From Thomasclavelia ramosa DSM 1402 (lineage in GTDB: Bacteria > Bacillota_I > Bacilli_A > Erysipelotrichales > Coprobacillaceae), in NCBI RefSeq assembly GCF_014131695.1, contig NZ_CP036346.1, positions 868,001-932,000 on the forward strand: a DNA stretch of 64,000 bases, given 5' to 3'. The translations under genes were made by a program, and so were the position numbers. Below the pieces are notes generated by a model. The model saw only the letters and a program-made list of their open reading frames with translations, searched no databases and had not been told where the DNA came from. This document shows, one piece after another, positions 1 to 64,000 of the stretch. Numbering within the stretch: the first letter of the stretch is position 1; every line of letters starts with the position of its first letter.

Positions 1-980
1 CGATTATTATAGGTGGGGTACTAGCCTATTTTTTAGAGCCGTTAGTACAGATGGTGACTAAACTGTTTGAAAACTGTCAAAGCTCATTTTTGAAAAAGCA
101 TAGACGTGTATTAAGTGTTTTATTAGTGAGCTTGGCAGTAATTTTAATGATTATTTTGTTATTGACCTGGTTAATTCCTATGGTTATGGATTATGCAGTA
201 GAATTTGCTAAAAATATTGATACATATGTTAAGAGTTTTGAAGCATCGATAAATAGTTCTTTTGAAGATCCTAATTTAGCTGGAACGATTATCCAGGTGG
301 AGCAGACTTTTGTTGATTCTATCAAAAGTCTTAGCGCAAATGATTTTATGGAAGTAATTGCTTTTGCAGGTAAAACGGGGAGTACGTTATTAACTATTTT
401 GATGGGCTTGATCTTTTGTCCATATATTTTGATTGAAGCAGAAAAACTTGCACGTATTTTTGATCGTTTTATGCTTTGTTTTATTAGTCAAGAAAATTTG
501 GATTTAATTCATGGTTATGCGATTAAATCACATCGTATTTTTGGTAATTTTATTTATGGGAAATTCATTGATTCAGTCATTATTGGATTGATTGCACTAG
601 TCGGATTTGGACTGATGGGCTTACCGTTTTTCCCATTATTAGCTTTTGTTGTTTTTATTACCAACATGATTCCTTATTTTGGACCATTCATAGGTGGGGT
701 GCCTGTAGTTTTTATCGTATTATTAACAAATGGGATAATGCCAGCAATCTGGACTGCTCTTTTCATTTTTGCGTTACAGCAGTTTGATGGCTTAATTTTA
801 GGACCGCGCATTTTAGGCGATAGTGTAGGAATATCACCATTTTGGATTATTTGCTCGATTACCATATTTGGGAGTCTCTTTGGATTCTTGGGAATGTTTT
901 TAGGAGTTCCGTTAATTTGTGTAATTCGGATGTTCTTTAATGATTTCCTAGAATATCGAAAAAATCGTATTAAAGATTAA
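1..980 (+). CDS. AI-2E family transporter (PerM-like permease), 5'-truncated by the window
   Basis: The frame is open from base 3, upstream of the first internal ATG at 51, and reads IIIGGVLAYFLEPLVQ before it, so the true start lies outside the window. About 325 residues are visible. There are several long hydrophobic segments and, in the C-terminal half, the glycine- and proline-rich stretch typical of this family (NMIPYFGPFIGGVP, later GDSVGISPFWI). The family (AI-2E transporter/PerM/YdiK) consists of integral membrane proteins with roughly eight membrane spans, some linked to ion or small-molecule efflux; the substrate cannot be told from sequence. A strong intrinsic terminator overlaps its stop codon, so it ends a transcription unit. 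Confidence 0.9.
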   Translation, partial: IIIGGVLAYFLEPLVQMVTKLFENCQSSFLKKHRRVLSVLLVSLAVILMIILLLTWLIPMVMDYAVEFAKNIDTYVKSFEASINSSFEDPNLAGTIIQVEQTFVDSIKSLSANDFMEVIAFAGKTGSTLLTILMGLIFCPYILIEAEKLARIFDRFMLCFISQENLDLIHGYAIKSHRIFGNFIYGKFIDSVIIGLIALVGFGLMGLPFFPLLAFVVFITNMIPYFGPFIGGVPVVFIVLLTNGIMPAIWTALFIFALQQFDGLILGPRILGDSVGISPFWIICSITIFGSLFGFLGMFLGVPLICVIRMFFNDFLEYRKNRIKD

Positions 981-1006
981 TGAGCAGAATCATTAATCTT
1001 TTTTTG
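972..1006 (+). terminator. Rho-independent terminator of the AI-2E family gene
   Basis: AAAGATTAATGA (972-983) pairs perfectly with TCATTAATCTTT (990-1001) around a 6-base loop and runs into a T tract. The left arm contains the stop codon of the permease gene. Confidence 0.9.
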
Positions 1007-1085
1007 TGCCAGTAAATCTCAATACGTGCCATAAGTATATCATTTTAATAATAATTAGATAAAATAAAATTAGGAGGAGATGGAC

Positions 1086-1688
1086 GTGAAAAAATATGTA
1101 ATCGGAAAACCGCGAAGGATTTTAGCTATTGTCAATATGTTGATATGGGTACCATTTGCGACAATGTTGATTGTATTTGAAGTTCAATACCATGCTTCAA
1201 TCGTCAATGGAATTTTTTTAGGCCTTGTTATTTTAATTATTAATTTTTTTATTGCTGGTCCAATAATTTATAGCTCTGGAATGTGGTGGAGTATCGATGA
1301 AGAGGTATTTAAATATAGTTCGTTTAGAAAATTTACAGCTAGAATCAAAGCTTTTTATCTTCCTAAACAGCAAAATAGCTATTTCCTCGCTTTAAAAGTT
1401 CAACAGATGGATAGGATTGATTTAGGTTGGCATGATGTTCCAATATTTCCTTTTGGTTTAATTGGGCATCCTATAACTTTTACAATTACAATGAAAGATG
1501 GTACTACTGTAGAACTAGAAGCACTTTATACAAGAGAATCACAAAAGTTTGTAATGGCTTGTAAACATATTGAGTCTCTTGGAATAACGCTTAATGATCC
1601 ATATAATTTATTAGAAGTTATTGCTAATCCTAAACGTATGGTATCTCAATATATCGATGAAATTGAAAGCGGGGTTCATCATGATTAG
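1086..1688 (+). CDS. Conserved membrane protein paired with a LytTR regulator
   Basis: The open frame has an ATG at 1080, but the AGGAGG at about 1072-1078 would touch it. The GTG at 1086 sits 7 bases after the ribosome site and is the better start, giving about 200 residues. The N-terminus is basic (VKKYVIGKPRR) and is followed by two hydrophobic segments (about residues 12-32 and 40-65); the rest is a soluble beta-rich part of unknown fold. I do not recognise the family. The stop overlaps the ATG of the LytTR gene, so the two are translationally coupled and the membrane protein may modulate the regulator. A decayed copy of the same pair lies at 20501-21515 on the minus strand, showing that the pairing is a conserved unit. 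Confidence 0.7.
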   Translation: MKKYVIGKPRRILAIVNMLIWVPFATMLIVFEVQYHASIVNGIFLGLVILIINFFIAGPIIYSSGMWWSIDEEVFKYSSFRKFTARIKAFYLPKQQNSYFLALKVQQMDRIDLGWHDVPIFPFGLIGHPITFTITMKDGTTVELEALYTRESQKFVMACKHIESLGITLNDPYNLLEVIANPKRMVSQYIDEIESGVHHD

Positions 1689-2331
1689 GATCGCAATGGC
1701 AATAAAAAATCAAGATATCAAAAATATCTTAAAAATAGAACTGCTTAAGTTATGTGATGATCTACAAATCATGGATTACCAAGAAGCAGTTAATTATGAT
1801 GTTTATATGATGGAAATTAAAAATATTGCTGAAATTGAAAATTTAAAGAGGATTCGTTTAGAGGATTATCAGCAAATCATCGTATTGATTGGTTTAGAAG
1901 ATTTAGAGCTAATAAAAAAAGGTTATGAGTTAGAAGCCTTTAATTATATTCGAACCAATAAATTTATAGAAGATATTGATAATCTCATGAGTCAGCTTGG
2001 TGATGTCATGGTAAAAAGATTTAAAACTTATCAAATTCAAAATAGCGGAACTATTTCTAAAGTAAGAATAAGTTCAATTAATTATGTTGAATCCTTTAGA
2101 CATTACATTCATATTCATGCTAATAGTGGTGAATATATTGAAAGAAAAAATATAAGCGAGTTTGTCTGCCAAATGAAAAATGAAAATTTTATTCAAATCC
2201 ATAAATCTTATGCTGTTAATCTTCATGCTGTTATTAAAATCGCTGCAAATTGCGTAGAACTGGTAGATGGTTCCATATTGCCAATTGGAAATAGTTTTAA
2301 AAAGCAATTAATTGAGTTGTTTGATAAATAA
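1681..2331 (+). CDS. LytTR-family DNA-binding regulator with degenerate receiver-like N-terminus
   Basis: The start is taken at ATG 1681, which overlaps the previous stop; an ATG at 1621 is in frame but deep inside the upstream gene. About 216 residues. The C-terminal ~100 residues are a LytTR domain: KVRISSINYVESFRHYIHIH, then FIQIHKSYAVNLHAV and a final LPIGNSFKKQL, the pattern that binds direct repeats in DNA. The N-terminal ~110 residues have the length of a receiver domain, but I do not see the acidic pocket, phospho-acceptor Asp and Lys of a working one. It may therefore respond to its membrane partner and not to phosphorylation. Target genes are unknown. Confidence 0.82.
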   Translation: MIRIAMAIKNQDIKNILKIELLKLCDDLQIMDYQEAVNYDVYMMEIKNIAEIENLKRIRLEDYQQIIVLIGLEDLELIKKGYELEAFNYIRTNKFIEDIDNLMSQLGDVMVKRFKTYQIQNSGTISKVRISSINYVESFRHYIHIHANSGEYIERKNISEFVCQMKNENFIQIHKSYAVNLHAVIKIAANCVELVDGSILPIGNSFKKQLIELFDK

Positions 2332-2334
2332 TCC

Positions 2335-2365
2335 TTGACTGTATTCTTAGTATATAGTGTTAAAT
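2335..2365 (+). promoter_or_regulatory. MerR-type promoter/operator with 19-bp spacer
   Basis: TTGACT (2335-2340) and TTAAAT (2360-2365) are separated by 19 bp, the overlong spacing characteristic of MerR-activated promoters. The spacer holds an imperfect dyad, ACTGTAT...ATATAGT. It directly precedes the MerR-family gene at 2390, so autoregulation is likely. Confidence 0.6.
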
Positions 2366-2389
2366 GTTAGGTAGAAGGGAGGTTTTATT

Positions 2390-3313
2390 ATGACAACACA
2401 CGAGGTTGAAGTGATTTTTGGCATAACTAAACAAACACTAATTTATTATGAAAAAGAAGGCTTAGTTGTTTGTCAAAGAGATGCAAATAATTATCGGAAT
2501 TATTCATCTAAAGATCTTGATACATTAAAAATGGTCTTACTATTACGTTCAATGGAAATATCCATTGATGAGATAAAACTAATAATGAATAGTGAACTTT
2601 CAATTAGATATGTACTTGAAAGAAAACAGGAGTATATTGAACAATTACAAATTGAGTTAAAAGATATTGATGAAAAAATTAAAGCATATATACAACGGCA
2701 TAAAGTAGAGGTTATTTTTGATAATTCTATAAATCATGAATACGAGGGTCTGTTGATTAATCAAAATGAATTTTGTTTTAATGAAGTGAAAATTAATTGT
2801 AATGACATTATGCAGATTGATTTATCGATGTGTAGTTCAAAGGGGTGTGATGGTAAGGCATATTTCTTTTTGAATTATTATGTTGATCTTGATATTCATA
2901 CTACTAGTGATACGTATTCTTTTCAAATAATGAATAATAGTCAGATAAATAATCTATTTAATTATATAGTTTCATTATCTGTTCCGATCAATGATCCATT
3001 AGGTCTTATTAGAATTTATCGAGATAGAAATGATCCAGTAATGTTAAATAAATATTTAAATAAACATTTTAGCAGTTGGTCCCAAGAATATAATTTAGAT
3101 AATCCTCGTGAGAATTATATTTCAATTATGAAAGAGAGTTATATTTATCCATTAAAAGAATTAAAGGATAATGAGCATAGTATTGATAAACTTGTAAATG
3201 AACAATTTAAAGCTTTAAAAACACCATATACTGAGATATTCAAAAGAGCTAGCAAAAGTATTAATAAGTGTTTTACAAAGTTAATAAAAAGAGGAGATTG
3301 TAAAGATGATTAA
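2390..3313 (+). CDS. MerR-family transcriptional regulator with large C-terminal sensor domain
   Basis: 307 residues. Residues 1-70 are a MerR winged helix: VIFGITKQTLIYYEKEGLV, then NNYRNYSSKDLDTLK. A coiled-coil dimerisation helix follows (about 85-125). The remaining ~180 residues are an effector domain I cannot assign; it has scattered Cys (CSSKGC at about 158) but no obvious metal motif. The start has the ribosome site AGAAGGGAGG 6-10 bases upstream. It is the first gene of an operon with an ABC permease (8-bp overlap), its ATPase and a DUF2812-like protein, and probably senses a substrate or stress linked to that transporter. Confidence 0.88.
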   Translation: MTTHEVEVIFGITKQTLIYYEKEGLVVCQRDANNYRNYSSKDLDTLKMVLLLRSMEISIDEIKLIMNSELSIRYVLERKQEYIEQLQIELKDIDEKIKAYIQRHKVEVIFDNSINHEYEGLLINQNEFCFNEVKINCNDIMQIDLSMCSSKGCDGKAYFFLNYYVDLDIHTTSDTYSFQIMNNSQINNLFNYIVSLSVPINDPLGLIRIYRDRNDPVMLNKYLNKHFSSWSQEYNLDNPRENYISIMKESYIYPLKELKDNEHSIDKLVNEQFKALKTPYTEIFKRASKSINKCFTKLIKRGDCKDD

Positions 3314-4577
3314 AATGGCATTGCACTTATTAAAGTTAGAAAAAAAGAGTGCTGTTGATTTATGTATTTGTATAGCTTCAACAGTAACTGTTTGTTTATT
3401 ATTTATGGAAATTCTAAAATCACCAGAGATTAGTGGTAATTTAGATTTTTTAAATATTCAATTTTTATATAATGCGTTATTAACGTTTTTTATGATCTTT
3501 ATGTGTGTCGTTTTAATGGTATATTCAAGCAATTATTTTATTAGACTTAAATCTAGAGAAATGGGGTTAACTGTCTTATCAGGGCTAAGCTTTTTTAAAC
3601 GAACTATATACAGTTTGGTTCAAGTATTATGTATTGTCCTTTTTTCTTCAATGATTGGAATTATAGTTTTTTTGGGAATAAGTCCAATTGTTAAAATGGT
3701 GATATACGAAATTTTAAGTGTTGATGCAAATATTTTTGTCCTTAGTTTTGATGCTTTGATGCAGGGATTAGCAGTAATTTTAGCGATGATATTGGTAATT
3801 ATGTTATTTAATAGTGGTTTTATTATGCGTACTGGAATAACAGAATTACTTGAAAATCATAATATAATTAGTTATAAAAAAGATACTCGTGCAATAAAAC
3901 CGCCGGATTGGATTTATCCTCTTATTTATATATTTGGCTTAATATGTATGTATACTGGAAATAATCAAGTTGGTGGATATATCTTATTTTCATTTTTTGG
4001 GGCAGTCGGTGCCTATGGAGTGTTTCGGCATTATTTACCACATCACTATAATAGAAATGCTTTAAAGTACTGCAAAACGGCAAAAGACCTATTAATTAAA
4101 GAAGATGTAAGTTTGATTATGCAACAGTCAAAATCTTTTATTTTAATCTTAATGGTAGCAATGATCGGAATCGTGCCATTCATTTGTGGGACTATTGATA
4201 ATAGTTTGTTCAATTTTGAGATGCATCTTGCATTTGTTATTACAAATATATTATTGAGTTTGACGCTTATAAATCGTTTTAAAATTGATCATATACAAAG
4301 AAGAGAACACTTTCATGCCATCTATCAACTTGGCTTTGCAAGAGCAGAAATTGATTTTGTTTATATGCAGGAAATAAAATATTATTTTCGTCATCTTTGG
4401 ATATTGTCAATAATTTATATTTTTAATATTTTTATTGTCTTTTATTTTAATCAGGGAATGGGAATAATGACAACTTTTATTATTATGGCTGAATATCTAA
4501 TTCCTTATATGTTAGCAGAAATGATTATTCTATATGAAAGAAAGGAGGAAATTAAAAATGACAAATATTATGCTTGA
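3306..4577 (+). CDS. FtsX/BceB-like ABC transporter permease without the large external domain
   Basis: 423 residues with about ten predicted membrane spans, the topology of BceB/FtsX-type exporters of peptide antibiotics and lipids. An FtsX-like core is seen at about 45-175 (YSSNYFIRLKSREMGLTVLSG). True BceB proteins have an external domain of about 200 residues between spans 7 and 8; here those spans (about 276-296 and 302-320) are nearly adjacent, so the sensor loop is absent. A second in-frame Met at 3315 is an alternative start. The gene overlaps both the MerR gene and the ATPase gene. Likely role, by inference: export or resistance to a membrane-active compound. Confidence 0.8.
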   Translation: MIKMALHLLKLEKKSAVDLCICIASTVTVCLLFMEILKSPEISGNLDFLNIQFLYNALLTFFMIFMCVVLMVYSSNYFIRLKSREMGLTVLSGLSFFKRTIYSLVQVLCIVLFSSMIGIIVFLGISPIVKMVIYEILSVDANIFVLSFDALMQGLAVILAMILVIMLFNSGFIMRTGITELLENHNIISYKKDTRAIKPPDWIYPLIYIFGLICMYTGNNQVGGYILFSFFGAVGAYGVFRHYLPHHYNRNALKYCKTAKDLLIKEDVSLIMQQSKSFILILMVAMIGIVPFICGTIDNSLFNFEMHLAFVITNILLSLTLINRFKIDHIQRREHFHAIYQLGFARAEIDFVYMQEIKYYFRHLWILSIIYIFNIFIVFYFNQGMGIMTTFIIMAEYLIPYMLAEMIILYERKEEIKNDKYYA

Positions 4578-5316
4578 AGTTAAAAATTTAAAGAAAATAT
4601 ATGATGAACTAGGTCCTTCACCAAAAATTGCTTTAGATGATCTTAGTTTTGAAATTAAAAATAATGAATTTGTTTGTATTATGGGGCCTTCTGGTTCTGG
4701 AAAAACGACCTTAGTAAATATTTTATCAACAATTGATAAAGCAACTTCAGGAATTGTTAATATTTCAGGTGCAAGTATTGTTGGGATGAGTGGGGCAGTA
4801 AAGGCAAAATTTAGAAAGAAAAAGTTAGGTTTTATTTTTCAAAATTATAATTTACTTTATTCTTTAACGATTCGTGAAAATATTCTTTTTCCGTTAATTA
4901 TAAATAGTATCGGTGAAAAAGAATGGCAGGAAAATTTAGAGCAGGTTACACAGATTTTAGGTATTAAGGACATACTCGATAAACATGTATATGAGTGCTC
5001 TGGTGGGCAACAGCAGCGAGCGGCAATTGCAAGAGCCCTAATTAGTAAACCTGAAATAATTATTGCTGATGAACCTACTGGTAATCTTGATAGTAATAAT
5101 TCTAGAGAATTAATGGAATTATTTTCGAAAATCAACCATGATTCTCAAACAACAATTATTATGGTGACTCACGATGCATTTGTTGCCTCGTATTCAACTA
5201 AAATGTTATATATGAAAGATGGTAAGATCGATAAAATTTTAAATCGACATGGTCTAACACGAGATGAATATTTTAATGAGATTGTTAAAGTTAATGCAAT
5301 ATTATCTAATAATTGA
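4558..5316 (+). CDS. ABC transporter ATP-binding protein (MacB/BceA type)
   Basis: The start is ATG 4558, 10 bases after AAAGGAGG; the frame opens earlier at 4534 inside the permease gene. 252 residues. Walker A is GPSGSGKT (43-50), Q-loop Q95, signature CSGGQ (147-151), Walker B IIIADE (167-172) and the H-loop VTHDA follows. This is the LolD/MacB/BceA branch that pairs with FtsX-like permeases and powers export from the membrane. It overlaps the permease by 20 bases, supporting one complex. Confidence 0.93.
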   Translation: MTNIMLEVKNLKKIYDELGPSPKIALDDLSFEIKNNEFVCIMGPSGSGKTTLVNILSTIDKATSGIVNISGASIVGMSGAVKAKFRKKKLGFIFQNYNLLYSLTIRENILFPLIINSIGEKEWQENLEQVTQILGIKDILDKHVYECSGGQQQRAAIARALISKPEIIIADEPTGNLDSNNSRELMELFSKINHDSQTTIIMVTHDAFVASYSTKMLYMKDGKIDKILNRHGLTRDEYFNEIVKVNAILSNN

Positions 5317-5330
5317 AAGGAATGATTGAA

Positions 5331-5876
5331 ATGATGAGGATCAAGCTTTATTTAGGAAGTCAGGAACTAGAGAAGTATTTAAATAAAAAAGTACAGCATA
5401 ATTATATTTTGGAAACTATTATTCCTTTTGGTCTTTTTCAACCTTTAAGATTAGATGTATTAAAATTTAAAAAGAAAAAGGATTTGCAACGTATCTATAT
5501 TGTTGATTCCAATGACTTAGTATTAATCAAACGTAAATATCAAAATTTGGGATGGCAGTATTTTGAAAATAATTACGCTAATGATGAATTTAATAATGAT
5601 GCAATCTTCTATTATGATAGTATTGATGAAAAAGAATTGATGAAGATGAATATTAAAGAGTCATGTCATCAAAATGATGTATCAGCGAGTCTAGTAAAAG
5701 GTTTATTTTTCGGTACAGTATTTTTAATTTTTTCAGTTATTTGTCCAAATCTAATGATTCATGTAAATAATAATGGTTTAGATTTTATTTTGGGGAATTT
5801 ATATATTATTACTGCTCTCACATTAATAGTGATGGCTGTAATTGGAAAATTAAGAAATAAAAAGCGAAAGGAATAA
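5331..5876 (+). CDS. DUF2812-like membrane protein
   Basis: The frame opens with TTG at 5313, but AAAGG at 5316-5320 fits ATG 5331 (or 5334). About 181 residues. A soluble N-terminal half rich in aromatic and basic residues (YQNLGWQYFENNYANDEF at about 70-87) resembles DUF2812 proteins, and two hydrophobic segments lie near the C-terminus (about 122-142 and 155-172). DUF2812 genes usually accompany small regulators and ABC exporters; no biochemical role is known to me. It ends the MerR-ABC operon at a bidirectional terminator. Confidence 0.65.
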   Translation: MMRIKLYLGSQELEKYLNKKVQHNYILETIIPFGLFQPLRLDVLKFKKKKDLQRIYIVDSNDLVLIKRKYQNLGWQYFENNYANDEFNNDAIFYYDSIDEKELMKMNIKESCHQNDVSASLVKGLFFGTVFLIFSVICPNLMIHVNNNGLDFILGNLYIITALTLIVMAVIGKLRNKKRKE

Positions 5877-5897
5877 GTTTCCTTTCGCTAAGTTTAT
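5863..5897. terminator. Bidirectional terminator between convergent genes
   Basis: AGCGAAAGGAA (5863-5873) and TTCCTTTCGCT (5879-5889) form a perfect 11-bp stem with a 5-base loop, with T-rich sequence on both strands' exits. It serves the DUF2812-like gene and the oppositely oriented aminotransferase. Confidence 0.88.
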
Positions 5898-7153
5898 TTT
5901 AATAGTTTTTCTAAACAAGCTAATTGCACACAGATACATAGTAGTTCAGCGGCTTTTGATAATTCATCAACTGAAGGATATGATGGAGCAATTCTAATGT
6001 TAGTATCTTGTGGGTCGATTCCATATGGGTAAGTTGCTCCGATAGTTGTTAAAACGACACCAGCATCTTTACATAATTCCCCAATTCGTTTAGCACATCC
6101 AGGCATTACATCGAGACTGATAAAATATCCGCCATTTGGTTCAATCCATGAAGCAATTCCTTTACCGCCTAATTCATTATTTAAGTGTTCGATTACACAA
6201 TCAAATTTAGGTTTTAATAAAACTGCTTGTTTTTTCATATGAGCTTTTAAACCAGCAACATCTTTAAAAAAGTTCAAATGCCTTAATTGATTCATTTTAT
6301 CTTGCGAGATAGATTGAATCGTTAATCTTTTTTTTATGTCCACAATATTATTTTCACTGGCAACAATACATGATACACCCGCTCCAGCAAAACTGATTTT
6401 TGATGTTGAAGCGACCATGATGACCATATCTTCATGCTGATATTTAGGCAATTCGTTAAATATATTTAAAAGGGTATCGCCATGCTCATTCAAATCATGA
6501 ACACAGTAAGCATTATCATATATAATTCTAAAATCTTTTGCTGCTGGTGTTAAACTGGCAATTGCTTTAATAATATCATCACTATATGTGATTCCTTGAG
6601 GATTAGAATATTTAGGAACACAGAACATTCCCTTAACACTTTCATCTTGAAGATGTTTTTTTATTGTCTCAATATCAGGACCATCACTATTCATCGGAAT
6701 ATTGATCATCTCAATTCCGAAATGTTCACAAAAAGCAAAGTGACGGTCATATCCAGGAACTGGACATAAAAATTTTACTTTATCTAACTTTGACCATGGA
6801 GTATTTCCCATGACACCAAATAACATAGCTTGACTAAGATAATCATACATCAATGTTAGACTAGACGTTCCACCTACAATAACATTTTTCTCATTTACAT
6901 CTAATAATTCACCAAAGAATCTTCGCATTGCTGGTAAACCTTCAAGGCCACCATAATTACGGCAATCAATACCATCAATCATATAATCTTCTTGTTTTAA
7001 TAAACCGAGTGATAAATCTAATTGTTCACTAGCTGGTTTACCGCGTGACATATCTAATTTTAAATCTCTTGCTTTGAAATCAAGATATCTTTTTTCTAAT
7101 TCTTTTTTTAATTCACATAACTCATTATTGTTCATTTGTGAAAATGCTTTCAT
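5894..7153 (-). CDS. Class I-gamma aspartate-type aminotransferase (PF12897/AspT-like)
   Basis: 419 residues of a PLP-dependent transaminase in the cytosol, probably making or using aspartate or a related amino acid with 2-oxoglutarate. It matches the distinctive subgroup I-gamma (Corynebacterium AspT type) in pattern: LDMSRGKPASEQLDL near residue 34, YGGLEGLP, CPVPGYDRHF (130-139), the cofactor-binding IYDNAY (211-216) and the Schiff-base lysine K252 in ASTSKISFAGAG. A ribosome site (AGGGGGA) sits before ATG 7153. It is a single gene with its own promoter. The substrate of I-gamma enzymes varies, so the aspartate assignment is by family. Confidence 0.88.
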   Translation of the reverse strand: MKAFSQMNNNELCELKKELEKRYLDFKARDLKLDMSRGKPASEQLDLSLGLLKQEDYMIDGIDCRNYGGLEGLPAMRRFFGELLDVNEKNVIVGGTSSLTLMYDYLSQAMLFGVMGNTPWSKLDKVKFLCPVPGYDRHFAFCEHFGIEMINIPMNSDGPDIETIKKHLQDESVKGMFCVPKYSNPQGITYSDDIIKAIASLTPAAKDFRIIYDNAYCVHDLNEHGDTLLNIFNELPKYQHEDMVIMVASTSKISFAGAGVSCIVASENNIVDIKKRLTIQSISQDKMNQLRHLNFFKDVAGLKAHMKKQAVLLKPKFDCVIEHLNNELGGKGIASWIEPNGGYFISLDVMPGCAKRIGELCKDAGVVLTTIGATYPYGIDPQDTNIRIAPSYPSVDELSKAAELLCICVQLACLEKLLK

Positions 7154-7198
7154 TGGCTTTTCCCCCTGTAATCAGCTTGTATATTTAAGACCGTATGT

Positions 7199-7226
7199 AT
7201 TGTACCATTATATGTTAATTTTTCAA
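7199..7226 (-). promoter_or_regulatory. Sigma70-type promoter of the aminotransferase gene
   Basis: On the minus strand TTGAAA (plus 7221-7226) and TACAAT (plus 7199-7204) lie 16 bp apart, about 45 bp upstream of the aminotransferase start. Confidence 0.55.
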
Positions 7227-7350
7227 GATTATTTGCTTAAATTTATCAACATTTATATCTATTTAGTAAAACGAGTAAAATAATGTATTTTACGAAAAAC
7301 AATCTATTAATTTTATGAATAAGGGAGTTGTTCTTTTTTAGTTAAAACTA

Positions 7351-7381
7351 TTGACTTATAGTTGACTCTAAGTATTAGGAT
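7351..7381 (+). promoter_or_regulatory. MerR-type operator/promoter for the reductase-MFS-MerR operon
   Basis: TTGACT (7351-7356) and TAGGAT (7376-7381) are 19 bp apart. The -35 region and spacer contain the dyad CTTATAGTTGACTCTAAG, close to operators of AdhR-like MerR regulators. The third gene downstream encodes a MerR protein, which is the likely ligand. The ATG at 7362 lies inside this promoter and cannot be the start of the reductase. Confidence 0.7.
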
Positions 7382-7412
7382 GTATTTATCAAAGATATTG
7401 GAGGAAGAGAAA

Positions 7413-8426
7413 ATGGAAACAAGAAAACTCGGTAGTAATTTTGAAATATCAGCAATTGGTCTAGGATGTATGGGAATGACCCATGGTTTTGGTGATGCGA
7501 GTGATCAAAAAGAAATGATTGAAGTAATTCGCGGTGCTTATCAAGCAGGAATTACAATGTTTGATACTGCAGAGTGTTATCAAGGTGTTAGTGAAACAGG
7601 AGAAATTTTATATAATGAAGATTTAGTTGGACAGGCATTGAGTATCTATCCCCGTGATAATTATCAGATCGCAACTAAGTGTGGAATCAAGGTGATTGAT
7701 GGAAAGCAGGTTTTAGATGCACGTCCTGAAGTAATTCGCACTTCTTTATCAGAATCACTGAAACGTTTAAAAACAGATTATGTGGATTTATATTATTTAC
7801 ATCGTGTTGATCCTAAAACACCGATTGAGCTTGTTGCTCAAACAATGAAAGAATTGATGGCGGAAGGAAAAATAAAGCATTGGGGATTATCAGAAGCAGG
7901 CGTTGAAACAATAAGAAAAGCTCATGCTATTTGCCCACTTACAGTAGTTGAGAGTGAGTATTCGATGATTTTTAGAGAACCTGAAAAAAATGGATTACTT
8001 GATACATTAAAGGAATTGAAAATAGGATTTATTCCATTTGCACCATTAGGTAAAGGATTTTTAACAGCAACGATCGACCCTAATCAAACTTTTTCTAAAA
8101 ATGATACTAGAAGTAAACAACCACGATTTAAAAAAGAGAATATGGCAATAAATCAAGTACTAGTTGAATTGATCAAGAAGTTAGCAAAAGAAAAACAGGT
8201 AACTCCAGCTCAAATCGCTTTAGCTTGGGTAATGGCTCAAGGTGATTGGATCGTACCTATTCCAGGAAGTCGAAAGCTAAGTCGGATTGAAGAAAATATT
8301 AAAGCCAGCAAAGTTATTTTAGATGAGGTTGATTTGAAAAATATAAAAAGAGCATTAGATAATATGGATTTAAAGGCAGAACGTTGGGATCCAAATTCTG
8401 ATAATGCTAAACGAGTAGGAAAATAG
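7413..8426 (+). CDS. Aldo/keto reductase
   Basis: 337 residues from ATG 7413, which follows GGAGGA by 7 bases. This is a TIM-barrel NAD(P)H-dependent carbonyl reductase of the AKR superfamily (YhdN/AKR11-13-like). The catalytic tetrad is visible: D51 and Y56 in MFDTAECYQG, K89 in IATKCG and H130 in YYLHRVD. The C-terminus has the cofactor loop IPGSRKLSRIEEN. It heads an operon with an MFS transporter and a MerR regulator behind a MerR-type promoter, which suggests defence against reactive aldehydes or a similar electrophile. The substrate is not predictable. Confidence 0.92.
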   Translation: METRKLGSNFEISAIGLGCMGMTHGFGDASDQKEMIEVIRGAYQAGITMFDTAECYQGVSETGEILYNEDLVGQALSIYPRDNYQIATKCGIKVIDGKQVLDARPEVIRTSLSESLKRLKTDYVDLYYLHRVDPKTPIELVAQTMKELMAEGKIKHWGLSEAGVETIRKAHAICPLTVVESEYSMIFREPEKNGLLDTLKELKIGFIPFAPLGKGFLTATIDPNQTFSKNDTRSKQPRFKKENMAINQVLVELIKKLAKEKQVTPAQIALAWVMAQGDWIVPIPGSRKLSRIEENIKASKVILDEVDLKNIKRALDNMDLKAERWDPNSDNAKRVGK

Positions 8427-8428
8427 TC

Positions 8429-9583
8429 GTGAAAGAAAAACTTTGGACAAAAAAGTATCTATTATCAGTAATAATTCTTTTCGCAATATGCCTTTGTTCC
8501 AATATTGTATTGTCGGTTCTAACGATTTTTGCTAAAAATTTAACTGGATTAGATACATACGCAGGATTGATGACATCAATTTTTACTTTGGCAGCTTTGT
8601 GTGTTCGTTTTATTGCGGGTATTTTGTTAGATAAATTTGGGTGTAAAAAAGTAATATTAGGTGGTATAACGTTGATGATGGCTGCAGCATTTTTCTTTAT
8701 TGACTGTAAGCAAATTGAATTGGCGATTATTTATCGAATAATGCAAGGGATTGGGTTTGGAATAGCTTCAACTGGGGCTAGTACATATGTTGCCAAAATG
8801 TGTCATCCTAATCGATTATTAGAAGGGGTTAGTTATGCTTCTATTGCCAACAGTTTAACAGGGGTAGTAGGACCATCGATTGCTTATAGTATTTTAGGAG
8901 CTAATTATGATCGCTTTAAATTGCTTTTTATTGTTTCATTATTAATTTGTATTTTAACTTTTGGGTTAATGCTGCTGGGTAAAGATGTATCAATTGTTAG
9001 CATAGAAAATCAAAATAAAGAGAAAGAAACTATTAATTGGCTTATTTTAATTGTTCCGATTTTAGTATTATTCTTTAATTCCTTGACGCAAAGTGCAATT
9101 ACCTCATTTGTTTCTCTATATGCAATTAGTCTTGGATTTGCTGGAGCAGGAATGTTTTTTTCAGTAAATGCAATTGGAATGATTAGTTCGCGTTTTATTA
9201 TGAATAGACTAGTTATTCATTTTGGTGAGTTCAAAATGTTGTTATTAAATTCTTTATTATTTTTTATTAGTGTATATTTAATTGGTCAAGTAACTAGGAT
9301 GTACCAACTCCTGTTTTTAGCGCTTCCCGCTGGATTTGCAACTGGAGCTGTTGCCCCGATTGTTAATACATTTTTAATTAAGCGAATGCCGGAAAGTAAA
9401 AACGGTATTGCTAATGCGACATATTATGCTGCAATGGATATTGGGTATGCAATTGGTTCAGTTGTTTGGGGAATTATTGCTGCCTTTAGTGGTTATCGGA
9501 TGATTTTTTATCTTGGGGCATTAATGCAAATAGTTGGTGTCATTCTTTGCTTAGCTCAAATGAAGATTTATCGATTAAAATAA
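8429..9583 (+). CDS. Major facilitator superfamily transporter
   Basis: 384 residues starting at GTG 8429, two bases after the reductase stop. Twelve hydrophobic segments are discernible. The MFS signature between spans 2 and 3 reads AGILLDKFGCKKVILGG (about 63-79), and a related GIANATYYAAMDIGYAIG lies in the second half. It is probably a proton-coupled efflux pump of the YfcJ/drug exporter type, co-regulated with the aldo/keto reductase. The substrate is unknown. Confidence 0.9.
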   Translation: MKEKLWTKKYLLSVIILFAICLCSNIVLSVLTIFAKNLTGLDTYAGLMTSIFTLAALCVRFIAGILLDKFGCKKVILGGITLMMAAAFFFIDCKQIELAIIYRIMQGIGFGIASTGASTYVAKMCHPNRLLEGVSYASIANSLTGVVGPSIAYSILGANYDRFKLLFIVSLLICILTFGLMLLGKDVSIVSIENQNKEKETINWLILIVPILVLFFNSLTQSAITSFVSLYAISLGFAGAGMFFSVNAIGMISSRFIMNRLVIHFGEFKMLLLNSLLFFISVYLIGQVTRMYQLLFLALPAGFATGAVAPIVNTFLIKRMPESKNGIANATYYAAMDIGYAIGSVVWGIIAAFSGYRMIFYLGALMQIVGVILCLAQMKIYRLK

Positions 9584-9636
9584 AAATTGAAGGTCTACAA
9601 ATTATGACTTATAATTATATAAAGAGGGTGATGAAA

Positions 9637-10026
9637 ATGACAATTGCAGAAGTTAGTAAAAAATTTGGGATTAGTTCGACAACATTACGATATTATGAAA
9701 AAATTGGATTAATGAATCCTGTAGCAAAAAATATTAGTGGTCATCGAGATTATCAGGAACCGGATTTGCGTCGAATCAATTTTATTAAATGTATGCGGGC
9801 TGCTGGAATGACAATTGAGCAAATAAAGTTGTATGTAGATTTATTTAATGAAGGAGAGCATACGATTTCTCAAAGAAAAGATATTATGATCGAACAATTA
9901 GGAAATTTAGAAGCACAAGTTGAAGAATTACAGTCGATCATCAGCTATTTAAAGCATAAAATAGATAATTATGAAAGTACTCTAGTAAAAAGAGAAATGG
10001 AGCAGCGGAATAAACTAAAAGGGTAG
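9637..10026 (+). CDS. MerR-family regulator (AdhR-like)
   Basis: The frame is open from 9547, but GAGGGTG at 9624-9630 places the start at ATG 9637 (or 9631), giving 129 residues. The winged helix is MTIAEVSKKFGISSTTLRYYEKIGL, split here as IAEVSKKFGIS and TTLRYYEKIGL, followed by SGHRDYQEPDLRRI, and a coiled-coil helix follows (about 80-120). No cysteine cluster for metal binding is evident; AdhR-type members sense aldehydes. It very likely controls the 19-bp-spacer promoter at 7351. Confidence 0.9.
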   Translation: MTIAEVSKKFGISSTTLRYYEKIGLMNPVAKNISGHRDYQEPDLRRINFIKCMRAAGMTIEQIKLYVDLFNEGEHTISQRKDIMIEQLGNLEAQVEELQSIISYLKHKIDNYESTLVKREMEQRNKLKG

Positions 10027-10105
10027 TTTGTTTTTAAAGCTGGATTGGTAGAAAAAATACTTATCATATGATAGAATATAAATAGTAAATGAATTACTTC
10101 CCAGA

Positions 10106-10141
10106 TCTCGTAGAATGTTATTATTCTACGGGATTTTCTTT
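10106..10141 (+). terminator. Terminator after the reductase-MFS-MerR operon
   Basis: TCTCGTAGAAT (10106-10116) pairs with ATTCTACGGGA (10123-10133) with one G-T pair and is followed by TTTTCTTTTT. Confidence 0.8.
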
Positions 10142-10255
10142 TTATAAAATGTTATAATTTAGATGATTAAGTAAAAAAATTATTCAAAGTCAAATTTGTT
10201 ACTAATAATAAGGTAAAGTTTTTTTAGTTAAATTGATATAGTCGGAGGTAGAAGA

Positions 10256-10555
10256 ATGAATATTTATTATATTATTGGGGCGGTTGCAATCATTTTAATC
10301 TTATTATTTGTATATTGGTATAGTCACCGTAGTAATAAAGAACCACATGAGTATATTTTAGTTGTATCATTTGACGATGGCTATTATTATGATTTATGTG
10401 AAGATGAGAGATTTAAAAAATTAGCTCAATTTGAAAAGAATAATAACGAATTTATTGCCAAGACAAAATTAAATGAAGTTTATTTAAAAAAGGAAATTGG
10501 TAAAATTTTAGAGATGGATCTAGCTAAGCTGCATGTAATTATAAAACGTTGGTAA
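10256..10555 (+). CDS. Small protein with one N-terminal membrane anchor
   Basis: 99 residues with a good ribosome site (GGAGGTAG) before ATG 10256. Residues 5-23 are hydrophobic (IIGAVAIILILLFVYWY), then a basic patch (SHRSNKEP) marks the cytoplasmic side, and the remaining ~70 residues are charged and soluble. No family recognised. It is a monocistronic gene, with a terminator overlapping its stop codon. Confidence 0.6.
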   Translation: MNIYYIIGAVAIILILLFVYWYSHRSNKEPHEYILVVSFDDGYYYDLCEDERFKKLAQFEKNNNEFIAKTKLNEVYLKKEIGKILEMDLAKLHVIIKRW

Positions 10556-10581
10556 TCACAGTATTTACTGTGATTTTTTTG
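10554..10581 (+). terminator. Rho-independent terminator
   Basis: AATCACAGTA (10554-10563) pairs perfectly with TACTGTGATT (10566-10575), followed by a run of T. Confidence 0.85.
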
Positions 10582-10671
10582 TAATTCAGGCTAATTTAAT
10601 GCAATTTAGACCAAAAGGCATGAAACAATCTAAATTATTAGATATACTTGAAGTAGAGAGAGGTAATAATT

Positions 10672-10887
10672 ATGGGAATTGGTTTAATCGCATTAGCATT
10701 TATTTTTATGTATGGTCTTAAATTAACGATCAATGATGTAAATTTAATTCCTGCCTATATTTCGGCTCTTTTGATGATTTTAGGACTTTTATGTATCCGT
10801 AAACGGTTAAGAGAAAAGTATCTTGATTATGCATTAATTTTAACAATAGCTTTATGTATAGTAATTTTTATTGAACCAAGGTATTGA
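10672..10887 (+). CDS. Small hydrophobic protein, first gene of a LytTR operon
   Basis: 71 residues after AGAGAGG. Two membrane helices are predicted (about 2-18 with ISALLMILGLLCI at 30-42 and ALILTIALCIVIF at 54-66). No family recognised. Its end overlaps the following gene, and the four genes from here to 12659 are tightly packed, so they probably form one operon. Confidence 0.55.
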   Translation: MGIGLIALAFIFMYGLKLTINDVNLIPAYISALLMILGLLCIRKRLREKYLDYALILTIALCIVIFIEPRY

Positions 10888-11797
10888 TTTTAATGAATTT
10901 GTTTTTGTTAAAGGATTGATTAGTTTTGCAATGTTATATTTTGTATTAAAAGGAATTGAGAGAATAAGTAGCGATTATATTGAAATTGAAAAATATCAAA
11001 AACATATTAAAAACTTTATAATTATCAATTTTATTTTATCATTTCCGATATTAAATATTTTATTCGTTTCGTTACTATGGTTTTCTATGATTGGAATCTA
11101 TGGATATATATTTTATAAGGCTTGCTGCATTACGTATCACTTAAATAAGATAAATCAGTATTTAAGTGAGCGATATACGAAAATTTTAATCAAGCGAGTT
11201 CACCCACGAAAGAAAACATATTGGCTAATTGCAATCATAGCTTTGATCATGAGTATAGGTGGAATAACTTTTTTATCTGATCCGATAATGTATCGTTTAG
11301 AGGATCGAAGTGTTTTTACAAATTATGCGATTTATGCTTATCGAAATGATGATGTGATCATTGAATATTGTTCTATTTGGAATGAGAGTAATAATAAAAC
11401 AGGAACACTTAAAACGACCAATACTAAAACTGTTGCATACCCAGGTATTTATATTCGTGATGAACTCATTGAAATTTCTAAACAAGTGAGTATTAAAGTT
11501 AATGATAATTCAGTATTGCCGGATGATACTATCGATATTACTAGTGAAAATAATGTATTAAAGAAACCAGACATTCATTTAAAAAATACTAATTTTAAAA
11601 TACTGAAAGCATATTTGATTCAGGGAAATCATGAATATCAGCTGTATTATAATGAAAAAATTAAGAACAATTATATTTCTGGTTTACCATGTGTTATACC
11701 AATTAAAAACGATAATGAGCTAAAAATAAAAATAATTCTATATGATGAAAATAATAAAAGCAAAACATTGTTATATCAATTGGAGCTAAAAAATTGA
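10871..11797 (+). CDS. Membrane protein of unknown function
   Basis: About 308 residues if the TTG at 10871 is used; no ATG is available nearby in this frame and the start is uncertain. There are three hydrophobic segments in the first 80 residues, another at about 117-138 (WLIAIIALIMSIGGITFL), then a soluble C-terminal domain of about 160 residues, probably external and beta-rich. I recognise no family. It overlaps the next gene by four bases (TTGA), so translation is coupled to the LytTR regulator, which may control this envelope protein. Confidence 0.6.
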   Translation: MNQGIDFNEFVFVKGLISFAMLYFVLKGIERISSDYIEIEKYQKHIKNFIIINFILSFPILNILFVSLLWFSMIGIYGYIFYKACCITYHLNKINQYLSERYTKILIKRVHPRKKTYWLIAIIALIMSIGGITFLSDPIMYRLEDRSVFTNYAIYAYRNDDVIIEYCSIWNESNNKTGTLKTTNTKTVAYPGIYIRDELIEISKQVSIKVNDNSVLPDDTIDITSENNVLKKPDIHLKNTNFKILKAYLIQGNHEYQLYYNEKIKNNYISGLPCVIPIKNDNELKIKIILYDENNKSKTLLYQLELKN

Positions 11798-12294
11798 AAT
11801 TAATATGTAATGAGAAACATCGTCAAAAATTAGAAACATTTTTTGCTCGTTATCAAGAATTAGATATTATTTTAGTGGAACAAGGAATAGAATATGCAGG
11901 GTTATATTATACTTTTACACTCAATAATTTAAAAAGTGTTGAAAGTGATTTAAATGAGATGCTCGAACGGTATTTAATTGGTTATCTTGCTGAGAAGATA
12001 CATAGGATTAATTATCAAGATATTGTCTATATTGAAGGATTTTCCAAAGAGGCCTATTTAAACACACAGACATGTCAGTACCTATGTCATTATAAACTAT
12101 ATGAATTAGAGCAATTATTAGATAAATATAGCTTTATTCGGATAAATAGGTCGATAATTGTAAATATTAATTATATTGAGTATATGCTGCCTGAACTGAA
12201 TTCTCGTTATACCTTGTATATGCAAAATGGAATCATGCTAGTCCTAACAAGAAGTTATTTGAAGAAATTTAAAGAAAGGTTAGAAATAAGGTGA
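11794..12294 (+). CDS. LytTR DNA-binding regulator
   Basis: 166 residues from TTG 11794, with TTGGAG 8 bases upstream. Residues 65-160 are a LytTR domain: YQDIVYIEGFSKEAYL, then YSFIRINRSIIVNINYIEYM and a C-terminal RSYLKKFKERL. The N-terminal 60 residues are short and not a receiver domain. LytTR proteins of this size typically pair with a DUF3021 membrane protein, which fits the next gene. It probably regulates its own operon. Confidence 0.85.
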   Translation: MKLICNEKHRQKLETFFARYQELDIILVEQGIEYAGLYYTFTLNNLKSVESDLNEMLERYLIGYLAEKIHRINYQDIVYIEGFSKEAYLNTQTCQYLCHYKLYELEQLLDKYSFIRINRSIIVNINYIEYMLPELNSRYTLYMQNGIMLVLTRSYLKKFKERLEIR

Positions 12295-12659
12295 TTGAAG
12301 TGCTAGAAAGAATAGGCATAAATCTATCGTTGAGCTTTATTTATATCTTATTATTTAGGCATCTAATTACTCCTACAGTGATTGTAAACACTGATTTTCA
12401 AGTGATTATATTATATTTTTTGTTGGCCCTTTTAATCAGTATTTTTTTAGAGGCATGGCATTATCTAATCATTGATTTAATTGAATATCCTAAAGTAACA
12501 TTAACAGTGATAGCTATTGGAATGATCGTTTGTTTATTTATAAAAACTAATTTATACATGTTATTTTGTTTAGGGTATGTAGTTATTATGATGTTGACTG
12601 ATTTTTATCGTACTTATAAGATACAGCAGGCGCTGATTTTATTTAAAAACAAACATTAA
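12291..12659 (+). CDS. DUF3021-like four-helix membrane protein
   Basis: About 122 residues; GTG 12291 or GTG 12300 are possible starts, and the second has AAGG at better spacing. Four hydrophobic segments span nearly the whole protein (about 10-28, 38-58, 68-86, 88-104). The size, topology and position right after a LytTR gene are those of DUF3021 proteins, which modulate LytTR regulators from the membrane; sequence identity alone would not establish it. Confidence 0.65.
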   Translation: MIEVLERIGINLSLSFIYILLFRHLITPTVIVNTDFQVIILYFLLALLISIFLEAWHYLIIDLIEYPKVTLTVIAIGMIVCLFIKTNLYMLFCLGYVVIMMLTDFYRTYKIQQALILFKNKH

Positions 12660-12705
12660 AAATTGACGGCAAAGTAGAAAAGTCAACAGTTTTTAAGGGT
12701 GATGG

Positions 12706-12883
12706 GCATGCCATATATCTAGGGTGAAAGTCTCTCGTGAGCGTAGTTGTCGACGAATCATATAGTGATTTGCAAGTTTCACATCATGAGGTGTGGGAGA
12801 GCAGAAGTAATAGCGAATCGTTGCTCAAAGGAGATGAACTAAATAACAAATCATATTAAGCGGATGAGTTGCCTTAAAGCAAC
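12706..12883 (+). mobile_element. Probable group II intron 5' (domain I) remnant, copy 1
   Basis: This noncoding stretch contains TCTAGGGTGAAAGTCTCTC, GAGCGTAGTTGTCGACGAAT and, near its end, GGATGAGTTGCCTTAAAG, which resembles the domain I region carrying exon-binding sites in group II introns such as Ll.LtrB. A diverged second copy lies at 46131-46215. No reverse transcriptase gene and no domain V hairpin were seen here, so it would be a dead 5' fragment. It abuts a broken transaldolase gene. The element identity is by pattern similarity from memory. Confidence 0.5.
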
Positions 12884-13201
12884 AAAGTCCAAAAGGCAAT
12901 CCTGGCAGCCAGAGCCGGAGCAACCTATGTTTCTCCATTTGTTGGAAGAATCGATGATATCTCGATGGACGGACTGCAGCTGATCAGAGATATTGCCGCA
13001 ATATTCAAAACGCATGATATCAAAGCGCAGATCATCTCAGCCAGTGTCAGAAACGCCTGTCATGTTATCGAATGTGCTAAAGCCGGAGCGGATCTGGCAA
13101 CTGTTCCTTACAGTGTTATTGAACAAATGCTGAAACATCCTTTGACTGCTGAGGGGATTGAAAAATTCCAAAAAGACTATCGAGCAGTATTTGGAGGCTA
13201 A
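12884..13201 (+). pseudogene. Transaldolase C-terminal fragment (FSA/TalC-like)
   Basis: The frame from 12884 reads [19 protein letters not shown], then [23 protein letters not shown] and [17 protein letters not shown], ending in the typical DYRAVFGG. That is the last ~105 residues of a short transaldolase, whose family normally has about 215 residues; the N-terminal half with the Schiff-base lysine is missing, and an in-frame stop lies at 12875. The codons are clearly more GC-rich than in neighbours (for example GCCGGAGCGGATCTGGC), which suggests import from another genome. An intact FSA-type gene of different sequence lies at 25868. An ATG-initiated piece (12965-13201) is not a real gene. 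Confidence 0.85.
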
Positions 13202-13202
13202 T

Positions 13203-13313
13203 ATGGAAGCAGTTGATAGAAAAACAGTCAGTACCATTAGAGTATTATGCGCTGATACTGTTGAAAAGGCAAATTCAGGACATCCGGGACTGCCTTTGAG
13301 GCTTCAATTCTAA
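13203..13313 (+). pseudogene. Transketolase N-terminal fragment
   Basis: ATG 13203 starts two bases after the transaldolase stop and reads MEAVDRKTVSTIRVLCADTV, then EKANSGHPGLPL, the conserved start of transketolase including the GHPG thiamine-diphosphate region. Homology stops at about 13298; the frame then runs into unrelated AT-rich sequence and a stop at 13311. About 32 of roughly 660 residues remain. The tal-tkt order is that of pentose-phosphate operons, so one imported or ancestral operon was cut at both ends. Confidence 0.85.
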
Positions 13314-13410
13314 TTGATAAATTGTTTAAAAGATCTGGTCTTAAGTTGATAATATTATTGGGAAAATAAAGAAATTAGTCTTTTAATCGGTGATTAACTG
13401 TAATAAATAA

Positions 13411-13459
13411 TATAACGAAAAGATGACCAGCTTATTTAACTAGTCATTTTTTTGTTATA
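13411..13459 (+). terminator. Long hairpin terminator in the scar region
   Basis: TATAAC...AAAAGATGACCAG (13411-13430) pairs with CTAGTCATTTTTTTGTTATA (13440-13459) with few mismatches around a 9-base loop. Around it, 13314-13700 is AT-rich and I see no gene in it. Confidence 0.6.
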
Positions 13460-13709
13460 TAAAATAAATATCGAAATTTATTACCTGGGAAATTGTATTT
13501 ATTTTCAAAAAGTTGTTATTAGTTCAATAACTCAAAGGATAAAACACCTTTTATGAGTTGATTTTTAATATATGTAAAAATATGATTTTAAAATAGTAGA
13601 GGAGTTGGAATAAAAATAACATGATATAAAGGTGATTATTTTGGTTTTGGAGGTTTTTTTAGTGAAAATAAAATTGTTTTTTTTATAATACATTTTTTAA
13701 GCAAACTTT

Positions 13710-13738
13710 TTGACATTATCACATAGTCATTGTATAAT
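13710..13738 (+). promoter_or_regulatory. Consensus sigma70 promoter of the M60 protease operon
   Basis: TTGACA (13710-13715), a 17-bp spacer and TATAAT (13733-13738) match the consensus exactly, placing the RNA start near 13745, just ahead of the riboswitch aptamer. Confidence 0.85.
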
Positions 13739-13744
13739 CATGGC

Positions 13745-13832
13745 GTTCATAAATATGGCAAACTCTTTGAAAAAAGAAGTACGCAAAGCTATAGGGCCTT
13801 CATCAATTATGATATGGCAGCCAGTTGCATTC
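13745..13832 (+). ncRNA. Cyclic-di-GMP-I riboswitch (GEMM-I) aptamer
   Basis: The conserved parts of the GEMM-I aptamer appear in order: GGCAAAC (13757-13763), a stem TCTTT/AAAGA closed by a GAAA tetraloop (13764-13777), the invariant ACGCAAAGC (13781-13789), a second stem from CTATAGGGCC with loop to TATGGCAGCC and the closing CCAGTTGC (13821-13828). The tetraloop and its receptor arm are both present. The aptamer binds the second messenger c-di-GMP and controls the secreted protease operon downstream. Confidence 0.88.
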
Positions 13833-13889
13833 ATTCGTGTATGTGTACGCTATTTTTATGTGTGCATTTTTTTTGTGCGCATAAAATAG
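13826..13889 (+). terminator. Riboswitch expression platform: terminator and competing antiterminator
   Basis: TGCATTCAT (13826-13834) can pair with ATGTGTGCA (13858-13866) directly before eight T, a terminator. The same right arm can instead pair, within 13850-13866, with TGCGCATAAAATAG (13876-13889). The terminator's left arm overlaps the 3' side of the aptamer's closing helix, so ligand binding should block the terminator; this suggests an ON switch, by inference. Confidence 0.6.
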
Positions 13890-13986
13890 AAACAGCACAG
13901 TAAAAATAAATAACGTAACATTGATTTGCAATGCGAGTTAAGCCCATTAAATGGACAAAAATAACAAATAGGAAAGGAGAATTACA

Positions 13987-16900
13987 ATGAAGAAAATACT
14001 TGCTTTTTTTCTTGTCGTAGTTGTTTTGCTGGGGTCAACACAGTTAACTATTTATGCTGATAATGAAAGTCAGGGGCAAGAAATAACTACATCAGTTACA
14101 AATGGTGAATCAACAAAAAATGAAAACGATTCTTCAATGATAACTAATGAAAAAACAGTTAATAATGAATCAACGTCGCCAGAAAAAACAGCTGATGTTA
14201 AGAATTCTTCAATAACGGGTAAAGTAAAACTGATTATTAATACGCAGTATTTTAAAAAGAATATTAGTACTTTGTCAGCACAATTAGCTAATATTGAACA
14301 AACTTACACTGGAGAATTAGATTCGACTAAAGAAAATAGTCAAATCTTTGAATTTAAGAATATTGTTAATGGAACATATACTTTAACAATTCAAGGTGAT
14401 GGTTATGAAACTGTTAGTAAAGAGGTTGTTGTTAATAACAATGAAACTACTGTAAAGTATGTCAATACAAACTCAGTTGCTGATAATATTGAAGGCAATG
14501 GATTTGGTACATTTGCATATGGTGATTTTAATAAGGATGGTAAAATTGATAGCAAAGATAAAAAAATATTATCTACTGCCATTTTTAATAATGATAGTTC
14601 TAATTCTTTATTAGATATTGATGATAATAATAAAATTGATTTATTAGATTTACACACTTTTACATATGCTTATAGTGATAATGGAACTACTCAAGTTACA
14701 AGATTGGAACCAGTTATTGAAACTCAGCCATTGTTAGTAAACAATGTCTCATTAAATAATGATGAGTTACAAGGAACTTTAGAGGGAAAAATAGAAAATA
14801 TTTTTAGTGAGACAGCTCAAGAAGAAACGCTTAAGTTAAAGCCAGAAAAAGATGAAGAAATTTCACAAAGTAATCCGATTCAAATGAGTCTTGAAGTTAA
14901 AAAGCCAGTAGCAGTTACACAGTTGACGATTCAAGGCACTAAAGAAAATGCAATAACAGAAGGTAGTGTAATTGTTGTCGCTGAGAATGGAGAAGAGATA
15001 GAAGCAGTTATCAGTACAGCTAAATCACGTGCTCGCATGGCTTCACGACAAGCAATCGTTCAGGCTGATGGATCAATTGTAATTGATTTAGGAACTCAAA
15101 TTGCAGTAAAAAAAGTTACGATTAAAGTAACAGGAACATCTTCTAAATCATTAGCAGAAATTTCTAAAGTAGAGTTTTTAAATGGGATGGAAGATCATAT
15201 TCCTGCTCCAAAATTAGATATTCCGACAGGAATTACAGTTGATGAGTTAGATGAAGAACTCTATATTAAGTGGGATGCATTAAATAACGTTACAGGTTAT
15301 AAAGTAAAAATAACCTATAATGGTAAGACTGAGGAGCATGCCTCTAATGTCAATTCATTTAATTTAAAATCATTTAACGATAAAGATCTATTAAATGGTA
15401 AAACATATAAAATTAGTGTTAAAGCGATTAATGATGCTGATAAAAATTCACTTTGGGAATCAGATTATTCAGCTGCAGTTGAGGCTACACCACAAGCTTC
15501 AAAAGTTCCTGATGCACCTGATAATGTAAAAGCAGTTGGTGCTTATCGCTCGATTAATGTATCTTGGAAAGATATGAAGAGTACAGATTCTTACAATGTT
15601 TTTTATCGTGAAAAGGGGAATGGAGAGTATATTGAGGCTGTAAGTAAATACGAAGGAACCTCATATACAATCACTTCTTTAAAGGATAATACTAAATATG
15701 AAGTATATGTTACTGGTAATAATAAAAAAGGTACAGGGCCAGCTTCTTTAGTAAGTGAAGCAACGACGGTTAATATTTTACCTGCTCAATTACCACAATA
15801 TAAATTGCTTAATACTTCAAATGGTGAAGGGAAATTATCAAATCATATCAATAATGTTTACTACGGAAATAATGGAGTTACAGAAATCGTAAATAGCCCG
15901 TTAGATGAAGTGAGTACGACAACTAATAGCGCTTTAGCTTTAGTAGATGATAACTATGATTCTTATCTACAAATCAATGACTGGGATTTTGGAGTTAGTT
16001 ATCACCGTAATTGGCGTTTGACGTTTGAATTTGATGATACCTATGAAATGAACTATATTTCATTTGCTGGACCAGTTAATGATAGTAGTATTAATAATAT
16101 TGGAATTTCATATTATGATGAAAGTGGTAAAGAAGTAGACGCTTCGATCGATGCTTTCAGAAGAAAAACAGATGATAACGGAAGAATTTATTTTATCGCT
16201 CATCTTGCGAAACCAATAAAAACTAATAAAGTTAGATTTGGAGTACAAAGTTCAAATCGAACAATGCGTATTTCAGAGTTTAATTTTTATTACTATGATT
16301 CATTAGAAGAAGATGTCAATGCTTTATTTACAGATTCATTCCATTTAACTGTAAGAGATGATGTTACTTCTACAACGCTTGATGATTTACAAACTAGATT
16401 GAATACACCTGACGAGGTATCACAAGAATTACATCCATTTAAAGATTTAATTCAGTTAGAGCTTAATCAAGCAAGACAAGTTGTTGAGGGAACTGCACTA
16501 CAAAATATGCAAGAGATTCATAATGGAATTGCAGCAAGTAAACAAGGAAACCTTGGATTTGGAGGATTAAACTCTTGGCAACCGTTAGGATATGTTACAT
16601 ATCCTGGTGATACATTTATCGTTTATGTAGGTCAAGAAGGAAAACGTAATGGACAAGCTGTGAATTTACAACTTGTATATTCGCAATATCATGCTGAATC
16701 AGCTTCGTTTGTTAGTAGTCCAATTAGCTTAAAAGTTGGTAAAAATGAAATCAGTATGAAAGAATTACAGTCTATCGGAGTTGAAAAAGGTGGATCTGTG
16801 TATGTTCAATATACTGGTAATTCTAATGAAAAGATTGCTGTTAGAGTATCAGGCGGTGAAAAGATTGCTACATTAGATTTATATCAAGTTAGTGATGAAA

Positions 16901-19206
16901 ATGAACGATTAGAAAAAGTAAAAACTTATCTTCAAAGTTTACAAACACAAATTAATAAAATGGCTTCAAAACACGAAGAACTTCATCGTGATGACAATAG
17001 TGTTAACTATGATTATGACGAGAAAAATTGTATTTTAGGAGCTACTGAGATTATGCTTGATCATATGCTGTACTCAGTATCAGGTAAACAAATCATGGCT
17101 GGTTTAAAAGGTACAACATTAGATGAAAAGGCAAATCAATTATTAAATTCATTAAATGCAATGGATCAAATGATGGAATTATTCTATCAAAATAAGGGGC
17201 TTAATGAAAATGCAGCTGCTATTAATGATCGCTATCCTGCTCAGCATTTAAATATCCGTTATCAAAGAATGTTTGCTGGTGCTTTTATGTACGCTGGTGG
17301 AAATCATATCGGAATTGAATGGGGTTCAGTATCTGGTTTATCAAATGGAATTCCATTTGAAGCAGCAGAAAATGGAAAATATTTATCGGGTTCTTTATTT
17401 GGTTGGGGAATTGCCCATGAAATTGGACATAACATTAATCAAGGAAGTTATGCAATTGCAGAAATAACTAATAACTATTTCTCATTATTATCACAAAATC
17501 GTGATTCTAATGATACAACAAGATTTAAATATCCAGATGTTTATGAAAAAGTAACTTCAAATACGGTTGGAATGTCAAGTAATGTCTTTACACAATTGGC
17601 AATGTATTGGCAATTACATTTAGCTTATGATCAAAATTATCATTATAAATTATATGATTCACACGAGGAACAATTAAATTCATTGTTCTTTGCTCGAGTA
17701 GATTATTATGCTCGTAATCCTGGGAAGGTGAATATTCCTGAAGGTGGTACTGCATTAAAATTAAACAGTGATGCTCAACAAAACTTTGTACGTTTAGCTT
17801 CAGCAGCAGCTAACAAAGATTTAACAGATTTCTTTACAGCATGGGGAATTATTCCAAATGAAGAAACTAAAGCATTTATTAGCCAATTTGAAGCAGAAAC
17901 AGATAAAATACAATATTTAGATGATGATTCAATGGCTTATCGTTTAGATGGTAAAGCTAGAATGTCTGTAGACACTGAAATTAATGCATCATTATCAAAT
18001 GACAAAAATAGTAATCAAGTAACATTAACTATTTCTAACACAAATAAAGTTGATGGAGCAATGTTAGGTTATGAAATTTTAAGAAACGGTCAAGCAGTTG
18101 GATTTGTAAATGCAGAAACTGGTGAAACAACATTTACAGATACTGTTTCAACTGTTAATAATCGTGTTTTTACTTATTCAATCATTGGATATGATAAATT
18201 ATTAAATCGAACTGCAGAGTTGACTTTAAAACCAATCAAAATTTCTCATGATGGAAGTCTTGATAAAGATCAATGGCTGATTGAAACTAATCTTATTTCA
18301 GATAATGATGAAGCAGTTGGTGATGAAGATTCAACACCATGTTTACCAGAACAAAAAGCAGTAAACGATTTAATTGATAACAATTATCAAAATGTTTATA
18401 AAGGGAGTACAGATACAAAACAAGGTGAATTTATTGTTTCACTAAATACTTTGGCTGACATAACCGGGGTTAAATTAACTAACCCGTCATTTAATCAAGT
18501 ACAGATTTATGTAAGTGATGATAAGGACAACTGGACTTTAGTAAAAGAAGACTCATTAAAAACAGGTGAAGAAAATAAATTATATTTTAGCCAGATTGTT
18601 AATGATGAATTAGAAAATAATAAATCATTGGTTTCATATTCAAGTAGTTATATTAAGATTGTTGCTGTTGATGAAAATGATATTAGTTTATCGGAAATTG
18701 ATGTCTTAGGACCAACAGGTGATAATATTGATATGTCGCAAGAAAATAGTATTGGTATATTAAGCGGTGATTATAAACTAGATGCAAATAATACAATTCC
18801 AAAGGGATCATTGATCTTTACAGGAACATATGCTGGAAATCCAGCTTATAATGTTGTGGAATTAAGATATAATAAAGATGAAATTTTAAGTGGCTATCAA
18901 GCTATTTTTGCAGAAGATCCTGGAGATGGGGATCTAGCTGATGTTAGTGAAGGAACTTGGATTTATTATTTAATTCCTGAAACTGATGAAACTGGAAAAA
19001 TCATAGAAAATAGCTTTGGATATCAAGATGATGAAGGAAATTTTGTTAAAGTTGAACTTCCTGGCTCAATTAAACCAGAGTTGTATCGCGTTAACGATGC
19101 TCAAACAAATGCTGGTCAACGTTTAGTAAGTGATTCTTTTGAAGTGAAAATTCCAACTGAATTACCTTCAATCACAATCGGAAATCAAAAGAGAGGTGGT
19201 AAATAA
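13987..19206 (+). CDS. Secreted multidomain M60 (enhancin-like) metalloprotease with dockerin-like module
   Basis: 1739 residues. A signal peptide (about 1-24, KKILAFFLVVVVLLG core) is followed by a low-complexity Ser/Thr/Asn linker, a beta domain (about 70-155), and a dockerin-like pair of calcium loops, DFNKDGKIDSKD (near 179) and DIDDNNKIDLLD (near 210). Then come a galactose-binding-like region (about 260-400), two fibronectin III domains (about 405-500 and 508-596) and another carbohydrate-binding-like region (about 605-780). The peptidase core (about 1000-1330) has the zinc motif HEIGH at 1144-1148 and the downstream glutamate E1159, the gluzincin pattern of M60/enhancin enzymes that cut mucin-type glycoproteins. 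The C-terminus has further beta domains and no LPxTG anchor. Ribosome site GGAAAGGAG. c-di-GMP control is expected from the leader. Confidence 0.9.
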   Translation: MKKILAFFLVVVVLLGSTQLTIYADNESQGQEITTSVTNGESTKNENDSSMITNEKTVNNESTSPEKTADVKNSSITGKVKLIINTQYFKKNISTLSAQLANIEQTYTGELDSTKENSQIFEFKNIVNGTYTLTIQGDGYETVSKEVVVNNNETTVKYVNTNSVADNIEGNGFGTFAYGDFNKDGKIDSKDKKILSTAIFNNDSSNSLLDIDDNNKIDLLDLHTFTYAYSDNGTTQVTRLEPVIETQPLLVNNVSLNNDELQGTLEGKIENIFSETAQEETLKLKPEKDEEISQSNPIQMSLEVKKPVAVTQLTIQGTKENAITEGSVIVVAENGEEIEAVISTAKSRARMASRQAIVQADGSIVIDLGTQIAVKKVTIKVTGTSSKSLAEISKVEFLNGMEDHIPAPKLDIPTGITVDELDEELYIKWDALNNVTGYKVKITYNGKTEEHASNVNSFNLKSFNDKDLLNGKTYKISVKAINDADKNSLWESDYSAAVEATPQASKVPDAPDNVKAVGAYRSINVSWKDMKSTDSYNVFYREKGNGEYIEAVSKYEGTSYTITSLKDNTKYEVYVTGNNKKGTGPASLVSEATTVNILPAQLPQYKLLNTSNGEGKLSNHINNVYYGNNGVTEIVNSPLDEVSTTTNSALALVDDNYDSYLQINDWDFGVSYHRNWRLTFEFDDTYEMNYISFAGPVNDSSINNIGISYYDESGKEVDASIDAFRRKTDDNGRIYFIAHLAKPIKTNKVRFGVQSSNRTMRISEFNFYYYDSLEEDVNALFTDSFHLTVRDDVTSTTLDDLQTRLNTPDEVSQELHPFKDLIQLELNQARQVVEGTALQNMQEIHNGIAASKQGNLGFGGLNSWQPLGYVTYPGDTFIVYVGQEGKRNGQAVNLQLVYSQYHAESASFVSSPISLKVGKNEISMKELQSIGVEKGGSVYVQYTGNSNEKIAVRVSGGEKIATLDLYQVSDENERLEKVKTYLQSLQTQINKMASKHEELHRDDNSVNYDYDEKNCILGATEIMLDHMLYSVSGKQIMAGLKGTTLDEKANQLLNSLNAMDQMMELFYQNKGLNENAAAINDRYPAQHLNIRYQRMFAGAFMYAGGNHIGIEWGSVSGLSNGIPFEAAENGKYLSGSLFGWGIAHEIGHNINQGSYAIAEITNNYFSLLSQNRDSNDTTRFKYPDVYEKVTSNTVGMSSNVFTQLAMYWQLHLAYDQNYHYKLYDSHEEQLNSLFFARVDYYARNPGKVNIPEGGTALKLNSDAQQNFVRLASAAANKDLTDFFTAWGIIPNEETKAFISQFEAETDKIQYLDDDSMAYRLDGKARMSVDTEINASLSNDKNSNQVTLTISNTNKVDGAMLGYEILRNGQAVGFVNAETGETTFTDTVSTVNNRVFTYSIIGYDKLLNRTAELTLKPIKISHDGSLDKDQWLIETNLISDNDEAVGDEDSTPCLPEQKAVNDLIDNNYQNVYKGSTDTKQGEFIVSLNTLADITGVKLTNPSFNQVQIYVSDDKDNWTLVKEDSLKTGEENKLYFSQIVNDELENNKSLVSYSSSYIKIVAVDENDISLSEIDVLGPTGDNIDMSQENSIGILSGDYKLDANNTIPKGSLIFTGTYAGNPAYNVVELRYNKDEILSGYQAIFAEDPGDGDLADVSEGTWIYYLIPETDETGKIIENSFGYQDDEGNFVKVELPGSIKPELYRVNDAQTNAGQRLVSDSFEVKIPTELPSITIGNQKRGGK

Positions 19207-20444
19207 TGAAAAAAATATTTCAATTTTTTATAGCTGTAGTAATGTGTTTATCTTTATCAACTAATATTTATGCTATTAATGATAATGAACACGAAATTAC
19301 AACAGATAAGCCACATATTATTTTGACACCTAATCAAGCTGGCGATGAGTTGACAGTAAAACTACATTTAAGTCAAGAAATGTTTGAACGTCAAATTGCA
19401 ACGATGCATTTATCTATTAATACGTCAAAATCAATTCAAGAATATCAAAATGCATTTATGTTGGACGAAGGATTAAAGAAGCTAGCTTCAATATATGATT
19501 ATAATCTTTCCGAAAATAAAATCGATTTGTTATTATCGAATAAAACTAAGTTATTTGAACAGCAAGAGATTACTTTAGGAACAATTAGAATTGATAGTAA
19601 TAAAGATTTTGAAATAGAATTTACACCAGCAAAAATTACATATGTATATGTAAATGATAAAGCTGAAAATAGTATAGAATTCGATTGTCCAGCAGTAATA
19701 TTATCAAGTGTGTCTGGTGGTGACTCAGGAGATAATGGACAAGATCCTGCTGATAAAATAACTGTAGAAACTGTGGTTGAGCACTTAGGTGGGAGTAAAT
19801 TAGAGCTTGCTGAAGAATCGCAAAAAGTAGTTCAAACAAGCGTGATGAGTTATTTAAATAAACACTATGCAGAAATTTTAGGAAATTTACCTGAGGGAAC
19901 TGTTATTAAAGCTCAACTTTCATTGAAAAATCTAACAGAAAGTGACATAACGATAGATCAGAAAGATAAGATTGAAAAAGTTTTAGAGGATGGAGCGAAA
20001 ATATTAGCTTATTACGATATTTCTATTACGGCTACAGCTTATTCAAAAGATGACGTGATCATCCCAGAAATAAATGGTGTAGAAATTAGTGAAATGGCGT
20101 CTCCAATCAAATTATCTATGACAATTCCTAGTGAATTTATTAAGAAAAACCGTCAATTTGGAATAGTTAGACTGCACGATAATGAAGCTAATGGCTTAAA
20201 ATCTAGCTTAGCAAATGAAAATATTATTACTTTTGAGACTGATCGTTTTTCAATCTATACATTAGTCGCTAAGGACTATACACAAGCAGAAGTAAATAAA
20301 GATCCAGATGTATTAAATAATTCTATTGTTAAAACTGGTGATGACACTTCATCAATGTTACCAATGATTTTTATGGCAGCTTCATTGTTAGTGATTATTG
20401 GAATTTTAGAAATGAAAAGAAGAGAAGTAAATAGACAAAAGTAG
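19206..20444 (+). CDS. Surface-anchored protein, possible cohesin-like partner of the M60 protease
   Basis: 412 residues; its ATG overlaps the protease stop (taAtga-type junction), so the two are co-translated. A signal peptide (about 1-23) is followed by a beta-rich domain at about 30-165 (GDELTVKLHLSQEMF, ...ITLGTIRIDSNKDFEIEF) whose layout resembles cohesins, the receptors of dockerins. A linker and a mixed domain follow (about 185-355). The C-terminus has KTGDDTSSMLP, a hydrophobic helix and RREVNRQK, like a sortase substrate tail with a degenerate motif, or a plain membrane anchor. The cohesin reading is a fold-level guess, supported by the dockerin-like module in the neighbour. Confidence 0.7.
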   Translation: MKKIFQFFIAVVMCLSLSTNIYAINDNEHEITTDKPHIILTPNQAGDELTVKLHLSQEMFERQIATMHLSINTSKSIQEYQNAFMLDEGLKKLASIYDYNLSENKIDLLLSNKTKLFEQQEITLGTIRIDSNKDFEIEFTPAKITYVYVNDKAENSIEFDCPAVILSSVSGGDSGDNGQDPADKITVETVVEHLGGSKLELAEESQKVVQTSVMSYLNKHYAEILGNLPEGTVIKAQLSLKNLTESDITIDQKDKIEKVLEDGAKILAYYDISITATAYSKDDVIIPEINGVEISEMASPIKLSMTIPSEFIKKNRQFGIVRLHDNEANGLKSSLANENIITFETDRFSIYTLVAKDYTQAEVNKDPDVLNNSIVKTGDDTSSMLPMIFMAASLLVIIGILEMKRREVNRQK

Positions 20445-20452
20445 TTATAACG

Positions 20453-20500
20453 AAAAAGAGAAATTATGCTAAATAGGCATTTCTATTTCTCTTTTTTATT
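20453..20500 (+). terminator. Terminator of the M60 protease operon
   Basis: AAAAAGAGAAAT (20453-20464) pairs with ATTTCTCTTTTT (20485-20496), with an inner ATGC/GCAT stem, and ends in a T run. Confidence 0.85.
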
Positions 20501-20960
20501 TTAATTAGTATTTTTAAATTTCCGACCAATCGGAATAGCTATTTTATTTTTTAAAACTATTTCATTACTTTTTCGAATAACAATGTGGTTTTGATTAACA
20601 ATATAGCTCTTGTGAACTTGAATAAATTGATTAACAGCTAATTCACCGAGTAATTGACTAAGTTTTTTCGAAATTTATATTGACCAAGCTGAGTGTGGAT
20701 AATTAAATAGTAACTAATGATTCAATCCAAATTATTTGATTGATTTTTATTTGAATATAAGAATACCCAATTTTAAAAGTTAAAATTTGTTCAATATTTT
20801 TATGCAGGTTTAATAACAAAGAAATAGCGTGATTAAGCTCTGTTTCTAAATCATTTTTTTCCAATAAAGCATAAAGGATGGTAACTTAATGAAAGGAACA
20901 CTAATTCTTGATTATCAATGATAAATATAATTGAGTGGCTATCCATTTTGGGTGGAGAAA
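20501..20960 (-). pseudogene. Decayed LytTR regulator
   Basis: Read on the minus strand, the end encodes FIQVHKSYIVNQNHIVI and AIPIGRKFKN, the C-terminal LytTR hallmarks also seen in the gene at 1681. Upstream, ILTFKIGYSYIQIKINQII and WIESLVT give the first half of the domain but in another frame and with stops between. Fragments such as NDLETELNHAISLL suggest the N-terminal domain. Several frameshifts and stops make it nonfunctional. Confidence 0.75.
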
Positions 20961-20994
20961 AATTTTTTTCAGGTCATGAATAGATGTAATTTCT

Positions 20995-21515
20995 TTAAAA
21001 ATGATTACTTGTTTTTTCAATATATTCAGCAAAACGCATGTCTTTATTAGCTAAAGCTTCTTTTAAGTGATAGGGATCCTGGATTTTAACGCCTTGAGCC
21101 TCAATAAATTTGATTGCATAGTATATAAATATCACTGTATGATAGGGCAATCTTTGCAATATTAACTAGCGGTATTTGAATGTCAAATGTTGGTTCCCAG
21201 TTAAAAATAATGAGGTAAAATTGTTGGTAATTAAACCATAAATTTTGATTACTGCAATATTTAAAATATTTTTTATCAATGACAATAATTTGTCGATTTC
21301 CGTAACCGGCAGTGACAATGATTATTGCAATCATCATAAAAATAATGGTCGGTGAATACAATTCTGGATTTTGTAGATAAAAAATTAAGCTTTTTGAATG
21401 TGTTTGAAAAAATGGCATAGAGTAGATCCAGACCCAAAATACTAATAATAAATTCAACTAAAATTCGTTTGCGACTTACTAAACAGCCAATTGTTTTAAT
21501 AATAATCCCTCCTTA
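20995..21515 (-). pseudogene. Decayed membrane partner of a LytTR regulator
   Basis: A ribosome site AAGGAGG (around 21505-21515) is followed by KTIGCLVSRKRILVEFI, matching KKYVIGKPRRILAIVNM of the protein at 1086. After a frameshift come membrane-like segments (open frame 21101-21457), and the end reads IEAQGVKIQDPYHLKEAL and AEYIEK, matching IESLGITLNDPYNLLEVI and SQYIDE. It precedes the LytTR relic in the same order as the intact pair, so this is a dead paralogous operon. Confidence 0.72.
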
Positions 21516-21704
21516 CACTTATCATTTTATTACGTTTAATAATTTTATTAATAACTTTGACCTCAATTACTTAAGTATAAGCTAAACAGTGGATAAAAAG
21601 ATAGTTAAAAAAGGGGCTGAAAAGTATTAGGCATATTTATAAATTTTATAGTCATTGTATTTTATTTTAAATAATGGCATAATACTAACAAAGAAGGGAT
21701 GATC

Positions 21705-22469
21705 ATGATGTTACAACAAGAACGGCATAATCAGATTATTGCTAAACTAGATTTAGAAGGGCAAGTAAGAGTTAGAGATTTAAGTAAGGATTTTAATGTA
21801 ACCGAAGATTGTATTCGTAAAGATTTAACAATACTAGAAAAAAATGGAAAATTAAAGAGAATTCATGGTGGAGCAACACAGATACGAACTAATCTTCATC
21901 GTGTTAATGTCGGTGAGCGAATTGGTTTAAATTCACCTGAAAAGAAGCTTATTGCTCAAAAAGCAGTTGAAATAATTGAGCCGGGAACAATGGTTTTTTT
22001 AGGAATTTCAACAATTAATATTGAGTTGGCAAAACTTATCTATCAGCGTGATATGAACGTAACGGTTGTAACTAATATGATTGAATTGATCAATATTTTT
22101 AGAGGTGAATGTCGAGCAAGATTGATTTTTATTGGTGGAGAATTTAATAATCCTAAAGACGGATTCTTAGGTGCAATTACTATAGACCAAATAAAGAGTT
22201 ATAAATTTGACTTGTCATTTTTAGGTGTGGTTGGAATTGACTTACATTCAGGAAATATTACAACTTATGATATCGATGATGGATTAACTAAAAAGCAAGT
22301 GATTAATTCTAGTAAAAAGAGTTATATGTTGGCTGAAACGGCAAAATTAAAATTAGACGGGAATTATGTTTTTTCTCATATAGATGATTTTACGGGAATT
22401 ATTTGTGAAAAGGCGGTAACGCTTCAACAACGGGAACTTATTAATAAATATGGATTAGATATTTTATGA
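21705..22469 (+). CDS. DeoR-family transcriptional regulator
   Basis: About 254 residues. AAGGG at 21694-21698 favours ATG 21705 or 21708 over the ATG at 21699. The N-terminal helix-turn-helix reads RHNQIIAKLDLEGQVRVRDL, then NVTEDCIRKDLTILE and RIHGGAT, the DeoR signature. The C-terminal domain belongs to the sugar-phosphate-sensing DeoRC fold (FIGGEFNN, DLSFLGVVGID). It has its own promoter (TTGTAT at 21655, CATAAT at 21678, 17 bp apart) and terminator and sits just upstream of the glycyl radical enzyme operon, which it probably represses until a phosphorylated sugar appears. Confidence 0.9.
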   Translation: MMLQQERHNQIIAKLDLEGQVRVRDLSKDFNVTEDCIRKDLTILEKNGKLKRIHGGATQIRTNLHRVNVGERIGLNSPEKKLIAQKAVEIIEPGTMVFLGISTINIELAKLIYQRDMNVTVVTNMIELINIFRGECRARLIFIGGEFNNPKDGFLGAITIDQIKSYKFDLSFLGVVGIDLHSGNITTYDIDDGLTKKQVINSSKKSYMLAETAKLKLDGNYVFSHIDDFTGIICEKAVTLQQRELINKYGLDIL

Positions 22470-22470
22470 T

Positions 22471-22496
22471 AAAGTGGTTTAAAGCCACTTTTTTAT
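22471..22496 (+). terminator. Terminator of the DeoR regulator gene
   Basis: AAAGTGG (22471-22477) pairs with CCACTTT (22485-22491) followed by T residues. Confidence 0.8.
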
Positions 22497-22516
22497 TATT
22501 TTTTATTGAAAATATA

Positions 22517-22544
22517 TTGAAAAATATTGTATATGTATTATAAT
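22517..22544 (+). promoter_or_regulatory. Promoter of the glycyl radical enzyme operon
   Basis: TTGAAA (22517-22522), 16 bp, TATAAT (22539-22544). Downstream at 22554-22578 lies a short direct repeat (ACAATAAAAAACGATAAAAAATG) that could hold a repressor site; for length it is given here only as two halves, ACAATAAAAA and CGATAAAAAA. Confidence 0.6.
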
Positions 22545-22595
22545 TCAATTACAAACAATAAAAAACGATAAAAAATGAGATGAGGAGAATTAGCT

Positions 22596-24950
22596 ATGGA
22601 TAATTTAGAACAAACTCCAAGAATTACTTTATTAAAGGAAAAAATGTTAAATGAACCACGTTATGTTTCAATTGAACAGGCACGAATTATAACGAGGATT
22701 TATCAAGAAAATGAAAGCTTATCAATTCCTAAAAAAAGAGCGTTATCTTTGAAAGCAGCATTAGAAGAATTAGAAATTGGCGTAGAAAAAGAAGAGTTGA
22801 TTGTTGGGAATCGCACTAAAGGTGTTAGGTACGGAGTAGTATTTCCAGAAAGTGGATGTTCTTGGGTTAACAAAGAGTTTGAGACTTTACCAACAAGACC
22901 ACAAGATAAATTCCGAATAAAAAAGGAAGATGTAAAAGAATTTAAGGAGATAATTTATCCATATTGGCAAGACCGTTCATTGGAAGATGTCATAAAAGAG
23001 AATTATGGTGAGGAAATTAATGCAATTGCTAAAGTTGTTAAAATTAATCAAAAAGATCATGCTCAAGGACACATTTGTCCAGATACGAAGACTTGGCTAG
23101 AGCTTGGACCAAAAGGATTGATGACAAAAGCTTATGAAAAGTTAAAAAATTGTGATGAAAATCAAAAGGAATTTTATGAATGTACAATTATTGTTTTAGA
23201 AGGTGTCTGCCATTTTATGATGCGTTATCATGATTATATTTTGACAATGTTGGAAAGTCTGGAAGATGATAATAAGAAATCTTTACAAAGGGTTGCAGAT
23301 ATTTGTGCAAATCTTGCTAGTCGACCTGCTCAGTCATTTCATGAGGCTGTACAATCACTTTGGTTTTTATTTGTTGTTCTACACATGGAGTCTAATGCAT
23401 CATCATTTTCTCCTGGAAGAATGGATCAATATCTTTATCCTTATTATCAAAAAGATATTGAAAAAGGAATTATATCAAAGCAAGAGGCATTAGAAATATT
23501 AGAGTGTTTGTGGTTAAAGTTTAATCAAATTGTGTATTTGAGGAATCAGCACAGTGCAAAATATTTTGCTGGTTTTCCAATCGGATTTAATATAGCGATT
23601 GGTGGAATTGATGAAAATGGATGCGATATTTATAATGAGTTATCACTACTGTTATTAAAAGCACAATACCATCTAGGATTACCACAACCTAATTTATCAG
23701 TAAGATTAAATAAAAATTCTTCACATGAACTAATACAGGAAGCAATCAAAGTAGTTGCTAAAGGTAGTGGGATGCCACAGTTCTTTAATGATGAGGCAAT
23801 TGTAAATAGTATGATTAAAGATTTAGGTATTGAAGAAAAAGATGCAAGAAATTATGCAATTGTTGGATGTGTTGAATTAACGACACATGGAAACAATTTG
23901 GGCTGGTCTGATGCTGCAATGTTCAATTTAAATAAAGCGCTGGAATTAACTATGAATCATGGAAAATGTCTTTTAACTAATGAACCAATAGGTTTGGATC
24001 TTGGAAGTATTGAAACCTATGAGAGTTTTGAGGATTTGGAAAATGCTTTTCAAAAACAAATTGATTATTTTATAGAAAAAATGATGAAAGCTGAGATTGT
24101 TGTAGAAAAAGCTCATCAAGATTGCTTGCCGACAGCTTTTTTATCAACGGTCATTGATTCTTGTTTAGAAAAGGGAGTAGATGTAACACGTGGTGGGGCA
24201 AAATACAATCTTTCAGGGATCCAGATGATACAAATTGCAAATTTAGCTGATTCACTTGCAGCAATCAAGGTACTCGTATATGATGAAAAGATGATTACCA
24301 GACATGAATTATTAGAAGCATTACAAGCAGATTTTAAAGGATATGAAATTATCCAAACGATGCTTTTAAATAAAGTACCGAAGTATGGCAATGATGTAAA
24401 ATGGGTCGATGAATTAGGTGCTAAATGGGCTGGTTATTTTAGGGAAAGAATGAAAGATTATACAAATTATCGCGGTGGTCTATATCATACCGGAATGTAT
24501 ACAGTAAGTGCTCATGTTCCAATGGGTGAAAATGTAGGTGCATCACCTGATGGTAGAAATGCTTTGACACCATTGGCTGATGGTGGAATGTCACCAGTTT
24601 ATGGAAGAGATATGGCAGGACCAACTGCAGTTTTAAAATCGGTATCACGTATGAAGGATTCGTATACAACAAATGGGGGCTTGTTAAATATGAAATTTTT
24701 ACCAGAGTTTTTTAAAACTGAAACAGGAATGATGAAATTTGAAAACTTTTTAAGAGCATTTGTAGATTTAAAAATTCCACATATTCAATTCAATGTAGTA
24801 CGACGTGAAGATTTGTTGGATGCGAAGCTTCATCCGGAACAACATAGGTCATTAACGATTCGGGTTGCAGGATATACAGCTTATTTTGTAGAACTGGCTG
24901 GTAAGCTGCAAGATGAGATTATTGAAAGGACGGCTTATGAAGATATCTAA
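22596..24950 (+). CDS. Glycyl radical enzyme of the PFL2/PflD (YbiW-like) class
   Basis: 784 residues, an oxygen-sensitive radical enzyme of the pyruvate formate-lyase-like dehydratase branch. The thiyl cysteine is C425 with the base E427 in IVGCVEL, and the glycyl radical site is G759 in RVAGYTA. The GCVE motif marks the eliminase/dehydratase class (glycerol dehydratase, CutC, HypD and relatives), not true pyruvate formate-lyase. It is followed by its own activase (14-bp overlap) and an FSA-type aldolase, the same trio as E. coli ybiW-ybiY-fsaA. From memory, that group has been linked to dehydration of 1,5-anhydroglucitol 6-phosphate before FSA-type cleavage; here the substrate stays unproven. 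Confidence 0.9.
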   Translation: MDNLEQTPRITLLKEKMLNEPRYVSIEQARIITRIYQENESLSIPKKRALSLKAALEELEIGVEKEELIVGNRTKGVRYGVVFPESGCSWVNKEFETLPTRPQDKFRIKKEDVKEFKEIIYPYWQDRSLEDVIKENYGEEINAIAKVVKINQKDHAQGHICPDTKTWLELGPKGLMTKAYEKLKNCDENQKEFYECTIIVLEGVCHFMMRYHDYILTMLESLEDDNKKSLQRVADICANLASRPAQSFHEAVQSLWFLFVVLHMESNASSFSPGRMDQYLYPYYQKDIEKGIISKQEALEILECLWLKFNQIVYLRNQHSAKYFAGFPIGFNIAIGGIDENGCDIYNELSLLLLKAQYHLGLPQPNLSVRLNKNSSHELIQEAIKVVAKGSGMPQFFNDEAIVNSMIKDLGIEEKDARNYAIVGCVELTTHGNNLGWSDAAMFNLNKALELTMNHGKCLLTNEPIGLDLGSIETYESFEDLENAFQKQIDYFIEKMMKAEIVVEKAHQDCLPTAFLSTVIDSCLEKGVDVTRGGAKYNLSGIQMIQIANLADSLAAIKVLVYDEKMITRHELLEALQADFKGYEIIQTMLLNKVPKYGNDVKWVDELGAKWAGYFRERMKDYTNYRGGLYHTGMYTVSAHVPMGENVGASPDGRNALTPLADGGMSPVYGRDMAGPTAVLKSVSRMKDSYTTNGGLLNMKFLPEFFKTETGMMKFENFLRAFVDLKIPHIQFNVVRREDLLDAKLHPEQHRSLTIRVAGYTAYFVELAGKLQDEIIERTAYEDI

Positions 24951-25854
24951 AGCTTTAGTATTTGATATCAAAAGATTTGCTGTTCATGACGGATATGGAT
25001 TAAGAACAACAGTTTTTTTTAAAGGCTGTCCATTAAGGTGCAAATGGTGTCAAAATCCAGAAGGATTATCATCTCAAAGAAGACCAATATATTTTGAAAA
25101 TAGTTGTATTCATTGTCAAAGATGTGTGGAGTTTTCTAAAAAAAATCAAATTAAATATGAAAATAATCGTCCGTATTTCAATTTGCAATATGAAGGAACT
25201 TTTGATAATTTGGTAAAAGCTTGTCCAGGTAATGCTATTCGTTATGATAGTGAAGCGTATGATATAAAACAATTAATGGAAAAAATCAAGGAAGATAGAG
25301 TGTTTTTTAGAGATGATGGTGGTGTGACATTTTCTGGAGGGGAACCGCTTATGCAAGGAGAATTCTTGTATGAGATTTTAAAAGCTTGTCAAGAAGAGAA
25401 AATTCATACTGCGATTGAAACAACTATGTATGGATCATTAGAATTAATCAAAAAAATACTCCCATATCTTGATTTAATATATATTGATTTAAAAGTTTTT
25501 GATGAAAAGAGACACATGGAATTAACTAACGTTTCATCAAAAATGATAAAACAGCATATTGAATATATTTTAGAAAGTGAATATAGAAACAAAGTTATAA
25601 TCAGAACACCATTGATACCGACAATGACGGCGACTGATCATAATATAAAAAGTATTGCAAATTTTCTTGTTAATATTTATCCAGAAGTTAAATACGAATT
25701 GTTGAATTACAATCCATTAGCTTTTGCAAAATATGAATTAGTTGATCTGGAATATGAAGTTGATAAACAATTGAAGATGTTTGATAAAGAACAGATGGAA
25801 CATTTTCATCAGTTAGTTTATCAAACAGGTTTAAAAAATTTAATCATAGAATAA
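24937..25854 (+). CDS. Glycyl radical enzyme activating protein (radical SAM)
   Basis: 305 residues from ATG 24937, inside the end of the enzyme gene and preceded by GAAAGGA; an in-frame ATG at 24913 is less likely. The radical SAM cluster is C31-C35-C38 in KGCPLRCKWCQNPEG. The inserted ferredoxin part shows only C57, C60, C63 and C96, enough for one auxiliary 4Fe-4S cluster, whereas many activases of this class carry two. FSGGEPL is the SAM-binding GGE motif. It abstracts hydrogen from the glycine of the partner enzyme to create the radical. Confidence 0.93.
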   Translation: MKISKALVFDIKRFAVHDGYGLRTTVFFKGCPLRCKWCQNPEGLSSQRRPIYFENSCIHCQRCVEFSKKNQIKYENNRPYFNLQYEGTFDNLVKACPGNAIRYDSEAYDIKQLMEKIKEDRVFFRDDGGVTFSGGEPLMQGEFLYEILKACQEEKIHTAIETTMYGSLELIKKILPYLDLIYIDLKVFDEKRHMELTNVSSKMIKQHIEYILESEYRNKVIIRTPLIPTMTATDHNIKSIANFLVNIYPEVKYELLNYNPLAFAKYELVDLEYEVDKQLKMFDKEQMEHFHQLVYQTGLKNLIIE

Positions 25855-25867
25855 GGAGAAGATAAAA

Positions 25868-26548
25868 ATGGAATTTATTATTGATACTGTGAATTTAGAG
25901 GAAATTAAAGATGCTATAGATCATATGCCGATCGTAGGGGTGACAAGCAACCCTTCTATTGTAAAAGTAACTGCACCAGAAAACTTCTTTGATCACATGA
26001 GAAAAGTAAGGGATATTATTGGAAAAGATAGAAGCTTACATGTTCAAGTGATTTCTAAAAATTGTGATGAGATGGTTAATGAAGCACATCGAATTTTAAA
26101 GGAAATTGATAATCGAGTTTATGTGAAGATTCCTGTATCATATGAAGGAATCAAAGCTATCAAGATTTTAAAAGCAGAAGGCATCAATGTTACAGCAACT
26201 GCTGTTTACGACCTGATGCAGGCATATATGGCATTGGCAGCCGGGGCTGATTATATTGCTCCATATGTTAATCGAATTGGGAACCTTGGTAGTGATCCGT
26301 TTGAATTAATCAATGAGTTGTCAAATCGAATCGTGATGGATGATTATGATTGTAAGATTTTAGCAGCCAGTTTCAAAGGTGTCCAGCAAGTAAGAGATTC
26401 TTTTAATAGTGGAGCCCAAGCAATTACAGCACCAGTCAGTGTTCTAAAAGCGATTTTTAATAATCCAAATATTGAAAAAGCTGTAGATGATTTTAATCAA
26501 GACTGGTATAGTGTTTATGGAGAAAATAAAGGAATTTGTGATTTATAA
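25868..26548 (+). CDS. fsa: Fructose-6-phosphate aldolase/transaldolase-like protein (FSA family)
   Basis: 226 residues with ribosome site AAGGAG. It is a short transaldolase with the FSA/TalC pattern: MEFIIDTVNLEEI, GVTSNPSI, the Schiff-base lysine K87 in VYVKIPV, TATAVYDLMQAYMAL, YIAPYVNRI and ILAASFK. It splits a ketose phosphate into a three-carbon ketone and glyceraldehyde 3-phosphate, or the reverse. Placement after a glycyl radical dehydratase and activase suggests it cleaves a deoxy-ketose phosphate made by the dehydratase (inference). It ends the operon at a strong terminator, right beside the invertible segment. Confidence 0.9.
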   Translation: MEFIIDTVNLEEIKDAIDHMPIVGVTSNPSIVKVTAPENFFDHMRKVRDIIGKDRSLHVQVISKNCDEMVNEAHRILKEIDNRVYVKIPVSYEGIKAIKILKAEGINVTATAVYDLMQAYMALAAGADYIAPYVNRIGNLGSDPFELINELSNRIVMDDYDCKILAASFKGVQQVRDSFNSGAQAITAPVSVLKAIFNNPNIEKAVDDFNQDWYSVYGENKGICDL

Positions 26549-26582
26549 ACATCCTTGAATAAATAGGAAAATATACATATAG

Positions 26583-26631
26583 AAAAAGCGCTCAATTATA
26601 GTGAATTACTATAGATAAGCGCTTTTTTTAT
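26583..26631 (+). terminator. Terminator of the glycyl radical enzyme operon
   Basis: AAAAGCGCT near 26585-26592 pairs with AGCGCTTTT at 26618-26626, with an inner TATAGT/ACTATA stem, then a T run. It also insulates the invertible segment from upstream transcription. Confidence 0.88.
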
Positions 26632-26658
26632 TTTTCGCAGAACACTATATTCTACGAA
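26632..26658 (+). repeat. Left inverted repeat of the putative invertible promoter (27 bp)
   Basis: It begins TTTTCGCAGAACACTATATT and ends CTACGAA, and is the exact reverse complement of 26989-27015. Perfect identity stops at both ends, so this is a defined recombination site. Confidence 0.9.
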
Positions 26659-26956
26659 AAAATCAGAATCTTAAAAGAATATCAATTTATTATTGCTATC
26701 TCAAAAAGAATAAATATTTCATTTATCGTTAATTTTGGATAAAATGATTAACACAAATAAATTTATTATGATGAAAATAAGAATTGATTAATTTTATCTA
26801 ACGATTTTCAAATATTTTTTCATTATTAATTTGTTTTTTAAACACATCGAACTATAAAAACATTAGTTATTTACTGTTAAAATCATCGGATAAAACAGAC
26901 TATTATCTTAATAGCTCAAATACCTGATAATTACTGTCAATTCGTCGCTTTTTTAT

Positions 26957-26984
26957 TTGAAACAACAACAATTTATGATATAAT
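26957..26984 (+). promoter_or_regulatory. Capsule operon promoter inside the invertible segment
   Basis: TTGAAA (26957-26962), 16-bp spacer, TATAAT (26979-26984). The start of transcription is expected near 26991, in the right inverted repeat. Confidence 0.75.
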
Positions 26985-26988
26985 TCGG

Positions 26989-27015
26989 TTCGTAGAATAT
27001 AGTGTTCTGCGAAAA
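26989..27015 (-). repeat. Right inverted repeat of the putative invertible promoter (27 bp)
   Basis: It begins TTCGTAGAATATAGTG and ends TTCTGCGAAAA. Exact reverse complement of 26632-26658, placed 20 bp upstream of the first capsule gene start. Confidence 0.9.
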
Positions 27016-27035
27016 TGGAAGGGTTGGAGGTAACA

Positions 27036-27527
27036 ATGTATTGGTACGTAGCCAGATTCAAAACTGGTAGAACTAAAAAACTTGTTAGTACTTTAAACAA
27101 ACAAGTGAACATGAATGCCTTTATACCGAAAAGTGAAAGATGTTTTGGTAGAGGGGAAACAGCTGAGTTTATAGTTAAGGAAATATATCCTGACTATGTA
27201 TTTATCAAGAGTGATCTTGATCAAGAAGCTTTTGATGAACAATTTAAAGAGTATTTTAAAACGATTAATGGATTAGTAGATTTACTTGAGTATAAAGATA
27301 CATATCCATTAACTAGTGAAGAGCAGTCTTTACTAGTTAAGTTATTAGATAATACTGATACGATCAAACATACAAAAGGAGTTATAGTGGATCGAAGATT
27401 CGTTCCCACTGATGGTCCTTTAGTAGGTTTAGAAGATATGATCAAAAAAGTTGATAAATATAGAAGATTTGCAACATTAGATACAGAAATTCTTACTGGA
27501 AAACTACTTGTTGCGATTGATTATTAA
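27036..27527 (+). CDS. NusG/LoaP-like transcription antiterminator, first copy
   Basis: 163 residues; GGAGGTAACAATG fixes the start at 27036, not the ATG-like codon at 27015. The N-terminal NGN domain shows WYVARFKTGRTKKLV, then AFIPKSE, and YPDYVFIKSDL. The C-terminal part (KGVIVDRRFVPTDGPLVGLE) is a KOW-like domain. Specialised NusG paralogues at the head of polysaccharide operons (LoaP in Bacillota, UpxY in Bacteroides) ride on RNA polymerase and allow reading through terminators over long distances. It is the first gene after the invertible promoter and should act on the leader downstream. Confidence 0.88.
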   Translation: MYWYVARFKTGRTKKLVSTLNKQVNMNAFIPKSERCFGRGETAEFIVKEIYPDYVFIKSDLDQEAFDEQFKEYFKTINGLVDLLEYKDTYPLTSEEQSLLVKLLDNTDTIKHTKGVIVDRRFVPTDGPLVGLEDMIKKVDKYRRFATLDTEILTGKLLVAIDY

Positions 27528-27528
27528 G

Positions 27529-28026
27529 ATGAACTGGTATGTCTTATATGTATTCAGTAATAAAACTAATAAAATACTATCTAATTTGAATCAAAGAAAA
27601 GAACTTACTGCCTTTATTCCTAAAACTGAAGTATTTCATAGGCAAGCAAAGAAAAAGACTACTAAAGATATGTTTGATAACTATATCTTTGTAAAGTCAG
27701 ATTTAAAACAAAATGATTTTAATGATCTTTTATTGTCTATGAAAGATAAGAATGATGGACTGATTAAACAATTAGAGAATGCTGAAGTATCTGCTTTAAG
27801 AGAAAAAGAAATAGAGTTCTTTAATAATGTATTAGATAAAGATAATGTCGCTAGAGTATCTGTTGGTTACCAAGAAGAGGGTAAGACGATTATAACAGAA
27901 GGTCCCCTACTACATTATCAAGATTATATCGTTAGAGTCATGAAACATCATTGTACAGCACAACTAGATTTACCTTTCTTTGATAGAAAGATTATTCTAG
28001 GAGTTGAACTTATAAGCAAGAATTAA
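27529..28026 (+). CDS. NusG/LoaP-like transcription antiterminator, second copy
   Basis: 165 residues from ATG 27529, one base after the first copy's stop; the frame is open from 27508. The NGN pattern is NWYVLYVFSNKTNKIL, AFIPKTEVF and FDNYIFVKSDL; the C-terminal part (GKTIITEGPLLHYQDYIVRV) is KOW-like. It is clearly homologous to the first copy but diverged, so an old duplication or a heterodimeric pair is possible. Two adjacent NusG paralogues are unusual. The noncoding leader with a hairpin and terminator starts right behind it. Confidence 0.86.
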   Translation: MNWYVLYVFSNKTNKILSNLNQRKELTAFIPKTEVFHRQAKKKTTKDMFDNYIFVKSDLKQNDFNDLLLSMKDKNDGLIKQLENAEVSALREKEIEFFNNVLDKDNVARVSVGYQEEGKTIITEGPLLHYQDYIVRVMKHHCTAQLDLPFFDRKIILGVELISKN

Positions 28027-28084
28027 CTGTTACTCAGGTTAACTTGATAACACATTAGTTCTGAACATAAAGTCTAGATTATTT

Positions 28085-28114
28085 GGGGTAAGGGGGAATT
28101 GTATCTTCTACCTC
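28085..28114 (+). promoter_or_regulatory. Leader RNA hairpin, candidate LoaP recognition element
   Basis: GGGGTA-GGGG (28085-28095, one bulged A) pairs with TCTTCTACCTC (28104-28114), several pairs being G-T. It lies between the antiterminator genes and the terminator at 28128, where a LoaP-type loading hairpin would be expected. Function is inferred from position. Confidence 0.4.
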
Positions 28115-28127
28115 ATAAATATGACTA

Positions 28128-28152
28128 AAACAGGCGATGAACCTGTTTTTTT
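28128..28152 (+). terminator. Intrinsic terminator in the capsule leader
   Basis: AAACAGG (28128-28134) pairs with CCTGTTT (28142-28148) and continues as T. It stands inside the operon upstream of all biosynthesis genes, so it must be overridden for capsule expression, in line with the NusG-like proteins. Confidence 0.75.
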
Positions 28153-28176
28153 ATGTTCAAAAAGGAGGTATAAAGA

Positions 28177-28416
28177 GTGACTAAAATATTAGAAAAAATA
28201 GAATCAGAAGTGATATGTATTATTGATGATAAACAATACCAATATACAAATGGTAAAGAGGCTTATCAGCAATTAACAAACAACTACTCTATTACATCTA
28301 TTAAAGCTTTTAATAATCAAATCATCATAAACTTAAATCCAAAAGAGAATAACAAAGAACAAGATTGGCAAGAAGAATATAAGAAACAATTTGGTGTAGA
28401 ACCAAGTTTCTTTTAA
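28177..28416 (+). CDS. Small hypothetical capsule-locus protein
   Basis: 79 residues from GTG 28177 with GGAGG about 9 bases upstream. It is soluble and acidic, ends in QFGVEPSFF, and shows no motif I know. It is the first gene after the leader terminator and is co-transcribed with the polysaccharide genes. Confidence 0.6.
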   Translation: MTKILEKIESEVICIIDDKQYQYTNGKEAYQQLTNNYSITSIKAFNNQIIINLNPKENNKEQDWQEEYKKQFGVEPSFF

Positions 28417-28428
28417 GGGAGAGTGAAA

Positions 28429-28989
28429 ATGAATCTATTAATTATAGGAGCAGGCGGACATGGTAGATGTTGTCTAGATATAGCTAGAGATATGAATATC
28501 TTTGATAAGATATCTTTTCTTGATGATCAAAATATTAATGAAGTTATAAATGATTGTAAAATCATTGGTTCTATTGATGAAATGAGTTCTTATTATCCCG
28601 AGTATACTCATATTCATATTGCTATTGGCAATAACAGTGTTAGAAGCAAACTGCTTTTACAAGCTAAAGAAATAGGCTATTCATTGCCTATACTACAACA
28701 CTCTTCAAGTGTTGTATCAAATTATGCTTCTATTAATGAGGGAACAATTATATTTCCTCATGCAGTAATAGAACCTAATGCAACTATTGGTAAGGGATGT
28801 ATTATTACTGCAAATACAACTATTAATCATGATGCAATGATCAATGATGGCTGTCTAATATATAGCAATTCTATAATTAGACCAATGTCAGTCATAGGAA
28901 GTAACACAAGAATAGGAAGTGGATGTACGATTACTTTTGGTACAGACATAAAAGAAGAAACTGATATTAAAGATGGCTCAATAATTTGA
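28429..28989 (+). CDS. PglD/NeuD-like sugar O/N-acetyltransferase (left-handed beta-helix)
   Basis: 186 residues; AAGGGAG sets the start at ATG 28429 over the GTG at 28423. The N-terminus MNLLIIGAGGHGRCCLDI is the UDP-sugar-binding domain of PglD/NeuD. Hexapeptide repeats follow (PHAVIEPNATIGKGCIITAN, INHDAMINDGCLIY). The C-terminus stops at DIKDGSII, about 20 residues short of the usual ...GNPAKVI end. Typical members acetylate an amino-sugar nucleotide or sialic acid in glycan building. Confidence 0.85.
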   Translation: MNLLIIGAGGHGRCCLDIARDMNIFDKISFLDDQNINEVINDCKIIGSIDEMSSYYPEYTHIHIAIGNNSVRSKLLLQAKEIGYSLPILQHSSSVVSNYASINEGTIIFPHAVIEPNATIGKGCIITANTTINHDAMINDGCLIYSNSIIRPMSVIGSNTRIGSGCTITFGTDIKEETDIKDGSII

Positions 28990-29026
28990 TCATCTTTTTA
29001 ATTGAAATAAAACAGGGAGGGAAAAT

Positions 29027-30835
29027 ATGATTACTGATAAACAAAAAAAATATCTGCCCCTTAAAAGAACAATAGATGTTGTTTTAAGTGGTGGAGCTAT
29101 TGTTGTACTAAGTCCAGTATTAGGATTATTAGCGTTAGCTATAAAACTAGATTCTAAAGGACCAGTACTCTTTAAACAAAAACGTGTGGGCAAAGATAAA
29201 GAACTATTTGAAATCTATAAGTTTAGAACTATGAGAACAGACACACCTAGTGATATGCCTACTCATATGTTAAAGGATCCAGATCAATTTATTACTAAAA
29301 CAGGTAAGTTTTTAAGAAAAACATCTTTAGATGAATTACCACAAATATTCAATATCTTTACAGGAAAGATGTCCATAATAGGTCCTAGACCAGCTTTATG
29401 GAATCAAGATGACTTGATTGCAGAGAGAGATAAATATCATGCGAATGATGTAACTCCAGGATTAACTGGCTGGGCACAAATTAATGGTAGAGATGAATTA
29501 GAAATTGATGTGAAAGCTAAGTTTGATGGTGATTATGTTAATGAAATGGGCTTAAAGATGGATATCAAATGTTTCTTAGCAACTATTGGTTCAGTACTAT
29601 TAGGAGATGGTGTAGTAGAAGGTGGAACTGGTGAATTAGAAGAAACTGTTGATACACAAATAGTAGATCCTGAAAAGATTGAAAAAGAAGCAAAGATTGG
29701 TGCTACAGTAGTTGGTACTGCAGGAGCAGTAGGTCTTACTGGTTTGGGACTTGTTTGTAAACATATTAAGAATAAAGATGGTAAGAAAGATAAGAAATCT
29801 CATAAAGGATTATTATTAGGTTCATTAGCATTCGGATATACAGTATATACTGCATACATTAATGTAAAAAGAAAAGTACAGTTACAAGATAACTTTATTA
29901 ATGAAAAAGAACCTAAATCGACTAAAGAGGATAAACATCTTCTATTAAAGAAAGTTTTAATTACTGGTGCTAATAGTTATATTGGTGAGTCAGTAGAAAA
30001 ATGGTTAAACGACTCAAATAACGAATATGAAATAGATACATTAGACATGTTAGATCCTAATTGGAAAGAGTATGACTTTTCTAAATACGATACTGTATTT
30101 CATGTTGCAGGAATAGCTCATGCTGATGTAGGAAATGTATCTGAAGAAGTAAAACAAAGATACTATAAAGTAAATACAGATTTAACAATAGACTTAGCAA
30201 ATAAGGCAAAAGAAGCTAAAGTAAAACAATTTATCTTTATGTCTTCAATGATTGTCTACAGTGGTTGTGGAACCACACACATTACAAAAGATACTAAACC
30301 TAAAGCAGAAAACTTCTATGGTGACAGTAAATTACAAGCTGATTTAAAACTACAAAAAATGAATGATGAATCTTTTAAGGTTGTAATAGTGAGACCACCA
30401 ATGATTTATGGAAAAGGTTCTAAAGGTAATTATCCACAATTAGCAAAACTAGCAGCAAAGTTACCAGTATTTCCGATTGTCAATAATAAAAGATCAATGT
30501 TACACATTGATAATTTGTGTGAATTCATTAAGTTAATGATTGATAATGAAGAATTCGGTGTATTCTTTCCACAAAATGATGAATATATAAATACATCGGA
30601 CATGGTACAAATGATAGCAAGTATTAAAGGTCACAAAATTATAATGTTACCTGGTATGTCCTTGTTTATCAAACTATTAAAAAAATTGCCTGGTAGAATT
30701 AGTACTATGTCTTCAAAAGCATTTGGCGATTCTTATTACGATATGGAAATGTCTGATATCAATTTAGATTATCAAAGTCAGACTTTTTATAAATCTATTT
30801 TAAATACAGAAGGTGATGAAAATGGAAAAATATAG
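29027..30835 (+). CDS. Phosphoglycosyl transferase fused to NAD-dependent epimerase/dehydratase
   Basis: 602 residues in two enzymes. Residues 1-200 are a monotopic phosphoglycosyl transferase: membrane-entering helix (17-40), EIYKFRTMR (62-70), catalytic D102-E103 in SLDELPQ, SIIGPRP and PGLTGWAQ. It moves a sugar phosphate onto undecaprenyl phosphate, starting the repeat unit. A linker (200-300) has two hydrophobic stretches (GATVVGTAGAVGLTGLGLVC, LLLGSLAFGYTVYTAYI). Residues from about 310 are a short-chain dehydrogenase with VLITGANSYIG, SSMIVYSG and a YxxxK active site (FYGDSKLQ). The fusion suggests the dehydrogenase prepares or modifies the first sugar at the membrane. Confidence 0.9.
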   Translation: MITDKQKKYLPLKRTIDVVLSGGAIVVLSPVLGLLALAIKLDSKGPVLFKQKRVGKDKELFEIYKFRTMRTDTPSDMPTHMLKDPDQFITKTGKFLRKTSLDELPQIFNIFTGKMSIIGPRPALWNQDDLIAERDKYHANDVTPGLTGWAQINGRDELEIDVKAKFDGDYVNEMGLKMDIKCFLATIGSVLLGDGVVEGGTGELEETVDTQIVDPEKIEKEAKIGATVVGTAGAVGLTGLGLVCKHIKNKDGKKDKKSHKGLLLGSLAFGYTVYTAYINVKRKVQLQDNFINEKEPKSTKEDKHLLLKKVLITGANSYIGESVEKWLNDSNNEYEIDTLDMLDPNWKEYDFSKYDTVFHVAGIAHADVGNVSEEVKQRYYKVNTDLTIDLANKAKEAKVKQFIFMSSMIVYSGCGTTHITKDTKPKAENFYGDSKLQADLKLQKMNDESFKVVIVRPPMIYGKGSKGNYPQLAKLAAKLPVFPIVNNKRSMLHIDNLCEFIKLMIDNEEFGVFFPQNDEYINTSDMVQMIASIKGHKIIMLPGMSLFIKLLKKLPGRISTMSSKAFGDSYYDMEMSDINLDYQSQTFYKSILNTEGDENGKI

Positions 30836-31649
30836 TGTTTTAATGTCCGTATATATAAAAGAAAAACCAGAGTTTTTAGAAAAAAGTATAGATAGTATGA
30901 TTAACCAAACGGTTAAACCAGATGAAATAGTTATTGTTAAAGATGGACCTTTGACTAGTGATTTGGATTTGGTAATTAAGTTTTATAATGAAAAATATCC
31001 TAACATTTTTAAAATATTAGCATTGGAAAAAAATGGTGGATTAGGAAATGCATTAAATGAGGGGTTGAAAATTTGTAAAAATAACCTTGTTGCAAGAATG
31101 GATTCTGATGATATTTCCTTTCAAAATAGATGTGAATTACAATTAAAAAGATTCGAAAAAAAGGAAGACTTAGCTATATTAGGTGGTCAAATAATTGAGT
31201 TTAGTAAGACAGTTACTAATACAGGTAAAATGAGAGTAGTTCCATGTTCAAATGATGAAATTACGAAATTTAGTCATAAAAGAAGTCCATTTAATCATCC
31301 TACTGTAATGTATAAAAAAGATATAATTATGACATTTGGGGGCTATCCAACGGTTAAAAGAAAAGAGGATCTTGGATTATTTGTTCGATTGGCAAATTCT
31401 AATTTATTATGTGAAAATTTAAATGAATGTTTGTTATATTATCGGACAAATAATGATAATTTAAAACGAAGAAAATCATTTGTTAATTGTAAAGAGTATA
31501 TTGATATTATGCATAGATTTTATAAAGAAGGAATTATTAACATTTTTGATATGACTTATATTGTGTTAGGACAACTATCTTTATATTGCTTTCCGTCGAC
31601 AATAGTTAAATTATTAAGTGAAAAAATATTAAGAAAAAGTAAACATTAA
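30822..31649 (+). CDS. Family 2 glycosyltransferase
   Basis: 275 residues; AGAAGG spaced 8 bases before ATG 30822 selects this start. The GT-A fold shows VLMSVYIKEKPEFLEKSIDS, IVIVKDGP, GLGNALNEGL and the metal-binding RMDSDD. It adds a sugar to the lipid-linked repeat unit on the cytoplasmic face. It overlaps the end of the fusion gene by 14 bases. From here to 36280 the DNA is distinctly more AT-rich, typical of variable glycan cassettes. Donor and acceptor unknown. Confidence 0.9.
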   Translation: MEKYSVLMSVYIKEKPEFLEKSIDSMINQTVKPDEIVIVKDGPLTSDLDLVIKFYNEKYPNIFKILALEKNGGLGNALNEGLKICKNNLVARMDSDDISFQNRCELQLKRFEKKEDLAILGGQIIEFSKTVTNTGKMRVVPCSNDEITKFSHKRSPFNHPTVMYKKDIIMTFGGYPTVKRKEDLGLFVRLANSNLLCENLNECLLYYRTNNDNLKRRKSFVNCKEYIDIMHRFYKEGIINIFDMTYIVLGQLSLYCFPSTIVKLLSEKILRKSKH

Positions 31650-31689
31650 ATACTTGTGTTTTAAAAAAATATGAAAGGATGTGAATTTT

Positions 31690-32637
31690 TTGAACAAGCT
31701 AATAAGCGTGATAATACCTATCTATAATTCTGAGTTACATCTTAGGCATTGCCTAGACAGTATTTTAAATCAAATTTACACAAATATAGAGATAATTTTA
31801 GTTAATGATGGTTCGACAGACAATTCATTAAGTATTTGTGAAGAGTATAAACATCAAGATGAAAGATTTAAACTGATTAATATTAATAATTCTGGTGCAA
31901 GTCATGCACGAAATATTGGATTATCTAAGGCTAAAGGACAATATGTTTCATTTATCGATTCTGATGATATGATTGATAAAAATATGTTTCATGATATGTT
32001 AGGGTTAATTGAAATACATAAAGCGGACATGGCGGAATGTGAAATAAAATATGTTCGAAATCATAAAACCAATAAAATTAATAATATTGAAGAAATTAAA
32101 TTAATGAACAAAGATGATATGTTGAATAGATTCTTTCGAACTTCAGGTGAAAAAGATACTCATACATTGTGTAACAAACTAATAAATATTGATATATTGG
32201 ATGATTTCAAATTAATTGAAGGATATATGAATGAAGATGTTAAAGGTGTTTATGACATTATAAAAAAATGCAATAAATGTATATATACTTCTAATAAATA
32301 CTATTTATATTATAGAAATAGTAGTGGAGTAACTAATAAAAAATTTAATAAAAAACATTTAGATTTACTATATATGTGGGATTTAGTTGTAAAAGAAGTA
32401 GCAATTGATTTTCCAACTTATTATCAATACGCCATTATAAATCGTAAAAGAGCATATTTTACATTATATTTAAAAATGATAAGAAATGGATACAATAAAA
32501 ACGATATATACATGTGTAAGACAAAAATTAAATTAGAAAAAAAGGTTTTGGACTATTATCCTGAGTTAATAAAGTGGAAAATAGCATTTAGTAGAAAAAT
32601 TTTATTGTACTTAATATATATTTTTAGAAAGGAATAG
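31690..32637 (+). CDS. Family 2 glycosyltransferase
   Basis: About 315 residues. AAAGGAT at 31674-31680 fits TTG 31690 better than GTG 31681, which it abuts. The GT2 core reads SVIIPIYNSELHLRHCLDS, ILVNDGSTDNS and the metal motif FIDSDDMID. The C-terminal half is basic and helix-rich, as usual in CPS-type transferases. Specificity unknown. Confidence 0.9.
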   Translation: MNKLISVIIPIYNSELHLRHCLDSILNQIYTNIEIILVNDGSTDNSLSICEEYKHQDERFKLININNSGASHARNIGLSKAKGQYVSFIDSDDMIDKNMFHDMLGLIEIHKADMAECEIKYVRNHKTNKINNIEEIKLMNKDDMLNRFFRTSGEKDTHTLCNKLINIDILDDFKLIEGYMNEDVKGVYDIIKKCNKCIYTSNKYYLYYRNSSGVTNKKFNKKHLDLLYMWDLVVKEVAIDFPTYYQYAIINRKRAYFTLYLKMIRNGYNKNDIYMCKTKIKLEKKVLDYYPELIKWKIAFSRKILLYLIYIFRKE

Positions 32638-32641
32638 TTTA

Positions 32642-33877
32642 ATGTTAAAAATATCGAGAAGCCAGATTAAAAAAATGATATTATATTTGATAATAGTAAT
32701 CTTTGTGTTTTGCTCTGATGATTCACTAATTTTTGGGACAAACCAAAATACAGTATTTGTTAATATTAAGTACTTTTTATTTGCGATAGTATATATTTTT
32801 TTAATAATAAAAAATTATAGTTTGAAAAATACTTATAATAAAAAAGATTTCATTTACTTGATTACATTTGTACTAGTAATAATATGTAGTATGTTGTTTA
32901 ATGCAGATTTTCGTTTTGGATATATTCAAAAAGTGTTAGTAATAGTAGCAAGTTATATTTTTTGTAAGAGATATTCTTTGCAAACATTTTCTGCTATATT
33001 TAATAAAATTATGTCATTTGTTACTGTTTTTTCGCTTGTTTATGAGGCGGCGTATATTCTATTGCCCCAATTATCTAAAATATTTATATTAACAAATATT
33101 GGGGGACAAAGATTCTATACTTGGCTTGTTTGTAGTTTGCCTATAGAACCAGGTGGAATAATTAGAAATTTTGGATTTGCTAGAGAACCTGGAGTATTTG
33201 CAATTTACATTATTATTGCTTTGATATTTGAAACTTTTATAAATGAAAATAGTTCGGTGAAAAGAATAATTATATTTACTATTACATTAATAACTACATT
33301 TTCTACAACTGGATTTATTGCATTTGGATTCTATCTTATTGCTATCCTTTTTAATAGTAGCAATACAAAAAGCAAAGCGGGTCTTAATCAAAATATCAAA
33401 ATAATGTTATTATTGGTAATATTTGTAGTATTCTTTGTATCATTTAATAATGACTTTTTATCAGGAGGTGCATATGGTGCTATATTTGGTAAAATGAATT
33501 CAGATAATATATCTTTCAATTCTAGAGTTGCTTCATTAATTAGTAATACTAATATAGGATGTAAAAATATACTGGTTGGTAAAGGATTATCTTATGTAGA
33601 ATTAAATTTTTCTGTGATAACAAAAGAATTATTGGGAATTAGTTTAATTCATAATGCAAATACCTGGTTTATTCATTTTGCACAATTTGGGTTAATTTTA
33701 TTTTTGACACAATTTGTCCTACTGTATCGAACAATGAAAAACCTTTTTAAATCTAAACTTTTAGTAATTCTATGTATGATAATATATATTGTTGTTTGTA
33801 TGGGACAGTCAATGTGTATGTCACCTATTTTTTATATAATGTTATTTTTAAGAAATGAGAGGCTTGGATATGAGTAA
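32642..33877 (+). CDS. O-antigen/capsule polymerase (Wzy-like)
   Basis: 411 residues, almost entirely hydrophobic, with ten or more predicted spans and one larger external loop around 160-185 holding GGIIRNFGFAREPGVFA; an Arg-rich loop of this type is a mark of Wzy polymerases. A second loop near 305-330 has NSRVASL. It would polymerise repeat units on the outer face of the membrane. Family identity rests on topology, the loop and gene context, since Wzy sequences diverge widely. Confidence 0.8.
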   Translation: MLKISRSQIKKMILYLIIVIFVFCSDDSLIFGTNQNTVFVNIKYFLFAIVYIFLIIKNYSLKNTYNKKDFIYLITFVLVIICSMLFNADFRFGYIQKVLVIVASYIFCKRYSLQTFSAIFNKIMSFVTVFSLVYEAAYILLPQLSKIFILTNIGGQRFYTWLVCSLPIEPGGIIRNFGFAREPGVFAIYIIIALIFETFINENSSVKRIIIFTITLITTFSTTGFIAFGFYLIAILFNSSNTKSKAGLNQNIKIMLLLVIFVVFFVSFNNDFLSGGAYGAIFGKMNSDNISFNSRVASLISNTNIGCKNILVGKGLSYVELNFSVITKELLGISLIHNANTWFIHFAQFGLILFLTQFVLLYRTMKNLFKSKLLVILCMIIYIVVCMGQSMCMSPIFYIMLFLRNERLGYE

Positions 33878-35093
33878 AACTAATTATATTATGGTGTCGT
33901 CAACGTGTAATGATGATATGTATAAATATGTTTCATCAATAAAAACTAAAGATAAAGTTAACCCGTCTCAGAAATATTATAAATTATTAATGGAAGGTAT
34001 GGCTTCAGCAGATGGATGTACTGTAACTTGCGTATCAATAAGAAGTGTTAATCCTGCCACTTCTTTTATAAATATGATTGAAGAGGATAATTACTTTGAA
34101 AATGGTGTAAGTTATAAGTATATTAAAATTAGAAATAAGAGAATAATAGTTTACGTTGATATGGTATTTAATACTTATAAAACTATCAATAAGTGCATAA
34201 AAAGTTCAAATGATAGAAAGGACACAATTATTTTTACAGATGTTCTTTCAATTTGTGGGGCTTTTTCTTCGTTGCTGATATGCAAAATAAAAAAAATTAA
34301 GTGTTGTGCTATAGTCACTGATTTACCCAATCTTGTTACAGCAATCAATAAAACAGCTAAAGTGTCTTTGTTTCGAAAATTCAAGGACTCTTTTTTAAAT
34401 TTTTTAATAAAACGATTTGATTCGTATTGTTTTTTGACTGAATCCATGAATGAAATAAATGCATCAAATAAGCCATATATAGTAATAGAAGGTATTGCTA
34501 CTGATACTGATGGCTTGTTAAATAATTCATGTTTTAACGAAAAAAAATCCAATGAATTTGTTGTGCTCTATGCAGGAGGATTATATGAAAAATTTGGACT
34601 CAAAAATCTTATAGATGCAATTGACTTTACAAAAAACAAAAATATTATATTACATGTTTATGGAGAAGGTACTATAGTTCCATATATAAAAGAGAAAATA
34701 GAATGTAATCATAGAATAGTATATGGAGGAATATTACCTCCAAATATAATATTTGAATTAGAAAAAAAAGCATCTCTTCTTATAAACTGTAGACCAACTT
34801 CTGATTTGTTTACTAAATATTCATTTCCCTCAAAAACCATTGAGTATTTATCTAGTGGAACACCTGTGTTAACCACTAAATTGGAAGGAATACCTAAAGA
34901 ATATATGGAGCACTTATTCTTGATTGAAGATGAATCACCAAAAGGAATTGCTAAAACACTTGATAATATTAGTTCAATGCAAATGAATGCATTACAATCT
35001 AAAGGGAACTTAGGGAAAAAATACGTTTTAGAGAATAAAAATAAGGAAATTCAAGGTGAAAAACTTATAAATTTTGTGAGGAATCTAAAATGA
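33870..35093 (+). CDS. Family 4-like glycosyltransferase
   Basis: 407 residues; ATG 33870 (MSKTNYIM) has AGAGG at correct spacing inside the overlap with the polymerase gene, so the ATG at 33855 is rejected. GT-B fold: an N-terminal domain to about 200, then VVLYAGGLYEKFGLKNLID, HVYGEGTIVPYI and the donor-binding end KYSFPSKTIEYLSSGTPVL with its EX7E-like region. Probably adds one residue of the repeat unit. Specificity unknown. Confidence 0.85.
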   Translation: MSKTNYIMVSSTCNDDMYKYVSSIKTKDKVNPSQKYYKLLMEGMASADGCTVTCVSIRSVNPATSFINMIEEDNYFENGVSYKYIKIRNKRIIVYVDMVFNTYKTINKCIKSSNDRKDTIIFTDVLSICGAFSSLLICKIKKIKCCAIVTDLPNLVTAINKTAKVSLFRKFKDSFLNFLIKRFDSYCFLTESMNEINASNKPYIVIEGIATDTDGLLNNSCFNEKKSNEFVVLYAGGLYEKFGLKNLIDAIDFTKNKNIILHVYGEGTIVPYIKEKIECNHRIVYGGILPPNIIFELEKKASLLINCRPTSDLFTKYSFPSKTIEYLSSGTPVLTTKLEGIPKEYMEHLFLIEDESPKGIAKTLDNISSMQMNALQSKGNLGKKYVLENKNKEIQGEKLINFVRNLK

Positions 35094-36280
35094 AAATATT
35101 GCAAATAAATCTAGGTAATTATGGTAGTACTGGTAAGATAATGATGGGAATTGAAAAATCATCAAATAATAACAATACTTTTTGTATGGTATATCCAAAT
35201 ACCAAAAATAATGTTGAATACTCAGGTGACAAAATTTTGATATCAGGAATTATCAGTAGAAAAGTAAACCATTTTTTAGAAAAATGTACTGGCTTTCAAG
35301 GCTGTTTTTCAATATTAAAAACTCATACACTAATTTCCAATATAAAAAAATATGATCCTGACATTATTCATTTACATAATATTCATGGTATAGAAATTAA
35401 CTATCCATTATTATTTAAATATATAAAAAAGAATAAGATAAAGATTATTTGGACACTCCACGATTGTTGGAGTTTTACAGGTCAATGTCCACATTTTACT
35501 ATCATTAAATGTGATAAATGGAAGACAGGGTGTTTCAAATGTCCACAGTATAAAGAATATCCAGAAGCTTTTGTTGATAGAACAAAAATGATGTGGAAAC
35601 TAAAAAGAAAATGGTTTAACAACGTTGAAAACATGACTATTGTCACACCTTCAATTTGGCTATCAAATTTGGTTAAAGAATCTTATCTTAAAAACTATCC
35701 TGTACAGGTTATCAATAATGGAATAGATTTGAGTATATTTAAACCTAGAAAAAGTGAATTCAAAACTATAATGGGTTTAGAAGGAAAAAAAATTATATTA
35801 GGTGTATCCTTTACTTGGGGAAAGAAAAAGGGATTAGACGTTTTTTATGATTTATCGAAAATAATTAATGACGATTATGTTATTGTACTAGTTGGTTTGA
35901 ACAATGTGGATGAATTGAAAGATTATGAAAATATCTATGCAATTCCAAGAACAAATAACCAAATTGAACTTGCTGAAATTTATACATCCGCTGATGTTTT
36001 TGTTAATCCTACAAGAGAAGATAATTTTCCAACGGTAAACATAGAGTCTCTTGCATGTGGAACCCCAGTTGTCACTTTCAATACAGGAGGAAGTCCTGAA
36101 ATTATTGATTCTAGTTGCGGATTGGTAGTAGAATGTGATGATTTAGAAAAGCTAAAAAATACCATTGTGGATATTACTTCTTTAAAAAAAACACTGGAGA
36201 ATTCTTGCGTATCTAGAGCGCACTGTTTTAATATGTATGATAAATTTAAAGATTATTTAAAATTGTACGATACTGTATGA
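35090..36280 (+). CDS. Family 4 glycosyltransferase (WcaL/WcaC-like)
   Basis: 396 residues, ATG overlapping the previous stop (ATGA). The N-terminus MKILQINLGNYGSTGKIMMG is like colanic-acid-type GT4 enzymes, with IIHLHNIHG, WTLHDCWSFTGQCPHF and a cysteine-containing loop (CDKWKTGCFKCPQY). The C-terminal donor domain has NPTREDNFPTVNIESLACG. It adds a sugar to the repeat unit. It ends the first AT-rich cassette; a 70-bp noncoding gap precedes capE. Confidence 0.88.
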   Translation: MKILQINLGNYGSTGKIMMGIEKSSNNNNTFCMVYPNTKNNVEYSGDKILISGIISRKVNHFLEKCTGFQGCFSILKTHTLISNIKKYDPDIIHLHNIHGIEINYPLLFKYIKKNKIKIIWTLHDCWSFTGQCPHFTIIKCDKWKTGCFKCPQYKEYPEAFVDRTKMMWKLKRKWFNNVENMTIVTPSIWLSNLVKESYLKNYPVQVINNGIDLSIFKPRKSEFKTIMGLEGKKIILGVSFTWGKKKGLDVFYDLSKIINDDYVIVLVGLNNVDELKDYENIYAIPRTNNQIELAEIYTSADVFVNPTREDNFPTVNIESLACGTPVVTFNTGGSPEIIDSSCGLVVECDDLEKLKNTIVDITSLKKTLENSCVSRAHCFNMYDKFKDYLKLYDTV

Positions 36281-36353
36281 TGTTAAAAATCAACTTATAT
36301 AACTTTATTTTAAAATAATATATTAAATATAAAATATTTAGGAGGAAAAAAGA

Positions 36354-37394
36354 ATGATATCTTTTAAAGACAAAACATTATTAATTACTGGAGGAACTGG
36401 TAGCTTTGGAAATGCGGTGCTAAACCGCTTTTAAAATACAGATATAAAAGAAATTAGAGTATTTAGTAGAGATGAATTAAAACAAGATAATATGAGACAT
36501 GAATATCAGGCTAAATACCCTGATGTTTTTAATAAGTTAAAGTTTTATATCGGGGATGTAAGAGATATACAAAGTATTAAGAATGCTATGCATGGTGTAG
36601 ACTATGTCTATCATGCAGCCGCATTAAAACAAGTACCTAGTTGTGAATTTTTTCCAATAGAAGCAGTTAAAACTAATGTATTAGGTACTGAAAATGTGTT
36701 AACAGCTGCTATTGAAGCAGGAGTTAAAAGAGTAGTATGTTTATCAACAGATAAAGCTGCTTATCCTGTAAATGCTATGGGTACTAGTAAAGCTATGATG
36801 GAAAAAGTAATTGTAGCTAAATCTAGAACAGTAGATCCAGAAAAAACAAGTATTATGTGTACAAGATATGGTAATGTATTAGCTTCAAGAGGTTCAGTTG
36901 TACCTCTTTTTATTAACCAAATAAAAGCTGGTAATGATTTAACTGTAACTAGTCCAGATATGACAAGATTTGTTATGACATTAGAAGAAGCAGTTGATTT
37001 AGTATTATTTGCTTTTGAAAATGGTCAATCAGGAGATATTTTCGTACAAAAAGCACCTGCTTGTACAATTGGTGTACTCACTGAAGCAGTAAAAAGACTA
37101 ATGAAAGCTGATAATGAAGTAAAAGTAATTGGTATCAGACATGGCGAAAAAATGTATGAAACATTATTAACTGATGAAGAATGTGCTAATGCGATTGATT
37201 TAGGTGGTTTCTATAGAGTACCTGCGGATAAGCGTGATCTTAATTATGACAAATATTTTAATGAAGGTATTGAGGAGTCTGCACTTACTCAATTCAATTC
37301 AAATAATACTCACTTAATGGATGTAGAAGCAGTAATGAACAAACTAATGGAAGTACCACTAGTTAAAGAAGAAATCCTTAATTCAACTAAATAG
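36354..37394 (+). pseudogene. capE: capE/fnlA (UDP-GlcNAc 4,6-dehydratase/5-epimerase) with an in-frame stop
   Basis: GGAGG precedes ATG 36354, and the frame reads ISFKDKTLLITGGTGSFGNA then VLNRF, TAA (36432-36434), NTDIKEIRVFSRDELKQD without any shift, so one base change (Leu codon to TAA) breaks it. The rest is intact to 37394: YHAAALKQVPSCEFFP, LSTDKAAYPVNAMG, RYGNVLASRGSV. The next usable start (ATG 36492) would lose the Rossmann nucleotide site. The enzyme starts UDP-L-FucNAc synthesis together with CapF and CapG. A sequencing error, readthrough or true inactivation are all possible. Confidence 0.88.
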
Positions 37395-37408
37395 GGAGGA
37401 TTAAATAA

Positions 37409-38803
37409 TTGAATAGAAATAAATATTTACTCAAGAATACTTTTTTATATTCCATATCAACTTTTAGTACAAAAATAATTACTTTTTTTATGGTAAGTTT
37501 TTATACTGCAGTACTTAGTGCAGAAACATATGGAAAAATTGATGTTATATTTGCCACTATTAATTTATTGATTCCTATAGTGGCATTATCTATTAATAAT
37601 TCAATTTTAAGATTTTCACTTGACAAAAATATAAATAAAAACAATGTGTTTTTTATAGGCTTTTTTGTTACATCTTGTAGCTCTATACTTATCATTATTG
37701 TTTCGCTTATAACCAATATCTTTATTAATAATCCCTATTTTATATTATCAGCACTTCTTTTGATTTTTGAAATATATTATCTACTATTATCTGAGTTTAT
37801 TAGAGGATTGGACAGAAATGGAATATATGTTCTTTTTAATGTATTATTGGTAATAATAATCTCATTGTTAAATATATTCTTTTTAGGATATATGAAGCTA
37901 CAAATATTTGGATATTTATACGCATACCTAATTTCGTATGGATTATGTTCTATATTTTTAATAATGATCATAAAGCCAGTAAAATTGTTAAGGAATATAG
38001 ATAAATCTTCAATCGTAGATACTTTTAAAATTATGTTGAACTATTGTGTTTATCTAATACCTAATTCTATATTTTGGTGGATTACCACTAGTTCGGATAA
38101 ATATATAATAGTATTTATAATTGGTAATGCATTTAATGGGGTATATTCAGTTGCAAATAAGATACCAACTATAGTAATTTATACTTTTCAAATATTCATT
38201 CAGGCATGGCAATTATCTGCTATCAAAGAAAAAGGTGCAGAAAGTGAACAACAATTTGTCAACCAGATATTTAAAATATTATTTGTTTGTATTTCATTAG
38301 CAATATCTTTCATATTACTGATTCTAAAGCCATTTACCCTTTTTTATGTGGGCAAATCATATTATGAAGCTTGGGAATCAGGAGCTATATTAGTGTTTAC
38401 TGCAATGTTTAATATTCTCTCATCATTTGTTGGGATTCGTTATGTAGTGGAAAAGGATAATAAAATGAATATGTATACTACATTACTTGGGGCTGTTATA
38501 AATATTATTTTAAATATAATTCTAATACCACATTATAAATTAATAGGAGCTGCGATTGCAACTTTGATTAGTTACATATTTGTTTTTATGGTAAGAATGT
38601 ATGATACAAAAAAATATTTAAAAATAAATATGTTGAAATTTAATTATTTAATAATATTTATTTTGGTTTTTCAAGTTTTAACATTATTTATATTCAATGA
38701 CTATTGGATGATATGTGGGATTATTTCATTTTTTATAATCTCATTAATAAGTATACTGTTCATTAAAGATGAAGTTAAAAAAATTATAAGGAGTAGAAGA
38801 TGA
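37409..38803 (+). CDS. Polysaccharide flippase (Wzx-like, MOP superfamily)
   Basis: 464 residues from TTG 37409 with GGAGG 9 bases upstream. About 12-14 membrane spans; the N-terminus FLYSISTFSTKIITFFMVSF and YTAVLSAETYGKIDVIF are typical of PST/MATE-like flippases, and the central NYCVYLIPNSIFWWITTSSD is their second-half start. It flips the lipid-linked repeat unit to the outer face for the polymerase. It starts the second AT-rich cassette. Confidence 0.92.
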   Translation: MNRNKYLLKNTFLYSISTFSTKIITFFMVSFYTAVLSAETYGKIDVIFATINLLIPIVALSINNSILRFSLDKNINKNNVFFIGFFVTSCSSILIIIVSLITNIFINNPYFILSALLLIFEIYYLLLSEFIRGLDRNGIYVLFNVLLVIIISLLNIFFLGYMKLQIFGYLYAYLISYGLCSIFLIMIIKPVKLLRNIDKSSIVDTFKIMLNYCVYLIPNSIFWWITTSSDKYIIVFIIGNAFNGVYSVANKIPTIVIYTFQIFIQAWQLSAIKEKGAESEQQFVNQIFKILFVCISLAISFILLILKPFTLFYVGKSYYEAWESGAILVFTAMFNILSSFVGIRYVVEKDNKMNMYTTLLGAVINIILNIILIPHYKLIGAAIATLISYIFVFMVRMYDTKKYLKINMLKFNYLIIFILVFQVLTLFIFNDYWMICGIISFFIISLISILFIKDEVKKIIRSRR

Positions 38804-39948
38804 AGAAACTAATTCGAAAGATAATTAAAAATATATATATTAAACGTGATTTTTTACATATCCAACAATCTATTAATATGCGAATCAAATATTTCTTGAG
38901 AAACATATACAATTCTTGTTGGAATAAAGATAACAAACTTAATTATCCAAAAACATTGCAATTTCCGATTACAAATAAATGCAATTTAGATTGTATTATG
39001 TGTAATATTCATGGCAATGATATAAAAAATGAAATGAATATAGATGATATTAAAAGAGTATTAAGTAATTCAATATTTTGCAAAGTAGAATCAGTCGGAA
39101 TTAATGGGGGTGAACCATTTATTTTAAAAGATATAACTAGTATTATTGAAACTATTCTTGATACACTTCCCGCTTTACGTAATCTCTATATAATTAGTAA
39201 CGGAACTATTCCAAATTGTCCTGATAAAATAAAAGAAATATATAACTTATGTAAAAAACATAATGTTAAATTTACTTTGAGCTTTTCTATTGATGGATTT
39301 GATGAAATGCACAATGAAATGCGTGGAAGACCAGGTACCTTTCAAAAGTTAATACATACTTTAGATATAATAAAGTCAAATATAAATCTATATTGTGATA
39401 GCATAAATTTCATTTGCACATTAACAAAAAAAAATATATATAGTGTGAATGAATTAGAAGCTTTTTCTCAAAAATACGGTATTCAAATCACATATAATGT
39501 AGCTACTGAACACGAACGATTAAAGAATGATATTAAATATCAGTATTATTCATTATTTACTGATAAAGAAGCGAAAATGCTTGCTAGGGAATTTCTATAC
39601 TCAAAATTTAAGCAAACTCATTCCAAAACATATTACGGCCTTTTTAGGTATTTAAAAGATGATGAACCCAAAAGAATATCAAATTGTCAATTTTTACATA
39701 ATGGTATAACACTTACGCCAACGGGTGATATCTGTTATTGTGCTACACATAGTAAAGCATTAGTAAATGTTAAAAATAGTAATGTAGATATAAAGAAAAT
39801 ATATTTTGAAAATAAATTATATAATGATGAGATAAAAAATACTTATTGTGATAAGTGTTCACATTATATGGGTGCATTGACAAATGAAGGTTACAAAGAC
39901 TATATGGATGAGATATTAAAATTCTCAAAGAGACCTATGAAAGGATAG
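38800..39948 (+). CDS. Radical SAM protein with SPASM-like C-terminus in the capsule locus
   Basis: 382 residues; ATG overlaps the flippase stop (ATGA). The radical SAM motif is CNLDCIMC in FPITNKCNLDCIMCNIHG (about residue 62), followed by the GGE motif GINGGEPFI. The C-terminal region has CQFLHNGITLTPTGDICYC and NTYCDKCSHY, cysteines for an auxiliary cluster as in SPASM/twitch proteins. No peptide precursor gene is near. A role in modifying a sugar or a lipid-linked intermediate is inferred from context and could be quite different. Confidence 0.87.
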   Translation: MKKLIRKIIKNIYIKRDFLHIQQSINMRIKYFLRNIYNSCWNKDNKLNYPKTLQFPITNKCNLDCIMCNIHGNDIKNEMNIDDIKRVLSNSIFCKVESVGINGGEPFILKDITSIIETILDTLPALRNLYIISNGTIPNCPDKIKEIYNLCKKHNVKFTLSFSIDGFDEMHNEMRGRPGTFQKLIHTLDIIKSNINLYCDSINFICTLTKKNIYSVNELEAFSQKYGIQITYNVATEHERLKNDIKYQYYSLFTDKEAKMLAREFLYSKFKQTHSKTYYGLFRYLKDDEPKRISNCQFLHNGITLTPTGDICYCATHSKALVNVKNSNVDIKKIYFENKLYNDEIKNTYCDKCSHYMGALTNEGYKDYMDEILKFSKRPMKG

Positions 39949-39952
39949 AACT

Positions 39953-41083
39953 ATGAATATTTGTATTTTAGGATGGTATGGTACTGAAACTTTAGGAGAC
40001 AGAGCTATTATTGAAGGTATAATTAAAATCTTTGATAGTATTGAAAAAAATGATATTAGTATTGGGTCATTGTATCCGTTTTTTACTGAAAGAACATTAA
40101 TTGAAGAACAAGAAGCATTAAATATTATGGGTATAACTAGTAATATTTATTGTTTTGATGTTTTGAATAGCAAAACCTTAAAAAAACAAATTGAAACATC
40201 TGATTTAGTTATTATGGGTGGAGGACCGTTAATGGATCTTTCTGAACTTGATATTATTGACAAATCTTTTCAATATGCAAAAAAAAGAAAAATTCATACA
40301 GGTATTATTGGTTGTGGAATTGGCCCTTTAAATAAACCAGAGTTTAGAAGAAGTGTATATAATATACTTATAAATAGTGATATTTCTATTTTTAGGGATA
40401 CTAATTCACTGAGTGAAGCTCAAATATTGAATAATCAATTTGGAAATAGAATTGATGAGACTACTTTATATGCTTCTAACGATCCTGCAATTATACCAAT
40501 TGGATTTTTTAAATGTGAGAATAACGTTAAAGATAGATTGGTAGTTAATTTTAGAGACTTAGGATTTCAAACAGATAACAGTTTATTAACAATAGTTGAT
40601 AATAAATTGATTTCTTTATTAAAAAATATGTCTAATCAGTTTAAAGAGATAGTATTATTGCCAAATCATATTTTTTCTATAGGAGGAGATGATAGATTCT
40701 ATTTTTCTAAACTTAAACAAGAATTAATGGATTATGAAAATATTGTTGTAATACATAAACCTTTATCCTTATTCCAAACATTTGAAATAATTAAGAATTC
40801 GAAAGCTGCTATTGGAATGAGGTATCATTCGATTGTTTTCCAAAGTTATTTGAATGGAAATAATTATATTTTAGATTATACAGAAAAGAAAAAGGGAAAA
40901 ATTATATCTTTTTTAAATGATAATGATCCAAATGAATTTTTTGCAGATAGATATTATAGCTTAATAGATTTGAATAAAGGAATTGAGTTTAAAATTACGA
41001 AAGATATTTTTGAGTATGATAATAAAATATTTGAAAAAACATTAGAATTTTACGTAAGTATTATAAAAAGAAATATATATTAA
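39953..41083 (+). CDS. Polysaccharide pyruvyl transferase family protein
   Basis: 376 residues. PF04230-like pattern: NICILGWYGTETLGDRAII, DLVIMGGGPLMDLSEL, GIIGCGIGPLN, a C-terminal KAAIGMRYHSIVFQSYLNGN. These enzymes (CsaB, WcaK, CpsF types) move pyruvate from PEP onto a sugar as a ketal, giving the polymer a negative charge and sometimes an anchor site for SLH proteins. The gene follows the radical SAM gene by 4 bases and closes the second AT-rich cassette. Confidence 0.9.
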   Translation: MNICILGWYGTETLGDRAIIEGIIKIFDSIEKNDISIGSLYPFFTERTLIEEQEALNIMGITSNIYCFDVLNSKTLKKQIETSDLVIMGGGPLMDLSELDIIDKSFQYAKKRKIHTGIIGCGIGPLNKPEFRRSVYNILINSDISIFRDTNSLSEAQILNNQFGNRIDETTLYASNDPAIIPIGFFKCENNVKDRLVVNFRDLGFQTDNSLLTIVDNKLISLLKNMSNQFKEIVLLPNHIFSIGGDDRFYFSKLKQELMDYENIVVIHKPLSLFQTFEIIKNSKAAIGMRYHSIVFQSYLNGNNYILDYTEKKKGKIISFLNDNDPNEFFADRYYSLIDLNKGIEFKITKDIFEYDNKIFEKTLEFYVSIIKRNIY

Positions 41084-41146
41084 TTTTTAAAAATTACAAA
41101 TATTAAAAGTTTATTTTAATATTTTATTTGTAAAGAAAGAGGAAAA

Positions 41147-42343
41147 ATGAAAATATTAGTTACTGGATCAAAAGGTTTTGTTGGAAAAAATCTTGTAGCG
41201 TCATTAAAGAATATAAAAGATGGTAAGGAGCGTACGAAATCTTTTTTTGTTGAAGAAATCTATGAATACGATATTGATACTGATTCATCATTATTAGATA
41301 CATACTGCAAAGATTGTGACTTTGTCTTCAATCTTGCAGGAGTAAATAGACCTAAAGATAATGATGAATTCATGCAAAGTAACTTTGGTTTTGCTTCTAC
41401 ATTATTAGATACATTAAAGAAACATAATAACACTTGCCCTATTATGTTATCTTCTTCAATTCAAGCTACATTAATTGGAAGATATGGAACAAGTGATTAT
41501 GGAAAGAGTAAATTAGCAGGAGAAGAATTATTCTTTGATTACTCAAAAGAAACAGGTGCTAAAGTACTAGTTTATAGATTTCCTAATCTGTTTGGTAAAT
41601 GGTGTAGACCTAATTACAATAGTGCTGTTGCTACATTTTGTAACAACATTGCTAATGATTTAGATATTCAAGTTAATGATAGAAGTACTGAATTAGAGTT
41701 ATTATATATTGATGATTTAGTTGAAGAAATGCTAAGTGCATTAACTAATGATGAACATCATTGTAACTATGATGGTTTAAATGTTGTTGATAACAATACT
41801 GGTAAGTATTGTTATGTTCCAACAACACATAAAGCTACATTAGGTGAGATTGTTGATTTATTAGAATCTTTTAAAAATCAACCCAATACATTAGTAATGC
41901 CAGAAATACCAAATAATAGTTTTGCTAAAAAACTATATTCAACTTATCTGTCATATTTATCTAAAGAAAAAGCTATCTTTGATTTAAAAATGAATAAAGA
42001 TGATAGAGGAAGTTTTACTGAATTATTAAAAACGGAAAACTGCGGACAGTTCTCTGTTAATATATCAAAACCAGGAATTACTAAAGGACAACATTGGCAT
42101 CATAGTAAATGGGAATTCTTTATTGTTGTATCAGGTAAAGCTCTAATACAAGAAAGAAGAATAGATAGTAATGAAGTAATAGAGTTTGAAGTATCAGGAG
42201 ATAACATTCAAGCTATTCATATGTTACCAGGATATACTCATAACATTATTAATCTATCAGATACCCAAGATTTAGTTACTGTTATGTGGGCTAATGAAGC
42301 CTTTGATCCAAATCATCCAGATACATTCTTCGAGGAGGTATAA
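41147..42343 (+). CDS. capF: UDP-2-acetamido-2,6-dideoxyhexulose epimerase/reductase (CapF-like)
   Basis: 398 residues in two domains. Residues 1-260 are a short-chain dehydrogenase (MKILVTGSKGFVGKNL, NLAGVNRP, active-site YGKSK in TSDYGKSKLAGEE). From about 275 there is a cupin with metal-binding histidines (ITKGQHWHHSKWEFF) that performs the C3 epimerisation. In S. aureus, CapF takes the CapE product to UDP-L-6-deoxy-talNAc. It has a good ribosome site (AAAGAGG) and leads the group capF-capG-glmM. With capE broken it would lack its substrate unless another gene supplies it. Confidence 0.92.
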   Translation: MKILVTGSKGFVGKNLVASLKNIKDGKERTKSFFVEEIYEYDIDTDSSLLDTYCKDCDFVFNLAGVNRPKDNDEFMQSNFGFASTLLDTLKKHNNTCPIMLSSSIQATLIGRYGTSDYGKSKLAGEELFFDYSKETGAKVLVYRFPNLFGKWCRPNYNSAVATFCNNIANDLDIQVNDRSTELELLYIDDLVEEMLSALTNDEHHCNYDGLNVVDNNTGKYCYVPTTHKATLGEIVDLLESFKNQPNTLVMPEIPNNSFAKKLYSTYLSYLSKEKAIFDLKMNKDDRGSFTELLKTENCGQFSVNISKPGITKGQHWHHSKWEFFIVVSGKALIQERRIDSNEVIEFEVSGDNIQAIHMLPGYTHNIINLSDTQDLVTVMWANEAFDPNHPDTFFEEV

Positions 42344-42348
42344 GTAGA

Positions 42349-43533
42349 ATGGAAATTAAAACAGATTATAGTGATGTAAAGTTCCAAGATAATGGAAAAC
42401 TTAAATTATTGATCATTGTAGGTACAAGACCTGAAATCATTCGTCTTGCCGCAACAATCAATAAATGTAGACAATATTTTGATTGTGTGTTAGCACACAC
42501 TGGTCAAAACTATGACTACAACTTAAATGGAGTATTTTTCCATGACTTAAAATTAAAAGATCCAGAAGTATATATGGATGCAGTAGGTGATGATTTAGGT
42601 GCTACAGTTGGTAATATCATTAACTGTTCATATAAACTAATGAATCAAATCAAACCTGATGCATTATTAATTTTAGGAGATACTAATAGTTGCTTAAGTG
42701 CTATTAGTGCTAAAAGATTACATATTCCTATCTTCCATATGGAAGCAGGTAATAGATGTAAAGATGAATGCTTACCTGAAGAAACTAATAGAAGAATCGT
42801 AGATATTATTTCTGATGTAAACTTAGCGTATAGTGAACATGCAAGAAGATATCTAGCAGAATGCGGTCTTCCTAAAGAAAGAACATATGTAACAGGTTCA
42901 CCTATGGCAGAAGTATTACATAATAACTTTGAAGATATTAAAGCTAGTAACATTTTAGAAAAACTAAACCTTAAACCAAAAGGATATATGTTATTGAGTG
43001 CCCATAGAGAAGAAAATATTGATACAGAAAAGAACTTCTTATCACTATTTACCGCTATTAATAAACTAGCAGAAAAATATGATATGCCTATTCTATATTC
43101 GTGTCATCCTAGATCTAGAAAAAGATTAGAATCCACAGGATTCAAATTAGATTCTAGAGTATTTATGCACGAACCATTAGGATTCCATGATTATAATAAT
43201 CTGCAAATGAATGCATTTTGTGTAGTATCTGATAGTGGAACACTTCCAGAAGAATCGTCATTTTTTACATCAGTAGGGAATCCATTCCCTGCAGTATGTA
43301 TTAGAACATCTACAGAAAGACCAGAAGCATTAGATAAAGCTTGTTTTATCTTAGCAGGTATTGATGAAAAATCTTTATTGCAATCAGTAACCACAGCTAT
43401 AGATATGGTAAATAATAATGATAATGGTATTCCAGTACCAAATTATACAGATGAAATAGTATCTACTAAAGTAGTTAAGATTATTCAATCTTATACCGGT
43501 GTAGTTGATAAGATGGTTTGGAGAAAAAATTAA
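42349..43533 (+). CDS. capG: UDP-N-acetylhexosamine 2-epimerase (CapG/WecB family)
   Basis: 394 residues with AGGAGG upstream. The motifs are [58 protein letters not shown] and [10 protein letters not shown], all of the hydrolysing/non-hydrolysing 2-epimerase fold. Placed after CapF it should make UDP-L-FucNAc, the last step of that pathway. A UDP-ManNAc-forming WecB role is the alternative, but the neighbours favour CapG. Confidence 0.92.
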
Positions 43534-43547
43534 CAGGAGAGATTATA

Positions 43548-44891
43548 ATGACAAAATACTTTGGAACAGATGGCTTCAGAGGAGAGGCTAATATAGATTT
43601 AACTGTAGAACATGCTTATAAAGTAGGAAGATACCTAGGATGATATTTCTCTCAAAATCATAAAGCAAGAGTTGTAATAGGAAAAGATACAAGAAGAAGT
43701 TCATATATGTTTGAATATGCTTTAGTATCTGGTTTAACGGCATCAGGAGCAGATGCCTTTTTAATGCATGTCACAAAAACTCCATCAGTTGCTTACATCG
43801 TAAGAACTGATGAATTTGATTGTGGAATCATGATTAGTGCATCTCATAATCCTTTCTATGATAATGGAATTAAAATCTTAGATAATAAAGGTCATAAGAT
43901 GAATAATGAAGTAGAAAAAAAGATCGAAGATTATATTGATGGTCTTATTGATGAATTACCACTTGCTAGAAAAGATACAATTGGATGTGCAAGTGATTAT
44001 TCAGTAAGGAGAAATAGATATATTGGTTATCTTATGTTTATTCCAACACGTGCATTTAAAAATATACGTGTTGGTTTAGATTGTACTAATGGAGCTAGCG
44101 GTGCTATTGAAAAAAGTGTCTTTGATTCTTTAGGCGTAACGACGTATGTTATTAATAATGATCCTGATGGAATTAATATTAATACAAATTGTGGTTCAAC
44201 ACATATTGATGTTTTATCACAATTTGTAAAAGAAAAAGGTTTAGATATTGGCTTTGCTTATGATGGTGATGCTGATAGATGTATTGTTGTTGATGAATTT
44301 GGTAGAGATGTTAATGGAGATTTAATCTTATATGTATGTGATAAATACTTAAAAGATCATTATGAATTAAGTAACAATACCATTGTTACATCAATCATGA
44401 GTAATCTTGGTTTATATAAAGCATTAGATAAAGCAAATATTGATTATGTAAAAACTGCATTAGGGGATAAATATGTTAATGAAAACATGGTAGAAAATAA
44501 TCATTGTCTAGGTGGAGAAGAATCAGGACATATTATCTTCTCTAAACATGCGACAACAGGAGATGGTATCTTAACGTCTTTAAGAATCATGGAAGCAATC
44601 ATTGAAAGTAAACAAACTTTAGCTCAATTAACAGAACCAGTAACTATCTATCCTCAACTTACAAAGAATGTAAGAGTTGAAAACAAAAAAGCTGCGAGAG
44701 AAGATGAAGCAGTTGTTAAAGCTATTAAAGAAGTAGAGGAACTTTTACGTGAAGAAGGAAGAGTCATTGTAAGAGAATCGGGAACAGAACTAGTTATTAG
44801 AGTCATGGTTGAAGCATCAACAGATGAACTGTGTAATCAATATGTGAATCATATTGTATCAGTTATGACTGAAAGGGGATTAGTGTTATAA
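43548..44891 (+). pseudogene. glmM: Phosphoglucosamine/phosphohexose mutase (GlmM-like) with in-frame TGA
   Basis: ATG 43548 follows CAGGAGAG and reads [33 protein letters not shown] (43641-43643), YFSQNHKARVVIGKDTRRSS in one frame. The stop falls where relatives often have Trp, so TGG to TGA is the likely change. The rest is complete, with the phosphoserine loop MISASHNPFYDNG, the metal loop AYDGDADR and RESGTE. The enzyme would make GlcN-1-phosphate for UDP-GlcNAc, feeding the amino-sugar pathway here. A separate housekeeping glmM is expected elsewhere. The next start (ATG 43707) would drop the first ~50 residues. Confidence 0.87.
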
Positions 44892-44926
44892 AACACGTTT
44901 AAAATAATTTAATCGGAGGTGAAACA

Positions 44927-45754
44927 ATGCAATTAAATACAACATTATACCAAAGTATTCTAAACTCGTTATGTAACGAATTAAAATTAAATGAACAGTT
45001 TATTTTAAATACTATTGATTCTGGTTATTATATGTTTCAACAAGATCATCAAATACTATATATTGATGATTTATATGAATGTTACTTCAATATTGTGAAG
45101 AGAAATTTTAAAGGAAATATTGATAAAGTGCCTTTTTATAGTATATCTAGAAGATTAAAAGATACTGATAATGATGGATTAAGCCTGTTAGAATTACTAA
45201 CAGAAGAAAATAGTTTTTCAAACTATTTAAAGGAATATGGTTTAACATTTAAATTTAATGATGAAATTGAGATGTATGTTAATGGTAACAAGGTTGATAT
45301 TCCTGATGAAGGCAAATATAAACCCTATCTAAAAAATAGATTCTCATACGATTACTCATTTAAAGGTTATGCTTTTGATGATCAATTAATGAATAATGAG
45401 ATATTAGAAAGAGTTAAGTATGGTCCAGAGTTCTTTGGACATCTTTTTAATTACGTAGATAACGATGATGAGATCATTGATAATTATCTAGAACAAAGTA
45501 AATTGTACAAATTTGAGTACTTAGTACCTATTGAAGATATTTACTTTGAAAATTATGAGGAACTAACTAATGAAGAAAAACAATATCACATCTTAGCGAT
45601 GATGATGTTAAGATTGTATTTCTATAAATATGATAAAGATTTTGTAGAAACTGATGAAATGAATCCACTAATGGTAGTGGCTAATTATAAGTCTCTTTCT
45701 AGCAAATATCTTGTAAATAAAACTGAGTTAGATGATGAGGCACTAGGCTATTAG
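44927..45754 (+). CDS. Hypothetical protein ending the capsule operon
   Basis: 275 residues with a strong ribosome site (CGGAGGTG). Soluble, acidic and Tyr/Asp-rich; an EF-hand-like DTDNDGLSLLELL near residue 83 resembles a calcium loop but may be chance. No family recognised. It is the last gene before a terminator and shares the capsule operon's spacing and direction. Confidence 0.6.
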   Translation: MQLNTTLYQSILNSLCNELKLNEQFILNTIDSGYYMFQQDHQILYIDDLYECYFNIVKRNFKGNIDKVPFYSISRRLKDTDNDGLSLLELLTEENSFSNYLKEYGLTFKFNDEIEMYVNGNKVDIPDEGKYKPYLKNRFSYDYSFKGYAFDDQLMNNEILERVKYGPEFFGHLFNYVDNDDEIIDNYLEQSKLYKFEYLVPIEDIYFENYEELTNEEKQYHILAMMMLRLYFYKYDKDFVETDEMNPLMVVANYKSLSSKYLVNKTELDDEALGY

Positions 45755-45768
45755 TCTAGTGCTTTTTT
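45740..45768 (+). terminator. Terminator of the capsule operon
   Basis: GCACTAG (45740-45746) pairs with CTAGTGC (45756-45762) followed by six T. The left arm overlaps the stop region of the last gene. Confidence 0.88.
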
Positions 45769-46096
45769 ATTCTATATAATATCTGAAAATTATGAAAAGA
45801 TCCATTTTATATAATTGGAAGTTTTTAAGCATATTTACTTTAATTAGGAACAATAGTAACAAATCACCAATGAAGATTAGAAAACATTATGAAAGTATTA
45901 ATTAATGCAAAAGAATTAGAGTTATCTAATTTGGCTTTATACTCTAATCAAAGAGAGTGTGCTGATTATTTAAAAACTTAATTAAATATTATGAGTTATA
46001 GCTAATATTATGATTGTTATATCGTAACGGAGCCATGTTTTTTAATGAATGTATAGTTACTGTTCTAGTACCTAAGCATCACTTCTTTTCATACTT

Positions 46097-46122
46097 AGAG
46101 CCACTGGAAGGTGGCTCTTTTT
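46097..46122 (+). terminator. Hairpin terminator in the gene-free region after the capsule
   Basis: AGAGCCAC (46097-46104) pairs perfectly with GTGGCTCT (46111-46118), then TTTT. Upstream 45770-46090 holds no recognisable gene, so this terminator may be left from a lost gene. Confidence 0.65.
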
Positions 46123-46130
46123 AAATATAA

Positions 46131-46215
46131 CGTGTATGTCATACATCTAGGGTGATAGGGTGAAAGTTTCTCATAAGCATAGTTACTAACGAATTATATA
46201 TCGACTTGCAAGGTT
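46131..46215 (+). mobile_element. Probable group II intron 5' remnant, copy 2
   Basis: GTGTATGTCATACATCTAGG, then GGGTGAAAGTTTCTCATAAG and ACGAATTATATATCGACTTG align with 12706-12790 with scattered changes and a short insertion. It is more decayed than copy 1 and is cut after about 85 bases. The rest of 45770-46470 is AT-rich with no gene seen apart from the hairpin at 46097; 46311-46332 matches a stretch in 58444-58466. Confidence 0.45.
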
Positions 46216-46471
46216 TCAGATAGTCAGGTAAATTGAAAGGGGTATAAAAATATAACAAGAATAAAACATTATCATCTATATTTTTAGAGTCCCTTGAGAA
46301 ATAATGATTAGTGTATTTTTACCTGACGAATGTTTTTTGTGTAAATCAACGCTACTTTCTTTATTAAAGAAAACCTTGATAGCTATATATATTAAACTTC
46401 ATTATTACACATCTTTTTGCTTATATTTTATTTGAATTTTAATATTCATAAGCTTTAAATATTATCAGATG

Positions 46472-46984
46472 TTATTCCTTTATTTCTAATCTTGCTGAGA
46501 AATTATCTTTCATACTCGATATATCTTCTATTCCTGAATCAATACGACCTAATGAAATTAAAGAATCGGAGTATCTAAAATCTTTATAAAAAATAGATAA
46601 ATTTCCCCAAGGAGCATATAAGCACAAATCACCAATGTGTGGTTCAAATCCATCGGGTTCATTTTTTGTTGGTAATTTCTTATCCAAATATGCTATTTTT
46701 TCAATATGATTAAAATCTTCAAAAGTCAATTCAAGAGGTAACATATCATATAACGCATTTGCCGCGGGAGTATCATACAGTGTAACATCATATCTAATAT
46801 CATTGATGGTTAAAATAAGTTTTTTCTCCATTGTCTCTTCCTCGTTTTCTTTTAAAATTGTATGTTTTTGGGGTGACGTCTTTTCTTGTAAATCATTTGT
46901 ATTTGTTTTCTCTTTATGTGCTAAACAACCTGATAGCAGTATACAGTAACTAAACAGAATTATTAGAATTACTTTTTTTATCAT
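46472..46984 (-). CDS. Lipoprotein with cyclophilin-like domain
   Basis: 170 residues. The signal is KKVILIILFSYCILLSGC with lipobox LSGC at about 17-20, so it is lipid-anchored outside. After a charged linker, residues 55-170 match the cyclophilin-like fold (PF18050 type): LILTINDIRYDVTLYDTPAA, LPLELTFEDF and APWGNLSIFYKDF, ending SSMKDNFSARLEI. These domains lack clear isomerase residues and their role is unknown; they recur next to flavodoxin and aldo/keto reductase genes. It overlaps the upstream membrane protein gene. Confidence 0.85.
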   Translation of the reverse strand: MIKKVILIILFSYCILLSGCLAHKEKTNTNDLQEKTSPQKHTILKENEEETMEKKLILTINDIRYDVTLYDTPAANALYDMLPLELTFEDFNHIEKIAYLDKKLPTKNEPDGFEPHIGDLCLYAPWGNLSIFYKDFRYSDSLISLGRIDSGIEDISSMKDNFSARLEIKE

Positions 46985-47648
46985 TATACTGCCTCCTTTT
47001 GTTTAATAATATTTTTGTTCCATAATGAGCAATGAAAACACATAGACTTATAATCGCTAAGTAGTCAATATAGAAAAATAATTGAAATTCACTAAAATTC
47101 ATAAATACAAATTCACTTTTTAAAAAGAGATAGGTTAAAAAATCTCTTTTTAAGAAAGCATATATCCCATATAATGCAATGATCATTGAAAGTATAAATG
47201 ACAATGCTGATAAATTTATAGATAAATATTTCTTTATTTTTATTCGTTTAATAAGGGTATTCCAATGTATACCTAAATGTAGTCCGATTAGTATAAATCC
47301 CCAATAAGCACCTAAAATATGTAACTTTCTTACTGTAGATATATGTCCAGGAATATTTAGGGAAGTTAATATATACTGTGACATAACAATTCCACTATAC
47401 ATTTGAACCAGCATAGATATAAGAACAAGTATATTGATGACAAGATAAATTATTCGTATTATAGAATATCTACCTTTGATTATTTTAGAATACCAATGGA
47501 AATTAAGAACATTATGAATAATAAAAAGAATAAACATTACCATTCCTAGCCATTCATGCACTTCTTGTGTAAAAAATTGATAGCCGCTTAGTATAAAAAG
47601 ACAAAGTATCATTAATATATCAGTAGTTATCTTTACTTTTTGTTTCAT
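46950..47648 (-). CDS. DUF4405-type membrane protein (cytochrome b-like)
   Basis: 232 residues with about six spans. Histidines sit at membrane faces: EVHEWLGMVMFILFIIHNVL and NFHWYSKI (about 30-53), then KLHILGAYWGFILIGLHLGI and HWN (about 110-130). This is the spacing of DUF4405 proteins, which resemble b-type cytochromes and may bind heme. With external flavodoxin-like lipoproteins in the same cluster, a transmembrane electron step is plausible but inferred. The gene overlaps both neighbours. Confidence 0.78.
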   Translation of the reverse strand: MKQKVKITTDILMILCLFILSGYQFFTQEVHEWLGMVMFILFIIHNVLNFHWYSKIIKGRYSIIRIIYLVINILVLISMLVQMYSGIVMSQYILTSLNIPGHISTVRKLHILGAYWGFILIGLHLGIHWNTLIKRIKIKKYLSINLSALSFILSMIIALYGIYAFLKRDFLTYLFLKSEFVFMNFSEFQLFFYIDYLAIISLCVFIAHYGTKILLNKRRQYNDKKSNSNNSV

Positions 47649-48340
47649 TCATCCAGCGCCTTTTTTATACATGTTATTGCATTTAAACAACGGGGATAGC
47701 CAATATAAGGTAAGCATTGTGAAACAACTCTCATTAGGAATTTATCATCATTACCTAAATTCATATTTCCTTTTGCATGAGCAACTAATTGCGGCTCACA
47801 TCCTCCTTGCGACATTAAAAAGCAAAATGTAATCATTTCACGATGAACTAACGATAATCCTGTCCGAGTATAGTAATCTCCAAAACAATTTTCTGCTAGC
47901 CAGCGATTGATATGATTTATTTTCCAAGCATCTTCCATGTGTTCACCAAATATTTGGACTTGAACATCAATTCCATTTTTTAAACGTGTTTCAAGGGTAG
48001 TTGTAGTTTGGGATTGTAAGGGTAATGAAATTGATCTTTGGGAAAGTTCATTATTTGTAATTTCTAAAAATGGTAACATTTTCCCAAAACCTAAATAATC
48101 ACAAGACTGATAGACAGTTTCTTTGATCATAATAGGTGATACTTTTTTATCTAAAGCTTTTGATAATATAAATTGAAATGCTTCTTTTGCCTGACTGCCT
48201 AAAAGTACTGCTAGAATAGCAAGATAGCGAGTTTCAACATCTAATTCTTGATTTTTTTCATTAACAACTTCATCAAAGGCAAAGTATTCAAATCTTTCCA
48301 TAAATTCTTTATCAGTTTCATATAATTTTTTTATGTCCAT
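47645..48340 (-). CDS. Carboxymuconolactone decarboxylase-like (CMD/AhpD-fold) protein
   Basis: 231 residues with two CMD-type helical repeats: DVETRYLAILAVLLGSQAKE near residue 33 and REMITFCFLMSQGGCEPQLV near 160. The AhpD CxxC pair is absent; C and C occur singly (YQSCDYLG, GGCEPQ), so peroxidase activity through CxxC is unlikely. Such proteins commonly sit with flavodoxins and aldo/keto reductases in gut bacteria. Ribosome site AGAAAGAGG. A 104-bp gap upstream may hold its own promoter. Confidence 0.85.
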   Translation of the reverse strand: MDIKKLYETDKEFMERFEYFAFDEVVNEKNQELDVETRYLAILAVLLGSQAKEAFQFILSKALDKKVSPIMIKETVYQSCDYLGFGKMLPFLEITNNELSQRSISLPLQSQTTTTLETRLKNGIDVQVQIFGEHMEDAWKINHINRWLAENCFGDYYTRTGLSLVHREMITFCFLMSQGGCEPQLVAHAKGNMNLGNDDKFLMRVVSQCLPYIGYPRCLNAITCIKKALDE

Positions 48341-48444
48341 TTTATAAACCTCTTTCTATGTGATTTTTGTAGTACATATTTTATTACATCCATTAAATAT
48401 CAATAAATATATTTATTTTGTAGTAAATAATATTAAAAATTAAA

Positions 48445-49482
48445 TTATACTTTTTGACTTCCTATTGACCAAACATGCTCTTCTTTAGCTGTTGCAGTAG
48501 TATTTTGTGCCATAACACCAACTAATTGATGTGGGACATAAAGTTCTTCTAAGTAGGCTATATCTTGATTACTAAGAGTAAGATTAACTGCTTTTACTGC
48601 ACCGTCGATGTGATGCATTTTTGTAGCTCCTACAACAGGAGAAATAACTTTTGTTAAAAGCCATGCTAAGGATATTTCTGTCATAGAAACATTGTATTTT
48701 TGCGATAATTCAATCACACGATCAATAATAAGTTGATCTTGTAAAGCAGTTGCATCGTACTTTAAACGAGCATAACTGTCTTCCACTAAGCGTTTAGATG
48801 TCTGATCTGGCAATTTTGATAAACGTCCTCCGGCAAGAGAACTGTAAGGCGTCATTGCAATATTATTTTCTGCACAGTATTTTGCCATTTCACGTTCTTC
48901 TTCACGAAAAATCAAATTATAATGACCTTGAATAGAAATAAATTTTGTAAATCCTTCTTTTTCTGCCAACGCATTGGCTTGTGCTAACTGATATGCATAA
49001 CAGTTTGAAATTCCAATATAGCGAATTTTTCCAGCTTTTACCATATCATCTAAGCCCTCCATAATATCATACAAAGGTGTTTGATAATCCCACATATGAT
49101 AGATATAAAGATCAACATAATCCATTCCAAGATTTTCTAAACTTTTATTTAATTGATTTTTAATATGCTGCTGGGCAGTAATACCATTTTTTATTTCTTC
49201 ATTTGTACGAGGTAAAAATTTGGTCGCAACAACAATGTCTTTACGTTTAGCAAAATCTTTCAAGGCTCGACCCAAATACTGCTCGCTTGTTCCACTTTGA
49301 TAGGCAATGGCCGTATCAAAAAAGTTAATACCTAAGTCGAGCGCATGTTTGACAATCTCACGTGTTTTCTTTTCATCAATTGTCCATGAATGCTGACCGT
49401 TTTTGGCATCACCAAATCCCATACAACCAAGACAAATTCTTGAAACTTTTAAATTTGAATTTCCTAATTGAATATATTTCAT
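48445..49482 (-). CDS. Aldo/keto reductase
   Basis: 345 residues. AKR pattern of the YeaE/AKR11-type: NLKVSRICLGCMGFGD, INFFDTAIAYQSGTSE with catalytic Asp and Tyr, VVATKFLP with Lys and DLYIYHMWD with His; the cofactor end is SPVVGATKMHHIDGA. It reduces carbonyl compounds with NADPH in the cytosol. It follows the flavodoxin genes by 18 bp and ends this part of the redox operon. Confidence 0.92.
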   Translation of the reverse strand: MKYIQLGNSNLKVSRICLGCMGFGDAKNGQHSWTIDEKKTREIVKHALDLGINFFDTAIAYQSGTSEQYLGRALKDFAKRKDIVVATKFLPRTNEEIKNGITAQQHIKNQLNKSLENLGMDYVDLYIYHMWDYQTPLYDIMEGLDDMVKAGKIRYIGISNCYAYQLAQANALAEKEGFTKFISIQGHYNLIFREEEREMAKYCAENNIAMTPYSSLAGGRLSKLPDQTSKRLVEDSYARLKYDATALQDQLIIDRVIELSQKYNVSMTEISLAWLLTKVISPVVGATKMHHIDGAVKAVNLTLSNQDIAYLEELYVPHQLVGVMAQNTTATAKEEHVWSIGSQKV

Positions 49483-49500
49483 TTTATTGATTACCTTTCT

Positions 49501-50208
49501 TTAATAACCAATGTTTTCTAACCATTGGATAATTTCTTCTTTTGAATCATTGATTTCATTTCGATAGACTCCAATAACGTTCGTTTCTAGATGTGCAGAA
49601 TTTGGGAGTTCACTTTGAATATCTTCTACACTTCTTGATAATCCACCTGTACCATGGCAACAAAATAAAACAATATTTTTATCTGATAGATTATTTTCAT
49701 CAATGAAAGTAAGCACAGGCATAGGTACTGAATACCACCAATTTGGATACCCAATAAAAACAGTATCGTAATCATTTAGATTATCCACTTTTTCTTTTAA
49801 GACAGGCCGCGCATTTTTTGTTTTTTCATCAGCTGCACGATCTAAGCATTCATCATAATTGCTTGGATATGGTATTGTGACTTGGATAGAAAATAAATCA
49901 CCACCAATATTTTCTTGAATCCATGTTGCTATTTTACCTACATTTCCAGGTTGTAAAATACTTGCGGAACTTGTGGCATCTACATTATCATTTTGATCAC
50001 CAATAGATTCATAATGTTTAAGTGCGCTTTCTATTGAAGCTTTTTCGTTTTCTACAACTGTATTATCTGCCCAACTAAAATAAGCGATAAGTATTTTGGA
50101 TGATTCTTTGTTGTCAACAGGGCTTGTTTCAGTAGTGGTGTTTGGTATCTTAGTACATCCTGTAATCATAAATGACATTAACAGCAAAACAACTAATTTT
50201 TTTATCAT
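49501..50208 (-). CDS. Flavodoxin-fold lipoprotein, copy 2
   Basis: 235 residues. The N-terminus KKLVVLLLMSFMITGC has a lipobox (ITGC, Cys at about 18), so it is exported and lipid-anchored. The flavodoxin fold begins at KILIAYFSWADNT; an insert (about 55-100) separates it from GGDLFSIQ, YDTVFIGYPNWWYSVP and FCCHGTGGLSRSVEDI. Flavodoxins normally work in the cytosol, so an external form is unusual. The FMN loop SWADNT deviates from the usual TGNT. It is a tandem paralogue of the next gene. Confidence 0.88.
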   Translation of the reverse strand: MIKKLVVLLLMSFMITGCTKIPNTTTETSPVDNKESSKILIAYFSWADNTVVENEKASIESALKHYESIGDQNDNVDATSSASILQPGNVGKIATWIQENIGGDLFSIQVTIPYPSNYDECLDRAADEKTKNARPVLKEKVDNLNDYDTVFIGYPNWWYSVPMPVLTFIDENNLSDKNIVLFCCHGTGGLSRSVEDIQSELPNSAHLETNVIGVYRNEINDSKEEIIQWLENIGY

Positions 50209-50211
50209 AGA

Positions 50212-50832
50212 TTAGCTCCCCAAATTGATTTCCTGTAACCATTGTCTAATAGTATTATCAGAATTATTTACTGAAGAACTTCCAATATGTAAACCATTTG
50301 TCACTGCAGCATTTGGTTCTAAATTTTTGATTTCATTAACAGTATTAGATAGCCCGCTTCCGCCACTTGTACAAAATGGAGCAATTGTTTTATTAGATAA
50401 ATCATAATTATCAAAAAAAGTATATAATATCATTGGCATATCACCCCACCAGTTTGGATAGCCAACATAAATCACATCATATTCATTAATATTTTCAATC
50501 TGATTTGTGATTGCAGGTCTTGCATCTGCACGTTGTTCTTCCTGAGCTAAATCCACAACAGTATCATAATCATCACCGTATGGAACTACGGCTTCTATTT
50601 CAAAAATATCTGCATTTGTTTGAGATTGTATTGTTTGTGCAAGATTCTTGGTATTGCCAGACCATGAGAAGTAGACAATCAAAGATTTTGTATCGGTCTT
50701 AGCTGGTTGCTCTATAACTGACTGATCAGTTGAATTTGATGGTGGATTATTTTTTTCTTTACTGTTGTTTTGACATCCTCCATAAAGCAGCATAAAACTT
50801 AATATAATTAAAATCGAAAATATTTTTTTCAT
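50212..50832 (-). CDS. Flavodoxin-fold lipoprotein, copy 1
   Basis: 206 residues. The signal ILIILSFMLLYGGC carries a lipobox (YGGC). The flavodoxin fold follows: SLIVYFSWSGNTKNLAQTI with a good phosphate loop (SWSGNT), DADIFEIEAVV-like strand, YDVIYVGYPNWWGDMP and PFCTSGGSGLSNTV. It probably binds FMN outside the membrane and may pass electrons to or from the DUF4405 protein or reduce quinone-like compounds. Three bases separate it from the next copy. Confidence 0.9.
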   Translation of the reverse strand: MKKIFSILIILSFMLLYGGCQNNSKEKNNPPSNSTDQSVIEQPAKTDTKSLIVYFSWSGNTKNLAQTIQSQTNADIFEIEAVVPYGDDYDTVVDLAQEEQRADARPAITNQIENINEYDVIYVGYPNWWGDMPMILYTFFDNYDLSNKTIAPFCTSGGSGLSNTVNEIKNLEPNAAVTNGLHIGSSSVNNSDNTIRQWLQEINLGS

Positions 50833-50853
50833 TTTAGAAGACTCCTTTCATTT

Positions 50854-51315
50854 TTAGGTACTAGCATCTGTAATTGGACCGGTACTTGTGAGATATTCGA
50901 TGATATTTTCAATCTTTGTTAACTGGTCATTATTCCCTTGTTTTTTTAATTCATCTTTAATCTCAGTAAGGTCTTTAATCATTTGTTCTCCTTCATTTTT
51001 GTCTAATAGCCATATCCCTCCATTTCTTTGTGAAGAAAGTTGAAAAGAGAGCAAAATCGGTTCATCAAGTGATATATAATCGATTTCTCCATCAGAGTAA
51101 TGAATTTCAGTATTACTCATTAAACTATAATAACCGTCTTTATTGACTTGAACATCAATATTCATATTTTCATAACTTTTTGTTTCATCTTTAGAAACTA
51201 TTTCTATAGGTTTTTTCAATTGCAAGTCGTTAATATTTTTATCTTCATCAGCGTGAACGACAAGGGGTAGTGTAAATAGAAGTAGAATAGTAAGAAAAAT
51301 ATATTTTTTCATCAT
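50854..51315 (-). CDS. Secreted hypothetical protein of the redox cluster
   Basis: 153 residues. A cleavable signal peptide (KKYIFLTILLLFTLPLVVHA, cut near 22) precedes about 130 charged residues with a beta-rich middle (MNIDVQVNKDGYYSLMS) and a helical end. No Cys for lipidation and no known domain. Two ATGs are adjacent (51315 and 51312). It lies two bases after the truncated reductase gene in the same operon. Confidence 0.65.
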   Translation of the reverse strand: MMKKYIFLTILLLFTLPLVVHADEDKNINDLQLKKPIEIVSKDETKSYENMNIDVQVNKDGYYSLMSNTEIHYSDGEIDYISLDEPILLSFQLSSQRNGGIWLLDKNEGEQMIKDLTEIKDELKKQGNNDQLTKIENIIEYLTSTGPITDAST

Positions 51316-51317
51316 AT

Positions 51318-51728
51318 CTATTGGATAAAATGAATATGATGTAAACGTTCTACTTCTGCTACACTCTGCATATCTAATATTAAATTTATATGAGTATTCA
51401 CTTGTTCTATTTGTGTCATTTCTCCTAAAGATAGATTAAAATTTTGAATAGCATAATTTTCTTGTGTACGTTCAAAATATGCTGATTTTAGAATTGCAAT
51501 AGTTTTATTTTGATTAAGCCATTTTAAAATAATTTGGGCAGATAACTTATTGTAATGATTTCTAAGACTCTGTGATGTTTTGTTATAAAAAATATCATTT
51601 TTACCTTCTGAAATATAATGATCATTTTTAAGGGCGTTAAGTACACTTGTTTTACATTTATCTTGGTTTGTAATTTGAAAAACATCAAACAGAATTTTCA
51701 CACTGTTAGATAGCGGTATAGTTTTCAT
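51318..51728 (-). CDS. Internally deleted aldo/keto reductase
   Basis: 136 residues against about 280 for the family. The start MKTIPLSNSVKILFDVFQIT and the next LNAL match an AKR N-terminus. It then jumps to the end region, SLRNHYNKLSAQIILKWLNQ and AILKSAYFERTQENYAIQNF, which is the cofactor-binding C-terminus. The catalytic Asp, Tyr, Lys and His lie in the missing middle. The reading frame and ribosome site (AGGAGGTAATAT) are kept, so a short protein may be made; it may be a decaying relic or a repurposed NADP-binding fragment. Confidence 0.72.
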   Translation of the reverse strand: MKTIPLSNSVKILFDVFQITNQDKCKTSVLNALKNDHYISEGKNDIFYNKTSQSLRNHYNKLSAQIILKWLNQNKTIAILKSAYFERTQENYAIQNFNLSLGEMTQIEQVNTHINLILDMQSVAEVERLHHIHFIQ

Positions 51729-51739
51729 ATATTACCTCC

Positions 51740-52282
51740 TTATTTTTCTAGTTTTAAGCATTGACCGATAACATTACCAGTTAAAAGATATTGATATGTA
51801 GGCATTTCAAACAATACTGGTTTTAGTAATGAGTAGTCTAATTTTCCAGTTTCATTTAAAATATTATCTTCTGCATGAACAGCAGTAATTTTACAAATGT
51901 AATTTTCAAAGCCTGATGTTTCATAGATATCATCTACTGTGCATTCCATAACAACAGGAGATTCGTCAATAATTGGTGTTCTAGTTATACCAATGTGATA
52001 TTGAAATACATTTGATTTATCGATCTTATATCCACTTACTGAACCTACATAGTCAGCTTTTTTTAACATAGATCGATCTACTAAATTAATCGTTAAGGCT
52101 CTATTCTCCTTTATTCCACGGTTTGTATAATGGTTAGAGGCAAGGCTGATCATCACATGATCATGACCCATGATTCCCAAATGTCCTACTAGCAGATAAT
52201 TTGGTTTTTTATCAATCATGGCTCCAACAACAACTAGTGGCGTTGGATATAGTGCTAAGCTTTTTCCAATAGTTTTTTTCAT
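51740..52282 (-). CDS. Flavin reductase-like protein (FMN-binding split barrel)
   Basis: 180 residues with the split-barrel pattern: YPTPLVVVGAMIDKKPNYLL, HDHVMISLASNHYTNRGIKE, FTINL-like ALTINLVDRSM, DYVGSVSGYKIDKSN, and HIGITRTPIIDESPVVMEC. Members bind FMN and reduce flavins or are electron carriers. It heads the redox genes after MerR, 13 bp behind it. It may load the flavodoxins or keep intracellular flavin reduced (inference). Confidence 0.88.
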   Translation of the reverse strand: MKKTIGKSLALYPTPLVVVGAMIDKKPNYLLVGHLGIMGHDHVMISLASNHYTNRGIKENRALTINLVDRSMLKKADYVGSVSGYKIDKSNVFQYHIGITRTPIIDESPVVMECTVDDIYETSGFENYICKITAVHAEDNILNETGKLDYSLLKPVLFEMPTYQYLLTGNVIGQCLKLEK

Positions 52283-52295
52283 ATTAATCTCCTAA

Positions 52296-52649
52296 TCAAA
52301 TATTTTTTTCTTTATTTATTTCGTATCTTAAATAATCCAATCGAGAAATTTGTTTTTCTTTCAAATGCACCTCGTCAAGGATGCCGTTTCTTTTTTTATT
52401 TAACATCTTTATACGTTCTTTTTCACTTATTTTTCCTTGCATCATCAAAAGCATATATTTCTCAATTTCTTCATTGGTAAAACCAATATCGTGAAGTGTT
52501 ATTATCATGCTTAAACGTTCAATATCACGATCATCATAATGCCAGGAACCCATGACTTTTTTTACTTCTTGACATAGTCCCCAATTCTCATATTCTTTAA
52601 GAATTTTGATGGGAATATTATATTTTTGACTAGCTTCATCTATTGTCAT
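52296..52649 (-). CDS. MerR-family regulator of the redox cluster
   Basis: The frame opens at 52709, but GAAAGGAG lies before ATG 52649 and the MerR helix starts there: MTIDEASQKYNIPIKILKEY, ENWGL, then GSWHYDDRDIERL. 117 residues, with a coiled-coil end. The recognition helix is less standard than in typical members (KILKEYENWGL for LRYYEEIGL). It likely controls the flavin reductase/flavodoxin genes and itself through the dyad at 52684. Confidence 0.83.
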   Translation of the reverse strand: MTIDEASQKYNIPIKILKEYENWGLCQEVKKVMGSWHYDDRDIERLSMIITLHDIGFTNEEIEKYMLLMMQGKISEKERIKMLNKKRNGILDEVHLKEKQISRLDYLRYEINKEKNI

Positions 52650-52683
52650 TTCATTGAACTCCTTTCTTACAAAAATAAATAAA

Positions 52684-52737
52684 GGTATTCCAACTGGGAA
52701 CACCTTCATTATATAGTTTCATTATTTGTAATGTCTA
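52684..52737 (-). promoter_or_regulatory. Promoter and MerR-type dyad upstream of the redox-cluster MerR gene
   Basis: On the minus strand TAGACA (plus 52732-52737) and TATAAT (plus 52708-52713) are 18 bp apart. Immediately downstream is GGTGTTCC-cagtt-GGAATACC (plus 52684-52704), a near-perfect dyad with 7 of 8 arm bases matching, likely the MerR operator. A weaker MerR-type promoter with a 19-bp spacer could use the dyad itself. Confidence 0.6.
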
Positions 52738-52741
52738 ATGC

Positions 52742-53632
52742 CTATTTTTTATGTATAGATATGCTTTTAAAGTATTTCTTTGAGAATTCTATAAATGTTT
52801 TTGTTGCTAAAGGAAAAACTTCATCTTTTTTCCAGGCTAATGCTGTACCATGTGTTAGTCTAGGAGAAAAAGGTATGAAAACTATATTTTCGTAACTATA
52901 TTTTAGTTTTATACCAACCACGGCTCCGACATGACTCTCTGTTAGTAGTACTTCATTATATTGAAGATTACCAATTGCAATAACTTGAATTTGATTAGAA
53001 TATTCGCCAAGCCATTTTCTTACCCGATTACTTTGAAAATTGCCGTCAGGTAAAATCAAGGGAACTTCTACTAAATCTTGAGGTTGAATAGATTCTTTAT
53101 TTGCTAGTAGAGAATCTTTTCTAACGAGTAGACCCCATTGTTCTTCGGTAGGCATGCTGATAAAATTAAATTTTTGAATATCAAATGGTTCTGACATTAA
53201 ACCAACATCTAATAGTCCTCTTTCGATGTTGTCATAAATATTTCTTGCATTACCACTGTAAAATTCATAGGTTACCCTTGGATATATCTCTTTAAAAGCA
53301 GCAATGCAATCTGTAAGATAGTGGGTTGACTGATATTCTCCGCATCCAATGGAAATGACCCCTTCTAAATTTTCTTTCTTATGTAAAAAATCTTGTTTAG
53401 TTTTATCTGCTAATGCAAGAAGTTCTTGAGCACGTCTTTTTAAGAGCATCCCATCTTCTGTCAAAATAATATTATGATTACTACGTACGAATAATTTTAC
53501 TCCCAATTCTTCCTCTAATTGTGCGATTTGACGAGAAAGTGTTGGTTGAGTAACATGCAGCTGCTGTGCAGCCCTTGTAATATTTTCTTCTCTGGCGATT
53601 GCTAAGAAGTAATTTAAGACCCTAAGTTCCAT
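52742..53632 (-). CDS. LysR-family transcriptional regulator
   Basis: 296 residues from ATG 53632 (MELRVLNYFL); the frame's earlier ATG at 53647 lacks a ribosome site at good distance. The helix-turn-helix is NITRAAQQLHVTQPTLSRQI, and AQLEEELGVKLFVR follows. The C-terminal LysR substrate domain starts near 90 (GVISIGCGEYQS). This type is widely placed with aldo/keto reductase, flavodoxin and CMD genes. It is co-directional with the cluster and is probably its activator under redox or electrophile stress. Confidence 0.92.
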   Translation of the reverse strand: MELRVLNYFLAIAREENITRAAQQLHVTQPTLSRQIAQLEEELGVKLFVRSNHNIILTEDGMLLKRRAQELLALADKTKQDFLHKKENLEGVISIGCGEYQSTHYLTDCIAAFKEIYPRVTYEFYSGNARNIYDNIERGLLDVGLMSEPFDIQKFNFISMPTEEQWGLLVRKDSLLANKESIQPQDLVEVPLILPDGNFQSNRVRKWLGEYSNQIQVIAIGNLQYNEVLLTESHVGAVVGIKLKYSYENIVFIPFSPRLTHGTALAWKKDEVFPLATKTFIEFSKKYFKSISIHKK

Positions 53633-53772
53633 TTTTAAACACCCCAAATTTAGTATAGCATATAGGAAATGATTTTAAAGTATATCTAAACAATAGAAAT
53701 ATTCTCTTTTAATCTTATTCATCTTTTCTTAGTATCTTATATATCCTATAATGATTACAAGAGGTGAATGAA

Positions 53773-54663
53773 ATGTTTTTGATACAAAAGATAGAAGAGC
53801 TTATGGTTAATCATCCAGATGCTAGATATGCTGTTGGTGATTTTGTTTTGCATGAACAAAAGAATCTTCATAATTATACAATTAATGAAGTTGCTGAACA
53901 CAGTTATACATCTAAAGCAACTGTTGTTCGTTTCGCGAAGACTTTGGGGTTTGAAGGCTGGCGTGAATTTATGAAAGTTTTTATTAGCGAGATGAAATAT
54001 TTAGAACAGCATCAAGGGGATGTCGATGCTAATTATCCATTCACTGAAGATAGTTCAGTAGATGAAATTATCAATAATATAAAAAAAGTACAAATAGAAA
54101 GCATTCAAGATACAGCTGACTTAATCGAAACAGATATGTTAGAAATGGCAACAAGTTATTTATTAAAAGCTAAGCATATTGTAATTTTTGGATTAAGTCC
54201 TAATATTTTTTTAGGTGAGTTGTTTCGTCGTAAGATGATAACAATAGGAAAATCAATCGATATTGCAAAGTTAGGGGAAATGGGGATTATTTCAAGAACG
54301 CTTGGATCAGACGATTGTGCAATCATGATTTCTTATTCTGGGAATAATGAAAAAGGGGAACCGATGCGTTATTTACCAGTCTTATTAGACAATCAAGTAC
54401 CTGTTATTGGGATTACAAGTGGTGGAGATAATTATTTAAGGAAGAAATTATCTTGTGTATTGACGATATCTTCTAAGGAAAGGCTTTATACAAAGATTTC
54501 TAATTTTGCGACAGAGGAGTCTATTCACTTTATTTTGAATTGTTTATTCTCATGTTATTTTGCGAGAGATTTTCAAAACAATAATCATTTTAAGTTACAT
54601 CACTCTAAAGTTTTAGAAACACATCGTGTGGCAGTTTTAAATCAAATGAAAGATGAAAAATGA
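53773..54663 (+). CDS. RpiR-family regulator of the beta-glucoside locus
   Basis: 296 residues. AGAGGTG precedes ATG 53773 (GTG 53764 is too close to it). The N-terminal helix-turn-helix is NYTINEVAEHSYTSKATVVR and FAKTLGFEGWREFM. The C-terminal SIS domain (about 110-280) has HIVIFGLSPNIFLGELFRRK and AIMISYSGNNEKGEPM and senses a sugar phosphate. It lies upstream of a beta-glucoside PTS and a 6-phospho-beta-glucosidase, so the ligand may be a phosphorylated disaccharide. A -10 (TATAAT near 53747) lies shortly upstream. Confidence 0.92.
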   Translation: MFLIQKIEELMVNHPDARYAVGDFVLHEQKNLHNYTINEVAEHSYTSKATVVRFAKTLGFEGWREFMKVFISEMKYLEQHQGDVDANYPFTEDSSVDEIINNIKKVQIESIQDTADLIETDMLEMATSYLLKAKHIVIFGLSPNIFLGELFRRKMITIGKSIDIAKLGEMGIISRTLGSDDCAIMISYSGNNEKGEPMRYLPVLLDNQVPVIGITSGGDNYLRKKLSCVLTISSKERLYTKISNFATEESIHFILNCLFSCYFARDFQNNNHFKLHHSKVLETHRVAVLNQMKDEK

Positions 54664-54708
54664 AACTTCTTTTTCTATGATCGATAGAAAAATGGAGTTT
54701 CTTTTTTT
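54662..54708 (+). terminator. Terminator of the RpiR gene
   Basis: GAAACT (54662-54667) and TTTTCTAT pair with ATAGAAAA and AGTTTC (to 54701), followed by T7. Confidence 0.8.
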
Positions 54709-54728
54709 AATGAGTAAATTCTAATAAA

Positions 54729-54747
54729 AGTTTCATGAAGTTTCATA
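54729..54747 (+). promoter_or_regulatory. Candidate RpiR operator
   Basis: AGTTTCATGAAGTTTCATA contains a direct repeat GTTTCAT and the palindrome TTTCATGAA. It lies between the regulator and the PTS promoter. Confidence 0.4.
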
Positions 54748-54803
54748 AAAAACAAAGAATGAATAAAGGATTTTAAAACTAATTTTCTGATTTTTTAAAT
54801 TTA

Positions 54804-54832
54804 TTGAAAGCGGTTTTTAAAGGTGCTAAAGT
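54804..54832 (+). promoter_or_regulatory. PTS operon promoter overlapped by a candidate cre (CcpA) site
   Basis: TTGAAA (54804-54809), 17 bp, TAAAGT (54827-54832). TTGAAAGCGGTTTTT (54804-54818) matches the cre consensus WTGNAANCGNWNNCW at all but one fixed position and covers the -35 box, so catabolite repression by CcpA is expected. Confidence 0.5.
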
Positions 54833-54943
54833 GGGGGAGTGAAAACAAGAAAATACTTTGTGATGGATAATTATAAAGACCGGTCAAATACATTTGTAGT
54901 GATTATCTTTCAAGAGGATTTGAAAAAGAGAGAGGATATGAAA

Positions 54944-58199
<3,256 letters not shown>

Positions 58200-58253
58200 T
58201 AATTATATATTTTAATATGGCTATTCATTAATTTAAAAATATGGAAAATAAAT

Positions 58254-58311
58254 GCTAAATCAAGAAGTTTTATCCTAATGTGATACATATTGTTCTTGGT
58301 TTAGCTTTTTT
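58254..58311 (+). terminator. Terminator of the beta-glucoside operon
   Basis: GCTAAATCAAGAA (58254-58266) pairs with TTCTTGGTTTAGC (58293-58305) with one G-T pair, followed by six T. Confidence 0.85.
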
Positions 58312-58410
58312 CACATCTTTGACAAGCATCCATAATGGATAAATTATTAATAAACAGCAGTATTTTAACGTTTAAAGTAAAATATAGAGAATACATAGTT
58401 AAATAGAGAT

Positions 58411-58502
58411 AGTGTCAAAGAAATGTATTTAGTGTCAAATATAGCGTATTTTTACTTGATGAATGTAAATAAAACTAATTTATATACAAATATTTAGACA
58501 CT
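58411..58502. repeat. Small element with imperfect terminal inverted repeats (MITE-like remnant)
   Basis: AGTGTCAAAGAAATGTAT at the left and the complement of ATACAAATATTTAGACACT at the right form imperfect ends of about 19 bp around 92 bp. A second AGTGTCAAAT lies at 58431. GTATTTTTACTTGATGAATG inside it is nearly repeated at 46311-46332. This looks like a remnant of an insertion sequence end, family unknown. The rest of 58312-58550 holds nothing recognisable. Confidence 0.4.
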
Positions 58503-58553
58503 GTAAAATTATTTTTTTGTAATTTGTTAATCTAGTTACAGGGAGGTGAGGAA

Positions 58554-58961
58554 ATGTTAAATATTGTTTTACTTTCACATGGACATCTGGCATCTGGAAT
58601 GAAAAATACAATAGAATTAATAGCCGGGAGACAAGATAATCTATTTACTTATGATGCGTATGTAGATGGCAATAGTGATATTAAAGCTTTTTTATTAGAT
58701 TTTTTAAAAATACATTTAAATGAAAAGGTAATTGTTATTACTGATTTTTTAGGCGGTAGTGTCAATAATGATGCAATTGAATGTAAAAATAATTATGATT
58801 TTTATTTAATTACCGGTATGAATGTTTTGTTAGTATTAAATTTAGTTTTAAAGTATTGCAATAGTGAGCTAGATTCAGTTATTAGAGAAAGTATTCAAGA
58901 ATCACAAAAAATGATTTTGTCACTTGATCATAGTTATGAAATAGAAAATGAAGAATTTTAG
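58554..58961 (+). CDS. PTS mannose-family EIIA component
   Basis: 135 residues with AGGGAGGTG upstream. The start MLNIVLLSHGHLASGMKNTI has the phospho-histidine (H9 in LSHGHLA). VIVITDFLGGSVNNDA is the second family motif. It passes phosphate from HPr to the IIB component. It opens a four-gene PTS (A, B, C, D). The sugar could be mannose, fructose, sorbose, galactosamine or another; it cannot be read from sequence. Confidence 0.92.
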   Translation: MLNIVLLSHGHLASGMKNTIELIAGRQDNLFTYDAYVDGNSDIKAFLLDFLKIHLNEKVIVITDFLGGSVNNDAIECKNNYDFYLITGMNVLLVLNLVLKYCNSELDSVIRESIQESQKMILSLDHSYEIENEEF

Positions 58962-58972
58962 GGGGAATAAAA

Positions 58973-59434
58973 ATGATTAAATTATTAAGAGTAGATCATC
59001 GGCTTTTACACGGACAGGTCGTTTATTCCTGGTGTTCGCAAATTAAGCCTAATTGTATTTTAGTTGCCAATGATGAAGTAGTAGAAAATGAGATTAGAAA
59101 AGCAGCTTTGAGACTGGCTAAACCGAATGAAACAAAGCTAGTTTTTAAAAGCATTAATGATTCTGTGACAGCTATAAATGAGGGAAAAACAGATAAATAC
59201 GATTTGATGATAGTAGTAAATAATATTGAGGATGCAGTTAAATTGGCTGAACAATGTCCACAAGTTAGTAGTATAAATTTAGGGGGAACTAAAGCTAATG
59301 AATTAACACATGCTATTTCCAATATGGTTAATGTAACAACTGAAGAAGAAGTGCTATTAAAAAAAATTGTGGCACAAGGAATAGAAGTATTTTTACAGGG
59401 TGTTCCAAGCGAACAAAAAAAAGAATATAGATAG
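58973..59434 (+). CDS. PTS mannose/sorbose-family EIIB component
   Basis: 153 residues. The phospho-histidine is in LLRVDHRLLHGQVVYSW (H13-15 region, HGQV motif), and ILVANDEVVENEIRKAALRL follows, as in all IIB-sor proteins. VSSINLGGTKANE and VFLQGVPSEQKKEY complete the pattern. It phosphorylates the sugar as it enters through IIC/IID. Confidence 0.93.
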   Translation: MIKLLRVDHRLLHGQVVYSWCSQIKPNCILVANDEVVENEIRKAALRLAKPNETKLVFKSINDSVTAINEGKTDKYDLMIVVNNIEDAVKLAEQCPQVSSINLGGTKANELTHAISNMVNVTTEEEVLLKKIVAQGIEVFLQGVPSEQKKEYR

Positions 59435-59445
59435 GAGTGAGAATA

Positions 59446-60210
59446 ATGGAACAAGCTATATTAGTAGGTTTGGTAGCTTTATTTGGTTATTTAGAGGTTG
59501 TTTTTGGTAATTCAATGATACAACGCCCTATAGTAATGGGACCGCTGGTAGGTTTAGTGTTAGGTGATTTTAAGACGGGACTAGAGGTTGGAGCTACTTT
59601 AGAACTTGCTTTCATGGGAAGTGTGGCAATTGGTGCAGCATTACCACCTGAAATTACAGCTGGTGGATTACTAGGAACTGCTTTTGCAATAAGCACTGGT
59701 AATGGAACTGAGGCAGCATTAGCTTTATCGTTGCCAATTGCGACAATTTCTTTGTTAATAACAAATGCATTTTTTTTAACAATAAGAGCTTATTTGCTTC
59801 ATAAATCAGATTCATATGCTGTAAATGGCAATGTGAAGGGAGTTAATCGTATGCATATTATTAGTTCGTTGTCATGGCCTATTTTTATGGCTGTATTAAT
59901 GGCAGGCTCATTTTATGTAGGAGGTCCAACTGTTCAAGCAATATTAGAAATGATACCAGATTTTGTTAATGATGGGTTGTCAGTTGCTACAGGAATTTTA
60001 CCAGCTTTAGGATTTGCCTTATTAGCTAGTATGTTGATTAATAAAAAAGTAGCACCATTCTTTTTATTAGGTTTTGTTCTATCGGCTTATTTGGAAATGC
60101 CGATTCTAGGAATTACATTAATTGGAATTATTATTGTAATGTTGATGATTACACAAGAACGAACAAAAGAAAATATTGTTATTGAAGGAGATATTGATGA
60201 TGATTTCTAA
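59446..60210 (+). CDS. PTS mannose/sorbose-family EIIC component
   Basis: 254 residues from ATG 59446, since AGGAGTG overlaps the in-frame GTG 59437. Membrane protein with ATLELAFMGSVAIGAALPPE, the family signature, near residue 45. The N-terminus AILVGLVALFGYLEVVFGNS spans the membrane. It forms the sugar channel with IID. The end overlaps the IID gene. Confidence 0.92.
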   Translation: MEQAILVGLVALFGYLEVVFGNSMIQRPIVMGPLVGLVLGDFKTGLEVGATLELAFMGSVAIGAALPPEITAGGLLGTAFAISTGNGTEAALALSLPIATISLLITNAFFLTIRAYLLHKSDSYAVNGNVKGVNRMHIISSLSWPIFMAVLMAGSFYVGGPTVQAILEMIPDFVNDGLSVATGILPALGFALLASMLINKKVAPFFLLGFVLSAYLEMPILGITLIGIIIVMLMITQERTKENIVIEGDIDDDF

Positions 60211-61003
60211 AATTACTAAGAAAGATATAAATAAATTATTTTGGCGATCTATGTGTGTAAATGCATCTTTTAATTATGAACGACATATGAGCCAAGGAAT
60301 ACAATATGCACTTAGTCCAGCATTAACAAAATTATATGATGACAAAAAAGATTTATCAAAAGCACTAGTCAGACACTCAGAATTTTTTAATTCAACGCCT
60401 GCATTATGCCCATTTATTTTAGGCGTGACATTAGCTCTTGAAGAAAAAAATGCCGAAGATCAGGAGTTTGATGAAAGTTCTATTAACGCAATAAAAGTAA
60501 GTTTAATGGGTCCGCTAGCTGGAATTGGCGATTCTATTTTTTGGGGTACATTACGCCCCCTTGCAGGCGGTATTGCATGTTCGCTGGCATTAGCTGGGAA
60601 TTCTTTTGCTCCGATTATTTTCTTATTACTTTTTAATATACCGCATCTTCTAGTTCGGTATTTTGGTTTAAAATTTGGCTATAATTCAGGGATGAAAGCT
60701 TTGGTAAAATTTGAGGAATTAGGTCTAACTGAAAAAATATTTAGTGCCGCTTCTATTTTAGGGCTACTAGTTATTGGGGGGATGGTTGCATCAATGGTTA
60801 GTGTCAATTTAGCATTAACTATCGGCAGCGGTGATTCAGCAGTTGCAATAAATGATATCATTAATGGAATTATGCCAAAAATGTTATCATTATTAACTAC
60901 GTATTTGATCTACGTATTAATAAAAAAAGGGATTAAAGTTAATTATTTGTTAATTGGGATTGTAATTGTAAGTATTTTAGGAGCTTTAATTGGAATATTT
61001 TAG
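60197..61003 (+). CDS. PTS mannose-family EIID component
   Basis: About 268 residues from ATG 60197 (or 60200), with AAGGAG 7 bases upstream; the ATG at 60176 is inside the IIC gene without a site. Signature residues KLFWRSMCVNASFNYERHMS and LMGPLAGIGDSIFWGTLRPL are characteristic. C-terminal membrane spans follow. Completes the transporter with IIC. Confidence 0.93.
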   Translation: MMISKITKKDINKLFWRSMCVNASFNYERHMSQGIQYALSPALTKLYDDKKDLSKALVRHSEFFNSTPALCPFILGVTLALEEKNAEDQEFDESSINAIKVSLMGPLAGIGDSIFWGTLRPLAGGIACSLALAGNSFAPIIFLLLFNIPHLLVRYFGLKFGYNSGMKALVKFEELGLTEKIFSAASILGLLVIGGMVASMVSVNLALTIGSGDSAVAINDIINGIMPKMLSLLTTYLIYVLIKKGIKVNYLLIGIVIVSILGALIGIF

Positions 61004-61021
61004 GTTTTACTAGGAGGATAT

Positions 61022-63709
61022 ATGGAAGAACGGCAAATATTAAATACTAAACAGGAATTACAAATTTATTTAAAAGAGATTACTGCAAAAATAAATTTTA
61101 TTGATTTTCAACAGTATACAACTATTGCAATTTCTAAGCAATTATTGCTGAGTCGTAATTTAACTAGCCATTATCTTAATGAGTTTTTTAAAGAAGGAAA
61201 ATTAGTTAAAATAAATTCAAGACCTGCATATTTCTTTGATAAACAAGTATTATTAGAATCTTTTAAATTACAAAATATTCAAAATGAATTTTATGATTTG
61301 CAAGAATTGATAGTACTTTTGGAAAAAGAATTAAAAAAGGAAAATGTATTTAAACAATTAATTGGTTTTAATTCTAGTTTAAAGAAGGTTGTGGAAAAAT
61401 GTATAGCTGCCATTAATTATCCTCCGTTTGGTTCACCATTATTATTAATCGGTGATTATGGTTCAGGACGTTCATATATTGCACAATTATGTTATTTACA
61501 AGCAAAATATGAAAATTTAATTAGTAAAGATAACTTATTTTATGAGTTGGATGGTTTAGAAATAAATAAATATAGTCATGAAATCCAATGTAATATGATT
61601 AAGGAAATAATTCTAAAATGTAATAGTAATGATTTTCTTTATTTAAAAAATTTTGAATATTTGTCAGAAACTATACAAACTACAGCTATTAATGAAATAA
61701 AAAAGAATAATACGGTTGATTTAAGAATGGTTATTTCTAGTACAAAAGAAATAAAGATTTTGAGTTCAATAAAGGATACTTTAATTGAGTGTATGATTCC
61801 TAATTTTTCCTCCCGGTCAATTCAGGAAAAAGAACATCTTGTTGCCAGTTTTTTTGAAAATGAAGAAAAACGAATCAAAAAACATATTAAAATTACTGAG
61901 CGAACTTTACATATTTTGTGTACATACGATTTTAAGACAAATATACAAGGTCTAAAAGAATGTATTCAATCAATATGTATTCAAAGATATCCATTAGCAA
62001 AACAAGAAAACTGTTTGAAAATTACAGTATTTTCTTTACCAGATTATATTTTAAAAAATGCCTCATTGAACCACAAAGATGAGACTAGATTTCTTAGTAT
62101 AAATGAAATAAAAAATAATATAATGTTTGGTGATGAAAAAATATTATGTAAAAATATAGTAGAATTGGCAAATAATTACTTAAAAAATAATTTAAGTTAT
62201 ACATATTTTTTACAAGCTGCATATCAGCATATTAATGATTATGATGATTTAATTATTTTTAAAAAAAATCAAAAAGATGTTAAATTAAAATATATTGAAC
62301 ATATATTAATTAGACTGTTTGATGATATTGGTGATATTTATAATATAAATATGCCTAGAAATTTTGTTTTCTTTGTAACCAGATGGATCTATTATCATGC
62401 AGAATTTTCTAATGAAATTTCACATTGGAAAGATGCCTATCATGTTACTATTGAAACTACGCTTGAATTAATAAGTAAAAAATCATTATTTGAATATAAT
62501 GTAATGAAAGACTTGGTAGCTTTGATCTATAATAATTTAGAAGTTAAATTATTACCATTTGAATGTCTGTTGATTTGTATTTTATTTACTACGATAGAAT
62601 ATACCAAACAAAAATTACCGATTTTTGCAACAATAATTTGTCATGGCTATGCGACCGCTAGTTCAATTGCGGACGTATGTAATAAAATGTTAAAAAGACA
62701 TGTTTTTAATGCCATAGATATGCCATATACGATGTCAATTAGAGAAGTTTGTAATCACTTTAAAAAAATAATTTATTATAATAATGATCGTGATATTTTA
62801 TTATTAGTTGACCTTGGTTCATTAGAAAATATTATGCAATATATGAAGGATATCCCTAATGTAAATTTAGGAATCATTAATAATGTTTCAACAAATCTGG
62901 CCTTGGCAGTAGGCAATGAAATAATTAAAGAGAATAATTGTCGTGATATTTTAAGATTGGTACAAGAACAAACAATAATAACATATAAATTTTTTGAAAA
63001 AAAGGAAGCCAAATATTTAATTATTTTTGTTAGTGAAATTGGTAGTGACATTGCGGCACAAGTAGCTCAATTATTTATGAAAAGTATGCCTAAAGTTATA
63101 GAAGTTGAAGTGAAATGTTTTGATTCTTTAGCATTTATCAATTTATATAATCAAGGTGAATTTGATAAAAATCAAATATTATTCATTGCTACGACTATAA
63201 ATTTAGGAATCGATTTTAAAAGTATAATTGCAATTGAGGATATTGTTACATTTAATAATTTAGATTTAATCCAAGAAAAATTATCAAGCTTTTTTTCAAA
63301 TGAGGATTATCAAAAATTTGAAAAACAGTTAATGAAAAATTTTTCTCTACAAAATGTAGTTGGGGAATTAACGATTTTAAATGCTGATAAAGCTCTTAAT
63401 GCTGTTGGAATGATGATTGATGAATTACAAATACAGTTACATCAAACTTTTTTAGCAAAAACTATTATTGGTTTGAATATTCATCTTTGTTGTTTGATTG
63501 AACGTCTAATAAAAAAAGAAGAGATAGTTTCACATATTAATATTGTTGATTTTGAAAAAAATAATCAAGAATTTATCAATGGAGTTAGAATTAGCTTTAA
63601 AGCGATTGCTAATCAGTATAATATAACAATACCAATTAGTGAAATTGCTTATATTTATGATTACGTTTTAAATAATTATAAAACAGATATGTCAATTGAT
63701 GAGATTTAA
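61022..63709 (+). CDS. LevR/ManR-like PTS regulator with eroded AAA+ domain
   Basis: 895 residues; AGGAGG precedes the start. Order: helix-turn-helix (about 1-70), AAA+-like domain (about 110-330), PRD1 (about 355-480), EIIA-like domain (about 520-640, ICHGYATASSIAD), EIIB-like domain (about 655-760), PRD2 (about 790-890, GLNIHLCCLIERL). In LevR the AAA+ part activates sigma54; here Walker A is GDYGSGRS (Lys to Arg), the Walker B acids are lost (FLYLKNFEYLS) and GAFTGA is absent. It probably cannot hydrolyse ATP or contact sigma54. Position after the four PTS genes says it controls them. Confidence 0.85.
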   Translation: MEERQILNTKQELQIYLKEITAKINFIDFQQYTTIAISKQLLLSRNLTSHYLNEFFKEGKLVKINSRPAYFFDKQVLLESFKLQNIQNEFYDLQELIVLLEKELKKENVFKQLIGFNSSLKKVVEKCIAAINYPPFGSPLLLIGDYGSGRSYIAQLCYLQAKYENLISKDNLFYELDGLEINKYSHEIQCNMIKEIILKCNSNDFLYLKNFEYLSETIQTTAINEIKKNNTVDLRMVISSTKEIKILSSIKDTLIECMIPNFSSRSIQEKEHLVASFFENEEKRIKKHIKITERTLHILCTYDFKTNIQGLKECIQSICIQRYPLAKQENCLKITVFSLPDYILKNASLNHKDETRFLSINEIKNNIMFGDEKILCKNIVELANNYLKNNLSYTYFLQAAYQHINDYDDLIIFKKNQKDVKLKYIEHILIRLFDDIGDIYNINMPRNFVFFVTRWIYYHAEFSNEISHWKDAYHVTIETTLELISKKSLFEYNVMKDLVALIYNNLEVKLLPFECLLICILFTTIEYTKQKLPIFATIICHGYATASSIADVCNKMLKRHVFNAIDMPYTMSIREVCNHFKKIIYYNNDRDILLLVDLGSLENIMQYMKDIPNVNLGIINNVSTNLALAVGNEIIKENNCRDILRLVQEQTIITYKFFEKKEAKYLIIFVSEIGSDIAAQVAQLFMKSMPKVIEVEVKCFDSLAFINLYNQGEFDKNQILFIATTINLGIDFKSIIAIEDIVTFNNLDLIQEKLSSFFSNEDYQKFEKQLMKNFSLQNVVGELTILNADKALNAVGMMIDELQIQLHQTFLAKTIIGLNIHLCCLIERLIKKEEIVSHINIVDFEKNNQEFINGVRISFKAIANQYNITIPISEIAYIYDYVLNNYKTDMSIDEI

Positions 63710-63732
63710 AAAGAGTAAAGGGGTGTTTTATT

Positions 63733-64000
63733 ATGGCATTAGTACAAGTAAATTTTATTTCTCAAAGTTTAAAAAGAACAGTTTCAATGAATGTAATATT
63801 ACCGGTTGATAAATTTCTTTTTAAAGGAAATTGTCAACCAGTTAAAGAATATAAAACTTTATATTTATTACATGGTTTATTAGGAAATTATACTGACTGG
63901 GTAACACGAACAAGAATACAAGAATGGGCAGAAGCAAAGAACTTAGTTGTAGTCATGCCATCTGGTGATAATTCTTTTTATGTGGATCAAGAAGTAAAGA
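63733..64000 (+). CDS. Esterase family protein (tributyrin esterase-like), 3'-truncated by the window
   Basis: AAAGGGGTG precedes ATG 63733 and the frame is open to the window end (89 codons). MALVQVNFISQSLKRTVSMN, VILP and TLYLLHGLLGNYTDW (oxyanion HG motif), then VVVMPSGDNSFYVD are typical of the EstA/esterase D alpha/beta hydrolase family. The nucleophile Ser lies beyond the window. It follows the PTS regulator by 24 bp and may remove acyl groups from sugars imported by the PTS (inference). Confidence 0.85.
   Translation, partial: MALVQVNFISQSLKRTVSMNVILPVDKFLFKGNCQPVKEYKTLYLLHGLLGNYTDWVTRTRIQEWAEAKNLVVVMPSGDNSFYVDQEVK

Follow-up and report, generated by a model that had tools for sequence, protein, structure and literature searches.

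Evidence for a probable phase-variable invertible promoter ahead of a LoaP-headed capsule-type gene cluster in Thomasclavelia ramosa

Most of what is known of capsule phase variation through sets of invertible promoters comes from Bacteroidales. In the H segment of Salmonella, the invertible DNA itself holds its own recombinase gene together with an outward promoter. In Bacteroides fragilis, promoters between inverted repeats lie upstream of several polysaccharide loci per genome, each with a NusG paralogue (UpxY) in first place, and the recombinase Mpi, which is of the serine type, acts on many regions (PMC5903667). The tyrosine recombinase RecV of Clostridioides difficile, a Gram-positive gut bacterium, inverts several regulatory segments in trans, serving cwpV, flagella and signalling genes (PMC5903667, PMC7446863). 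In Eggerthella lenta, also Gram-positive and from the gut, capsule clusters are repositioned relative to loaP by megabase-scale inversions at a 16-bp repeat; the authors named no recombinase and present arguments against a mere exchange of promoters (PMC13174815). A single inversion signature turned up among the Bacilli samples surveyed in 2018, and the median number of invertons in Bacillus-like Firmicutes was zero in a survey from 2025 (surveys: PMC5903667; PMC11892184). As these surveys found almost no inversions in Bacilli, the dense system found here in the family of Thomasclavelia was unexpected. We found no description of it in the open-access literature, subscription papers and supplementary tables being outside the scope.

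The window analysed, i.e. the whole stretch of 64,000 nucleotides (G000:C1:868001-932000), belongs to the complete 3.25-Mb genome of Thomasclavelia ramosa DSM 1402 and contains a segment that is very probably the phase-variable invertible promoter of a capsule-type cluster (Table 1). A sequence-only reading of the window had already proposed such a promoter; the proposal holds in that the geometry recurs in relatives in both orientations, with inversions at the sites, but flipping within the species is unproven. It had also equated the layout with that of Bacteroides. Here the promoter between repeats and the leading NusG paralogue agree, as does the presence of several loci per genome (six in the related genome G012), whereas the sites, together with the enzymes of the sister elements, belong to the tyrosine type, every locus has a spacer of its own, and the NusG paralogues, which stand in tandem, are LoaP-like and not UpxY. 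That the two kinds of switch work alike is therefore a strong claim, while membership in the Bacteroides group of switches does not hold, since the enzyme class differs and UpxY is not matched. With RecV the system shares a tyrosine recombinase that probably acts in trans and the multiple segments, but RecV serves no LoaP-headed capsule locus. The 1.1-kb sister elements resemble the H segment in holding a recombinase gene and an outward promoter; Hin, however, is a serine recombinase, and the window element is without a recombinase gene.

Table 1. Positions of the switch, of the genes that it faces and of the second capsule element (window coordinates unless a contig is given)
Feature	Position	Strand	Details
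Hairpin terminator, adjoining outer side of left site	26587..26623		Fold and T-tract on both strands; activity inferred
Left recombination site	26632..26658	+	Core 26634-26658, TTCGCAGAA-CACTATA-TTCTACGAA
Invertible segment, 330 nt, non-coding	26659..26988		Arms and ORF check
Outward promoter, extended -10 TG	26957..26984	+	Same geometry at one end in 26/29 sister elements
Right recombination site	26989..27015	+	Core 26989-27013, TTCGTAGAA-TATAGTG-TTCTGCGAA
LoaP-like NusG paralogue 1, 163 aa	27036..27527	+	PF02357 3.4e-8; NF033641 antiterm_LoaP 96.7 bits
LoaP-like NusG paralogue 2, 165 aa	27529..28026	+	PF02357 1e-13; NF033641 92.9 bits
Leader	28027..28160	+	GGGGTA-AGGGG type motif, terminator 28127-28149; target role inferred
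Polysaccharide gene cluster, ~17 kb	28177..45754	+	Single transcript inferred
Second invertible capsule element (L133:8695-10120)	G000:C1:2466694-2468119		1.4 kb, 377-aa tyrosine recombinase inside

The inverted repeat was recovered as described by the sequence-only reading, with arms that are 100% complementary over 27 nt, and its judgement that chance is an unlikely source proved sound: the expected number of perfect pairs within 1 kb per 64 kb is about 2e-7 with the composition of the window and 5e-6 with the local composition. No second perfect 27-nt pair with arms 50-1500 nt apart was found in the window, and the DNA between the arms, likewise claimed to be noncoding, lacks any ORF of 90 aa or more. 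The promoter consists of TTGAAA (26957-26962) and TATAAT (26979-26984) separated by 16 nt, ends 4 nt short of the right arm as had been stated, and ranks first among 14 matches in the 2.1-kb region (11/12). Next to the left site, the hairpin folds with -13.3 kcal/mol on the plus strand and -21.4 kcal/mol on the minus strand (z -6.8); judged from its fold and T-tracts, it would end the transcripts of the upstream transaldolase as well as those of the flipped promoter. Each arm is itself a dyad of the form 9-7-9 with a 25-nt core. A 7-nt centre between half sites of 9 nt is the core layout of tyrosine-recombinase sites, e.g. lambda att, and a dyad of this odd length is the kind of site that such enzymes use. 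Elsewhere in the window genome, no further copy of the arm comes to two mismatches or fewer from full symmetry, and weaker matches do not rise above the control. Beyond the promoter, the inside of the segment has no meaningful similarity to other segments, and an Rfam scan gave nothing above threshold.

Searching for the site TTCGYAGAA-N7-TTCTRCGAA (at most one mismatch, centre left free) gave matches in 12 of the 43 family genomes, and none for the reversed-pattern control. A slightly wider pattern without mismatches was matched in 11/43 family genomes versus 1/273 elsewhere in the order, its control giving single matches in five genomes. Twelve sites in G012, a genome of the same genus as G057 (matched to Candidatus Stoquefichus massiliensis AP9), make up six adjacent inverted pairs, and their 7-nt centres are exact reverse complements within each pair (6/6) while all six are mutually different. 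Extension to all loci with LoaP-like genes in related genomes (among those matched to named records are G001, Thomasclavelia cocleata, and G004, T. saccharogumia) raised the number to about 30 dyad pairs, some of them with decayed half sites. Since an exact reverse-complementary centre was among the search criteria in this step, only the count of the G012 type is unbiased. Nearly all pairs immediately precede LoaP-like genes, mostly a tandem of two, at the head of polysaccharide loci. Promoter-only elements of 180-400 nt comprise that of the window, five in G012 and one each in G057, G008, G054 and G282; other elements hold a tyrosine recombinase of about 310 aa (~1.1 kb, with a 4.5-kb member on G012:C5 that includes further genes) or of about 380 aa (~1.4 kb). 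Single sites occur in ten viral contigs, and no viral contig with the window flank was found.

Several individual loci deserve mention. The six LoaP-headed loci of G012 (L041-L046) each have their own dyad pair and spacer, all six being OFF in the assembly, and the interiors of two of these segments share 89% identity. In G003 (L048:9264-10646), a dyad-flanked recombinase adjoins a 1087-aa protein with CarboxypepD_reg domains in the absence of a LoaP-like gene, so that elements of this kind may act on genes other than capsule genes as well. About 4 kb separate the LoaP-like genes from the recombinase segment in G004 (L144:5362-11865), where the contig ends at a site; this layout suggests that the sites also mediated a rearrangement on a larger scale. 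Lastly, a 605-aa protein with a ToxN-like domain and a weak HipA_C-like region is encoded beside the capsule switch of G282 (L177:7431-9248).

Orientation could be compared by means of the extended -10 element (TGn followed by TATAAT, at most one mismatch), which ends 2-4 nt from one arm, and never from both, in 26 of the 29 elements, against a background of 0.0016 per position. In four of these the promoter faces the operon (ON), namely in the window, as the sequence-only reading had it, and in G010 (L047), G002 (L140) and G282 (L177), the last counting as ON because its LoaP-like genes lie left of the element on the minus strand. The remaining 22 promoters face away (OFF). Orthologues are found among the OFF cases, which are hence not independent, and as assemblies show a single state, the counts are uninformative on switching rates. 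The locus most closely related to that of the window lies in G012 (82% identity in LoaP1). It is OFF, and the two share DNA homology that begins exactly at the right arm, at 26989. Two pairs of homologous loci have flank and segment aligned in opposite senses with breaks at the dyads, i.e. L133 of the window genome (dyad centre TACTTTA, adjoining two LoaP-like genes) against L147 of G007, and L140 of G002 against L141 of G049. Both inversions are between species, and the elements therefore invert at their sites over evolutionary time. Divergence of orientation is present between related genomes, both as promoters on either side and as inversion between homologous loci.

Downstream of the right site, the claim of a NusG-like gene in first position was borne out and extended, as the second gene matches the same domain. 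NF033641 is the best family for both proteins, although neither reaches its cut-off of 125, and they are therefore called LoaP-like; the cut-off of the UpxY family NF033644 is likewise not reached (32.3 and 57.4 bits against 100). Antitermination at this locus is inferred from what is known of LoaP in general (PMC12691694). The leader behind the two genes has a conserved motif of the GGGGTAGGGG type, a long hairpin and a T-run, found at the same place in 13 related loci, but it has no Rfam match, and support from an RNAalifold consensus fold or covariation is weak. It may be the antitermination target of the LoaP-like proteins, a role that is inferred and an activity that is unproven. The polysaccharide operon into which the promoter had been said to fire is indeed there, with its status as one transcript inferred. 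It encodes e.g. a PglD-type acetyltransferase, a sugar-phosphate transferase, GT2 and GT4 glycosyltransferases, a flippase-like protein, a pyruvyl transferase, epimerases and PGM/PMM, and a capsule as its product is inferred from this gene content. Probably the operon is under the switch indirectly, by way of the antiterminators, which makes two locks in series. Elsewhere in the window (13987-19206), a 1739-aa protein combines peptidase M60 (enhancin-like), fibronectin type III and F5/8 type C domains.

A search of the genome for an invertase, as the sequence-only reading had advised, returned four serine recombinases of about 200 aa and nine tyrosine-recombinase matches, of which two are fragments of a single gene. 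The recombinases inside the sister elements best match a 309-aa protein with a PF00589 domain (L018, G000:C1:1918660-1919589; 39-59% identity), except for L048 and the 380-aa class, which are closer to the 377-aa enzyme from the second capsule locus. In the 309-aa enzyme, the catalytic residues R144, K190, H255, R258, H281 and Y291 are invariant (23/23). It groups with the enzymes of G012 and G057 (support 100/99), the only other genomes in the set to combine TTCG-arm promoter-only elements with such an enzyme. The sequences of arms and enzymes vary together (Mantel r 0.50, p 0.0002, near-copies removed), shared descent contributing to the signal. We consider it probable that this enzyme is the invertase of the window switch, acting in trans, on the indirect grounds of phylogeny and arm co-variation and without biochemistry. 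Against the assignment stand the lack of linkage to the switch and the shared descent left in the co-variation test. The gene lies alone among housekeeping genes about 1 Mb away, with no dyad sites around it other than a degenerate trace at its 3' end, and no homologue was found in the site-carrying draft assemblies G019 and G282.

With four serine and several tyrosine recombinases in the genome and a switch that lacks its own enzyme, the segment could instead be inverted by a serine recombinase of the Hin/Mpi type or by the 377-aa tyrosine recombinase. A serine invertase cuts at a central 2-nt step, for which an odd-length dyad with a 7-nt centre is unfit. The 377-aa class pairs with different arms, GTCGTAGAG, and the sister elements with TTCG arms hold relatives of the 309-aa enzyme, so that another enzyme, though not ruled out, seems rather unlikely. 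More doubtful still is a former switch now locked ON through loss or inactivity of its invertase. The internal enzyme of the sister elements is indeed absent here, and the candidate is distant and has no sites of its own. The arms, however, are still perfectly identical over 27 nt, unlike the decayed half sites in relatives, and an intact homologue with all catalytic residues remains in the genome. A segment that does not invert at all, being a fixed promoter with two dyad operators or the remnant of a small transposable element, would fit arms that are each a dyad, one of them overlapping the expected transcription start, but is scarcely credible, as neither operators nor transposon ends need a pair-private, reverse-complementary centre, and the opposite orientations of promoter or recombinase segments between homologous loci would go unexplained.

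In the mechanism that we propose for the invertible promoter, a tyrosine recombinase in trans, most likely the 309-aa enzyme, would pair the two inverted dyad sites, and strand exchange within the shared 7-nt spacer TATAGTG would invert the 330-nt segment. When ON, the promoter would fire through the right site into the two LoaP-like antiterminator genes, whose products would let RNA polymerase pass the terminator behind their own genes, so that the polysaccharide genes are transcribed. When OFF, the flipped promoter would fire into the terminator outside the left site. At the level of sequence, the sites, the promoter, the terminators, the gene order, the promoter on either side in relatives and the inversion between loci are established; that the window locus flips in living cells is inferred, its orientation being known from one assembly only. 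We also lean, by a small margin of confidence, towards a wider model in which several capsule switches all depend on a single master tyrosine recombinase for flipping. The 7-nt spacers would serve as private addresses, each locus recombining only with itself, and promoter-only elements would be self-inverting recombinase cassettes that have lost the gene and depend on a trans-acting relative.

These findings suggest that systems for capsule switching also exist outside the Bacteroides group. A gut family of the Erysipelotrichales appears to have a version of its own, in which a single genome can hold as many as six candidate switchable loci and the enzyme class is a different one. Gut metagenomes that already exist could be scored for the elements listed here. 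Furthermore, a simple sequence rule in the spacer would prevent recombination between loci, and this rule is directly testable.
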